A stretch of 64,000 nt of DNA. It comes from Campylorhamphus procurvoides (lineage: Eukaryota; Chordata; Aves; Passeriformes; Dendrocolaptidae). This document shows positions 1 through 64,000 of the stretch, one piece after another. The DNA is taken from NCBI GenBank assembly GCA_013396655.1, contig WBMV01005970.1:396733-460732 (forward strand), read 5' to 3'. A program made the position numbers and the translations under genes. The notes beneath the pieces were generated by a model, which worked only from the letters and a program-made list of their open reading frames with translations, searched no databases and had not been told where the DNA came from. How positions within the stretch are numbered: position 1 is the stretch's first letter; each line of letters opens with the position of its first letter.

Positions 1-1895
1 TGCATTCCCAAACCCACCCAGTGGGGTTCAGGCACCCACCAGTTCACGTAGAAGCTGCCAACTTCCTGACATGGGACTGCAGGGGTGTTTGGGGAAGAGC
101 CCAGTTTCGGTCTCCTTGAATGCTGATGGTTTTTTTGGTTTCTTGAGGAATTGCTTTTGCTCTCTGTGTTTCTTCCTTTTTGTTAGATAGCGTCAGAAAA
201 AAGAATGTGTTGCAGATAATCTGAGCCGAGTGTGGGAGACAGCCTTTGGCAGGGTCTGCCTGGCCTGGTGTCAGCTCCTTGGAGGGGTTAAGGGTTGGCT
301 CAGACCCCCGTGTTCACATGCTCTGCATCTGACAGCCACACAGCCCCAGTGATCCCTGGGGGGAGAGCCTGGCAGAGGGCTGTGCCAGGGCAGCCTGCTT
401 CCAGCACAGCTGGGAACCAACCCCTGGCAGCTCTGGCTCCAGTGGTGCAGCATCTGGAGCTGGAGTCAGTGGGTGAATTACTGGGGCAGTGGGCATGGAG
501 CCCCAGCTCGGCAGCAGCAGGACCTGTCACGATGAGCAGGATCCCACCACAACCATGCACCGCTCTCATCCCAAACCCCAACCATCCAGGCCTTACACTC
601 AGGCCTTTGTGCTGTTTGATGTGCTCAGCAGCTTGAGTCAGCTCCTGTGGTGAGGAGGAGCCAGGGCTGTCCCTGGCACACAGTGCCATTGGGATGCCCC
701 ACCTCATCCCACCACCCTGGCTGAGCTGGGTGCAGGGTGCTGTGCCAGGGTGGGGCATCCCTGGGATGTGCCAGCACAGCCACGCTGGCTTTGCAGGGCT
801 GGTTGTGCGTGTTTGGAGATGCAGGAGGTGTCCCTAAGTCCCAATAGCCACCCAGGGTGTCCAGCAGGAGCTCACCTTCCCAGCACTGCCAACCTGGTTC
901 CTGCTGCTCCCCAGATTAAATGTGCTGCCTCTTGAAGAGCACATGTGAGTGGCACGGCAGAGATAAGCTAAATGGGAGAGGTTGGGGGGATTATGCACTG
1001 ATTAAGTTATTACCGACGTGAAATGAGCCGCACTGAGATGAAACAGGAGCTTTATTTTCTGTTCCCTGGCTCCAGGCTCAGGCTGCCTGTCACTAGATGG
1101 CAAATCAAACTGGGAGCCAGGAGCTCCTGTATATGTCCCCAGTGCCTTCAATGCAGCAGCAGGTCAGTGCTGGGCAAACCCATAGGAACCAGAGTGTTAA
1201 ATGGGACTGGGGATTGGGAGCCTTTCCTGCTGTGGGGAATTTGCTGAGGTGCAGTATTTGAAACAGAGCTATTTCCACTGGTGTGCCACCCACCCCATAG
1301 CAGATTTGGGTAGGAAATAAATTCTTCCCTGTAACAGGAAAATCCGGCGCTGCTGGGAGGATGTACTGGGGGAGGACCACCTATTTTCTCAGTTTCCCAT
1401 GTTTTTCCTTAAGCATCCCCTGCAGGCTGCTGTCAAAGGCAGGATGCTGGGTTGGGTCAGTCTTGGAGAGTGAAAAATAGAAGTGCAAAATGAAAGGCTG
1501 TTTGGTTAGCACTGGGGAATAAAGTTAGTTTCTCATAAGCCCTCAGGACAGGCTGGATAATTCAGGAGTTCATGCTTGGGGAGGCAGGCGAGGAGGCTGG
1601 ATCCAGGACTGGTATAACTGCTGAGCCTTGAGAACTGGAGCAGCCCAGCTGGATTTGGGCACAGGGATTCACTCTGCTTGAGCAGGGTGATGGGTCTGTG
1701 GGTCTGTTGGCAGAGCCAGGGAGGGGATACTGGGGACAGCAGAGCACTGAGGTCCCACTGAGCCCACTTGTGGGGCTGGAGAGCCCAGGACCACAGGCAG
1801 TTCTGGGGCTGAAGCTCTGGGGAGGGGGATTTGCTGGGAGGGACCCAGCAGTGCCCACTGTGACCGTGTCTCACTTGCTCTTTGTGTGCCTGCAG
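1..1895 (+). other. Intron of MGAT5B upstream of the first visible exon
   Basis: This is non-coding sequence ending in a pyrimidine-containing acceptor, ttgtgtgcctgcag, at 1895. I looked for the N-terminal cytoplasmic tail and transmembrane segment expected for MGAT5B and found nothing resembling them, so those exons lie outside the window. No repeat or other gene is recognised. Short open frames here have the low-complexity Pro/Ser/Leu composition typical of chance translation. Confidence 0.75.
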
Positions 1896-2040
1896 TGATG
1901 GGTGCATTGGAGTCCCGAGGGGTGCTGCGGCGGATGAGTGACATGCTGGAGATGCTGATGAAGAGGATGGACATCCTGGCCAGGCTGGAGAACAGCACTG
2001 ACTTCCACAAAGGGGATGAAGCACGAGTCCCTCTGGACAG
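1896..2040 (+). CDS. MGAT5B: MGAT5B exon: stem region, first visible coding exon
   Basis: The exon opens with two bases completing a split Val codon (G|TG) and ends after two bases of an Arg codon (AG), giving 47 complete codons (residues 1-47 of the visible protein). It encodes MGALESRGVLRRMSDMLEML and then a Lys/Arg- and Leu-rich stretch matching the MGAT5B stem just after the membrane anchor. An N-glycosylation sequon (NST) is present in RLENST. The heptad-like Leu/Met spacing suggests a short helix or coiled coil in the stem. It is flanked by tgcag at 1895 and gtcagt at 2041. Confidence 0.93.
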
Positions 2041-5000
2041 GTCAGTCAGCCGTGCTGGTGCCCCGTGCTGACCCTGTGGAGCAAAACACCCCAGTGTGCT
2101 GAGCTAGGGCTCAGTATGGGGGACATGAGGCTTGGACAGATCTTGTGTAGTCTTGTTTGCCACTTCCATAACCTTTTTCCTATGGGATTTCAGAATTTAA
2201 TGTGGTTTTTGAGGTTTCTTGTCCTGGCTGCTAGTGTTGCAGTGTGGGAGAGTGTCTCTGTACTTCTGTTCTGTGGTGGAGCTGGAGATGGGACTCTCAG
2301 GGCTGGAGCAGCAGCTGCTACATGGGCTGTGTTCCCTCTGTCATTAAATCCAGAAAGAGCTCAGGACACTGTCTTTGTGCCTGTACTCCTCAGGTAGCTG
2401 TGGAGCTGATTGTTATTTGAGATCCAGGGCTGAGGTGTTTGGCCTTGGAGTTGAGCAAGGCTTAAAATGTGCAGAAGGGCTTATGGTGATGCCCTGGCTC
2501 GTCGTGATGCACACTTTGGCCAGCAGCTTGAGAGATGCCATCAGACCTTCCTGTTGTAACTTGCTGACCTGCTAAAGAGTCATTTCCCTGTGCTTTGGGA
2601 GCCTTTAAACATTTATTGATACTAGTTTGAGTTCCATGCCTGCAAAAATGGTGGCTGGAAGGGCAGGGGAGCAGAGGTGAAAAAACCAAGGTGGGCAGCA
2701 CCTGGGACAAACTTTGCAATGTGGAAAAGATGCCAGCGTGGATTTGGTTCAGGTGGAGTCCCAGGTGACACATGAGAGGTGGATGGCAGGGATGTGACAT
2801 GCAGTGGTCACTGCTGTCCCCAGGGGTGCATCCTGATGGCTCCCACCTGGCATTCCTACCTCCCCCTCTGCCATCACCATGCTCTACAGTCTTCCCGTGC
2901 CTCCCTTTTCCCATCATCACTTCCATTTCTCTCCCTCGCTTCCCTTACGAGTCTCTTTTGCTCCTGTAGTGGAAAATAGAGTAAGTGAGCCTGTAATTAA
3001 GGGCTGAGCTCTGCCATACTGCCTGCCTGCACACCTGAGTTAGAGCTGCACAGGCAGCCGTGGAGCGCCTGGTCCTGCCTTTTATGTAGCATCATTTCAG
3101 CCACTAAAAAAACATAATTTACCCTGGTAATGGCAGGCACTGGGGATTTTGTCCTTATGAGTCTGGCTGGTACCCAAGTGTACGAGATCACCAGGAATCC
3201 TGGAGGGGAATGGGCTGGACTGTATTACAGCCAGCCACTGGAAGGTGCTTGCTCACATTTAATGGTTTCCTTGGCCAATCTTGTGTTAAAAGAAGCAGTA
3301 ATTTCAGGTGGTGGTAATTTCTGTACACCGACAGCCAAAAGATAAACTTAAAAGCATTTCTGTGGACTGGCAGGGGTTGCTGACAGATGGGGAGTTGGTG
3401 TTTCAGATCTGCCTTGTATTTGGTGACTCCAAGGCCATCACTTGAGGAGACCAGAGAGGGTGGGAGCTTATGGACCGACATGAAAACAGCCTCAGGTTTT
3501 GTGTGTGTGCTCAGATGGGCCTGAGCAGTTGAGATTACACATCTGAGTTCTCAGGAGTAGAAAATCAGAAAGTAGTTTGTCACCTTTTGCTCCATATAAA
3601 TCAACTGAATTCAAGTCCCTTCACTTGATCCTGTGTCCAAACAGGTCTGTCACCTCTCCTTTTTCTCCCCTGGCCACTGAAATCAGGTTCTGGTCATTGG
3701 GCAGAGCCTCTCCAGGTGAAACGACAACTGAGGGGGTGTTTCTTGCAAGTGGGTTACCTCCATCTCTGCTGCCACTCGTGCTCCCTCATCCATAGTGCCC
3801 TTTCTCAGCTTGTCCCAGCCCCTGCCACCCTTTGCAGGGTATTTGAGGCAGCTGAAAGGGTGTAGAGCCAATACCCCTGTCTGTCACGCTGCTCTGAGCA
3901 GAGCCTGGCTCCCTGCTGACCCTGCTGCTCTGATGGATGCTCTCCAGGGCTGAGTGGGGCATCCCAGGAGGAATCAAACAGCATCTGGTGCAAACCCTGG
4001 GCTGAGACCCTGTGGAATGGGCGTGCTGAGGTCCCTGTTCCTTTGGGGGTAACCTGGAGCCCCCAGTGCTGAGGAGGAATGCACACCCCCCTGGCACTGA
4101 GCAGTGTCTCCTGGACCAGATCAGCCCCACGGAGACACCCGGGTGCTGTTCCTCATTAGCACCCCAGGATTCCACCAAGGGCTTGTTTCCTTCCCTCCCA
4201 GTCTCTGTCTCTTTGATCACCAGTGACCGACTTGAGGCTGTCAGCGAAAGATAATACAATTAAAGGGTGCTAATTTCAAAGGGATTTTAGTCTTCAAAGC
4301 CTCTCTGGCTTGCAGGGCGGCCGCCTTCGTCTCCTTCCCGCTCAGCAAAGCCGCGAGCGGGGGCTTTGTGGTTCCACTTGTGCAAAAGTGGATTAATTCT
4401 TGTTTTTACAAAGCGCCCTCCCGCTTAATGCTGGATCTCTGATTAAATTGGGAGGGCTTGGTTTTGCAGAGCCCCAGCTGAGAGGAAGGAGGTGAAGGCT
4501 TTGGTGGGCTTTGTGGGGTAGTCCATGAGCTCTGTACCACTCCAGGGGAGGGCTGGGGTGGCTTTACCCCTTGGAAAGCTCAAGGAGAAATTTAAATACA
4601 CGGGCTGGAATTAATGACCTGCCTTGGAAAACCTCCCAGCTGCCAGGGCAGGCAGCTTTATGTGGCTGAATGTTGCTCCAAAAACTTCCCTGCTCCTTAG
4701 GGGCTGTCTGATGGAACACCACACAGGTGCCTCCTTATGTAGCCCACTCTTGGATAACCTGAATGTCCAACATCCTCCTTAGAAGAGCTGCAAAGGGTTT
4801 TTTTGGGGTGTCACGCTGGGATAAGGACACAGGCTGCACCTGTGAGCCCCAGATGCTGCTGGATCCCTTCTCCAGCCCTCCCTGCTGCCTCCATCCTGCC
4901 CGTGCTGGGAAGGGAAGGGATGGATCCCCTAACAAGAGGGAGCAGCCTGCCAGTCAGCTGCAGCAAAATCAATACTGCTGTTAATTGAATGCAACCCTCG

Positions 5001-8000
5001 TAAATCATCAGAGGGGAAGGAAATTAGAGCTACTTATGGAAGCCTCCTGGAGAGCTGTTTACTGGGCAAGGGAAATATTAGTTTGCAGTGGAAGCGTTGA
5101 GCTCTCGCTGGAAAGTGCTTGGGAAGGGAGGAAAGCAAGGGGAGGGGGTCTGAAGAGGCTGACCCCAAGCTGGCATCATAACCTGGCAGTGTTGGGGTTC
5201 AGATAAACCCTTTTCCAGGAGCTGGGCTGCCCTTGCCCCTGTCATCCCACAGGGACATGGCAGAGGGGAATGGTGAGGTCTGCAGCACTGCCATCCCTGG
5301 TCATCTTTCTCCCCCACATAGTGGTTAGCCTGCAAAGGGTGTTATTTGCTAACGACTGATTAATCTTCAAGCTTAATTACTGCCAAGGCTCAGTTAATTT
5401 CCACACACTTTAAGTATTTGTTCTTGTAATCATTACATGACTCCATATTCCCCCAGTAATTAAAAGTCTCGCAATATGACACTAAATGGATGATGTTGCT
5501 GCATCCTGCCAGCCTGGCTCTATTAATTCCTGAATTGTTGCCATTGGTGAGCTGGCTGGCATGAAATCACTGCCAGATGCCATGGTCTCTGGTACCCAGG
5601 TGAGCCTGCAGTGGTCTTGGACCCCTCTATGCATCTTCTCCCCATCTGGGGGACACAGACACTATGGGAAGCAGTGGCTGGGGAGGCTGCAGCGCTGACA
5701 GAGGGAACATGGGCTGCCAAAATAACCCTGCTAAAATGGAACAGAGCGTGACCCTGAAACAGCTGGCAAGGGAAGTGTGAGGTGGAGGGCTGGGTCTTGC
5801 CCAGGGGATCACCTGCCCCAGGGTTTGTGATCAGAAGGGGTGGGTTTGGTCTGACTTTTGGGCAGGACCCTTTTTAGTCAAGACTATGAGGATGGCAATG
5901 CCTTCCCAGCTCACTGAAGGTGGTTTCTCACAGCCTGCATCAGGCTACTCAAGCCTGTAGATAAATATCTCTGATATATGCCCCAACAAAGTGATGATCC
6001 TGTAACCTTCCTGTTCATGATTCATGGGTTTCCATAAATAAACCCACTGCTGTCCAGGCCTGTGGCTCAGTCTGGTTCTGCCCTGGGAGTCAGGAGGAAA
6101 ATGAAGGTTTGGGCTTGTGGCATCAGCTTCATGTTCTGCTTAGGAGGGATCTGTGATCACTTTGTGGCATTCATAAAATATTTTAATTAATGATATTGGT
6201 TAGACTTTGCTGGCACGTTCTCCCTGTGTTGGGTTTGTTTGGAAAGTTTGTTTTCACAATTTTTGCTTGGAATTTACTGACAACTCACTTAAATGTGTGT
6301 GCCCTCCCGTGAGTTGTGCAGCTGTGGGCTTTGGGTTAGCTCAGGTCTGGTCCTCTCTAAAAGTATTTGTATAAGAAACATCACCCACGATCAACTGAAA
6401 TGAAAATAAATGGGAGTCTTTTGGTGAGTTAAACACTCTGGTATTTATTAAGTGATTTATTATGGAACTTGGTGTTGGAGCAGTTTGGGCAGGGTTTTGC
6501 CTATGCATCGTCTGGCATTTGCTTTAAATGAGTTCTCAAGGAATGCTCCCATCCCAAATCATGCCCCCTGGCAGATTTTCCCTGTGAGCACAACCGTGGC
6601 CAGAGCAAACTCAGGTCCTCATTCAGGTGTTTGTGGAGGGAGATTGAGCTATTTATTTGAGCCCTGAGCTGGAAAAGATTGCAGTCTACACACGTCCCAG
6701 AAATTAAACTGGAAGCAAACTCTCTTCTCTGATTTTTTTACAAATATTTTTATTTAATTTTAAGTTTTTCATCCAGTTGACTGGCTGGAGCTGCCTGGGA
6801 AGAATAAACCCACTCCTCAGTGATACAGGCATGTGGCTCCTGGGGAGATTGCAAAGCCAGGTGCTGCATCCCTGTCCTTGTTTGTTGTCAGGAAAGGCAC
6901 TGAGGATCTGAGCAACCTGGCAGAGCCCACCCCAGCGAGTCCTGTGCCTCAACCCCAGCCCTTTTCTTCCCCTAAGGTTACTATGAATATCTACCAGGCT
7001 GATAGCAACCAGAGCTTTGGGCTTTTGCTCTGCTCCCTGGAGGTCTGAGCCTGGAGCCCTCCCTGCACATGGACCACCAGCTCAAACCAAGGCAAGGCTG
7101 TTTATCCAAGCTCTGGGGAGTGGCTCCAGCACTGGAGTGATGAGGATTAACCCCAGGATTACAAGTCCAACAGACACAAACTCCACAGCAGAGAATCCTG
7201 AGTGGGGCAGCTGCCCCAGCCACTGCTGCCTCTCCCATTACACCTGTCCTTGGGGTCATCAGTGCCAAGGGACTGGGACCCAGATTTTAGGAAGAGCATT
7301 ATCCACTCAATAACCTCCCTGTGTCTGTGTCTTGCCCTCTCCCACACAGGCAGCCCTGGTCCCTGGACTTCTGGATGAAAACCATCCCAGAGAAGATGCA
7401 GAGATACACACAAGGGCATAGATCTCCCCCCCAAAAATTAACTTCCAGCATTGACCAGATTTACTTGTGTTGCCTTACTTCAGAGGAGCAAAACTTTTGA
7501 TTTCTCCATGATCTTGGAGATGTAAATCACTTTTTTTTAAATCATCCAGCACTTGGTTGAGGGCTTTTCCCCTCATTCCTGGGTCACCTCAGCTTTCCAG
7601 CCACCTGACCTTGTTCTGCTGTGAGGGGATGGATGGATAGATAAGGAGAGGAGCCTGAGCCTTCAGGGTGACCAGCTGGAGATGCCCTTGGGGTTCCTTT
7701 CTCTGGGAGATATCCCAGCTGTTTAACAGGCAAGGCCTCAAGAGCTGCAGCAGGAACCAGGAGGATGGGAAAGGCCCTTTTCCCATCCCATGGGTGCTGC
7801 CTCTGGGATTTCAGCCCCCTGTCCTGGAAAGCAAGGCTGTTGTGGGGCTGGATGGCAGTGGGTGATGAGTGGTCCCCAGAGCAGGGAAGCAGCAGGAGCT
7901 CAGCACCAGCCCTGGGCACCCTCCCCTGCTGCTTTCTGCTCTGCTTTGGGTGTTTGGGCAAAAAAATTGAACCTGCTTAGGCAAAAGGCAGTGCAGACGT

Positions 8001-11000
8001 TGTAATGAGCGAGTTGAAATCCTTTGGTAAACTGCTCCTTGTGAATGTTGAATTTGTTGATGTATTATCTTCACAACATCTGCTTTTCCCCCTCTGTATT
8101 GGCCTTCCCAAAGCCACGGCTCTCACCAGTTAATAACAAGAAATATCGGATGAGCCAGCAAATATGTTTAGGGCTTGTATTACGAAGACAGCATGTGAAT
8201 GGAAAGGGATTCATCTTTTCGTGATGCCACTTTTATAAAAGGCCATAAAAACACAGTGGCTTGTAAGGGGATAAAGAGGCTGAATCTGAGCTGGTGCTGA
8301 GGGGTTGGGGACAAGAGGCGAAGTGAAGGGAACCAAATTAATGCATAAAAAAGTGAAGGAAAACTCAGCCTCCGGCGATATTATGTGGCAAATGATCTGC
8401 CAGTGGGGAAAGATACATCTTAATAGCAGTTTTTGAAACGAGATGAATACTGTATACAGAGCATTATAAGGCACAGTGTGATCTGAATCTTAATCTACGC
8501 GGGGAAATATAAATCTGAAAATAATAAAGACGAAATCAATATTGATGGTTGGGAGTAAAAGTACTGTATTTGCTGTAGTAAACGGTTTTAAGGTCCCAGG
8601 GAAAAAATTGTTCTAGAAAAGCCATAGTAATTTAATGCAGTTTCAATGGCTGGCACAGTGCCAGCACCTTTCGATGGCATTTAAAGTGTCGCCTTGGAAA
8701 AATGTAAAAAGCAAGAAGGGAAAAAGCAAAACTCTGTTCCCTGGGCAGTGGTGGTGCTGGAAATGAGGAGTCCGCTCTGCTGGGGTGGCAGTGGCTGTGC
8801 TTGGATGGGACCACCTGGTGGGATATTTGCCTTCTGCTTGGCTATCACTGAGCAGGATCAAACCTCTTCCCTTCAGTTGCTAAGAATAAGGCATCAAATT
8901 CCTACGAGACACAGAAAGCCTTTTTTGCGTTTGAGATTTGGCTTTAAATGTCTCATCTCCTTGTCCTCTGCCCTGGTGACAAATCGCTGTACTGATGGGT
9001 GATGTAACTTATGCTTAACCTGCTTGTCACCTCCTTAAAGTGTTACACCGAATTGGCTGCTCGAGGGAGAGCCTTGTTACCCAGCAGGTACAGACACCGA
9101 GGGCTGTCAGTGCTCCTGACGTGGGAGCTCCTCACCCCAAGCATGAAATCCCCCGCTCAAAGTCACAGGGCTTTGCATAGAGCGAGTTTGGCGAGCAAGG
9201 GCGAGGAGCATGCAAGTGTTGGGGGACCTGAGCCTGGTTCCTGCTTTTGAAGGGATGCTTTCCACCCTTTTCCATCTTCTTTAATTACATACCAAGAGTC
9301 GTGGTGGGCTTTTTGAGTGTCACTTTGCAGTAACCCTCTGTGTTTTGGGGAAAGCCCACAGACCTGTCTTGTTTGGGAGAACTGGAAGTGCCCACTGTGA
9401 TGCTCAGACATCCATTTTACATCTGAGGGCTCTGAGGTGAAATCTTTGGGTTTGGGCAGCAGTTGTAGCTTTGCAAGAGCTGGGCAGGCTGTGGTGGATG
9501 CTGGGCCAGATCCATCACCTGGTGGAACCAGCACCATGGATGGAGCTCTGGCAGGACTTGGGGTGGCTGTGAGACTGAGCCTTGGAAGGAAGCCATTTAT
9601 TTAGGATAATGGTCCTAATTTTTGTTTGAGTGTGTTCATGGGTGCCCAGTGCTCAGCCCTGGCTGAGCTGAGCTCTGGAGGTCATCAGAGAGGATGTGGG
9701 GACTGAGGTTGCCATTGACCTTTGAGATTCACCTGATTACTTGGGTGTTTGGGAGCAGGTTTGGACACATCGGGACAGCTTTTGGGAAGAGGCACAATCT
9801 GGACTGTGGGCTAATCTGGGTGCTCTGCAGTTTGGGAGCAGGGTTGCCTTGGCTGTGGTCATCCTCTCCCATTGCCACGAGTGTTGGAGAAGCCTGGGGA
9901 GCATCTTCACCAAGCCAACATCCCTCTCCTGGTGGGAGCAGGAGTTTGGGCTCACTGGCTCTAAATTCGCTGCATCCATGCAATGTTTGCTCCTAAATTG
10001 CCCACCCCAGCTGTTTACAGAGCTCCTCTGCATCACCTGCAGGGTCTGACAGCTGCTTGCTGGTGGAAAAAGAGTTCCAGGAATGGGGGTTTGAGAGCTT
10101 TTAGGCCTGGCTGAACCACACGGCCCTCAGACCAGGAGAATTTTGTCTCCTCAGAGCTATATTGATAAGCAGAGCTTATCACAGCTTATTTTTGTGCCCA
10201 TATTTTTCCCAAGGCCTCACGAGCAACCTCCCTTCTGCAGTGGTTACAGCAGGATACCTGGGGTTTATTCTCTGCAAAGGTTGGAAGTGACTCGGGGGCA
10301 ATGGTGTCCTCTGCATTTAATTATTATTTCTTAAAAGCCCAAGACCGGTGGCTCCCTGTGGAGTTATGCAGCCTGAATATTGATGGTCGTAAACCACGCC
10401 AGAAGGAAAAATGTGGGCTGCCTGCTGCTGCTGAATGGACTTTAAATCAACAAGCGAAGCAGTGGCGGTTCATAAAACCAGGATTTTTTTAGCCTTGAGG
10501 ACAGAGGTACTTTAAATCCCAGGATTCAGGTTCACTGATCTGCCGGAGAACAAACATAAAACTCCACCACAGAGGGCCTGACATCAGCACATTTTTTTTT
10601 TCGTGCCACGAGCATTCAAGGTAGCCCTTTTTGGTTTTGCTCACTGCATGTGACATTTCCTTGTATTGTAATGAGCTCGGCGGTAGCAGGAGACAAAACT
10701 TACGACCCAAATGCTGCAGAAGGGGAAATTATTTACTGTGATATCCTCTCTCGTCGAGATGTGGTGGCTGTTTGTGGTGGAAGTGGCAGGAGAGGAGCTG
10801 GAGGGGGAGAGCTCGCTCCTTGTCAAGCCTGTCAGGACGCTGCTGCTGATGGATTGAGTTCTCTCTGCCCTTTTGCATATTACACCAGGTTTTAATTGAC
10901 ACCCGGCCCCTTCACAGCTCTCTGTCAGTTCAGGCTGCATGGTGTGTGATGGGGATGAGTTTAATGGGGCTGTTTATCTGGGACAGGAATGAGTGCCAGG

Positions 11001-14000
11001 TTTAATTCCACAGAGGCACAGGCAGCTATTCCAGCTGGCAGAGCCTGATCTGAAGCCTTGGTGGGAAGGTGCCTGTTGGCTCCTGCAGGGCTGCCCTGGC
11101 ACCCTGTCCCTGCCCAGCCCTCGCTGCTGCTCCCTGAGGGGCTCCTCGGAATCCACTCACCTCAATCACAGAATTATTGAGGTTGGAAAAGACCTCTAAT
11201 ACCACTGAGTCCAGTGGTTAACTGAGCAATGCCAAACCCACCATTAAACTGTGTCCCTAAGCACATCTGCATGTTTTTGGGACACTTCCATGGACAGTGA
11301 TTCCACCACCTCCCTCAGCAGCCTGTTCCAGTGCCTGACCACACTTCCACTGGTGAAGTTTCTCCAGATACCCAATCTGAATCTGCTTCCTCTTGTTCTA
11401 TCTCTTTGTTACCTGGGAGAACAAACCAATCCCCAGCTTTGGTGGATGGGCTGACCATCCACGTGTCCTGTGTGTTTTGCATCAGTCTGCTCCAGGCCCA
11501 TGAGCTTCCTCAGCCCTCCTTGGTTTTACCTTCTTTTCTTGTATTTTTATTCTTTTTCTCTGGTTTCTGTTTTCCCAGCACAGCTTCCTACGTGCATGGC
11601 AAGGCCAACAATCAGAGCAGAGGATTTTCAAACGTAGCACATCTGAAATATGGAAAACAATTTTTTTTCCCAATCTGTTTAATATTTCCCCACAAAATGC
11701 ACGGGCACGTTCATGTTTATCAGCACGCTGTGAAAAACGGCAGAATTTATATATAAATACTGATTTACATACGTTTTAAATCAAACCTCTCGGATGGCAG
11801 TGACTTCTTTGCCTGGTATATGCTGGACCATGTTGCATCCTGGAGTTTAACCTGCTGGGAGCTTTCAAGGGCTTGAATTTTGCTCTAAGAAGCCCTGGAA
11901 GCATCAGGTTTCCAGGGTCAGTTTGGTTTCCTCCCCAGGTTCCAGCCAGCAGCCGGGTTGATGGAGAGGATCCAAGCTATAGCTCAAAACGTCTCCGACA
12001 TCGCCATCAAAGTCGACCAGATCCTCCGGAACAGCCTCCTAAATGGGAAAGGTGAGTGTCCCTGGCGGTCCCCACGCTCCAAACCTCTGCTTTGCCCTTG
12101 CAAGGGGAAGATCCAGCCAAGCCAAGGTTTGGTAAAAATTCCAGGAATGGATGTGGATCTGAGGTTGCCTTCCTTGGGAAACTCCTGCCTGACAAATCTG
12201 AACGGCTGTCAGGTATAAATGCCAGGAAATTAAATGTGAAATTAAAGGTGAGGAACGGTGCCAGCACAAACACCTGGGTGGGAAAATGTGGTGGTTTGGA
12301 TCCAAATTCTGAGGGACCGATGGGATTCAGTAGGGCACCAGTAGGGGCGTTCCCATCCCACTCTGGCGCTGCTGGGAGGGCAGGTGGGTTCTCCAGATGT
12401 TTCTCCACTTGCCTGGTGGTTCCTGGATTTTAGGTAGAAGGTCTTTCCATTGCCTCTTCCACCTCAAGCTTTTTCAGTTATGGGCAAAGGAGGGCTTATG
12501 GGGGGGATGGTGGCTTTTATTAACCCAACCACAGAGGGAGAAAAGTTCCTATTACCTTTTTAGCCCCTTTATGCCTTATTTTGTAACTGACCCTGGTGAC
12601 TGAGTCTTCTTTCAGCAGCTCAGCAGGACACTTTTTATTGCAAGTTTATGGCATAAAGGCTGTTAAGAGCTTCCTTGGATCCTGCTTACAGGAACATGGC
12701 TGGGTGGGACCTGGGGTCTGGACCAGGCTGAGGGCATCAGGGAGGTGCTGTAAATGGACCTGCTGAGATTTAGGAAAGAGGAACACTCTCAGCATGGAAG
12801 CAGGGTGCATTTCCTCTGTTTCCTCCCTGATTTTTGGGGAAGATGCTTCATATCTTGGTGTCCTGCTTCGCTCAGTGGGATGGGACTGGCAGCTGTGGTG
12901 CTGATGAACATGCCTGGGGGCTGCCAGACACATCCCATACCCTCTGAGTAATTCTAGCTGCTCCACGGCTACATCCCAGTTCTCCCCATGCCCAATTTGT
13001 CTCTCTGCAGTGATGGAAGGCAGGAGGGACCAGTGTGAGGTGCCCAGGGACCCCAAGTACCCTGACTGTGCTGGGAAGGTGGAGGTGAGTTGGGGTTCTC
13101 TGTGTGGGAGAAGGTCTTGCCCTGGGATGGAAGCTCCTGGGAAGGGCACAAAACAACAGCTCCTGGGGTTAGACTGGGAAGGGCAGTGGGAAAGGGGATG
13201 CTTTCCAAAACAGAACTGCTTACTTTAATGTGGGAAAGGTGCAGGAGGAGGAGCAGAGCCAAAGATAAAGCAAAGCAGGGCTGTAAAGAAGACACAAGAA
13301 AGGTGTCCAACCACCTCTGGGAGCCTTTACTACAGAAATGTAACTTGTTTTCCCCCAGTAATAAGCTTTGTTCCTTTGGTTTGAGTCATGCAAAGCACTG
13401 AGGCCACAGTACCCAGAGGTGTTCAGGCAGCAGCACGATCAGCTCTGTGGGACCACCTCTGCCTGCCTGCAGTTCCCATGTTAAAGGCCAGAAGCACAGC
13501 CAGGAGGAAACACTATCATATTGTCTCTAAATATCTGGAGCCTTCACTGGTGTCTGGGGAGTAACCTCAGCACTGCACAGAGCAGCATCTGGTTTAGGGG
13601 GCCAGGGCCTCCATCTCAAGTAGGATGTCCTGCCTGACCCAACCTGCTCTTTACACCTGAATGCAGTCTGGCATTTGGCCCAGACCATGATGGCTTTGTC
13701 AGAGAACGTATTTACATGGACTAATTAAAAGCATCTCCCTTTTCCCTCCCCTTCCCAATGTCCTGCTTCAGGCTCAGGCTCCTGTAGAGCTGAGTGTCCC
13801 TGAAAGGATGCTGAAGGGTATATGAAAATGAGGGGGGGGTCTGTATTTTTCTCTTCCCGTGGTGCTAGGCATCCTCTCCCTCCACGATTTGAGTAAATTC
13901 AGAATGTAATGTAATTGTGGAAGGCTGTAATCCCATCTCCTCCCCTGGTGATTGCTGTGCTTTACATATTGGTCGCAGTGACTTGTCTCTGAGTAGATTT

Positions 14001-17000
14001 GTTTCTGTAGTTGAATTAGAAAGAGGCTGGCAAGAGCCGTTGTGGGGGATGATAAATAGCTGCTCTGGTCTCTGGTTCTTCTCCTCCATGTGAAATCATC
14101 CTTGGGGACTGACAGCAGATCTGTCTCCTTGCCCCGCTGTGCCCAGGGTGGTGAAATCAGCAGCTCCTCTTGCTCCCCAGCAAAACTAGTGAGGAGAAAT
14201 CCCTGTGGTGTGCCATTTCCTGGGGATTAATGGTTACACCCCCAAGGAAGGCATGTGTTGGTGCTGGAACCAGTGTTAGAAACTCAGGCAGCCCCCAGCA
14301 AACCTTCCTGGCTATTCCTCTGCCCCGTGTGCCCTGGAGGCACCAGCTGGGTGAGCATCTACCCTGCTGTGTTTGCAGCCCTTTATCCACCCTCTGCCCT
14401 TCATGTCCATCTCCCAGATAAAGGCGATGGAGAGCAGAGGTTTGCCATAGCAAGGACAGCTGGCAGGGCTGCCCCATCCCCTCCTGGCCACAGCACGAGC
14501 CCTACATGTTTCTTTGCCCCTTGCAGTGGATGAGGGCCAGGTGGACCTCTGACCCCTGCTATGCGTTCTTCGGTGTGGATGGCACCGAGTGCTCGTTCCT
14601 CATCTACCTCAGCGAGGTCGAGTGGTTCTGCCCTCCCCTGCCCTGGCGGAACCAGACGGTGGCTGCACCTTCGCCCCCTCCCCTGCCACGGGTGCAGGTA
14701 AGGTGGGCACAGCCCACGTTCTGGGGGCTCTTGGGGGGAGGCATCAGCTGGAAATGAGTGTTCCCACAGCAACATGGTGCCTCTCATGGGCATCACACTA
14801 TCGCAGGATGGTTTGGGTTGGAAGGGACCTTTAAAGGTCATGTAGTCCGATCTCCTGTCATGTCCACTGGGCCAGGTTGCTCCAAGCCCCATTCAACTCG
14901 GCTATGAATGTTTCCAGGGATGGGACATCCACCACCTCTCTGGGTTTTATCACCCCCATTGTAAAAAATTTCTTCCTTATATATAGTCCAAATTGGCTCT
15001 CTTTTAGTTTAAAGCCTTTACTCCTTGTCCTGCCACAAAAGGCCCTGCTAAAAAGTCTGTCCCTGTCTTTCTTAGAATCCTCCTTTAAGTACTGAAAAGG
15101 CACAAGAAGGTTTTCCTGGACCTTCTCTTCTCCTGGCTGAACAACCCCAACTCCCTCAGCCTGTCCTCATAGCAGAGGTGCTTTGTCCCTCTGATCATTT
15201 TTGTGTCTCCTCTGCCCCCACTCCAGCATGTCCTTGTCTTTCCACTCCTGAGGAATCTGGGATGTTTTCTGATTCTCCGGGTGCAGTGGGGCCTTTGGGA
15301 TGTGGTGCATGAAGTGGAGGAGCTGTGGTGGCTCTGGGGAATGCTGTCCATGCAGGAAGCACCTCGGTTGTGATGGACAAACCTCCCCCAGCCCCCGGGG
15401 CAGCCCAGGAGCTCCTCTCACGGCTGCTCCCCCTACACTCCCAATGCAGAGCGTGTTCCTTTCCTAGGCAGCTTTCCGGGGCGACCTGGCTCACCTCCTG
15501 GAGCTGATTGGCACGGGCAAGGAGTCCCTGAGCTTCATGAAGAAGAGGATCCGGCACTTGGGCCAGCAGTGGCTGCGGGCGGCGCGGCGCCTCGAGCAGA
15601 AGCTGAAGGGGAGGCAGAGGGACCAGAAACATGTACGAGCAAATTGCACAGTGGGGCTTCGTGGTGTGGAGATGGGAAAGCTGAGCCCTTCATGGGGAGT
15701 GGAGACAGCTGGGATGGAAACAAGCTGGGAGGAAAATTCGTGGGCGTGCAGGGTCGGTCTGTTGTCCATGGACATGACTCCCCGTGCATTTGGGATGTGG
15801 CACGATTGGTGTTGCTGAACAGTGGGGTGGATTTTGGAGTTGGGTCGTGGTGGGTGGCTCCAGCCATCAGCAGTGGGCAAGAGTCCAGCACGTCTCCTCT
15901 GAGGATGTGCTGAGGTTGTGGCCCTCCCACTGGGGTATCTGTGGTGCCCTTCCCTTTGGTCCCTGTGCACTGGGAGATCTGTCTCCAGTGCATGGCTCAG
16001 ACTGTGATGTACATCAGGAGTGTGAGCCTGGTCCCACGACACAAAGCACCAGTCAAGGCGAGCTGGCAGACTCTGACCATTTGGTCTTTGCTAATTGGAC
16101 ACAGATCACTTGCTTTCATACCTGATTTCTCTATTATTACTGCGTGCCAAGGACCTGGAGGGACTCGGGGACCGTAAGTCATTTTGGGCTGTAAAACCCA
16201 AATTGTCCCTTTTCCCAGTGCTGACCCCTCTCCTTTGTCTCTCCAGATCTTGATCCATATTGGCTTCCTGACAGAGGAGTCGGGGGATGTTTTCAGCCCT
16301 CGTGTGCTGAAGGGGGGCCCGCTGGGTGAGATGGTGCAGTGGGCAGACATCCTGGCTGCCCTCTTCCTCCTGGGACACAGCCTGAGGGTCACAGTCTCCC
16401 TGAAGGAGCTGCAGAGGTGGGTGCTGGGTGCTCTGGGCCCCCCCCAGAAGGTCTGCCCCCTGCGTGTTTGGGAGTTGTATTGAGGTCTTGTGTGAAAGCA
16501 CCAGCTCAGTAAAGGTTGCAGGTGGCTTTTCCCTGACCTGCATCTTGGGCAGTGCTGGTGCTGTACTACTGTAAGTGTTCCCCTCCCTCCTTTTCTCCCT
16601 CCCTCCCTCTCTCCCTTTCTTTTTGGGATGGCTTGGGGACCTACAGGGGAATTTGCTGCTGCTGGAGGCACTTTCTGCCATGGAATATGGGATGATGCAG
16701 AGTGAGAGTCTCCAAGAGGGAGCAATACTAGTTGGAAAAAGTAAAAGGGAGAAGCTAACCATGTGCCACATTCCTCTCTGCTGATGCAGTTTTGTTATTA
16801 CTGGGCTGGCAGTGCTGCCTCCTGTCACCTCACAAGGTTTCCTTGCCTCCTGTGAGACATCCTGAGTGGAGGGCAAGTGCCAGAGAAAATGCAGATGAGA
16901 TGGGTTATAAGTCAGGAAGAGCCTGAGGCTGCCTCGGGGACAGGGCAGGCTCTGGGACATGCTAAGCCAGCATCAGCTGCATAATGAGCCGTGCTGAAAA

Positions 17001-20000
17001 GGGAGTGAAAAAACCCAACAGTCCTGGAGAAAAACAGCCCAAAAAAAACCCCCAGCCCAGCCCCTGTGGCATTCAGAATTAATGAACGGAATTAGCTCCT
17101 GACTAATTAACTCCAAAAATTAATCCTGGTCCTATAATGCAAGAGGCAGCAGCTCCTCAAAGAGGCGTGTGTACATCACAGTGATCTGCGAGGTGTGCTG
17201 AGCTAAACTGACGGGCTAAATAATACCTGTGTGCCCAAGGATGAAAGAAGGTAATGGCTGGGAGGGTTGTGTAGTTGTTGTGTGGTTCTTGTTTGTGTTT
17301 TTTTAATGAAGAAGCTCACAGTGGTTGTTGAAGGAGGGGAAGGTGCTGGTGAGTCTTACAGGGGGTTTTGCAGCATCTGTTTCCCTCTGTGAGTGATCTG
17401 GAGAGAGCTGTGTTGCTGCCTGTAGTATTTTGCCTTTCTCAGAAACGTGGGAGCTTCAACATCAGTTGGCAGTGATGAGACCTCCTCCTCTGACGTGGGT
17501 GTGGATGTGTCCCTTGGGATGCCTGGGAACCGGCAGCTCTGTCTCTTCCCCTTTGTAGCTGAGACTGGAAATGAGCAAGCCGGGCTGGGACTGCACATCT
17601 TGCCCTTCTCTGTGTCCCAGTGATAGAAACTGTCCCCACCTCCCCAAGAATGTGTCCTGTGCCTGGCTTTGATGACATTTTAAATGCTGGGCACCCATGT
17701 TAAGTGCCCACTTTCGTGCTGTTGGGGCTGGGGTGAGCTGAGGCAGGACCTTTGGAGACTGGTCCCAGCTCTCACTGGGACCCTTCTGCAGCCCATCAAG
17801 AGGGGGGTTAATGTGGCTGTCAGAAAGGGGGCAGAGGTTCTTTCCAAGGGGAGGACTGAGTGATGCCAGCAATCCTGCTCAGTCCTTGCAGATCTCCCAG
17901 CAACATCCCTGCTTTAGGGCTGGTGGCTCTAAGGAGTGTTGGGAAAAGCTTTTGCCTGACCAGGACCGAGTGGGAGGCTTAGCAGAACATGTGCAATTAA
18001 TCCTGAGTCATGCAAACAGTTAATCTTGGGCTCTTTGTTAAAGCCTGGAGGGGACTTCACTCGTAGCCACAGATTTGGGCAGGGGTTGGTTGCTGCTCAA
18101 GGGGATGGAGCTTTCCCCTCCTGTAGACTGGGACCCAATTTGTCCTCTCTCATCCTGGGTGTCTCTTGCTGAGCTTCGTAGCAGGGCAGGCACCAGTGTT
18201 GGGATGTGTTCAGAGATATTATGCTCCGGGGATGTTTTGCTTCAGCAGTGTGAAGTGTTGAATCCACTTTTTGTGTATTTTTCTTTGGCAGCCCCTGTTC
18301 CTTTCATGGCTGGGAGCTGTAGCTGCTCCTGCCCAGCACAGCCTTCGCTCATAAATTATTCAGGATGGATTAACCTCTCTCCTCGTTTGTTGTTTTTTTT
18401 TTGTCTGTTCAAATTTCTGAGCTGATTTTTCTGTGAGTATTGATCATTGGCAAGGGATCCCTGGAAGGTTTGCCTGCATACACTTCAGCCAGTGGTTCTG
18501 AGAGCTGCTCATTATTAGCATCTGTATTGATTGCAATGCAGCAGTGCCTGGAGGGTGGGGGTCAGGATTGGGTCTGGAATGCTGGGCATCGGGCAAATGA
18601 GGAGGAGGAAGAAGGAAGGCCCTGGTCAAAAAAACTGGTGATGGAGGGGTGAAAACAGGCTGGGAGTGTGACTGGGTGTGCTGGGCACCTCTCCCTGCCG
18701 AGGGGCTCTGATGGGGAAGGCAGCAAATGCTCAGTGACAAGGATGAGCAGTGTTAAATGGTTCTTCCTCTGGTTTAGGGGACCAGTGCTCATCTGGAGTG
18801 GAGCCAAGGAGCTCTAGGAATCTTGCTCCATGGCTTGGCACTGTCCAAACATCCCTGTGAGATCACAGTGCTCTATCTGGCTTTTATTTTACTCACTATA
18901 AGCCTTAAAGAGCTGTGAATTCTGCTGCTATGTTCTACCAGGGGCTGATTTTTTCTCCTGTAGTTGTTCTAAGTTCAGGTATTTGTCCTTTTTTTGCATT
19001 TCTCAGTGAATTTGTGAGGTGCTTCTGAGGCAAGAGAGGCAAGGTGTGAAACACAGGGTTTTCTGGTCCCTTCCCACCCAGACCACTCTGTGATTCTGTG
19101 CAGCTCCCTGGGAGGAAAGCAAACTGTTGAGCTGGAGCAGGGAGACAGGAGCTGTTTTCCATCTGAGATTTGTGCTGGGTTGGCAGCCAGCAGCATTTTG
19201 AGCCCTGTCTTGAAGGAAAGAGGGAAGAAACATCCCAGTTCTGAGTGCCAACACTTTACTCTTGCTGAAGACCCCTTGTGCTGTGTTGGTAGACCAGAAG
19301 TGCTTTCAGGGAGGTGAGAATCCAGCCTGATGTTCGTGCTTGGGAAGGGAGGAGTGGGAAGTGTCTGGAAGCCCTGAGCTGGATTGATAATGAGGCAGCT
19401 CATGAGTAGATGTTGGAAAATTACAAGAAGCACTTTGGAGCAAGGGCTGTGCCTGCACAAAAGCTTTAATAAGCTGAGGCTCTTCCTCTGGAGCACCCGT
19501 GCCAAGGGGTCAGGCATGAAGGATTTGCTCAGCCTTTTCCCCCAGGAGAAGGGGCACTACAGGCACTGCTGGGATCTCCAGCTCCTGCCCCCATCCTTAG
19601 GCCACGGGAATGGACATCTTGGCATCTCCAGCTGCTTTTGTGGGGTTAAAGGAGAGGCTTGGGGAGATGGGGCTGTGGTGCTGTGAACTGCTGGAACCAC
19701 AGCAGTATTGATCTCAGTGGTGCTGAAAGGTGCTTTTCACAATGGTCCCCTTGAAATTAACTGGGCAGAAAGTCGAAGAAAATGGGATTTGACGCCTCGT
19801 GGGGTCAGGGCTTTATAAAGTGTTCCCGGAGCTTAATTGCTGCTGTGTCAAGTTCTGGACTCCTAATACCCTCCCTGGCAAGGCACTTGATTTTCAGCAC
19901 GTGCTTGTATCCTGTGCTGGCAGCCCTTTCCCTGGCCAGCAGTAGCTGTGGCCAGTGTGTGGTTTGGGTGACGAGCCACCCTCCCTGTGCTGGGATGGTG

Positions 20001-23000
20001 TGGATGGGCTGCACTGGAACTGGCACCATGGCAAGGCTGGCACCATGGCAGGACAAGACTCAGCTCCCGCTGCCACCACTCTCCTCTCACTGCCTGGCAC
20101 ACAGAACTGCAATTTTCCTGAACTTTCCACGCTCACTGAGGTGTGTTCATGCTGCAAAAAGAGCCATTCAGATGGAAACACAATGTCCAGATGAACGCAT
20201 TTCTAATTATTTGCTGGCAGAGAGAAGCCATCTCTCTGTCTTGCATCTGTTCCCATGAAAACCTTCCCCATGATGCCCAGGCTCACTGCTTCACCTCCCC
20301 TCACCAGCTGGCAAACACAGCCCTGCTGTTGTGCAGGAGAGAGAGGAATTGCTTGTGGAAACAGCCAGAAGTGACCAGTTGTGTGTGATCCTGATGGAGC
20401 TGCGTGGCCTGGCTTTGGGATTCATCAGCTCTGCACCAGTGGGGAGGAACCTTCTTTAGGGTAGCATCAGGTGCTCCTGGTACATGAGAGGGAGTGTTTC
20501 TGGAAGCTGATGGGGCTGCTGGGTTGTTCCTTTTCTGGCCAGGCTTTGATGTTTATGCTGGGACGTGGCTGAGTAAAGGCTGTTGGGGGCTGTGGAAAGG
20601 CTGGATGTTTGGTTACAGGGCTTGGGGGAGTTCAAGGTGATGCTCATAGTTGTGGGTACTTGGCAGTTGCAAACCCTTGCAAGGCCAGAGAAGATGAAGA
20701 TGGAGCCAAGAGGTTACACAGGCACTGGACACAGCACTGTGTGTCTGAGCTTCAGGGGCTTCTTCAGGCTGAAATTTAATCAGGACATATTTCCAGCAGA
20801 CCTGTCTTAGGTGGTGGGTTAGGTTAGGCAGGGGTCTTCGTAGAAACTGAATTTGCTGTAGTGATATTCATGAAGATTTGGCTAAAACTGTGTCTGTGTT
20901 TTCATAAAATCACAGAATGGTTTGGGTTGGAAGGGACCTCAGATATCATCTCATTTCACCCCCTGCCATGGGCAGGGACACCTTTCACTAGCCCAGATTG
21001 CTCCAAGCCCCACCCAACCTGACTCTGAACACTTCCAAGGATGGGGCAGCCACAGCTTCTCTGGGCAACCTGTGCCAGTCCCTCATTACCCTCACAAGGA
21101 AGAATTTCTTCTTTATTTTTTGAGTTGCTGGAGCAGCTGGGACAGCAGGAGGCAGCCTGTCTGTCCCAAAGTCTCCCCAGGCACCACAGACATGTGAGTG
21201 TTCAGTTTCTTCTGCTCTCCAAAGGAGCCCAAGTATTTGTTCCTCCTGTCCTAGGAAGTTTCTTCGTTATTTGCTGAATCTCTTACCAGAAAGAAATGTT
21301 TGCTCTGGCACCCTCCTGTGCATCTCTAGGCCTTGGAAATAAATAAATGGATTGCTGCACTCCCCCTTGGAGGGGTAGGGCTGTGCCATACAAGATCAAC
21401 AACAGGCTTGAGAAACAGTCCTAGTGCACCTTACAAGAGGGAAACCACTGCAGGTGGCTTAAAAATCCTGCTGCAATTGCTTGGAAATCCTCTCTTCTAG
21501 CAAGTGTCAGTTCCAGCAGCTGGAAGACCTGGGAGCAGAGGGCAGGCAGTAGGATGTTCATCTAGTGGGCTTTGGTTTGCACTGTAAGTCCTTTATGATG
21601 GGGTTGTCACAGACCCCTGGGAGCTGCTTGGGCTTGGCTCTGACACCTTTCACCCCTGGATAACGGCTCTGGCAGACATGGAGAAGGTGAGGGAGCAGTG
21701 AGGACAGGAACTCTCCTCCATTCCCCCAGCCCGGCTTGCTGATGGCAGCAGATGTGGGCAGGGAAGATGCAATTAAATATAATACAGGATATTGGCCCAG
21801 GCTGCCAGGAGATGCCCAGGAGATCCATTTAGTGCTGGACTTTGCAGCACCAGGAGTAATAAAGTGGAAAGAAACGTTGGGTTAATTTGAAAATAGGTCA
21901 ATGGGATGTAAAGATAACCCCGCAGCCATCTGATTTCAGAGCGCTGCACCGCGCTCGGGGAGGGGAGCGGTCCCCTGGTTTGATTAAAGTACCTCTAAGA
22001 GGAAAATAGCAGGACAAGAAGCTGCTGTGGATTTATTCTGGAGTAGGCACAGCTGGCAGAGGCAGCTGGCAGGGAGGAGAGCTCGGCTCTTGCATCCATC
22101 TGAAGTGGCTGTGCCCTCCCGGAGAGGAGCGATGCACTAATTTGGGATGTCAGGATGGGACCAGCCACTGGATCACCACCTGGGGCTCTGGAGGTGCTGA
22201 GCCTGGCCATGAGCTGCTCACCATCCTTGGCTGGCCTTGGAGGGGAGGTTTCTCCGGGAGCTGGGATCAAGTGATTTCCAAAACGGGTCTCTGGGCTGAG
22301 GAAGCGGCATTGGCGCTCATCAATTTTATTTGCGTAATTTCAAGCGCCATTAATAGTACATGGCACGAGGAAAAATCAGGGAAATTGCACTCCAACCATG
22401 AGTGAAATTGGGTTTAGTAGAAAATTAGTTGACTTAACTGGCAAATGATGAAAGCTTGAATAAAGAATGTTTAAATAAGGAGGAATCTAAAAAAAAAAAA
22501 AAATCCCCCCTCTGCCATCTCAGAGGTGCAGCCTGGACTTGCATGACTGGAATATTAAAATGTGGTTATCAAGTGTTTAGGGAGGATAAGGGGGGTAAAT
22601 GGAGAGATGCTCTGCTCAAAGGCACTGGTCCTGCTTTGAGAGCTCTTCCTGCCGTGGCACTGGGAATGTAAATGGATGTGGCAAGTCCCAAGCACCTGGA
22701 GAGGGGATGCTGGCAGATTGCAGTGATGAAAGGAGCTGGGGGAGCCAGACCTGCTCCACCTAATTGGTGGAAAGTTTTTTGGAGGCTTCAGTATGAGTTA
22801 CGCTAATTGCTGTCTCCTCATCGAGCTTGGTTAGGGCTTTCTTAAATTGCAGATTATTTTGTAGTGCACTGGCTTGTGTGACATGTACCAGCTGGAGGAT
22901 GGGATGTGCTGCAAGGAAAATGGAAGGGTTTGGGGATTTTCACTTAAATACAAGGTTTAGAGATTGGCTGAGATGCTTCACCACAGTGCTGTGTTGGTGT

Positions 23001-26000
23001 AAATCACTGTTTGGCTGGTGCCTGAAGAAAAAGCAGCATGTGCGTGAGCAAATGTGATGTTTAGAATTGCATCTCTCTAAAATCTTGGGTGGTTTTTTTT
23101 TACCGGTTTAAAAATTCCCCTCCAGGCTCCCTGGGAGTGTGTCTCCTTGTTGCCCTGTGTATCGTAGCGAGGTGGCTGTGGGAGGTGAGAGCCTTTCTAT
23201 TCCTGCCATCTTCCCAATCCCTTCTGTCGTGTAAAATCGTGCATAAAAGTGACAAAAGTGCGACCTGTTCCCCCCGCGGCCGCCGCGACTTGGCTGCCCT
23301 GAGCTGATATTCCTTGTGACAAGAGCAATGAAGCAGCTGCAGAAGCAGCTCTTCGCCTCAAATTGAAATCCTGCATTTTCCCTGGCTTTGTTATTCCACA
23401 TTTACGTTCTCTCTGGAGTGTAAATCAGAAGTTTGGGATGACCCTTCACCCGGTCTGGGTTGGGATGGGGCTGGAAGAAGGATCTTGGTGCTCAGTGCAC
23501 AAGCCATGTAGAATCATTTTGAGTTAGAAGGGACCTTTCAAAGGTCTTCTGGCCCAACCCTCTGCAATGAACAGGGACATCTTCCATTAGATCAGGGTCA
23601 GAAGAAGAGGGGGACACAGACAGGAGCAGACCAAGAGCCATTTGGTGTACCCCTTATGGCCAACCCAATTCTGGCTCTGTATGACCCCTTGGGATGTCAG
23701 TGAAGGCTATGAGAGACAGGAGAGCAAATACATGGGATAACTGTTTTCCTTGGCTGTTCTCCAGGTGGAAGAGCCACTGATTTCCTCTGGAAGCAACTGT
23801 GGATGGATAGGTTAAATGCTGAAGGGCTAGGTAAGGGATGAGGACTTTATGGAAGTGCTTCTCAGAGGATGGACCCTTGGCTGTGGGTTCATTGGAGCTT
23901 CAGCTGAACAACAGATAAAACCCAGGTAGGGCTGGAAAGAGGATTCTCAAGTTCAGAAGGGAAACAGTAAGAGAGCTCACATAGAGGGAAAGATTCAAAG
24001 CCTGGGAGTTGAAGATCTGACCACTACTTTTATTCCTAAAAATAATATTTAGAGGCATGGCTGGGATAAACTCCCATCTCCAAATAGGTGCTAGGAGTAA
24101 GTGAAGAGCCCAGAAGAAAACAAAGACAGACGCCTTGGCAGGCAGGAGCTGAGGGTGAGATTTCACAGTGTCTGAGCTCAGACTTGTGAAATAAACCAGG
24201 AATTCCTCAGCCCTGTTGGGAGGACTGAGAACAAAATGGGACAACTGCGTGGTGGGAGTGAGCCAGCCCGGCTGGACCAGATCAGCTCAGCAGTTTGGTT
24301 TCCCAGGAGGATGTTGGTGTTGCTTTCTGGGTGTTTGTGCAGTTTGAGAGTGAGGAATTATTGTCTTTAGGAGGAGAAAAAAAATGACTCGAGCGTTAGA
24401 GCTGAGGAGTGAATCATTTGTATTTCTGAACAAACTGGCACTTGGAAATCACAAGTATGGGTAACAAGGATTTTTGAGAAACCTGCTGAAGCTGGAAGGT
24501 GTCACAGGTTTCTTTCTGAGAAGGAGGAAACACGGTCCAGACAAGCAGATGGGCTGTCAGTCTGACATCAGTGGTACACTTAGTGAAGCAGCTTTGGAGA
24601 GAGGGATTCATTGCTTCACAGAGGGAATTGGAAATGCAAGGAGACACACCACAAGTTTACCAGCCTTGTATCTTGCTGGATTATCACATCTCACCCTGGC
24701 AGGGAGGTAAGCGATGGTCTTGATAAAGAGACTGCAGTTGATCGAGTTTATCTGGATTTTCATAACACATTTTATCCTCTGGAGGAGGGAAATGGGGCTC
24801 ACTGTGGTTGGTGTCAGACACTGGCTGGAAATCCCTGAGCCAGGGGTTCAGCTGCCCCAGCTTCATTAAAGTATTTCATAAATGGAGCCAAAAGTGAGAA
24901 GTATGAATGAAATATGCACGACATCCAAGGGCAGACAGTGCCTCCAGAGTCAGGGGGAAGCTGAGGGTGCTCCAGGATGTGGTGAGTAAGAAGTGGAGTA
25001 AAAGAAACAGTGCGTGGTGTGTGCTGGGAGGGACGTGGAGCTGGAGACAGGGAATTTTAGGCCAAGCTGGGAGCCTTGCAGGCAGAGAGGAGAGGAAAGA
25101 TGCGTGTTTACAAGTCTGTCACTGATGTGATTGCAATGAAAGTAGATGAAATCTGGTGTCTTCAACAAGAGGTCTGTGGTGACTGAGATGCTGGTGAGCC
25201 CTGGCTGGGATTGCTGTGCAAAAGCCTCACAGTCCATGTGGGAGGAGCAGGTGCAAAGGTGAGGAGGGACCAGGATTCTCCAGATCTTTGGCCCAGGAAA
25301 TAAAAATTGGGGAAAGGAGAACCATCTGCCTGCCCCTCCATCAAAGAGGGACCTGGTTGGTGGCTCCTGCTCAACACCGGGCAGGGAAACCAGTGTGTGT
25401 GTTTCAGGGCTTTGGTGGTGCTGGGGCTGATCCCTCCTGCTTCTGCCCAGTCACTTAGGGGTGCCTCCAGGACGGGGAAACTGCCCCTTGACCAGCCCTT
25501 TGCCTTTCGACCTGATTTACACCGACTACCACGGTCTCCAGCAGATGAAGCAGCACATGGGGCTCTCCTTTAAGAAATACAGGTAAGCAAAGCCTCTCCC
25601 TGCTCTTATTCTCCATTTCTCCATTAATTAGCAAGCAAGGACCAGTGCTAATGACCTCGAGGGATAGCCCCCCCTATCTGAGGAGCCAGACACTTTGATT
25701 TTACCTTTGATTTTTGCCTGGCTGGTGCCTTGCTGTGTCCCCTGCTGCCATGGCACGAGGTGTTCTGCTCACTCGAGCCTCACGTGTTTCAGATAAAACC
25801 TTGTTAAAAGAGACTGAACTGGGAAAAGACCAAACCCTGGATGTGCCTGGGGTGTGTGTGTGCTTCCAGTTCTGTGCCTGCAGCCAGGGGTGGGCACACC
25901 ATGAAGGGAAGCGTGAGCTGTGTGGATTTGTAAGGAGCCCTGTCCCTGGCTCCTTCAACATCAAGACAAATGTCATCATCCCCTGGTACATCACCAGCCA

Positions 26001-29000
26001 GGAAAATATGTGATTTAATTTAGTGCTGATAGTCCTGCTATTTATTATGTTTTTTTCCCATCTCTTCCACTATCCTACACAATTTTATTAGAGAGAAAAA
26101 TGACAAGCTGCGTTATTGCTTTTATTATAAATGCACTTGCTCTCGCATTCAGCTTGTTTTGCTCTTCCCTTACTTGTTGTTCCCCTTCTCTCCTCAGTCT
26201 TGTGCTGGTAATGCCTGTCTCAGCATTCCCAGGATATTGGGGAAAGCATTAATAAGTCTTCAGGAGATCCATCATTCTCCCAACTGTCAGGGAGTCGAGA
26301 GTCCTGCAAGGGGAAATTGCTCCTCACAGGAGGGAGTGGTGGGTTGGGAAGGGCTCCTTGGGATGCTCCTGCACCCTCTGCTCGGAGTGCAGACAAGGGA
26401 CAAGGTGCCTGGGGACACCAGATGTCTGTGGAAGTGTGACTCCCTCAAACTGAGGTCCTGGGGACACCAGATGTCTGTGGAAGTGTGACTCCCTCAAACT
26501 GAGGTCCTGGGGTCCTCTCGCAGGTGCCGCGTCCGGGTCATCGACACCTTCGGGACGGAGCCGGCGTACAACCACGAGGAGTACGCCACGCTGCGCGGCT
26601 ACCGCACCAACTGGGGCTACTGGAACCTCCAGCCCACCCAGTTCATGACCATGTTCCGTGAGTGGGGGGCAGGGGCACGGCAGGGCGGTTTGGGGGTCTC
26701 ACAGGGACCACAGAAGCAGGTCTGACCTGCTCCAGGAGGTGATGCACAGGCAGCGTCGTCCTCCCTGGCTCTGCTTCTGCTTCCTCCTGTCTACAAGGAG
26801 CTCCTGAGTGTTCTTGGCCATCTCTTGGGCTACAGAAAGAGAGACCAGGCTCCTTCCACTGCGATGGGTTGCTGGCTCCAGCAGAGTCAGGGCACAGCCA
26901 GCAGCCTCCAGCTCCCAGCAGGGGGAGAGTGGGGTGGTTTTGATTGCAAAGCCTGGTTTGATTTCAGCTGGGATGCTAAAGGTGAGAGGCAGCTCAGTGA
27001 TCTGGATGTGCCTGTGGCGTGGTCAGGAGATGTGCTTGTCTGAAGAGAGCCCAGTGACCCTCTGGCTGCTGCATGAATCAAGTGTTGCTTTTTCCTGGCT
27101 GCATAAAGGCCCTTTGGCAGACTTAAAAATGCCTCACTTTGTAAAGAGCCACTTGAGCGGCTTCTACAGCCTGGATTTCATGAGCTACTTGGAATGGGGA
27201 TTTGTGCCATTTTTCCTCTAAGCTCCACCAAGGCTCTGGAGCCAAACTGTGCTGTGATGTGGCTGCATCCTCAGCCCTGGGGAGGTCCCAAAAAACATCT
27301 GTCCAGCCACATCTCTTCTCCCCTTGGTGCCCACAGCTCACACCCCTGACAACTCCTTCATGGGCTTCGTGTCAGAGGAGCTCAACCAGACAGAGAAGCA
27401 GCTCATCAAGTCCAACAAAGTGAGCAGCATGGCCGTGGTGTATGGGAAGGAGGCCAGCATCTGGAAGGTGGGTGTCCTGGAGGGACTGGGGGTAAGCCAG
27501 GTGGGCAGGGGTAGTTGTAGGCATGGCTGGGAGGCAGCAGAAGTAGCCTCTGGTCCTTACCCTGAGCTTTTGAGGGGCAGATCTGGGTGTGTTTGTAGAG
27601 GACCATCCTTGTCGCAGTCCTGCAGGAGTGATGTGACACGTCCACTGGCTCTGAGCAAACAGGGAGAGGCTGGTGAGACACCATTCCCTGTGTTTTGCCC
27701 TGGGTGATGCTTCCTCCCAGCAGGCTGCTGAGGTTGAGGATTTCCTATCAATGATTTTATGTAATTAATTACAATGATTGCCATTAATTAATTGCAATGA
27801 TTGCTGCGTTATGATGGGGATTGTTTGTCTCTGCTTTCAAGTACCCTGTGAGAAGGGATTGTGCTCCCTCCATCTGCCTGTGCCTCTAACACCTTGGGGA
27901 GAGGAGTGGGTATGGGGACAGCACCCCCAGTCCCCCCAAAACATCCCCTCTGCATCTCCTACAGGGACTGTGTGTGCCCCCCCTGTCTTTATCCAGAGCT
28001 AGCAAGCTTCTCTTCCTTCCAGGGCTTTAAAAAGGAGTTAATTCTCACAGTCTCTTGCTTTATTTCTCTTTTTCCCCTCTGTGCACCGCCTGGGGCTGCT
28101 CCAGTTGCAGGTACTGTACCTCACCAGCTGCTGCTGGGCTTTACCTCTGCGTGTCTTCTCGGGAGGGAAAAGGTTTTGACGTGGGCTTGGTCCTCTGGAG
28201 CTGCCGGGATTGATGGGGGTTGAGGCAGTGGGGGCTGTGTCTCCTCCCCTTCCCCATCCTTCCTGATTAGCAGCCGCTAATTAGCAGGGCTGCCTGCAGT
28301 GGATCGGGATCTAGCCATGCCATCTCCTCTTTACTGTCTCCCTAAAAGACCCACTGAAACCCACTAAATCTCATTTTAGGAGAACTTTAATATCTTGTCT
28401 GATTTTTCTGCCATTCCCTCTGCCCTTTCCTATCCAGAAGTTTCCTTTGAGCTTAGTTAGGTTAATTCAGGAAGGCACTAAAGAGAATTAAAAGCTCAGA
28501 ATGGACATTTCCCTCCACCCTGGGTGCCACAAGCATTTGCTCCTTTTAGTCAGAATGCACAAACAACATCAGTTTCCACAAAACTGCATATTTGGGGTAA
28601 TTTTTTACTGGCTAAAGGAGCTGAGGCTGCTCCTTGCTGGTGGCTGCCCCTTGAGGCCAGACTGCCTGGGCTTTGCTTCATATCCTGTGCCACCCCATGG
28701 AATAAAATTAGGGGATAGAAGGATTTTGCCTTGCTTTGAGTGATTTTGAATGCTAGAAAGGCAAAGAACATCTCCATCCTCTGGAGCCAGGTGCTTATTT
28801 ACCAGCCTTGGAACAAATGCTGCTTTTCAGAGCTGGATATTTTTGACATTTTGAAACATTTCATTAAGCCTGCCTTTCCTATATTTTTCATTTCCTACCC
28901 CTCTGAACTTCTCGCCTCCAGCTTGCAATAGGAGCTGAAGTTTTAATAAGGTGAGAAAGGCTTGGGTTTAGCCTTGGAGAAGCCCAGGGATAGAAGCTGA

Positions 29001-32000
29001 GGACAGAAATACAGTGTTCAGGGGGGCTTTAAGGCAACATCCCCAGCTCACTCGAATTCCCAATTTATAACTCCTTATTCCCTCCTGGTCTCTGCTCTTT
29101 CGGGGCCTGTTGCAGCACTGGAACAAGCTGAAAATGCAGCATCCAAAGGCTGGTCCTTTTGTGGGTTTTTCAAGCAAGAGAATTCTGCAGTAGAGAAATT
29201 GCTAAAACCAAAGATTGCTTTGGAGAGCAAAAGAAGCAAAGCCTCCAAAAGAAGAAAATTGATGACCCCCTTCATTTTCCAGGTAGTGAAACAGGATTAA
29301 ACCTGAGCAAGAAAATCCTGGGGACTTGTTACTTGGAATAAGAGGCTGTTAGCAAGCTCTGGTCTTTGCAGACTTCCCTCTGAGTCTGCTGAAGCCTTTA
29401 ATTCAGCAGCTCCACATGGAAGTAGCCCTTGGAGGCAGCAGGAAAGGCAGGAGCTCGAGGTGCTGATGTTCAGGGTGATGGATCCTGCAGTCATTTGGGC
29501 TCTCTGCCAGCCTGGGGTGGTCCAGGATGTGTTTCCGAGGAATGAGGAGGTGTGGATTTTGCTGTGGATTTGCCTGAAGCATCGTGGGTGCTCTGGGACA
29601 GCAATTTCAGAGTTAAATCTCCCCCATAACTGCAGAAAGGGGAGGTCGTGCCCATCTTTCCATGCAGTTCTCACCTCTGCCTTCCTCCCCAGGGCAAGGA
29701 GAAGTTCCTGGCCATTCTCAACAAGTACATGGAGATCCATGGCACCGTTTATTACGAGACGCAGCGGCCGCCCGAGGTGCCGGCGTTCGTGAAGAACCAC
29801 GGGCTGCTCCCACAGCACGAGTTCCAGCAGCTGCTGAGGAAGGCCAAGGTGGGAAGGAGTCAGCTGGGGCATCCCAGGTCCCTGTCCCCTGTTACCTCCA
29901 CTCCTCCCAGCCTTGGAGGTGCTCTCAGCTGGGATAATTAGCCAGGAGCCTCTCAGCCGGGATAATTAGCCGGGAACGGAGCAGAGCACATCGTTTCACA
30001 TCAAGATGTGTCTGATGAGTTTCTCCTTGCAGACTGTCCGCAGGCAGAGCACCAAGTCTCCTGATTAATTCATTTATGGCTAAGAGGGGTGGGGTTTTTT
30101 TCTGTCACCACATAGCTGTGACAAAAATAAATAGGGTTCTCAGAGGGAGTGTGTGGGTGCGGGCACATCCCGGTCGCCTTCAGTGGGTGCTGGGGGAAAT
30201 ATTCTTGATTCACCAGCCCAAACAGCTTTGGCAAAGCGATATTGCTCCATACAGACCCAGTGGGATGGTTGTAACCCCCACGGGGGAACTTGCAGCTCCT
30301 CCACACACCTCTGCCATGCACAGGTGAGCTGTGGAGCAGGGGCAGTTTTGAGGACATCTGAGCTATGGGGTGTTGAACCCCCTTGGAGGCTTGGTGTGCA
30401 GGAGCAGAGCAGCAGGGAGGGATGCTGGTGGGTTATTTGGGAGGCATCCCTATGGGATTGGCCACATTCACTCACCAGCATGTTGTTTTCTCCCTTGCAG
30501 CTCTTCATTGGCTTTGGGTTCCCCTACGAGGGTCCTGCCCCACTGGAGGCCATCGCCAATGGCTGCGTCTTCCTGCAGGCGAGGTTCAACCCCCCCCACA
30601 GCTCCCTCAACCACGAGTTCTTCCGCGGGAAGCCGACGTCCAGAGAGGCAAGTGTGGCAGGAGAGGGGATGGGATGGATGGGTGGATGCATGGATGGATG
30701 GGAAGAATGGGATGGATGGATGGATGAGCAGTTGCCAAAGTCAAGTTTGCTTTTTTATTTAGTTAGGTTTTCCTCCAAACACACAAGTGTGGATTCCTAC
30801 ACATGGGATCCCTTCTCCTGTTCTCACATCACCTCCATCTGGAGCACTTGGATGCACGGGGGGTCCTGCTATAGGTTTGGGGTTCACAAGGAAAAGGGGA
30901 TGCAAGAGCCTTCTGCAGACCACAAATCCCAGCTTCTTCCCCACCAGCCCACAGGAATCCACTCCCTGCTCCCAAACTGGGATGATGCTCCCCCATTCAT
31001 CCCTTTGTCCACGCAGAGGACCAGCAGAACCTCCATGCTGTTGCAGAAGGATAAAATCCCTCCCAGGCTTGCCCGTCGCTGGGAATTCAATCTAAGTAGA
31101 GCAGGAACTCTTTAAAACTTAAAGGCTTGAGAAAATTGCCTCTTTTATTATTAATAAAGTGGATAATTCAGTGCAATGCTCAGGGAGCGAGCTGTGGGAC
31201 CAGGCAGCTCAGCCCTGTCACCACCCTACGTGGCAGCCCCATCCTGGGGGTGGGTGGCACTGCACTGTCCTGGCCCCCATGTCTGCCCCACAAACACCCC
31301 GAATCAGCTTCTGGTGTCATCACCCATCCCAGGGGGTGCTGTGGTTGTGCTTTAGCCTGGAGCTGGGATGGCAGCCGGGGGCGAGGGCTGTGAGATGCCT
31401 CAGGGTGTTTGTATGCCGGAGGGGAAGGAGGACATCAATCTGTTGGGAGAGAAATGAGAAAGGACAGCAAGCTGGAGAACAGAACACAGAGCGTGTTCTA
31501 CTCTCCTCCTCCAGCTGCCAGGGGTTCAGGCCCCTCCGTGATGTTTCATGGTGCCCCCAAAATACCTCCTCTGATCAGCAACTTCTCTCTCCCCTTCCCA
31601 GAGGAGATCAGGGCTCTGGCTGCCTCACAGCCTTGTGGGGCTGAACCAAAAGAGGTAGATTCCCAAAAATCACCCGGTGAGAGGTGGGTGGCTGTGGGGT
31701 ACCAGTGTGGGGGCTGCCTGTGGCATCAGGGAGATGCAGCTTCAAGCACTGCTTTCTCCCTGAGCCAGACTGTCCCAGCCTTCAGTGGTGATGGATCTTC
31801 TCTCTGCCTTGTTCCTGGAGCTGGCAAACCTGAGAGACATGGTGCCTTCACACCCCTTTACTGCTTGGTCTGCTTTTGCCATCCAGACCCACAAATGGTT
31901 CAGGTCATGGTTAAATTTTGCCTGTATTATGGAGATATTCAGGTCTGTGGAGGCATTTCAGTGTTGTTAGAATGGGGCATCCCAACCCAATGGGAATTTT

Positions 32001-35000
32001 AGCACAAAACCCCGAGGTCAGGGGGCAGCTGAGTTGAGAAGAAACCTTTCTCCAGCACCTCCCTGTGTGCAGTGGGTTAAAACTCAGTGTGTCTGTGCCT
32101 GAACCTGCTGTTCCTCTGCCATCATAGCCATGAATGGGCCAAATCAGCCCTTCCAGCAGGGATTGCAAAATCCAGCTGGCACTGGTGTGTTTTAGGTGTC
32201 CTCCCAACACCCATATGCTGAAGACTTCATTGGGAAGCCACACGTGTGGACTGTTGACTACAATAACTCTGAAGAGTTTGAAGCTGCTGTCAAAACCATC
32301 ATGAGGACCCAGGTATGGCCGAGGGGAGGTGTTGGGGTGATCTCTGGGTTGGGACAGCAGCAGTTCCTGGTGCCTGGCTCTCCCTTTCAGACATGAAGTG
32401 CTTTTCTTTCCTTGCTTCTCCTTTGGAATTATTTGCACGTGCAAGGAAGAAATCAAGAAGTCCTCTTCTCCTGCAGCCTCAGGGGGACAGGTGCTCCCAC
32501 CTTGCTTTGGTACTGAGTGGAGGAGGTGTTTCCTCAGGGCAGATCTGTGCTTTTTGGGAGATCCTCTGGGCAGAGCTGGAGCCAGGAGAAGCTGAGATGA
32601 GGCAAGTGAGGTTGGGAGCAGGAGACTGAGGTTGCTGGAGACGTGTAGCAGTGTGGTTCAAAGAGAAACCCAGAGAGCCTCTCCCAGCAGGTATCCAGAG
32701 AGCTGCAGCCCCCTGTGCCTGCCATTCCCCCACTTTGCTGTTGATCATTAGCGTTGGGATGGAGCAAATCAAGAGGAAGAACTTGAGGAGTTGCCTCTGT
32801 GAAGAATGAAGGGATGTAGGGAAGGAGGGGGCGTGAGGACCCTCGGGGAAGGCAGCACTCCCACTGCGCCCGCTCTGCAAATGCTCCCTCATGAATATTT
32901 ACCTCCTGCCCTGTGGCAGGAGCCTTTCAAGTTGTCCAAATTATTAAAGTCAATTTTCCCGCAGGGGAGAAAAAATGCTGATAGCCATTTTGCTTGCAAT
33001 TTGCTTCGCCTGGGATGAGCCCTCCCCTCGTGAGGATGATGATGTGCTGTCAAACCAGGACCCTGCATGGAGCTGTGGGGGCTCAGGGTTGCAGTGCTGG
33101 GTGGGATTTTGGGGGGGACAGGGGTGGTGCTGGTCAGAGAGTTGCCATTCTTGGTTTTCCCTGCATTACAGGCTGCAGAGTTGAGTGGCTGTGACAGTCA
33201 GAGGATGTGGCCATGCCATCAGCCCAGATCTCTCACCTTATCACAGGCAATTACTGCAGCTCTTCACCTCGCTCTCATTTTCTCCACGAATTTGCAAAGA
33301 CAGAACAAACCTGACTTAGGAAAACAGTTGTTGTTTTGCACATTCGTTCCCGTATCTCGATTAGAATTAAATTAAAAATAATTACATCCCTGCTGCTGTG
33401 CTGCTGGGCCAGCTGTCAGCGCTTGACCCTCCACCATCTGGGCTGGAGACGGCCCCAAAGTGAAGGCAACGCTGTGGGCGGGCAGCTGGGAGCTGTTTTG
33501 GGAGGGGGAAGGAGGTTTTCGGCCTTTCCAGAAGAGAAGAAAGAGAAGCGTGGTGCTGCTATGCTATTAAAATAATTAAAGAATGATTGGAGAATTAGGG
33601 AGGGGGGAGAAGGGGGCTGTGCTGGCTCCTGAGCAGCTGTGCTGCGCTGCAGTGTCGGCTGGGTGTGCACCAGGTCATTTCGATGCTTAATGATGATGTT
33701 TGGTTGAAAATAGAAGAGCCAGAAAGGATTTTAGGGAAGGATTTGGTGGTGTGAGGGGCACTGGGCAGGAGGAGCTGGTGTGGGGACCCGCTGTATCCAG
33801 CAGCAGGCACTCACTGGAGAGTGATGCTGTGCCCATCCCTGTTTAACCCAGAAACAAGCTCCTGTCTCAGCTCTTTTTTCTCCCTGTTCCCTCTCTTGGA
33901 CCAGAGACCCCCACCTTGAAGTCCCTTCCCCTGAAGCATCCCAGCCACTGGAATTACCATCAGCTGCTGGAAGGCTGAAGCCCTACATTTGCCTCAAGTG
34001 AATAAATCGAGTGGCTGACATCCCCCTTGCACTGTGACACACAGTCACTCTGGAGAGGAGCCATTCCTTCTCTCCAAGAAGTCAATCCTGCAACTCACCT
34101 CTCTGCAGTTTTTAAAAACATTGTATAAATCCTCCCAAAGCAGAGCAGGGAGGGAGTGTGAATAACTTACAGCAACCTCTTTTTTTTTTCCCCCTTTTTA
34201 TCTTTTAAATAGAAAGGTCTGCTTTATTAGAGATGCAGTCAAGGCAATTAAGCCTAAAAATTGACCTACCTTAGAGGTTTAAAAGCCTCATTATGGGCCT
34301 TGGCTCCAGGAATCCCTGGGTATCTTGTCTTTAAAATACTGTTTGTTCCAGCAGGAATTGAAAACAAGGACATTAGCAGGAGGAGCAGCAGAAATCTGGT
34401 GGCTGGGCAGTTCAGTCTTGCTGTTCCCAGCCAGGTACTGGAGTTTGGAGAAATTATTTTTACTGACTCCTTTTTTTTTCGCCCCCTGAAATGGGGTGTT
34501 CTGTTATTGGAATATCTAACAAATTTGTCTGTGTTTCAGAACAACCACCATCAATTTATTTTTTTTTCTGTCAAAACATTTCATTTCAGAATTACTGGAA
34601 TGAAATACTCTGGTTTTGTTTCCCATCTGCCTGCCTTTGTTTGGAAATACCCTGCCAATTTATTGAAAGGAAGGCTCGTATCTGAAATGATGCATTTCCC
34701 TTTGCTTCACCGACTCAGACAGATTGAACCTGAAACACAACATTTTCCCCTTCCTTGATGGGTGGAAACATTGGAAATTGAAAACTGACCCGAAATTGAT
34801 TATATTTAGGGTTTTTTTGTTGCCGCATGACTGAAAAATCACTTATCCCACAGCTGTGGTTTTGCATCTTACAGGCCCAAACCCAGGAAAACATTTTTGG
34901 GGATATGGGATGTTGTGGGATGAGATGCTCTCCCATCAGCTTTTCTTGGTGGGAGCTGTGCTGGATGCTGGGAACCAGAGTGCCAGGGACTGGGAACCAG

Positions 35001-38000
35001 GATGCTGGGAACCACTTTGGGAGCTGATTTCATGAGCCTGCCAGTAATTCTGATATAGCCAAACTGACAACAAGCTTGTCCTGGTTTGGTTCTGGGCTGG
35101 ACTTGCTGCTGCTCAGCAATATTTTAGTGTTGCCTGTGGCTCTGCAGGCAGGTCACTGCTGTACAGCACCCCAATTTATGCTGCTGACACCCAAGGCTGC
35201 AGCTGGGGGTGGGATCCAGCCCTGCCCCAGCTCCTGCTGGGCTCTCAGAGCATCCCGTGGTGTGCTTGGAGCCCCTGGCTCTGCTGGCAGGGCTGGCTGC
35301 TGTGTCTGTGCAAACAGAGCAGTGGGGTGCAGCTGGAATCCTTCACCAACCTAGTTTTGCCTGAAAGAAACTTCCTTCTGGAGAGAGCGAGCTGAATCAC
35401 GGCTTGGGCGTGGCTTGGGTTTGCAATGTGGGTTTTTTTCCCCGCAGTAAAGCCCCTTTGCTCCCCTCTCTTGTCCTCTCAGAGGAGGCACCCACTCAGG
35501 GTCACCCTGCAACTGCTGGGGAAGGCTTTTGGCAAGCTGTGCCTCTGCCCTTCATCCCACTTGGAGCAGTTCTGGGTTTCCCTGGTGGTTTGCATCTCTG
35601 ACCTATTTATGAGGAAAATTGAAAATGTGGAAGTATCAAACCACTCTACCCCAGAGATCCAATCTCAGTGCGGTGATGTGGTGCAGAGAGACAAGTTGTG
35701 TCTCCCTGGGAAAGGTGATGCCAGGGGGTGGTCCCAGTGCTGGGTTATGGCTGGGATCCAGGGGTTACAGGCTGGACAAGGAGAGAGGTTTGCAAGCACC
35801 ACCATTTTCTGGGCCTTCAGCTTTTTCCATTGTCAAAAGTAGTCCTGGCACAAGCAATTTAATAGACCCAATATTCTGGTGTAGTGAAGGGAGAAGGCAT
35901 CATTATATTAAAGTCAAACATACAGGACTATAATGGAAAATTATACATTTCAGACTATGCCTGAAAGAGCGGCGCATTAAACATCACAGCGAAAATAGCT
36001 GGTTAAAATGTTCCAGCCTGCTGTTACGTGCCAGCAGAGAATTGCATTATTTTTCTACTTATTTGTCTGATGACGTTTGGATTTTTTTTTTCCCCTTTTC
36101 CTTTTGAGTGAGAGAGACTTGCTGCTCTCTTCCTGCTGGAGGCTGTAAAACCAGGGCTCTCCTGATGGTAGCCCCATGGGACACCAGTAACATACTGGTT
36201 GGCTGATGGAGAGTGCTGGGGCTGGAGAGCTCTGCCTGTGGTTCCTCACCTGGGGGAAAGGGTGGCAAAGTCCATCTTCCCCAAACCCTCCACTTTCTCC
36301 CGTGGCATCCCATGCATCATTCTGCCAGGCAGTGGCATGCAGTGGTGCCCCCCTCAGAACCCTCCTCTTCCTCCCTCCCAGAGCTCTGGGCACATCCTGA
36401 GCTCCCAACACAGGGAATGCCATTAGGGATGTGGCCATGAAGGGGAGGCCAAGCCTGTCAGGTTTTAATTAAAACAATTATCTTCTCAAAATTGGCATTT
36501 TCTATGAGTCCTGGGTGCATGAGCTGAATCCTAACGAGACTGGGAGAGGGGAGCAGGGGAGAGTGAGAGACTTTGGGGAACCCCTTGAGGGTGAGAGAGG
36601 CTGGAGGAGCAGAGCCTGCAGTGTCTCCCCCAAAGTGGTTCCAGGCAGCATCCAGCCCCCAGCCTGGCTTTGTGCAACCCAGATGGGCAGTTTTGCATTT
36701 TTCCTTTTCGAGGACTCTGCCCCAGTTAACTGAGAGCCCATCAGGAATTCAGAGGCAGGATCGGTGCCTGTCACTGTGTCAGCCCTGATTAGTGTGCACA
36801 TCTGTAATTAGAGCGAGCAGCTGTGATTTCCAGCCTGGCTGAGATCTCAGGTGGGATATTTATGGCAGGGAGATGCTTAGAGGGTTCTTAGCAGCCTGAG
36901 CCTTTGAGCTTGGGTTTGACGGGTACTTCAAAAGGAAATAACTATTCTGGAGGTGCAGAGCTCAGAAAATAGAAGCAGCAGTGTTTTCTGGATTAATTAT
37001 CTTCGGGATGGTTTTGCTTATAATCCTTTTGCATGAGATACATAGAGGAAAGGGGATCACAGGACCAGCTCCTTCCATGCACCGGCATCCTGTGGCTTAT
37101 GTAGCATCTCTCTGGAAAAATAAGGGAGTGTGGAAAAATACATCTTCCTAGGGCAGAAAGTTCCTTAAAAATTAATTTGTTCCAGCGGGAAGTGGGCATC
37201 AGTGACACAGCCCTTGTGGGAATGCTCTTCCCATGAGGAAAATCATTCTGGACTTCAGGGCAATGGCCATGCACACCCCTCACCCCACTGCTGAGGGCAG
37301 CAAGCACTGCTGCCTGTTCTGCCTGCTCCTGCCTGTCCTGCCTGCTCCCCCTGGAGCCTGTGCCCCCACAGTGCCAGGGACATGCTCGTTTGGGGGATAC
37401 TGCTGTGCCACAGGGCAGAGGAGGAGGTTTGCCATGCCAGGATCCAAGGGTGACTCTCAGGCCAGAGAAAAGTTGGGATGTGAGTGCAGGCAGAGTCTCC
37501 TGAAGATTGTCAGCGTTTCATAACCCACACTAAAAATACTCTGTGGTTTAGGTGCTGGTGACTCTGTAAATAGCATTTATCAACGTGGAGATGCAGTGAC
37601 AGCACCAACATCCACGTGGGCATCCGTGTTTCCTCCATCCCAGCGTGCAGCTGGCTGCTGCCTCCCTGCCCCATCCCAGCCTGTGCCACAAGAGACTGGC
37701 AGAGGTAGCAGCTTCCACCCCACCACAGCCACCTGTGCTGGGCAGCAAACCCTCAGCAACGTGGCAGTGGGAAAAGAGAGATGTTTTTGTCTGTGTTGCT
37801 CACAGCCAGTCCCAGCCCAGGGCTTTTCCCTGGCTAGTTTTGTCCTGTGTTGCTCACAGCCACCGAAGCCTGGACTTTCCTCTCTGAGCAGGCAGAGCCA
37901 TGCTGAGGTCAGAGGAGCAGAGGATGCTGGACCAGACCTGGGGCACCACCAGGATGCTCTTGCTCTGGATTAGCTTGGCATCTGTACCAGTCTTACCTCT

Positions 38001-40485
38001 TCCTCTGTATTTTAAAATTGCTCCTCTGTTGCCCATAGCTGCAGAGTGCTTCTTGGGCTGAAACAGTTCATCTTTTAGTTCAAAGTGACCTACTGCATGG
38101 AAACTGGTTTGATTTGATATGATTTTATGACTTATCAAAGTGGAGAAAAGGGAGGCTGAAATGGAACAGAGTGACTTCATTTTCACCAGGACACAGATTG
38201 AACCCAAAGTGCTCCTTCTCCCTCTTTGTCTAGTGCTTTATGGCTTGTGAGGTTTTTCCAGCCCTAGGATTCTTCCCTGCTTGCTTTGGTGGACAGACAT
38301 GAGCTGTGGGTGAGAGAGCCATGCCCAGGGCACTGCCATCCTGGGCCACTGGGCTCAGGGGCAGGGCAAGGCTGTCCCTGCTTGCTGCCTGTGCTCTGCT
38401 CTTCCCCTTCACAGGTAGACCCTTACCTGCCTTATGAGTACACCTGCGAGGGGATGCTGGAGCGGATCCACGCCTACATTCAGCACCAGGTTGGGGGAGA
38501 AACCCTGTCCTTCCTGGGGCACCATCTCTGTTCCCCTGGCCAAGCTTCCCTCTTCTCCCTGGGGAACATCCCTGCCCTCCCATGGGCACTGTGTAGCTAG
38601 TGCCCCTATTGTAGAAAGCACCACGAGATGGGGCTGGGGGAGGTTTGTCATGAACCAAAGATGCTGGGGGTTGGTAGAGGATACCTGGGGTGCTGTGGCT
38701 GGGTTGGGGCCCTTCTGATGCAAAGAATAAGGCAGCACTAGAAGAAGAGGTGGCCAGTGTGTTTATCCCCTGCAGCAAGAGATGCCATGTACACACACAG
38801 ATAACCTCAAAATGATGAGCAAACTCATCATCCCAAGTCCACCTGTCCCACCAGCAGCCTCCTTTTCCCTTCCTTACTTCTCTCCCTGTCCCTCAGCACA
38901 CTGACCCATTATCTTATCTCCCACTAGGATTTCTGCACCACGTCATCTCCTCCTCTGCCTCCCAAGACCAAGAGTCCTGCTATGCAAAGCCCTCCGAGCC
39001 CGCTGGCCCTGTCCCCCAATGCCACCCACCTGGTGTGGTCACCCAGCGCCAGCCGGGACCCCCACGCGTGGCCCCCGGTGGACTCGCTGCAGGTGTGGGT
39101 GTCAGAGAGCCAGCACACCTGCACCGAGACGTGCCGGCGGCACGGGCTGGTCTGTGAGCCCACCTTCTTCAGGTTCCTCAACAAGGAGGAGGTGTTTCTC
39201 CAGTGAGTTGTGACCTTCTCAGGGAAACGGGGAGGGTGGGGGTACCAACAGCCAGACAGTGTTCCCTTTGCTCCCTCCGTCCCCAGCACCCATTTTCTTC
39301 CTGTACCCCCTCGTGAAATCCCACTGAGGTGTCTTCTTGCCCAAGGCAGTGAGGTCAAAGGATTGCTTGTCCAGCTTCACACTTCAGGAGGCAGCAACAG
39401 CCTTTCCAGGCACAGCTCCGCCTGTCTCCCACCCTGTTCCCCTCCACCTCCTCGGTGCTCTCTGCCTCTCTCTCCTTTTTAATGTCTCTCTCTATAAAAC
39501 TGCATTTTGAACACACAGCAGTGAAGTTTTAATAGAGTATAAATCTGCCACCGGGCTCCGTGCCGCTCTGTGGGCAATTAAAATGCGAGCGTTGCCAGGG
39601 CTGTCACGCTGGTCAGGCAGGCGCTGCGTGTCCCACTGACATTTTTATATGATAAATTAGAGCTGGGGCTCGGGTTTCACTCTCTCCCCTCCACATCCTC
39701 CTCCAGAACTTAAAATGAGCTGGCTCAGGGACCAAGAGGGCTTGGTGGGAGGGCAGTGCAAGTGCTGCTGCTCCATCAGCGTCTGAGCAGGGAGGGATGT
39801 TGAGAGCCACACTGAGTGTTTTTACTCCCCCTCAGGGCATTTGTGGGTCCCCACCTCAGTTTTCTGACTAATCCCAGCTAGCAGGGGACATGTGAGCATC
39901 CACTGAGTTCATGTCAGTCCCAGGAAATGTTAGCTGATGTAGGAGGTGTCCATGGAGACTGGACTGACCTGTTGGTCAGCAAGGGGCTATAAAAGAATCA
40001 TAGCATATCCCGAGTTGGGAGGGGCCCACAAGGTCTGGGGGATCCTGAGCCATAGGTGGCCCATGCAAGGGTTGGGGTGATCTCTGGATCCTGGGGTGAG
40101 CTGCAAGTTTGCCCTTTCCTGTGTGTTGTGTTGGGCTGGTGACAAGCACTCAGTCTAGCCAAAGGATGCCAAACATAGATCAGCGAAGATCTACCCCCAT
40201 GATTAGCAAAGGAAGTTAAAAACCCTTCAGTGAACCCCCAGGGCAGGCTCCTCGCTGAACTGACCCACCTTTGCCTTCGCTGCCAGGCTCAGCATCACCT
40301 GCGACAGCACCGAGTACGAGATGAACCACCTGTACCCCGCGGTGGCCGAGAAGGTGCACGAGTGTTACCTGCAGAAGGAGCCCCTGCTCTTCAGCTGCGC
40401 CGGCTACAACACCAAGTACCGCCGGCTCTGCCCCTGCCGCGACTACCAACAGGGACAAGTGGCTCTGTGCAGGGACTGCTTGTGA
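1896..40485 (+). CDS. MGAT5B: MGAT5B gene body, 16 coding exons, 5' end missing
   Basis: Encodes a Golgi type II membrane glycosyltransferase (family GT18, GT-B fold, metal-independent). It adds beta-1,6-linked GlcNAc from UDP-GlcNAc to alpha-1,6-mannose of N-glycans and, as GnT-IX, to O-mannosyl glycans, mainly in brain (family knowledge). The spliced exons give 735 residues after a split Val codon. The product ends in GQVALCRDCL, the family C-terminus, and contains hallmark stretches such as HTPDNSFMGFV, GFPYEGPAPLEAIANG and SQHPYAEDFIGKPHVWTVD. MGAT5B rather than MGAT5 is shown by RWTSDPCYAFFGVDGTECSF, by FDLIYTDYHGLQQMK and by the extra Leu-Gln after SIWK. Human MGAT5B is about 790 residues, so roughly 60 N-terminal residues (tail, membrane anchor, start of stem) lie upstream of the window. 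Exons used: 1896-2040, 11939-12051, 13011-13084, 14527-14697, 15468-15632, 16247-16416, 25451-25582, 26524-26657, 27337-27467, 28105-28110, 29693-29848, 30501-30647, 32196-32312, 38415-38489, 38928-39202, 40287-40485. No frameshift or in-frame stop is seen, so the gene looks functional. Confidence 0.96.
10164..10180. promoter_or_regulatory. Inverted paired GATA motif
   Basis: GATAAGC and GCTTATC form perfect 7-base inverted arms around AGA. A palindromic GATA pair is a known binding arrangement for GATA zinc-finger factors. No occupancy or conservation can be seen, and a short palindrome can arise by chance in 64 kb. Confidence 0.25.
11165..11445 (-). mobile_element. CR1 LINE 3' fragment, antisense
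   Basis: The plus strand begins atcacagaattattgaggtt and then a gttggaaaagacc block. It continues with degenerate versions of the CR1 3' sequence: a cctccctcagcagcctgttc block, a tgaagtttctccagata block, and ctgcttcctcttgttctat. This is the reverse complement of a 5'-truncated CR1 element, the dominant bird LINE. The right edge is approximate, and no protein is encoded. Confidence 0.85.
11939..12051 (+). CDS. MGAT5B: MGAT5B exon: stem, ERIQAIAQNVSDIAIKVDQIL
   Basis: The first base completes the Arg codon left by the previous exon, 37 codons follow (residues 49-85), and one base (G) is left for a split Val codon. It reads FQPAAGLMERIQAIAQNVSD and then IAIKVDQILRNSLLNGK, a near match to the MGAT5B stem. 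It carries an NVS N-glycosylation sequon. The regular hydrophobic spacing (I, I, V, I, I/V, I, L) suggests an amphipathic helix of the stem, which in this family supports dimer formation. The donor is gtgagt at 12052. Confidence 0.95.
12052..13010 (+). other. MGAT5B intron, 959 bp
   Basis: The donor is gtgagt and the acceptor is tctctctgcag. I see no repeat, RNA gene or additional exon. Open frames that run across it are composition artefacts. Confidence 0.85.
13011..13084 (+). CDS. MGAT5B: MGAT5B exon: start of lumenal domain with first Cys pair
   Basis: Two bases complete the split Val, then 24 codons follow (residues 87-110), ending in phase 0. It encodes MEGRRDQCEVPRDPKYPDC and then AGKVE. 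The two cysteines (QCEVP and YPDC) match the conserved N-terminal disulfide region of MGAT5-family enzymes; MGAT5 has CVLPPMDGYPHC at the same place. The donor is gtgagt at 13085. Confidence 0.95.
13085..14526 (+). other. MGAT5B intron, 1.44 kb
   Basis: The donor is gtgagt and the acceptor is tgccccttgcag. No repeat family or gene is recognised. A run of G's lies near 13830 and an AT-richer stretch near 13880-14090. Confidence 0.85.
14527..14697 (+). CDS. MGAT5B: MGAT5B exon: Cys-rich N-terminal lumenal domain
   Basis: This exon has 57 codons in phase 0 (residues 111-167). It reads WMRARWTSDPCYAFFGVDGT and continues ECSFLIYLSEVEWFCPPLPW, nearly identical to human MGAT5B as I recall it. Three cysteines (DPCY, TECS, WFCP) correspond to conserved disulfide-forming cysteines of the GT18 N-terminal domain. 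An NQT sequon follows in WRNQTV. The last third, APSPPPLPRVQ, is Pro-rich and variable between species. The donor is gtaagg at 14698. Confidence 0.97.
14698..15467 (+). other. MGAT5B intron, 770 bp, mostly CR1
   Basis: The donor is gtaagg and the acceptor is tttcctag. About 470 of the 770 bases (14792-15262) are an antisense CR1 insertion. What remains is about 95 bases at the 5' side and about 205 at the 3' side. Confidence 0.85.
14792..15262 (-). mobile_element. CR1 LINE 3' fragment, antisense, about 470 bp
   Basis: The plus strand shows ggatggtttgggttggaagg followed by gacctttaaaggtcatgtag. It continues with the standard CR1 3' blocks: caggttgctccaagcccc, tttccagggatgggacatcc, aatttcttccttatatatag, and ttctcctggctgaacaaccc. 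The element is 5'-truncated, as nearly all CR1 copies are. The boundary at 15262 is approximate. Confidence 0.92.
15468..15632 (+). CDS. MGAT5B: MGAT5B exon: helical linker before the catalytic domain
   Basis: This exon has 55 codons in phase 0 (residues 168-222). It reads AAFRGDLAHLLELIGTGKES, then LSFMKKRIRHLGQQWLRAAR and RLEQKLKGRQRDQKH. It is Lys/Arg/Leu-rich and aligns with the MGAT5B segment beginning AVFRSNLSHLLDLMGSGKES; substitutions are conservative. The stretch AGCGGGCGGCGCGGCG is locally very GC-rich (Ala-Arg run). The acceptor is tttcctag at 15467, using TAG rather than CAG. The donor is gtacga at 15633, a moderate match. Confidence 0.95.
15633..16246 (+). other. MGAT5B intron, 614 bp
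   Basis: The donor is gtacga and the acceptor is tgtctctccag. No repeat or further exon is recognised. Confidence 0.85.
16247..16416 (+). CDS. MGAT5B: MGAT5B exon: catalytic domain, LTEESGDVFSPRVLKGGPLG
   Basis: This exon has 56 codons (223-278) plus two bases of a Ser codon. It reads ILIHIGFLTEESGDVFSPRV and then LKGGPLGEMVQWADILAALF. This begins the N-terminal Rossmann half of the GT-B catalytic core. The Glu in LTEESG is equivalent to the MGAT5 LTKESG glutamate; from memory this is Glu297 of human GnT-V, proposed as catalytic base. The GGPLGEMVQWAD motif is shared by both paralogues. The donor is gtgggt at 16417. Confidence 0.97.
19050..19102 (+). mobile_element. CR1 LINE 3' terminus, sense, very short
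   Basis: The segment ttttctggtcccttcccacc followed by cagaccactctgtgattctg is the sense 3' end of CR1, including the ATTCTGTG-type terminal repeat. Only about 50 bp are recognisable. Confidence 0.6.
20903..21122 (-). mobile_element. CR1 LINE 3' fragment, antisense
   Basis: The plus strand reads aaaatcacagaatggtttgg, then gttggaagggacctcagata, ccctgccatgggcagggaca, attgctccaagccccaccca and ggaagaatttcttctttatt. These are the diagnostic CR1 3' blocks in reverse complement. The copy is 5'-truncated and non-coding. Confidence 0.92.
22489..22503 (+). repeat. A15 homopolymer
   Basis: Fifteen consecutive A's are followed directly by six C's. No retrogene or SINE body is recognisable upstream, so it is not clearly a retroposed poly(A) tail. 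Confidence 0.9.
23508..23602 (-). mobile_element. Short degraded CR1 3' fragment, antisense
   Basis: The segment gtagaatcattttgagttag, followed by aagggacctttcaaaggtct and caaccctctgcaatgaacag, resembles an older CR1 3' end in antisense with many substitutions. It is lost after about 95 bp. Confidence 0.7.
24712..24790 (+). mobile_element. Possible LINE (CR1/L3-like) reverse transcriptase remnant
   Basis: The frame from about 24711 reads DGLDKETAVDRVYLDFHNTF. This resembles the reverse-transcriptase block AVDxxYLDFxKAF found in CR1/L3-clade LINEs. The following residues do not continue the match, so this would be a short decayed fragment. The flanking 24414-25000 may belong to the same old element but I cannot show it. 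Confidence 0.4.
25451..25582 (+). CDS. MGAT5B: MGAT5B exon: variable loop and FDLIYTDYHGLQQMK
   Basis: One base completes the split Ser, 43 codons follow (280-322), and two bases of an Arg codon remain. It reads HLGVPPGRGNCPLTSPLPFD and then LIYTDYHGLQQMKQHMGLSF. The Pro/Gly-rich first part is a surface loop; the DLIYTDYHGL part is a beta strand and loop of the catalytic domain. The correct frame differs from the longest open frame here and is set by homology and by the phase-2 junctions on both sides. The acceptor is ctgcccag at 25450 and the donor is gtaagc at 25583. Confidence 0.95.
25583..26523 (+). other. MGAT5B intron, 941 bp, with a 49-bp duplication at its 3' end
   Basis: The donor is gtaagc and the acceptor is tcctctcgcag. 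The last 120 bases contain a perfect 49-bp tandem duplication (26408-26505). Nothing else is recognised. Confidence 0.85.
26408..26505 (+). repeat. 49-bp perfect tandem duplication beside a splice acceptor
   Basis: Two identical 49-base units, 26408-26456 and 26457-26505, each begin cctggggacaccagatgtct and end aactgaggt. A third partial start (cctgggg) follows at 26506. The array stops 18 bases before the exon at 26524, so each copy lies in the zone where the branch point and polypyrimidine tract are expected. Each copy includes gtgtgactccctcaaactga, with a possible branch-site match TGAC. The perfect identity implies a recent event or an assembly artefact. Confidence 0.95.
26524..26657 (+). 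CDS. MGAT5B: MGAT5B exon: VIDTFGTEPAYNHEEYATLRGY
   Basis: One base completes the split Arg, 44 codons follow (324-367), and one base (C) of a Pro codon remains. It reads CRVRVIDTFGTEPAYNHEEY, then ATLRGYRTNWGYWNLQPTQF and MTMF. The block VLDSFGTEPEFNHANY in MGAT5 is its paralogous counterpart. This is core catalytic-domain sequence with high GC at third positions. The donor is gtgagt at 26658. The acceptor pyrimidine tract, ggggtcctctcgcag, is short. Confidence 0.97.
26658..27336 (+). other. MGAT5B intron, 679 bp
   Basis: The donor is gtgagt and the acceptor is cttggtgcccacag. No repeat or exon is recognised inside. Confidence 0.85.
27337..27467 (+). CDS. MGAT5B: MGAT5B exon: HTPDNSFMGFVSEELNQTEKQL
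   Basis: Two bases complete the split Pro, then 43 codons follow (369-411), ending in phase 0 with SIWK. It reads HTPDNSFMGFVSEELNQTEK and then QLIKSNKVSSMAVVYGKEAS. HTPDNSF(M/L)GFV is the strongest signature of the MGAT5 family and lies at the junction of the two Rossmann-like halves. An NQT sequon is present. The next residues in MGAT5B (Leu-Gln) are not in this exon and are supplied by the microexon at 28105. The donor is gtgggt at 27468. Confidence 0.97.
27468..28104 (+). other. MGAT5B intron, 637 bp, upstream of the microexon
   Basis: The donor is gtgggt and the acceptor is ggctgctccag. It contains a long pyrimidine-rich stretch at 28045-28080 and a diverged 23-bp-period direct repeat of TTAATT[A/G]CAATGATTGC at 27765-27804. 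Confidence 0.75.
28105..28110 (+). CDS. MGAT5B: MGAT5B 6-nt microexon, Leu-Gln
   Basis: TTGCAG is bounded by ctgctccag on the left and gtactg on the right and encodes Leu-Gln in phase 0. It fits exactly between the exon ending SIWK and the exon starting GKEKF. From memory, mammalian MGAT5B has SIWK-LQ-GKEKF here, while MGAT5 has SFWK-NKKIY with no equivalent of LQ. The upstream tract (ttctctttttcccctct) is strongly pyrimidine-rich, and UGC triplets lie close to the acceptor, a pattern seen at neuronal SRRM4/nSR100-dependent microexons. Neither neighbouring exon has an alternative splice site that would supply these six bases. Skipping keeps the frame. Confidence 0.7.
28111..29692 (+). other. 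MGAT5B intron, 1.58 kb
   Basis: The donor is gtactg after the microexon and the acceptor is gccttcctccccag. No repeat or further exon is recognised. Confidence 0.75.
29693..29848 (+). CDS. MGAT5B: MGAT5B exon: GKEKFLAILNKYMEIHGTVY
   Basis: This exon has 52 codons in phase 0 (414-465). It reads GKEKFLAILNKYMEIHGTVY, then YETQRPPEVPAFVKNHGLLP and QHEFQQLLRKAK. It corresponds to MGAT5 KYLDIIHTYMEVHATVYGSS-like sequence and leads into the UDP-sugar-binding half of the GT-B fold. QRPPEVPAFVKNHG is typical of MGAT5B. The coding strand carries GCGGCCGCCCGAGG, a local CpG-rich patch. The donor is gtggga at 29849. Confidence 0.97.
29849..30500 (+). other. MGAT5B intron, 652 bp
   Basis: The donor is gtggga and the acceptor is tcccttgcag. 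It contains an imperfect 28-bp tandem repeat at 29924-29979 (ctcagc[t/c]gggataattagcc twice). The region 30153-30500 stays open in the frame of the next exon by chance. Confidence 0.8.
29924..29979 (+). repeat. Imperfect 28-bp tandem repeat
   Basis: ctcagctgggataattagcc at 29924 and ctcagccgggataattagcc at 29952 are two diverged copies 28 bases apart. Differences are mostly C/T and A/G. Confidence 0.8.
30501..30647 (+). CDS. MGAT5B: MGAT5B exon: UDP-GlcNAc-binding GFPYEGPAPLEAIANG
   Basis: This exon has 49 codons in phase 0 (466-514). It reads LFIGFGFPYEGPAPLEAIAN, then GCVFLQARFNPPHSSLNHEF and FRGKPTSRE. The EGPAPLEAIANG motif is the GT-B nucleotide-sugar-binding signature. From memory, the Glu of PLEAIANG and the Lys of GKPT correspond to UDP-contacting residues of GnT-V. 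The exon ends GAG followed by gcaagt, so the intron that follows has a GC donor. The acceptor is tcccttgcag at 30500. Confidence 0.97.
30648..30653 (+). other. Non-canonical GC 5' splice site
   Basis: Codon homology ends the exon at GAG (Glu of TSRE), and the intron begins gcaagt. Positions +3 to +6 (aagt) and -1 G match the strong consensus expected of GC-AG introns. Using the GT at 30652 instead would add GCAA and break the frame with the next exon, which begins GTG TCC TCC CAA in phase 0. The GC donor is therefore required for a functional protein. Confidence 0.88.
30666..30728 (+). repeat. ATGG/GGAT microsatellite
   Basis: An imperfect array of GGAT units (gggatggatgggtggatgca, then tggatggatgggaagaatgg and gatggatggatggatga) starts 18 bases after the GC donor. 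It is likely length-polymorphic. Confidence 0.9.
32196..32312 (+). CDS. MGAT5B: MGAT5B exon: SQHPYAEDFIGKPHVWTVDYNN
   Basis: This exon has 39 codons in phase 0 (515-553). It reads VSSQHPYAEDFIGKPHVWTV, then DYNNSEEFEAAVKTIMRTQ. SQHPYAExFIGxPHVWTVD is nearly invariant between MGAT5 and MGAT5B. An NNS sequon is present. It belongs to the C-terminal Rossmann half. The acceptor is tgttttag at 32195 (TAG) and the donor is gtatgg at 32313. Confidence 0.97.
32313..38414 (+). other. MGAT5B intron, 6.1 kb
   Basis: The donor is gtatgg and the acceptor is cccttcacag. No CR1 copy or exon is recognised. AT-rich, CpG-retaining stretches lie at about 33280-33400, 34090-34260, 34440-34860 and 35870-36075; the last is the most enhancer-like by composition. 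An 18-bp direct repeat (ctgtgttgctcacagcca) occurs at 37791-37808 and 37845-37862. Confidence 0.8.
38415..38489 (+). CDS. MGAT5B: MGAT5B exon: VDPYLPYEYTCEGMLERIHA
   Basis: This short exon has 25 codons in phase 0 (554-578), reading VDPYLPYEYTCEGMLERIHA and YIQHQ. The MGAT5 counterpart is EPYMPYEFTCEGMLQRINAF. The Cys in YTCEGM is conserved in the family and likely forms a disulfide. The acceptor is ccttcacag at 38414 and the donor is gttggg at 38490, a weak match at +3 to +5. Confidence 0.96.
38490..38927 (+). other. MGAT5B intron, 438 bp
   Basis: The donor is gttggg and the acceptor is ttatctcccactag. No repeat or exon is recognised. Confidence 0.85.
38928..39202 (+). CDS. MGAT5B: MGAT5B exon: Pro/Ser-rich linker and Cys-rich segment
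   Basis: This exon has 91 codons (579-669) plus two bases of a Gln codon. It starts DFC, conserved with both paralogues, then runs through a linker rich in Pro, Ser, Thr and Lys (SSPPLPPKTKSPAMQSPPSP). It reaches SPNATHLVW, with an N-glycosylation sequon that I recall also in human. The second half, SQHTCTETCRRHGLVCEPTF and FRFLNKEEVFL, carries three cysteines matching the MGAT5 Cys pattern (SCKQVCQESQLICEP). The linker appears several residues longer than in human. The acceptor is cccactag at 38927 and the donor is gtgagt at 39203, after CA. Confidence 0.93.
39203..40286 (+). other. MGAT5B intron, 1.08 kb
   Basis: The donor is gtgagt and the acceptor is ttcgctgccag. It holds a short CR1 remnant at 39995-40040 and an AT-rich, CpG-retaining stretch at about 39480-39690. 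Confidence 0.85.
39995..40040 (-). mobile_element. Short CR1 3' remnant, antisense
   Basis: gaatcatagcatatcccgag followed by ttgggaggggcccacaaggt matches the CR1 3' variant normally read as atcctgagttggaagggacccacaagg. Only about 45 bp remain. Confidence 0.6.
40287..40485 (+). CDS. MGAT5B: MGAT5B terminal coding exon with stop
   Basis: One base completes a Gln codon, then 65 codons (671-735) and a TGA stop at 40483-40485 follow. It reads LSITCDSTEYEMNHLYPAVA, then EKVHECYLQKEPLLFSCAGY, NTKYRRLCPCRDYQQGQVAL and CRDCL. Seven cysteines form the conserved C-terminal Cys-rich cap (TCDS, HECY, SCAG, LCPC, LCRDC). The last residues match MGAT5 GQVALCKDCL. The acceptor is ttcgctgccag at 40286. Confidence 0.97.
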
Positions 40486-40839
40486 TGGGGGGTGTCCCCA
40501 CCGGCTCTGTGGCACACGACGGGCACCGAGTGGCTTTTTTCTCAAAGCTCTGCAGTAGCCGAGGAGGTGGGACAGGTCCCTCCCAGGGCTGTTGGACTCC
40601 GGGAGTTGTTTCATCCACCAGCCAAGTGTGAATGATCATGTCCTGAGCTTCGGTTTCATTTTCTTCCCGAGGAGCATCGTCCGACTGCATCTGAACCCAC
40701 CTGGACCTGGTGGCGCTGGGATGGGGTGGTGGGGAGAGAGAGGGGCTGGGGATACCCTTCCCCTCCTCTGGCAACAGGACAAGCCACCAGCAGACTGCAG
40801 TTTCAGGGTTTTCATCCTCTTCAAGCATCCTAAGTTGTT

Positions 40840-40863
40840 TTATTTATTGATTTATTTTTTTTT
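40840..40863 (+). promoter_or_regulatory. AU-rich element in the 3' UTR
   Basis: TTATTTATT at 40840-40848 matches the AU-rich nonamer UUAUUUA(U/A)(U/A), and a second ATTTA follows at 40850-40854, then a T run. Such elements bind Hu/ELAV or TTP-type proteins and affect mRNA stability (family knowledge). Function here is inferred. Confidence 0.45.
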
Positions 40864-40887
40864 AACCCTCCCCCTGACCAGTGGTGA

Positions 40888-40893
40888 ATTAAA
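40888..40893 (+). terminator. Candidate poly(A) signal ATTAAA
   Basis: ATTAAA is the commonest variant of AATAAA. It lies about 400 bases after the stop and is followed within 20-60 bases by T/G-rich sequence (cttctgtgggagttcttggg). Other candidates lie at 42155 (AATAAA) and beyond, so alternative 3' ends are possible. Confidence 0.45.
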
Positions 40894-40910
40894 GGGGAAG
40901 CAACACCCAG

Positions 40911-41730
40911 CCCTTCTGTGGGAGTTCTTGGGCAGAGCTGTTTTGAGGGGTCACTGCGGGGTGCCGGTGCCAGCTGTGGATGGGCAGCTGGGCAAGGGCA
41001 AAGCCCAAGGAGGGCAGCTGGGCTGGATGGGCACACTGGGATCTGCACCCACAGTGCCCCCAGGAAGAACCAATGGGGACTGGGTGACTCCCAGGCTGTC
41101 CCTGGGGAGCGAGGGGCAGGATGGGGCTGGGATGGGCTCCTGGGAAGGATGCTGGTCCCCCTGGGCAGTGCTGCCAGCAGGACAGAGGGGCCCAAAGTGA
41201 GTTCCCCCAGCCCCTCAGGCTGCTCTTCAGCCTGGCTGTGCTGACCTGGTTGGTTTTTGTAGGGTTGCTCACCGGAGCAAGGTGTTGCTGTAAGTTTGGT
41301 GCTCAGCCCTCCTGTTGTTTGGAAGTGTTTGATGGTGAGACTTCAGCATCCTGTAAAACGTGGATGGAATGTTACAGTCTGGAAACTCCCTCCCAGCCCT
41401 TCCCTGCATGGGAGAGCTCCTGGCCCAGCTGGTGAGGGAGACTGGTGCAGTGGCAGCCTGTGCTGGCACTGTCACTTCAGGGTCCCAGGCCATGGCAGGC
41501 CTGGTGGCTGATGGAGAGCAGTGGCACAGATGAGTGCAGGAGGTCTTGCATTGTGACAGGCAGCCCTGGCACCTCCAGCCTGTCCTCTTTGTGGCAGTTT
41601 TGGGGAGGAAATGCTATTCCTTCAGCAGTGCTACATCCTCAGGCAGAGCCCAGCTCCCCTCACTGTCTTCCTACTCTGTCCCCGGAAAGGGTGACAGCAC
41701 GGAGTGCTCATGTCCTCTGGACATCCCTTT
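40911..41730. other. Flank or extended 3' UTR, no recognised content
   Basis: GC-rich sequence with no repeat, RNA gene or coding exon that I recognise. It would be 3' UTR if the signal at 42155 is used. Confidence 0.6.
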
Positions 41731-41952
41731 CACAGAATCACAGAATCAGCTAGGTTGGAAAAGATCCCTGAGATCATCAAGTCCAACCTTTGACCCAACA
41801 CCACCTCATACAGATCATGGCACTGAGTGCCACATCCAGTCTCTTCTTAAGTATCTCCAGGGATTGTGACTCTACCACCTCCCTGGGCAGCCCATTCCAA
41901 TGGCCCAATCACTTTCTCTCTAAAGACCTTCCTAAGGTCTAACCTAATCTGG
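41731..41952 (-). mobile_element. CR1 LINE 3' fragment, antisense
   Basis: The plus strand begins cacagaatcacagaatcagc, showing two copies of the terminal ACAGAATC unit, then taggttggaaaagatccctg, agatcatcaagtccaacctt, gggcagcccattccaatggc and ctctctaaagaccttcctaa. This is a distinct CR1 subfamily from the tttgggttggaaggg copies. Confidence 0.92.
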
Positions 41953-44900
41953 CCAAGCCCGTGAACCCACTGTGGCAAGCCTGGCCCAAACCCTGCACTG
42001 GCTGAGGTGGGAGGTGGAGGCATTGCCATTATCCCAGTGCCATTTATCATCCTCAGCTCAAAATTGCGTGGGCAGCCTCCATCCTGCCTGTGACGCCAGC
42101 CAGGGGGAAGGATTGATTAAGTAATTTCTGTGTCTTGCAGCCAGCGTGTGTCTAAATAAAAGCAGCGCAAACCTCTCTTGGCAGAGCTGAGCAACGACAC
42201 CTTTCTGGAGCACCTTTCATCTCAACCTCCAAACATCCCCTGGCACATCCCTGAGTGGGCAGGAGCCAGTCTGGGAGAGGTTTGCCAGCAGGAACCATCA
42301 GCAATTCACCTCCCAGGGTTGTAAAGACCAAATGAAATCTGGTTGTGTAGGGGATCTAAGCAAGTTTTAAAGACCAAGAGAGGCTCGGGATGCCTCTGGA
42401 GGCAGCGCTGGTTACACATCAGCTCCCTGGGCAGCTTTTTGCACCGTTTCTGCACAGCTGCTTTTAAAATAGCCTTCACCTCTCAGCAGCCCAGCACTGC
42501 CTCCCACTGCAGAGAGTCCCAATTATCCCCTGGCAGGAGCATTTTTCTCCAAGCTGGAATAAAAGGCGGCTGGTTCACCTTCGCTGCTGTCATGGGAAAT
42601 AATGATCTGTCGGGAACCTTGTTGGATCTCAAGTCAGCCTGTAAATCTGGGTGATGGGGCTGAGTAAGGCTCTGGGATTGCATGTCATGTCTCTGCCCTG
42701 CCAGTGAGCACTGAGTCCTGCCCGGGTGCTGCCTGGGGAAATGACTCTCTTGTTGGCCCATCACTGATGGATGCTGGATGTAACAGGGACTGGAGGGTGG
42801 GTGCTGGGGCAGCCCCCACTCCCTCATCCCAGATGGAGCCCCAGCTGGGAGCAGGGGGATGCCTTGGGCTGTAAAATCCCATGTAGGGGCAAGGTGGGAG
42901 CTGGGCTGTTTTGGGAATGCCAATGCTGGGTGTTAACATAGGTTTGGGTGTGGAATTGGCACCACAAGGTTGTGTAGGGGTAGGTGTATCAGGGATGTGG
43001 GGCATTGTTGGGTCCTGCAGCACTGCTGGTCCTGGCACCCTGACATGCAGCTGGCACCAAGGGATGGAGCTGCTGGGGCAGCAGCAGCTCCTGGAGGAGC
43101 TGGTGTGAAAGAGAAGGGACTTTGTCACATGGAAATGCTTTTCTCTGCCTGTTTCTGGCCGTGGCTGTGCCCAGGCTATCACTGGAGCATCCCTCTGCTT
43201 TCCCAAGCTCTTGCCCAAGCAGGTCTCCAGCACTTGTCCTGGTCTCCCTAGCCAGGACACATTTCTTTTTGGGAGGGAGATCTGAGGAAACAAACATTAA
43301 ATTCACAATTTATTAAGTAGGAGCATGAAGGAGACTGAAGGGGAAGCAGAGCCACTGCCGTATGAAAGAGGTTCTAATTCCTACAGATAATTGCAAAGAA
43401 TAAATCCCCAACTGGGAGGGGGGGAAAAGGGGGGAAATGGTGTCAAAACTATGAATAAACCCAAACAATTAAAAATCAGATGAGATCAGCTGCACCCTCC
43501 AGTGCTGGTGAATGGGACAGTTTAACAGCCAGACCAGGAGTGTGGGGAGCACCTGGGGTCTCCTTGGGGTGGGGGGTTGGACCTTTTGATGGCATCTCTG
43601 GTGGCATCCAGCCAGCAGAGCCTCCTGAAGATTTGCATTTCTTTTCCTAACCTGTTTTCTTGCAGTTGTGAAACCAGGACAGGCGTGTCAAAAGAATGAT
43701 ATCGCTCTGGAAATCCATTTTCCTTACCTAGCAATGTGGAGCCAGGGGCGATTTTTGTTTCTGAGCCTCACTCTTCTTAGTAATTCCACTCAGAACTTTC
43801 TGGAGTTGGTTGGGATTTCCCCCTCCCCCTGTTTTTAATGTTGAGGGCATCAAAACCTTGCTGTGCCGGTGCGAGGGGGATGCAGGATGGGAGGGTGGTT
43901 GGTCCTTACCCTCACAGCATCCTTTTGCCAGCTGGGCACCTCTCCCTGCCCCAGCATCCTGCTCTGTGGAGTCAGCCCGGGGCAGCAATCTGGGCTGTAA
44001 ATCACAGCCGAGGGAGGTAATAGCGCTGCTCTGCTCTTATCTGGGGCTTTATTAGGAAATCGTTAAAGTGGCTTTTCCCTCCTGATCCTCTGCTTATCAG
44101 CAGCCGGGTGAAATGGCAAATCGCATCCCCGGCGTGGACAGTCCAGGCAGGAGAAACCCATTTATTTCCCCTAACGGGTTTATCGGTAGATCAAGGAGCT
44201 GCTGAAGATGTAAGCACCGGTGGTTATTTCCCCAGGTGATGGATCTAGCTGCCACACAGCCCAACCTGCTGCCTGACAGGGGAGTCTGATGGACCCGTGC
44301 TCGGGGCTGCTGGCTCATGCATTTCAAGGTCTTGCTTTAATTGAGTCCTGTCTCCCTGGTGTCACGCTTTTTTTCTTTTCTTTAATATTATTTTCCCCCT
44401 TTAGAAAGACTTCCCAAAATAAACTAATGCGTTTAATCTCCTGTCCCCTTCTCTCATCTCCCCCTCGCTTTGGCAAAGCCAGAGCCGTAAAGAAAGTGAA
44501 CAAATTGAAAATCTGTCCTCAGATTTATTGAGTGAAAAGAGCAGTGACATTTTTTGCCTTCTTTTTTCTTTCTTTTCTCTTCCTCTTTTGGTCTGGCAGA
44601 AGGGACTTGGATTGGGGGTGAAACTCCCTTTCAGAGCTGTGGGGCTGAGCGCTCCATTTTATCAGTGGTGCCCAGTGACACTCATTGTGGCTCGTTAGTG
44701 GAAATCCATTAAAGCTCCGGATCGATATTTTCTCGGGAGAGATAAGGCCCATTCAATATCATTCCTCAGGCAGGCAGAGAAATACCAACGAGCCATCCAC
44801 AAACCAGAGCAGAGTTGCTGAGGGTGCAGATTCTCTCACCAGTGCCTGCAGGAGGAGAGGATGGGACATCCCCCAGCCCAGGGAGTGTGGAACCTGAGCC

Positions 44901-45801
44901 AAGATCCAGCCCTCAGCAGCCAGGTCTTCTGGAAAGGGGGCAAAATTAAAGGTTGGGATGATAGGGAGAGGGGGGAGTGTTTTGGAGGGCTTAGGTGGCT
45001 CTGTGGGGTTTCAGCTCTAGCCAGGGCCCCTTGGCACAGGTGCCAGTTGCAAAGGACTGCAAGGGGGCAAAAACAGATGACTAAAATCCTTATTCTCAAC
45101 ACGTGGCTGCTGGTTTTGGGATGCTGAAGGGGCTGGAAGGCTGTTCAGCCCATCTCCTCCCCGTCTTTCAGAGGGCTCCCACCAGCTCTCACCCCCTGGA
45201 ACTCAGCTCCCAGTAGAGACCAGTTAGAACCAGGACAGGGGTTTGCTTTCAGTGTCGGAGCAAACTGCCAGAGGTATCAGCGCTCCTCTAAATATAAACC
45301 AGAAAACAGGAAATAATGATCTGTTCTAATTTAGCTCCTTTCATCTAAGGAGTCAAAGCATCTGACAGCATCACTAAGAAATATACAGGGGAAGACTTTG
45401 CAACCTGCATGGAAATGGAGCCACTTCAGAGGTTTCTGTGCAGCTTTTTACTGCAGGTTCCATTGCAACACCTCTCTTGCCAGCCCCAATCCCTCCTCAA
45501 ATTCCCCCAGTTTCATGTCACTGAGACCAGGACCTGAAAAGTCAGCCTGGGAAGGGGTGATGCTCTTGCAGCTTTGACACCGTGCACAACTGGCTCGACG
45601 CCCCCAAGCGTGGAGGAGTGTTTATTTAATCAATTAATTGAATTAATTAATTTTCAGGAGAGTGTTGAGAAAAAATAATGGGAAGTGCCAGCAGCCCTGC
45701 CAGCTGTCTGGCTGTGCAGCAGTGGGAACAGGGGCATGAGCCATAGCTGTGGCTCAGGGGAACACCGTGAGCCTGGCCATGTGGTGCTGGGGCAGATGGG
45801 A
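41953..45801. other. Intergenic or distal 3' flank
   Basis: No gene or repeat family is recognised. AATAAA occurs at 42155-42160. AT-rich, CpG-retaining stretches lie at about 43270-43470, 43980-44240 and 44660-44800 and could be regulatory. A TTAATTAATT-type run is at 45626-45655. Confidence 0.65.
42155..42160 (+). terminator. Candidate distal poly(A) signal AATAAA
   Basis: The context is gtgtctaaataaaagcagcg, 1.67 kb after the stop codon. No strong GT-rich element follows immediately. It could end a longer MGAT5B 3' UTR that includes the CR1 fragment at 41731-41952. Confidence 0.3.
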
Positions 45802-46290
45802 ATCACAAAACCATGGAAAGGTTGGGGTTGGAAGGGACCTACTCCCTGTCACAGGCAGGGACACCTTCCACTAGACCACGCTGCTCCAAGCCCCATCCAG
45901 TCTGACCTTGGACACTTCGAGGGATGGGGCTGCCACAGATTCTCTGGGCAACCTGTGCCAGGGCCTCCCCACCCTCACTGTTACAAATTTCTTCCTTATA
46001 TCTAGTCTGAAACGATTCTCTTTTAGTTTAAAGCCATCACCCTTGTCCTATTGCAACAGCCCCTGCTAAAAAGTCTGTTCCCATCTTTCTTACAAACTCC
46101 TCAAAGATCTCCCTGAAGCTTTCTCTTACCCAGATTGAACATCCCCAGTTCTCCCAGTCTGTCCCCAGAGCAGAGGGGCTCCAGCCCTCAAATCATCTCC
46201 GTGCCCTCCTCTGGACCCACTCAAACATGTCCATGTCTTTCTTGTCCAGATGTTGCAAGTGGGAAGACCTTGATCTGGACCATTCCAGCC
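45802..46290 (-). mobile_element. CR1 LINE 3' fragment, antisense, about 490 bp
   Basis: The plus strand shows cacaaaaccatggaaaggtt, then ggggttggaagggacctact, cacgctgctccaagccccat, aatttcttccttatatctag, cagttctcccagtctgtccc and tcaaacatgtccatgtcttt. The order of blocks is that of a longer CR1 3' segment in reverse complement. The right edge is approximate; similarity may continue to about 46470. Confidence 0.92.
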
Positions 46291-49200
46291 ACACTTCCCT
46301 GAGCACACCCAGCTGCTGCAGAGCCCGGGCACTTGAACTGCTGTGTCTCCCCTTTCCTGGCACTGCCAGTCCTGCACCTCTGCTGTCCACTGAGCCCCTG
46401 TGTGTGCTTTGCCCCAGGTCCTTTGCTCTCACCAAGTTTGGCACACTGGCATTTCCCTGCCCTGGAAACTAAAGAGTTTCCAGGTATTCTGCCAGTTTTA
46501 CGTGCAGGCATCCTCTGTCACCCATCCCACGGTGCAGCAGCTCCAATGCAGCTTCAAGAAATATGTTTTTTGGCTGTCCCTGAGCTCCTGCAACGTTGCT
46601 GTCCCTCTGCAAAGGCTCATTCAGGTTTGGCATTGAGGTCTAACCCTCCCCACGTTGGTTCCTGTCTCCACATTTTGCCATCTCTGCATCTGGGTCAAAC
46701 CATGAGCTGTGACTGGGTGCTGAAGTGGAGCCCAGCTGGCTGTCACTGCCAGTGGCAGTGTCACTGCAATCTCTGTGTCATCACGCAGCAGTGACAGCCC
46801 TCTGCCCTTCCAGCTGTGCCCAGGTGTGGCCAGGCAGGGCTTGGCCTTGGGAGCAAGAAGTTCATAAAAGAAATGTGGGAGGCAATGGATTTCCACACTT
46901 AATTAACTCAACAAATTAATCCCGATTAGAAGCTGTAATTGGGATTATAATGTTTAATCATCTTTCCCTCCAAGCCATAACTGCACTATCTGTCTTAACT
47001 ATATTATAAAAGGGTAGGACACGGAGTGATGTGTCTCTGACATTGGACCTGCCACTGCTGCCACCCAGGCACACCCTGAGGGGATCAGATTGGGTCTGGT
47101 CCCCCTGACATTCTGCTCCCCAGGGTGGGGGACAGGTCAGGGACCATCACTGTGTGACCCAATAACCCCCTGCAACTGAATTGCACCATCCCCACTTCTC
47201 CAAGAACCCTGTGAATTCGGCTGCTCGAGCTCCTGTTTGACAGGTTTCCTACCAGAAAACTGAAGTGCAGGGAATTTTCATGGACTTCTCCACTGCTGCT
47301 TTATGCTAAGAAGAGCCTGACTGAAAACATCTGCTTGTTCTTCTTTTTCTGAGCACATTAATAAAACAGTGTTCTCCCGTGACGGGTTGGTCTCAGCAGG
47401 AATATGGAGCAGCCCTTTCCTCCTGCTCTGCTCTTGATCACATTTGTTGTCCCACTGGTGCCAGTGGGCTCTGGACCAGTTGGATTCCAGAGGTGGCTCA
47501 GGACTAAGTCCAGCCCTGGCTCCAAACTGCCCCTGCTTCCCCTCTTGCTCCCTAAAGCCCACCCAGTAAAACCCCAACACCCCTTCCCTGCACCCCTCTC
47601 CTGCTCATGGATGCTCCTCTCAGAGCATCAGAGCACACCCTCGCTGTCACCTTGGGGAATTTTCTGGAGCCATGGAATGACAATCATGCCCAGCAGCCAT
47701 GACCTCCCACCTGGGCACTGGGAAAGATGCTGCCAGTGCCAGTTTGGCTGTAGATTCTTTCCTGCCCTACTGAGGACTGGCCAAGGGGCTGAAAGGTGAA
47801 CCCTTGGAAAGGCTTAGCCCAAAGCACTGGCTCCCACCATGGCCCCAAAAGGATTATTGGATGTCCAGTGTCCAGGATGCATCAAAGCAGTCGGGCAAAG
47901 CTCTGTTAAATGCCTCAGAGAGGACAAACTCACTGAGAAAATCACTCCTGCCAATATTTAGCAGCGCAGAAAATACAGGATTATACTCCTTATGTTTGGC
48001 TCAGCGTTATCCAAAGCCGCAGAGAACTTGAGCCCCGCAGATCCCAGGGATGTCTTCCATGCCAGCCTGTTTTGCTGCAGAGGGAGGGGGATGCTGTTGG
48101 CATCCTCCTCCTCCTCCGGCCGCCTCGGCACAGCCGGTGCCTTCACACCTGCCCCCCTCCATCCAGCTCCTCCATCGCCCACGAGGGGCTCCGTTGGCTT
48201 TGGAGTTGCTATTTCAGTCGGGTGTTTTTGTTGCGAGCGTTGTTGAACAGGGAAAATAAAAACTCGAGGCCCCTGGTGGTATTTTTAGTCCCGTATCGGT
48301 GACTAGCTCGGAACCGTCAGCAGGACTGTGAAATAACATTAATCTGCATCTGCCGTGCGTCATTTTTTACAAAGCCTGTCTCCTTCTGCTACCAGAGGGA
48401 TGGGTTTACAGCCCTCACTTTGGGAGAGCGCCAAGTACCTGCCAGGCAGCCCCAGTGCTGTGGGAAACCAGCAGGGATGGGCTGAGGGCAGGCAGAGGGA
48501 AGAAAATGGGATTCTCGTTGAGTTTGAAGTGAGCTTGTGTCTCATCTTGCCACTCACCCACAGGTGCTGTCTGTGCAGGTGTAGTGAGCTGCACTCGTTG
48601 TACTGGTTTGCTTGCAGGACAGAGCTGCTGGGAGAAACTGGGGGAGCTGCTGGGGACTGAGGGGAAGCTCTCAAGCAGGGGGGAGCTGCTGTGGAACCCC
48701 TGAGCTGCCCCCCACCACCCTGGGTGGGGAGGGAGAAGACTTATTGCCATGGAGACTGATGAGGGAGTTGAAAACTGGCTTGCATAGAAACCAGTTTGGG
48801 AGCCTCTGGGTTGTGGGGATGGTGGTCCATGTGGCATGGGATGGATAGGGCAGTTGGATGCTCCAAGGCAGGGCTGAGCCCCACTGCATTCCCCTAAATG
48901 AGCTATCAGGGGCCAAACTGCAGAAATACATTCCAAACTGGGCAACTGAGCAGCCCAAACTGGAGTAACGTGGGCTGATGGGGAAAGAGCTGATGGATAT
49001 TTCTGGCTCTTGGCCACCAACCTGCCAACGCTCAGGACTGAACTGAGCAGGAACAGGAACACTGAAGAGCTGAGGGTGGAACTGCAGCACGAGACATCTC
49101 CCAAGAGAAGTCACAGGGGCTGGGAGGGAAGAGCAGGGCTGGGGTGAGGGGTGGCAGGAGCAGTGGGGAGGATGGAGGATGCTCTCTGCTTGGCAGCAGT

Positions 49201-49371
49201 GAGGGGATGTGAACAGCACTGACCAGCTCTTCCTCCCCACCCAGAACCAATAAAGCATCTCCTGTTTGGGTTTTCTGTTTGGTTTGCTGCCTAAACCAGA
49301 ACTTTGGGAAAATGGGAGAGGCCCCATCAGCTCTGGGCTGAGCCTCTCCTTTGCAAGAGGGAGGTGTCCTC

Positions 49372-49384
49372 GGGGGGGGGGGGG
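49372..49384 (+). repeat. G13 homopolymer
   Basis: Thirteen consecutive G's follow gaggtgtcctc. A C11 run lies 165 bases downstream at 49549-49559, so the two could pair or be mis-sequenced. Confidence 0.9.
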
Positions 49385-49548
49385 ATTGAGGTGGCTTTTG
49401 TCACACCTTTATTGGACCTCACAGCAATTTTAAACAGTCCAGAATGCTTTTGGCCCTTCCAGCTTTGCTCCTGGCACAGACCTGGCTGGCATATATGGGC
49501 TGGCAGGGTCTGAGGGTCACCCACAGCAAAGGAGAAGCAGTTCTGTGT

Positions 49549-49559
49549 CCCCCCCCCCC
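49549..49559 (+). repeat. C11 homopolymer
   Basis: Eleven consecutive C's sit between ttctgtgt and ttttccctgc. Confidence 0.9.
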
Positions 49560-52500
49560 TTTTCCCTGCATTCAGCAGCATCTCCCCACCATCAGCTGGC
49601 AGAGGGATCCTCCATGTGCAGGTATGAGCACCTCTCCACTAGCTGGTATTTCTCCAACCACCCACACACCTATTTTATGAGCACAAAAGCACTCACTGAC
49701 ATTTGCAGTCATTATTTTCTGCTGTGAAGCTGCTGGGTCAGATGTGACACTGGCCATGTCCTCTTGCTCTGTGGTGGGGGAAGCTGCCCCAAGTCAGGAC
49801 ATCCTCCCATCCCAGACATGCCCCTGCAGGGCCAGAGGATGCTCTGGCTGTGAATTCCAGGACTATCTCTATTTGTGATGGGATGAATTGATGACAAAGA
49901 ATGGTAGCAGGAGAGGAGATGAGGGTTCCTCACAGCTGTGGTCCTAAAAGCACCTATCTGCCCTTGTTCCCTATTCCCAGCAATCTGGACACAGTAGCCT
50001 GGGGCCAACCTGATCTCTAGTGAGCCCATCCCATGGAGCAGGGAGGGTGGGAACACCTGGTGCCTACAAAGGGTTGTTAAAGAGTAGATTTGGGCTGTGC
50101 TGCTGCAGGTGGGCAGTCTGGGCTGTCCTGGAGCTTGGCTGCAGGAGAGGGATGGTTGGGAGCCCTGAGGCTCCTCAGGGAGTTGACAGCCCCATCCCTG
50201 TGCCCCGTGGGGAGGGTTGGGGTGGTGTTGGCAGCAACATGGGTGATGGTCTGGGGGCTCTCGGGGGTCTCTTTAGGCTCAGAAGCCAGACTGAGCTGGG
50301 CAGACTTGTGGCCAGGACCCCAAGGTTTGGAGGTAGATCCTTCTGTAGATTAAAGGGCTGTGCCCCCCCCTCAAATGCTGTGCTGGTGCCCAAGAGCTGA
50401 GTTTCCCCTGACAGGGGCCGAACTCAACTCTTGTGCTAACTGCAACCTCAGAATGGCCTTTAATTTTTAATGCTTCAATAAAACAGTAATTATGAACACT
50501 GGAATCGGGTGTTTTTTAAGCACAAAGTATTAACTTCGTGGGGTTTAATTATTCAGCAGAAATTAATGAAAGTGGTGCTGGATCCCGTTAGCTTTTCCTA
50601 GCAGGGCTGGTGCCCATCTGCTGTGCAGGGAGGAGGGCTGGGGGTAGGATGGAGCCCATCACTGGTGCCTCAGGGTTACTCAGGAGCGACGGGGTGCTTT
50701 AGAATCCAGGGCAGAGGTGTGTGTGGGACCAACACACTGGGCTGGGTCAGGGTGAGGAGAGTTCTGTCCTTCTAGGGGGCTGGAGGACCCCCTCACTAAA
50801 TGGCTCCTTCTCTACTCCCTGCAGGATTTGCAGCCCAGGCAGTGCAGGATCTCTGGGAGGTCAGAGACTGCTGTGACCTGAGTGATGCACTGGAGTCTGT
50901 GCTTTAACCACAGTGGGGTAGCTGAGACAGGTGGAAAGTCAGGAGATGACATGACCCTGTGGTTGCCTCCCACCCAGTGCCTGCCCCCTGACTGGAAGGG
51001 GACTCAGGAGCTCCAAGTCTGTGTTTTCTGGAGTTTTCTGCCACCTGAATTGTGCTCTGAGTTCCCTGGGAAGGTTTCAGGTTTGCTTTTAATTACTCTG
51101 CCCTGGCACAGTGTATTTCAAAAGCACATTTGATGGGCAATGGTCTGTTGAGACCCAGAGAGCTCCCAGGACTGCTTAAATATAGCAAAGCAGTTGGTGT
51201 CATGGCAAAGCTTGTGGATTTGGGCTGGGTGATGTCGGACCCCCTCCCTGTACAGGGTAGCAGTGGGATGGGGAAAGCCTTGATGGAGGAGAGAAAGGGA
51301 TGGGGAAACGGGGGGATAAAACACTCCCTGTGAGGAGTGAGATGGGGCCTGCTGGGGTTCTCCAGTTCCTTCCACCCACATCTCATCCCCAAAGCCCCTT
51401 CTCCATGTAGGCATCAGCCAGTCACATCATCCCATCCTCAGCAGCATATTCGTTGGATGAGGTCTCAGGGAACCAGGTTTGAAGAAAAACAAGTTGTTCC
51501 TGTTAATAGTTCACTGTCATAACTTCATCAGTAAGTCAACCTGTGTGCAGTGGGATGGTAAGAAAACAGTGAGAGTGAGGGCTCCTGGCGAGATGGAAGT
51601 GGAAATGGCTGATTGTCACGGCTGGGGGAATGAGCTGAAGTGAGTGGAGGAGGTGAGGGCTGGTGGGGGGAGTAGGGTGGTGATGAAGGCTCTGCTGATG
51701 AGGTGCTGGGGATGGCGAAGGAACGTGGACTCATTTGCAAGGGAAATGAAATTATCACCTGCTTCGACTGCTGTCCTCACACCACAGAGCCTGATGAGCT
51801 GTGCAGGGAGGGGGCTGGCGTGGGTGGCCCTGGGAGCACCCAGTACCCTGGTGTGGGAGCAGGTCCTCATGCAGGAGGGGCTGCTGTACCCCCCGAGGGT
51901 CTGGGGTGATGTGCTGCCAAGGGATGGGTTTGTTATTTCCCTTACCAGCACTCTACCCATCAGAGTATCATCTTGCCCTGTTCAGGCTGTATTTAGGGAT
52001 GGTCACAGGAGTGGATGGTGGTCAGCCACTCCTGGAATAGGAGTGGTGGGATAAAGGGAGGAGATGACACTGATCAGGAGGACATCTCTGCTGAAGCAAG
52101 TGCATCCTGGTGCAGTGATGCTCAGGGCACTTGTGTGTGACATTGCTGTCACACAGAGTCGTGTCCCCAGATGGGTCTCATCACATCTGTGGCAGTGGTT
52201 TTGGCTTGCCTGCACATGCTGGGGATGGGGGGAACTTCTGCCTGGGGTGGGACAGCAAGACCATCCCTTGGGGCACAGGTCAGGGCCTCCAGCCTGTGCT
52301 GGGTATAACCAGCTTCATGCCTTGCTGGGGATGCTCCTCTTCTGTAATGTGAATATTTTCTCATTCCCACCCCATAAATAGGGCAGGCATCAGTGGTTCC
52401 TGGGTAGGAACACAGCCCCCTGGTCTCTGTCAGGGTGATGTTTGCTGGCCTGGGATGAGAAGGGGATTTGGCTCAAACCAGGAGCATTGGTGAGGGAAGG

Positions 52501-53726
52501 GGTGATTTAACTCTCAGTTAATGAGTTGTGGCAGTGCTGCTCTGGGTGAGAGACCCGATTGCCCCCCGCCGGCTCCACAGAGAGAGTTCACAGCCCTGTC
52601 ACCAATCATTTGGGGCATTTTATTTGGTCTAACTTTGATTTAACTCCAGTAGATTATAAAGACAAAAAGTCATTCCAAGGCATTTTACTCAGAGGGGGGG
52701 AAAAAAGGCCAAACCAGGGTAGTTTGATGTTGTCAAAATGATTTCCCACTCCTTCAAAATAATCTCACAAAACTGACCCAGATTTTACAAGGCACTCCGG
52801 TTTTCAAAGAGCTGCCTGTCTGTGCAGGAGATGGGTCTGTAAAATATAAATATTTTTTCCCCTCTTAGTAGTTTCACAGAGCCTGTGCATTGCCTCAATC
52901 CTGTGGGATCTGTACAGGCGTGATGCTTTGTGGGAACCACGATCCAGCCCCTCAGCTCACCCCAGAGCTGTAAAGCTGCTGTGATGCTCCAGGAATGAGG
53001 TGAGATCCTCCTGGCAGAGGGTACAGCATGTCTTCATGTGCAGGAAGGATGGAAAACCCCGGGTCACAGCCAGGTGTGACAGCAACGCTCTGTCCCAGCT
53101 GTCGTGCAGAACAGCCCATCCTTTGGTTTTTGGGAAGCTCGGGCTGACACAGGGGGTGGGTGGAGGCGAGCAGAGGATCAAAACTCATTGGTGATGTCGT
53201 GCCCTGGAGCTGCCTGGAGTGGCAGGGAGAGCTGAAAGCTTTCATTTGAGAGAGGATTGTTAGCAGGGTGATGGAGAGGCCAGCGCTGGGTTAATTGCTG
53301 CTTCCTTGTTTATTTAGTTAATTGCCTGGGTGCTGGAGAAGAAGGGAAAGGCAACCCTGTGCTGTGTATCCTGAGAACAAGCAGGGCTGGCTGGCACTGT
53401 GCTCCCAGCTGATGGGCTCCTGCTGCCCACTTGCTGGGCTCACCACACTTTTCGAGAGTTAATGGAGGTGGGCAGAGCTCTGGGAGCAATTCCAAGAGCT
53501 CCCAGCTAAACAGCCCAGCTTGACCTGGGGACATGAAGTGTGTAGGTGCATGGGGAAAGAAAGCAGAGCTGTAGGAACATGTGAAATGAGCATGGTAATG
53601 GCTACGGGTGCATCTCACAGGATGCCAGGGCTCTGTGCCCCGTGCTCGCCCACCTTGGCCGTGCCCTGCTCGTGAGAATGTGAGCACTGAGTTTCCTGGC
53701 AGGAGATGGAGCCCAGGAGCACCAGG

Positions 53727-54018
53727 GGGACTTTTGACAAGGGTATGGAGTGGTAGGACAAGAGGTGATGGCTTCACACTGACAGAGGGCAGGGTTAGAT
53801 TGGATATCAGGAAGAAATTCTCTGTGAGGATGATGAGCCACTGGCACAGGGTGCCCAGAGAAGCTGTGGCTGCCCCATCCCTGGAAGTGTCCAAGGCCAG
53901 ACTGGGTGGGGCTTGAGGCAGCCTGGGACAGTGGAAGGTGTCCCTGCTCATGGGATGGGTTGGAATGAGATGAGCTTTAAGGTCCCTTCCAGCCCAAGCC
54001 GTTCTGTAATGCTCTGAT
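53727..54018 (+). mobile_element. CR1 LINE 3' fragment, sense
   Basis: The plus strand reads ggggacttttgacaagggta, gggttagattggatatcagg, aagaaattctctgtgaggat, tgcccagagaagctgtggct, gcttgaggcagcctgggaca and ccttccagcccaagccgttc. This is the sense orientation of the CR1 3' end. It is the only long sense copy in the window. Confidence 0.93.
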
Positions 54019-57000
54019 GTGATTGTGCCTTTAGCAAATGAAGACACATGGATGTTTCCAAAAGAGGCTGCTGTAGGCAGGTGCAAAGTAGGCAGTTACC
54101 TTGCAAAAATGGGGAGGTGGGGAGAGAGGAAGGGAAAAATAAGCCAGATGAAAGCAGGGACTGTGCTGAAAGTGCCTTCTATTTATGATCACACAAGGTC
54201 AACAATAATCCCCACAGCTACAAGCACATAAAAATTGATTCTTTCGTGAAGAGATTGATGGATTTGTGGTCAAGGCATATTCCCTGATCCTGCTGCCCTC
54301 GACATTGCTGGAATTTATGGAGGTGGTGGTGTTTCTCTGTAGAGGACTAAATAACTCCTCAAAAAGTGACCACTTGCATTTCAGACACGAGGCCCTGGGA
54401 AGTTGCTGTAAATAAAGGAAATCCTTCTTGCAGCTGCAGGTCTGTATTTCCAGAGGGGAGCAGCTGCCTGCTGTGGGTCGAGGCTCTTCATCCTGCCTCA
54501 AAACTTGGTGTGAGGTGAGTGGGGGAATCCTCACATTTCTGCACGAAATCTCCCCTCGTCACCTTGGAGAGGTGAGATTTATGGAGGTCACATCCCACCC
54601 AAGGCCAGTGCAAGGCAGACCCCATGAGGCTAAAGAAGAGACAAGGTTTTCTAAAGCCTCCAGCTCCTTCCCCAACACTTCCCAAACAAGCTCATCTCGC
54701 CACTCAGATGTCAGCTGGAAATCTTCTTCGTTTCTTGATTTTAAAAATACCCAGCTTTAAAGCTGCAGCGTCTGAAACCATGTTGTTTTTCCACAAGTGG
54801 CAGGAAGCTGCCAGAGAAAGCCCATTTATTTTTCACAGCTTCATCCCTGCAGCTCTTAAATCCTTGGCACTACTGAATTCCTGAGAAGTTAACTGGATGT
54901 ACAAACAGCACGTGCAGCTGTAACATCCCAGTGAGGAGTCTGTGCTCTGTACCTCTCATCTGGTCACCAGGCAGCTTTAGGTGTGCCCTAAAGGCATTTC
55001 TGCCAGTCCTTCTGCACAATTCCATCACACTGAGTGTGTTATATAAACTGCTGCCACGCAGAGGGATCCAGGCAGTGGGTTTGGGAGGTTGGGCAGGGAT
55101 GGGCTGGTGGGGATGTGCGAGGAGAATCAATGCCAGGCTTTTGAACGACCACGCACGTATCCAACAAAGCTTTTTAAAAGCCCTTCAGGCAGCAGTGGGC
55201 TCCCTCTGCCTCACGTGATGGGCTTTGGCATGCCAGAAATAGGGATCCGTGGAAGTGCTGCTGCCACGCTCAAGGAGTGCTTGTTGTTCATCCCTGCTGT
55301 GTTGGGGGGGGTTCTCCAAATAAAGGTGTGAGGTTGGATTGTGGCTTTACAGCCTGTGGTCCTGCACACCCTTCCCTGCTGAGGGCTCTGCTGTGGCCAT
55401 GGAGGGTCCCAGTGGGCTTCTTTCCTCTCTAGTGTCCACTCTGCCTCCAGACATCCCCTTGTGTTGCCGTGGAGAGATGTCTATCACTGCTGTGTCACCA
55501 CAGAATGAGACAGGCAGTAAATAAGGTCAGCTGGAAAGGAGCAGAGGAGCTCACAGCCACCAGAGGTGAACACGAAGTGGCCCTAGCGTGGGCAGAAATG
55601 TCACGTTCAGAGATGTTGCTGGGAGATGTCAGAGTTGCTTTGTGCTGCTGCTGGAGTTGTGCCACTCACCTGCCAGCTCAGTGTGGGACCCTGGGCTCTG
55701 TTCTGTGGACCTGGAGCTCCATGTGCTGGATGGGAGCAGCCCCCATGATGTCCCCTGAGCTGCCCCAGAGCCCAAGGCCCCTGCAAACATATCTTCAGGT
55801 GGCAGGGATGCAGGCAGTTGGCTCAATCCCCTCTTTGACCCAAATTTCAGCCTTTTTGGAGCAGCACTGAGCTTCTCTGCGAGGGCTGTGCAGCCACTTG
55901 CTCTCAACTCGCACGCAAACACTTGATGGGAGGCTGTTGCCTTTTTGCAAGCCCTCCCAGCTGGAAAACACTGCAGTGGGGTTTGCTGTGGCTTCCCTCC
56001 TCACAGTGGTGCTGAGCAGATACCGCAGAACATCCCTCACGGAGGGATCACATCCTCCACACAGCCACCTGCCCTTTGGCTTTGTGATTTTGGGACCTGC
56101 TGGAAGGGTGGGAAGCACCAACCAGGATTACAAAACAGCAGTGAGGGAAATGCCAGGGAGCCTTGGCCAGCCCTGGGCATTAAAATGCCATGGTTTTTCA
56201 TCCCCTGGTATCCCCCCTGCAGCGCCTCAGCCCACAACAAACCCTTCCTCTGCTGAGCAGCAATCCCACACAAATCCTTCAGTATAAAGCTGCTTCCCAG
56301 AGTGGTTTTAATAAACCTTGGGTGAAGCCTGGTGATGTCTGCTCCAGTTCCCTGTGCATCCCAGCACTAAAGAAGCCCATATTTTCCTCTGCCCTCCTGG
56401 AGCAGCTCTGGCAGCTGCGAGCAGAGGTCACCAGTGAGGCTCTGTGCTCCCTGCCAGGCTGGCAAACCAGCTCCTGGTCCCAATTTAACCTCCTCCTCCT
56501 TCCTACGAGTGGGTAAACAGAAAAACCATTTCCCTCTTCACCTCCAGCCCAGGCTCTCTGGGCTCCTGCTGCCAGATGGCAGCGAGCAAAGGCTTTTCTG
56601 CCCATCTCTCCTGCCACGTGGCAGCCAAAGGAGGAGAAACTCTTTCCCAAGCATCTCTGCAGTGCTTTGCACCATCTGCAGCAGGAGCCCGTGGGGGCTC
56701 GGCCAGTTGCTCAAGGCACTGCCTGAATAAGCAGCATCCTTCCTAAAAGTGAAATTGGAAGCAAGGGGAGCTGGATCAGAGGCGATGGGGGGGTGTGTGG
56801 GAACGTGCTGCCTTCCCTGCATGCAGCCAGGGGAGATCTCCATGGTATCACTTCTTTTCTCCATCTCCCTTTGCTCTTTTCCCAGTGTCTTTTGATGGGT
56901 GTTCAAAGCATTCTGGCCTCAGAAGGCACGCTGTAGGTGGCTTTTATAGGTGGCTGTAAGTTACCTGCTGGAAGAGCCTCAACATGAGTGTCTACTGCCT

Positions 57001-57773
57001 GCAAATGCTCTTGTGCTCAATTTCTTTGAGGCTGTTGCAACTTTACCATATTTTGGTTGACCAGGGAAAGCTCAACCTGGGCCAAAGAGCAGCCACGAGT
57101 CCTTCTGGGGGTGGCTGCTGGTCCCAGTGCTGGTTTGGAGGGAAGTGGGCAGAGAGGGGTCCTGCCCATCACCTCCCCCTCAGGGTTGAGCCCCAAGCCA
57201 TGGCCAGCTGTGGGAATGCTCATGTGCCCTGTCACTGTCACACGAGGGCATCAGGCCAGGAACAGCCGGGTGAAGGAACCTGTATCCCTGCTTGGCTTAT
57301 TTCCTGAAGGAAACAATCCAATTTTGCCCATGTTTTTTGTATTTGCTTTAGTTTTGAACAGGTTTTTTTCTAACTGGGAAATGGGGGAAAGCATCCTGCT
57401 TTGTGAGGGGGTAACTAATGGACCCCAGAGCAAGGAATGCTCAGAAAACACACTGTATGATGTGGTGGCAACTGAGAGCTGGCATTCCTAAAGCTCAGTT
57501 CATGCTCTGTGAGCAGCAGAAGGGTTAGTCCCTGTGCTGCAGGGAGGATGGGGGGCTCTTCCCTGCTGTTCTCCCAGTTTTAAATGAAAGCTGGGATGCT
57601 ACAGGGGACCCCAATGGTACCTGTGGCTCTGTGCAAAGTGCTGGTTAGGCAGCTCCCACAGGATCCCCAGCTTGAAGGCTGGGACCCATCACAGGAGGAA
57701 AAACAAAATCGTGTCTGTGTCAAAAGCAAGATCTGAAGCTGCTCCGCTGATTTCCCAGGTGAGATCCCTGCCA
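54019..57773. other. Intergenic, 3.8 kb, no recognised gene
   Basis: I see no repeat family, RNA gene or exon-like homology. AT-richer sequence at 54180-54420 may be old conserved non-coding DNA. Confidence 0.6.
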
Positions 57774-57902
57774 GTGTTTAAAAAGGATAAATGAGACGAC
57801 CTGGATAATTACAGGCCTGTCAACTCCACTTCGATCCAGGGCAAACTGATGGAGTGGCTGATGTGGGAATTGATTAATAAAGAATTAGAAGAGAATAACA
57901 TC
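57774..57902 (+). mobile_element. Ancient CR1/L3-type LINE reverse transcriptase fragment
   Basis: gacgacctggataattacag is followed by gcctgtcaactccacttcga and tccagggcaaactgatggag. In frame this reads DDLDNYRPVNSTSIQGKLME, the conserved RT motif NYRPVxLTSxxGKxxE of CR1/L3-clade LINEs, and continues into gattaataaagaattagaag (INKELEE). The copy is short and has lost the rest of the ORF. Confidence 0.75.
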
Positions 57903-60537
57903 AGTAAATGAAAGGGAAGTTGTGTCTCTCAACAGGTTGAAGGCAGGAGGTTTTGCAGAAGCAGCTTTCTGGGGCAAAGCTGGCTGGTTTGGAGAGTGGG
58001 TTTGTGTGAAATGTTTCACTTGGAAGACAAACAGAGTCAAAATCAGCGTGACCAGCCCAGCAGGGCACAGGGTGTTGTGCCACCCAGCTGGATGCCAGCG
58101 TGGGGCATGAGGTTGCTATGCCCGTTGTCTCCATCCCATCCCAGCTTCAAGCTGTGCCCCTCTGGACAAACAGAGTCCCCTCCAGCATCCCATTGGAGTC
58201 ACGTTCTCCTGGCCACGCAGGGACCAAGCACAGAGCTGCTCTGGGGTGACCTGAGGACAGAAAACACCAGGAAAACCTGTTCCTGCCCTGCTCCCTCCAG
58301 CATTGGGTATCCCCCCGTGTTTTTTCGGGCTCCTTGCAGCCAGGGAGGGACGGCAGCATCCGTGCAGGATCCATCCCAGTGCTGGCTGCAGTGCTTGCCT
58401 CCCTTTCCAGTTGCCATAGGAACAGACAAAGGCCTCTAAAGCATCGCAGTGGGGTGCGTGTCTAGGTCATGCTGTGGAGCAGGCAACCATTTTATAGTGA
58501 TAATAAATTCAGGGAATTGGGAATTTGGCCGAAGTAGCACGCAAGGAAAGGGCTTGAAAAGGCAGAATGGAGACAAATGAATGAAAATAATTTTATGACA
58601 AATGGCTGTACGTTGTGCTAGACCTCACTGAAATCCTTCTCCGGAGTTCAGGCGAAAGGGCCCGGGAACACAGATTGGAAGGAATTATTTGTCCCTGAAG
58701 CCTGAAGAGAGAAAGGCAGAGGCAGAACCTGAAAGTGTTTAGGGACTATTGGATTTCAAAAACCTTGGTTATCTTCAGTCCCTGCGCTGTCTGGCTGTGA
58801 ATTACTGCTGGCCAAAGATTTACCATCCCTCCATTTGTGTGACAGGAACCGGAGAGGCACCAAATCATCGGAGACAAGAGCTGGCCAAGCAGAGACAACC
58901 CTCTGAAGGTCATTGAGAATCTGCTGGAAACGTCTGCATGGGGAATGGGGTCTCTACAGAGCCCCAAAGGTCTCCCAAAGCAGCACAGGGCTGGGGAGGT
59001 CCCCCTGGATCTTGGGAAGCTCCTGGGTCAGCTGGTGTTGGCAGAAGGTTGATTTCTGGAGCTCTCACTAGTGTGTTCATGCTCAGCTGATCCTCTCCTG
59101 CATTGTGGGGTGGAGATGCTCTCACGCTCCAGCCCAGGATGCTGCTCTGTGCTCTCCACCATCCCAGCAAATTCCCCCAATTTCCTGCCAGACCTACGTG
59201 CTGGGCAGCACCTTCTGAGCTTCTTTTCCCCAGCCTGGTGAAGCAGAAGCAAACTCTTTGCCAAGACACTCTTTGCTGACAGAGCCCACCCCTCTGTGTT
59301 CACACCAGCTTTAACACATCCAGTTTCTACAGGGAGAGCGTGGCCGTGGGAAAACACGTGGGCAGCTGGTGTGGGAGATGGTGGCAGGTCACTGCCTAGA
59401 GCTGGCACCCAGGGCAGCAGTGGCCTTGCACGCCCTGATGAGGATGAGGGGGCTGGAAAATGGGTGGGATCGGGCATAACAGGCAATCTTTGGGTTTTCC
59501 AAGCCCTCGGGGTACTAACAAAGGAGGCAGGGCTGGTGGGTGAGGCAGCCCCCTGTTCTCCCCAGCCCAGCACTGGTGCCATGGCATAGCAAGCTCAATG
59601 AAGCCCAAGCAGGAATCCTCCTCCCCAAACCCTTCTCCATCCTTCCCCCTAATTGAGCTGAGATTTGAAATGCGTTTTATCTCCCTGTGTCCTCTTGGCT
59701 TCAAGAAGCAGAATTTCTCATGCTGATTTAAGCACCTCATTATGTCAAACAAGTTCAGATTATTTCGAGGATGGCTAATAGGTGCCAATTTATACCTCCT
59801 GGCAGCACAAGGCCTGTGCTTTGCCTTAGCACTGAGTTTTGGCAAGACAAAGAAAGCCTTGGGCTGGTGCTTCATGCAGCAAACAAGTATCAGCTGGGAC
59901 CTGGGACATCTGGTGCCAGTGCTTTTGCTTTCAGCTGATGCCCAGTTTGGTTTAACAAGGCAATGGTGAGAACTAAAGAAATTACTGAGCTGGGATGTGG
60001 CCAGAGCTCAAGTCAGGCAGGCACCAAAATCTGCAGCGACTCATCCCTGCTGCTGCATCCTCCAGCAAGGAGCCAGCTTTGGGGTCTGCTACCTCCTGGG
60101 ATGACCCCTTCCCAAGGCTGGGTGGTGCAAAGGTGCCTCTCACCCTTCCCAAATTTCCACTTGTGTGTTCCAGCAGAAGGAATTAGACTCTCCCTGTCCT
60201 TCCATCAAGCCACCCACAGGAAAGAACAGGTCCTACAGCCCTGGCTACAGAGCACCTTTCCCCGTGCTGGCTTGAGGCATCTCCTGTCTTTTCTCATGGC
60301 AGGAGGATGATGGGGAGGTGAGGTGAAGCTCAGATGCTCAGGTGTTCTTTTGGAAGCACAGCAGGGACCTGATGGAGAGGATGGGGCAGGCACAGTTTGC
60401 TGTGGTTCCACTGCAGGTAATGGGCATCAAACTGGCCATGTCCCCCCTGTGCCCTGGGAGCCAGCACTGCCCTGGGGCATCCTGTGGGGATGGGTGGCCT
60501 TGTCCCTGGGCAGTCCCAAAGCAGGGAGGGCGTGGGG
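57903..60537. other. Intergenic, 2.6 kb, no recognised gene
   Basis: No gene is recognised. The stretch at about 58490-58720 is AT-rich with several preserved CpGs and could be a conserved regulatory element. Confidence 0.6.
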
Positions 60538-60600
60538 GTTGGAAAACACCTCTAAGATCATCCAATCAAACTGTTAACCCAGCAGATGTTCAGCTCCTGC
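60538..60600 (-). mobile_element. Short CR1 3' remnant, antisense
   Basis: gttggaaaacacctctaaga is followed by tcatccaatcaaactgttaa, a CR1 3' end of the older gttggaaaagacc type. About 60 bp are recognisable. Confidence 0.7.
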
Positions 60601-63600
60601 AGCCAGCTTGGCTGTTGGCATGTGGGTCCTTCTCCCAGAGGAGACAGTGGCATTTTTAGCATTTCTTTCTCTGGCATGGTCTCAGAGGGAGCCCCGGGTG
60701 ACAAGCCCAGACATTGCCTCTCCTCCAGAGCCAGCACTCTGGAAATGCTCTTCTTGGGTGGAGCAATTGATGCCAAGACACAAGGCTGGGCAACATGTGG
60801 GCAGGGGAGTTGAAACAAGCCCAAGTTCTGCAGCAGATGTGACATGGGAGGCCCAGCCCTGGGGTCTCACAGCTGGCTGGTGGTGGTGGATGCCCCTCTG
60901 AAGCCTCCTGCCTCTTCCAAGCAGGTGCTGGGAGCTATTCCCAGCCAAGCCAAAACACAGGGCATCTCATGCTGCTCACACCCAAGCCCCTTCCTTGGAG
61001 CAGCCTTAGGGAAGGGGAATGTTTGCTCTATTTCAGGTTTTGCTTTGTTCCAGAAAGCCTCCCCAACTGCACAGAGTGTCTGCCGCTATTTTGAGGTCCC
61101 TTTCCTTCCCCGCCATCCCCAGGGGCTCCTCGCTGAGCAGTGGAATAGAAAACAACAGATTATTGCTACATCTTGCTGAGCTTCTCTCTTTCACATGAAA
61201 GAAAGATGCTCTGGCTCGCTCGGGAGCGGGGGTGTGCTTTGGAAGGGAGTCAAAGCCAGACATGCCAGGAAGGAATCGGATTTTTTCCTGAACATCTTCC
61301 CAGGATGCAGCCACAGCCAGTGGGAAGGTGCCCCACCATGTCCCCTGGGCTGCCCCAGGTCATGATAAGATCCAAACCCCTCTCTTCAGACATCCCTTCA
61401 TCTGCTCCAAAAGGACCACGCTTCCCCCAGAGCAGTGGGGAGGACCACAGGAGCCTGGCATGGTGGGGTGTGAAGGCCTCACTGCTCCACACTGGTGGAG
61501 CAGTTTCCTGTGAAACTGGCATGTCCGACCCATAAAAATCTTGGGAAGGGGTGGATTTGGTGGCTGGGGGGAGTCAGGATTCCATGTCTCCACTCTGTGC
61601 CTCTGCATCATCCGTTGTTTCCTGAACATCATGGGTTGTGCATCACAATGGAGCATCAGCCATCACTCTGGTTCTTTCCTAGAATCCCTGACTCTCCTCA
61701 GGTCCCAGTTTTGTTTCCTTGACCCGTACAGTCAGGAGCAACTGTGGAACAAGTGTCTTTCCAAGCACATAGTGGTGGATGGAGCTGGGACTGGGAAGGA
61801 TTGAATGACCCTGGGCAGCTCTTGGAAGTTGTAATTTAGACTTTTTTAATCCACTCTTGGGGCTTGCAATTTAGGGTTTTTAATCCATGAGAGCTCAGCA
61901 CCACCCTGAGAGTCACAGATCCCCTGTCACTGTCCCACCATGTCCCACCACTTCCCACTGCACCCCTCGGAGTGCCAGGGCTGTCCCTCACCCTTCCCCA
62001 GCCCTTCCCAGGGTGGAAGGGCTTTTAAAGCTGAAGATCACGGAGCTGATTTATTTCAGCCACCTATTTTAATGGTTATTTATATTAGCAAAGCAGAGAT
62101 CTTGGTTTGAATGATCACCTTTGATCTTGTTTCTCATTTGTGGGTTTTATTTACTTTCTTAACTTGATTCTTATTTGTTGGTAACTTGCAACCTGCAGGT
62201 TTTATTCTTCTACAACTCCTCTATTTTGCTAAACAGAGAAAAACACTTTATGTGTGTGAGGTTACTTAAGCAATTATGTAGCTTGATGCACATTTAGAGC
62301 AATTCTTTGTGTTTGCATTTTATTATGTTATAATATAGGGAATGATGTATTTCTTTTTTATGAGATGGTTATTAATTTTAGACTCACAATGTATGCCATG
62401 GTCTATTTGGATGAAAATTGGTTTTCTATTTAAGATGCCCAAAACCAGCATCAAAGATGGTTTTTATTAGTTAAATAAAACTATTTAAAATGTGCTAGCT
62501 ACAGATGAAAAAATTAGCTTATCTGAGCGTGCATTTAAAACTGATTTCCTAAACAAGATAAGCACTACCCGCCAGGAGGGAGCTGAGTGCTTTGGGCCCA
62601 GCTTTCATATTCTTTATGGGCTTAAAATTAATCTATTACTTTGGGTTTATTCGCAGGCAGGAAAAGGCAAATGAGCTTTCCCATTTTTCCTCATCCCAAA
62701 CTCCTTGGGTCTGTAATGACTAAATTAGTGGGAAATATTGAAGCAGAAGGTATTTATTTTGCAGAGAGGTTTTTATTTTGCCTGCAGTTTCAGAGGGTGG
62801 CAATGCTGGTAGGTGCTGGATTCATCCCTTCAGCCTCTAAAACTTCAGGGATTTCAGGGCTCCTTTATAGAGCTGACAGCAACCACGTGCTGCTGCATGT
62901 TTTTATACAAGCTACTTAAATTACAGTGGGTTACATTTCAACAATAAACTCGACTTTTAATAAAAAAAGATAAAGAGAAACTGCTCTAAAAGTAGAAACA
63001 CTCCAAAAATAAAGGTGGAAACCCAACGTGGCAGAGCAGGCAGGGAGCATTCAGCCCCTAATCTTTGCAGACACTGAAATTATTGCCATGATTTGCCTTG
63101 CCACAGCACTGAGTCCAGTCCATAACTTCTATTTCTCCTTCCCAGGCAGGGGAATTTGTCCCCATTTGCAGGTCAGAGCGACAGTAATTGCCCACCACTG
63201 CCTGCCTGGGGTTTGCACTTTAACAATCCCACACAATATAAATGGCCTCGTGTTGTTATCAGCACTTTTCTGATCCGGTGGGTTATATTATCTCATGGAA
63301 AAGAATTCCGTGGATTGCACACAAAGAGGGACACGGACCATCCTAGTAAAGACAATAAATTATCTGCATCATGCTAATAAAAATGCCCCCTGGGTGGGTA
63401 ACCTCTGTCCTTTTGGGAGAGGTTGGAGTTGTTTTCAGGGCACATCCTGTAGCTTTGCCCCTAAAGGGAGCGATGCTGGAAGGAATTCCCAGTGTTGTGT
63501 CCCCCTTGGGAGAGGGGGAATTATTTGGCATTTCCAAGGATGTGATTCCTGTGAGCTCAGGGGTGCCAGAGGACCAGCCTCGGTCCCCACCACAACCTGA

Positions 63601-64000
63601 GGATGTTTTGGGAGCTCCTCATGGATCTGGCTGCTGCTGCACCATCTGCCTCCCTCCCTGGGCAGCGCTCCCACTGCAAGAATTTAATAATGAAAAAAAG
63701 GCAAAAGAAGGAAAACAGGAAAACAAGGCACTTCTGTGCTCTCGTTTCTCCAGCAACTGGCAGCAGTTTCATGTGTATATATCGCTAATGCTGTTTTATG
63801 AGCTCCAGCCCTACTGGCATAATTTTTTTAAAATCCCTTTTCCAGTGTAATTGCTGTTTGTTTTGTCATTTCTCAGTGGACAATTACAGTTCAAAACCAA
63901 GAGTGCCTTTGAAGATTGCAGGCAGTGAGTTCGGGCTTCATTAACACACTATTAATACTCCATCGAAACACACTTGAACTCCACCTGCCTGGGGCCTGGG
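60601..64000. other. Intergenic, 3.4 kb, AT-rich toward the end
   Basis: No exon, RNA gene or repeat is recognised. The stretch 62040-63000 is markedly AT-rich compared with the rest of the window and contains many homeobox-type TAAT cores. The last 120 bases are also AT-rich. In mammals the gene after MGAT5B is SEC14L1, but none of its exons is seen here. Confidence 0.6.

Follow-up and report, generated by a model that had tools for sequence, protein, structure and literature searches.

The MGAT5B locus of Campylorhamphus procurvoides raises the question of which piece of DNA encodes two residues, Leu-Gln, that follow the motif SIWK in some MGAT5B proteins and are missing from others. The first-pass annotation of this locus had proposed a 6-nt microexon, TTGCAG, preceded by AG and followed by GT. 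The stretch of DNA analysed (hereafter the window, 64,000 nucleotides) holds this hexanucleotide in exactly that setting, with CAG before and GTACTG after it. The best explanation, in which we have high confidence, is that MGAT5B (GnT-IX/GnT-VB) has a cassette microexon of 6 nt at positions 28105-28110. The assignment is based on the sequence, its frame, its uniqueness, the exclusion of the neighbouring exons as a source in other vertebrates and paired isoform entries; we infer that the microexon is spliced in this bird.

The identification of the gene as MGAT5B was borne out. Joined together, the 15 regular exons e2-e16 and the 6-nt candidate can be read through 735 residues without a stop, with Leu-Gln between SIWK and GKEKF, and the MGAT5B protein of the window is 96% identical to the Rissa, Columba and Sylvia models. 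Exon finding was guided by a human MGAT5B sequence, and the boundaries were then taken from the DNA itself; the splice-site bit scores were computed with scoring matrices. The intron between exons 10 and 11 is 2225 nt long and has phase 0 at both ends. Since exon 10 ends and exon 11 starts in phase 0, a 6-nt exon keeps the frame, as had been claimed. Further downstream, exon 12 (30501-30647) has a GC donor at 30648-30649 (GAG/gcaagt) instead of GT. No Rfam family matched the window at the gathering threshold.

Table 1. Coordinates of the mapped MGAT5B features and of the signals around the candidate microexon (a slash marks an exon-intron boundary)
Feature	Position	Strand	Remarks
MGAT5B coding part mapped, exons e2-e16	1896..40482	+	stop codon at 40483; first coding exon outside the map
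MGAT5B exon e10	27337..27467	+	ends ATC TGG AAG (SIWK), phase 0; donor AAG/gtgggt, 9.3 bits
Pyrimidine-rich tract with TCTCTT at 28051 and 28065, set back from the microexon acceptor on its upstream side	28051..28080	+	within a 52-nt AG-free zone
UGC triplet, -23 from the microexon	28082..28084	+
UGC triplet at an SRRM4-type position, -8 from the microexon, flanked by the pyrimidine tract and the acceptor	28097..28099	+	layout as given in PMC5247714
AG of the microexon acceptor	28103..28104	+
Proposed 6-nt microexon TTGCAG, Leu-Gln	28105..28110	+	based on frame, uniqueness in the intron and comparative argument
Microexon donor CAG/gtactg	28111..28116	+	3.9 bits, 13th of 102 GTs of the intron
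MGAT5B exon e11	29693..29848	+	starts GGC AAG GAG (GKE), phase 0; acceptor ctccccag, 11.1 bits

The candidate is the only place in the exon 10-11 intron where codons for Leu-Gln stand between AG and GT, and it remains the only one when a GC donor is allowed. When the intron was shuffled with its dinucleotides preserved, 94 of 2000 shuffles contained at least one such arrangement (4.7%), in agreement with the earlier rough estimate of a few percent, and 56 of 2000 did so when Gln was restricted to CAG. Elsewhere in the mapped gene, the remaining 13 introns contain a single match, CTGCAA at 40101. The neighbouring exons do not supply the two residues, as the first-pass annotation had also stated: exon 10 lengthened by 6 nt gains GTGGGT, which encodes Val-Gly, with a donor of -7.2 bits against 9.3 bits for the regular one, and exon 11 lengthened by 6 nt upstream gains CCCCAG, which encodes Pro-Gln and is preceded by CT rather than AG. 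Consequently, should Leu-Gln be present in the MGAT5B protein of this bird, 28105-28110 is the sole candidate within the intron. The element thus has the properties expected of a microexon: it is internal, between 3 and 30 nt long, a multiple of three (6 nt, phase 0 on both sides) and flanked by AG and GT, and its residues are encoded by neither adjoining exon nor its extension.

The distribution of the two residues was surveyed among 120 listed matches of 997, each the representative of a 90%-identity cluster and mostly a prediction. At the junction these 120 models carry no insert (58), LQ (34), VG (12), FQ (3) or VR (2); VQ, PQ, MQ, LE and AST occur once each, and 6 models are not joined in the manner described. 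The LQ holders among the matches listed include fish (Megalops, Salminus, Morone, Salmo), frogs, tortoise, turtles, a snake, mammals and 2 birds, Tyto alba X3 (P0010) and Nothoprocta X1 (P0015). The conservation across vertebrates in these 34 of 120 listed models (of 997) thus extends, at the protein level, from fish to mammals, a range over which listed models lacking LQ occur as well; the statement in the first-pass annotation that mammals have Leu-Gln after SIWK agrees with the mammal models listed. Its statement that MGAT5 lacks the residues was equally correct, with a two-residue gap at the exact junction in 5 of 5 matched PDB sequences of GnT-V. Three frogs, Xenopus laevis, Leptodactylus fuscus and Anomaloglossus, have two model entries each, which differ by LQ alone. 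In P0070, one of the 6 otherwise-joined models among the matches listed and closest to the squamate models P0030 and P0068 (91-92%), exon 11 is missing and LQ is joined directly to exon 12, which indicates that LQ is not part of exon 11. Long frames are also present on contigs far shorter than the gene, in P0083 with LQ (longest contig 3588) and in P0079 with LE (7474), and must therefore be spliced.

Other inserts at the LQ junction are AST in P0117 (Amia), LE in P0079 and MQ in P0060 (Sarcophilus), which may represent either microexons that have diverged or errors in the models. Exon 8 is also missing from the LQ-bearing barn owl model (P0010), in which LKELQ joins RCRVRV; the corresponding exon of the window lies at 25451-25582 and, judged from this comparison, may be a further in-frame cassette exon.

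Which exon encodes Leu-Gln was addressed with two fragment searches, both of which returned mostly short contig translations running past the exon ends; mammals among the fragments were judged from likeness to mammal models. The exon 10 search listed 120 of 141 matches, and the omission of two spliced models without insert (P0122, P0123) leaves 118; five came from NCBI. Not one of these 118 listed fragments continues with Leu-Gln after WK. Val follows in 115, as expected from the GT donor, and the remaining three continue with LN, continue with AS or end there. A mammalian exon 10 that itself ends in Leu-Gln, which the first-pass annotation had named as the opposing case, was found in 0 of 118, mammal-like fragments included, and exon 10 was ruled out as the source. 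The exon 11 search yielded 105 fragments, namely 70 read-throughs (including 4 named models from databases), 31 in which no start of exon 11 could be recognised, 2 spliced and 2 too short. Leu-Gln codons stand directly before exon 11 in 16 of the 70 read-throughs, and the residue before them is Leu, Phe or Pro in 15. Since codons for these residues cannot end in AG, no acceptor could open before LQ in those 15 fragments. The one other read-through, P0156, has Gln before LQ and could yield the two residues through an upstream acceptor. A tandem acceptor of exon 11 was accordingly ruled out, save possibly for P0156 (1 of 70). Taken together with P0070 and the frog pairs, the absence of LQ from both exon 10 and exon 11 (bar P0156) appears to leave a separate cassette exon of 6 nt as the only simple account of Leu-Gln. 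On these comparisons the LQ microexon is very probably old in vertebrates, 28105-28110 being its copy in Campylorhamphus procurvoides.

The core acceptor of the candidate scores 1.3 bits, with the last 14 intron bases poor, against 4.2-12.8 bits for the 15 regular acceptors, and ranks 52nd of the 170 AGs in the intron; the donor is lower than 13 of the 14 regular MGAT5B donors. Two of the 9 AG-N6-GT sites in the intron outscore the candidate in sum (27842, TACCCT, and 27581, ATCTGG); neither encodes LQ. The strong pyrimidine tract claimed for the acceptor was found as a 23-nt stretch with one purine (28058-28080), but not at the acceptor: it lies about 25-47 nt upstream of the microexon. The UGC triplets noted near the acceptor are there, at -8, -23 and -49. 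The combination of an AG-free zone of 52 nt, a pyrimidine tract of 23 nt and UGC triplets at -8 and -23 is matched by 3 of the 2770 intronic AGs of MGAT5B, with thresholds picked after the site had been seen; 6 nt followed by GT occur at 28105-28110 only, and the other two AGs are unrelated. The motif GCATG is absent within 27901-28400. A UGC between the pyrimidine tract and the acceptor is the arrangement given for SRRM4-type exons in PMC5247714 and PMC12626420, and the candidate acceptor fits, in its layout, regulated microexons of that type.

The microexon may be real and yet constitutive or broadly included, without neural or SRRM4 control and with the UGC incidental, a reading compatible with the preferred one on identity. 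UGC is a short motif, and models without insert may reflect annotation only; the paired entries of three frogs, which differ by LQ alone, and the weak core acceptor with its UGC/pyrimidine layout, which fits regulated microexons, weigh against it, and we give this reading a real though minor chance. Considerably less probable is that TTGCAG is a chance match and that a functional microexon is missing here from this bird lineage, through loss or because it was never spliced, so that exon 10 is always joined directly to exon 11. The shuffles that contain a match (94 of 2000), the weak acceptor and donor, and the absence of LQ from 29 of the 31 bird-named models among the matches listed all speak for a coincidence; LQ is nevertheless present from fish to mammals and in two bird models among the matches listed, the candidate is single in its intron, and the UGC and pyrimidine layout is rare (3 of 2770 AGs of the gene, under post hoc thresholds).

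By manual count, the 31 bird-named models among the matches listed include 17 without insert, 8 with VG, 2 with LQ, 1 with VQ, 1 with PQ and 2 others. The claim that exons of this size escape gene prediction fits the 2 of 31; the lack of an insert in a bird model may also reflect genuine skipping. The 12 VG carriers among the 120 listed are birds (8), crocodile, turtle and lizard. The VG insert equals the first six intron bases past exon 10 as seen in the window, and among the listed exon 10 fragments VG follows in 22 of 118 and VGV in 15 of 118. At 27468-27475, the sequence GTGGGTGT following exon 10 has a second GT 6 nt further on. Similarly, PQ in a duck model (P0027) and FQ in a macaque model (P0082) are the intron codons that precede exon 11 in similar fragments. 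The VG, PQ and FQ inserts are probably the work of predictors that fill two expected residues from adjoining intron bases, VG thus being an artefact. A real tandem donor of exon 10 (AAG GTGGGT/gtcc) that gives Val-Gly with no microexon is very unlikely, even with VG in 12 of the 120 models listed of 997 (8 birds, including Rissa X1, the representative of a 462-member cluster), a GT after GTGGGT in the window and VGV, which permits such a donor, in 15 of 118 listed fragments, for this donor, at -7.2 bits, falls below the regular donor of exon 10 at 9.3 bits, LQ is present in tortoise, barn owl and tinamou models, and the duck PQ and macaque FQ look like the same forced 6-nt extension by predictors. 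The case suggests how annotation pipelines hide very short exons, either with no insert, with a VG extension of the upstream exon or with a PQ or FQ extension of the downstream one.

If the element is a cassette microexon, as preferred here, its inclusion would add Leu-Gln between exon 10 (SIWK) and exon 11 (GKEKF), and its skipping would join exon 10 to exon 11 with the frame unchanged. The core acceptor would be too weak for use alone. A neural activator of the SRRM4 kind would read the UGC at -8, aided by the displaced pyrimidine tract, and would turn the exon on in neurons. The outcome would be a brain-enriched enzyme in two forms, two residues apart at a site immediately ahead of the helix after SIWK. 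PMC12860957 describes MGAT5B as brain-specific, and PMC8147300 as expressed in brain and testis. The gene also appears in gene lists of a TDP-43 review, where nuclear clearance and splicing in ALS-FTD are treated; the accessible part of that review held no link of a TDP-43 event to the exon 10-11 intron of MGAT5B (PMC13343711).

The AlphaFold models of the Xenopus pair have a mean pLDDT of 41.3 with LQ and 42.2 without it, too poor to place residues; in these low-confidence models LQ is at 472-473, followed by a helix at 474-485, and without LQ the helix begins at 473. From the general architecture of GT-B folds, the LQ site is taken to lie within the second Rossmann-type domain and presumably matches the loop of BshA that contains N206 and K211. 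These two BshA residues interact with UDP-GlcNAc, according to PMC6107550. By analogy, the effect of LQ on the enzyme could be a small change in donor binding or domain closure. A vertebrate-wide, neuron-on, two-residue switch that alters the loop next to the first strand in the second domain, on its far side, and tunes donor use or O-mannose preference, hidden in birds by annotation (spurious Val-Gly or omission), is put forward only tentatively, the odds being rather against this wider proposal. Should neurons indeed switch between GnT-IX forms that are two residues apart in the catalytic part, assays and models must state which form was used. The accessible text of an O-mannose study of GnT-IX from 2026 (PMC12860957) has no instance of 'splice' and two of 'isoform', each of them referring to PTPRZ.

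The comparison with known systems begins with the human gene, whose isoforms GnT-IX and GnT-VB are assumed here to be 792 and 790 residues long; given these, the LQ exon is probably already in the human annotation. Of interest are how old the exon is, the artefacts in annotation and the fact that its host is a glycosyltransferase of the brain. A search of main texts found no paper on MGAT5B together with a microexon, and the two-residue length difference between GnT-IX and GnT-VB was not found either, including in the accessible parts of PMC12860957, PMC6107550 and PMC8147300. Mammal MGAT5B is the same gene, and the mammal models among the matches listed carry Leu-Gln at the same junction. MGAT5 (GnT-V; PDB 5ZIB, 5ZIC, 6YJQ, 6YJR, 9F5H) is a homologous enzyme with a homologous junction, but without the two residues. 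The closest counterparts are the SRRM4 (nSR100)-dependent neural microexons, as represented in the papers on protrudin exon L (PMC5247714) and on the UGC and UC/pyrimidine layout (PMC12626420). Like them, the MGAT5B element is short, in frame and vertebrate-conserved and has a UGC between the pyrimidine tract and the acceptor; paired model entries suggest two isoforms for MGAT5B as well. On the other hand, its likeness to the SRRM4-dependent microexons seen is one of sequence layout, and it differs from them in its size of 6 nt, near the lower limit, and in its host, a Golgi glycosyltransferase.
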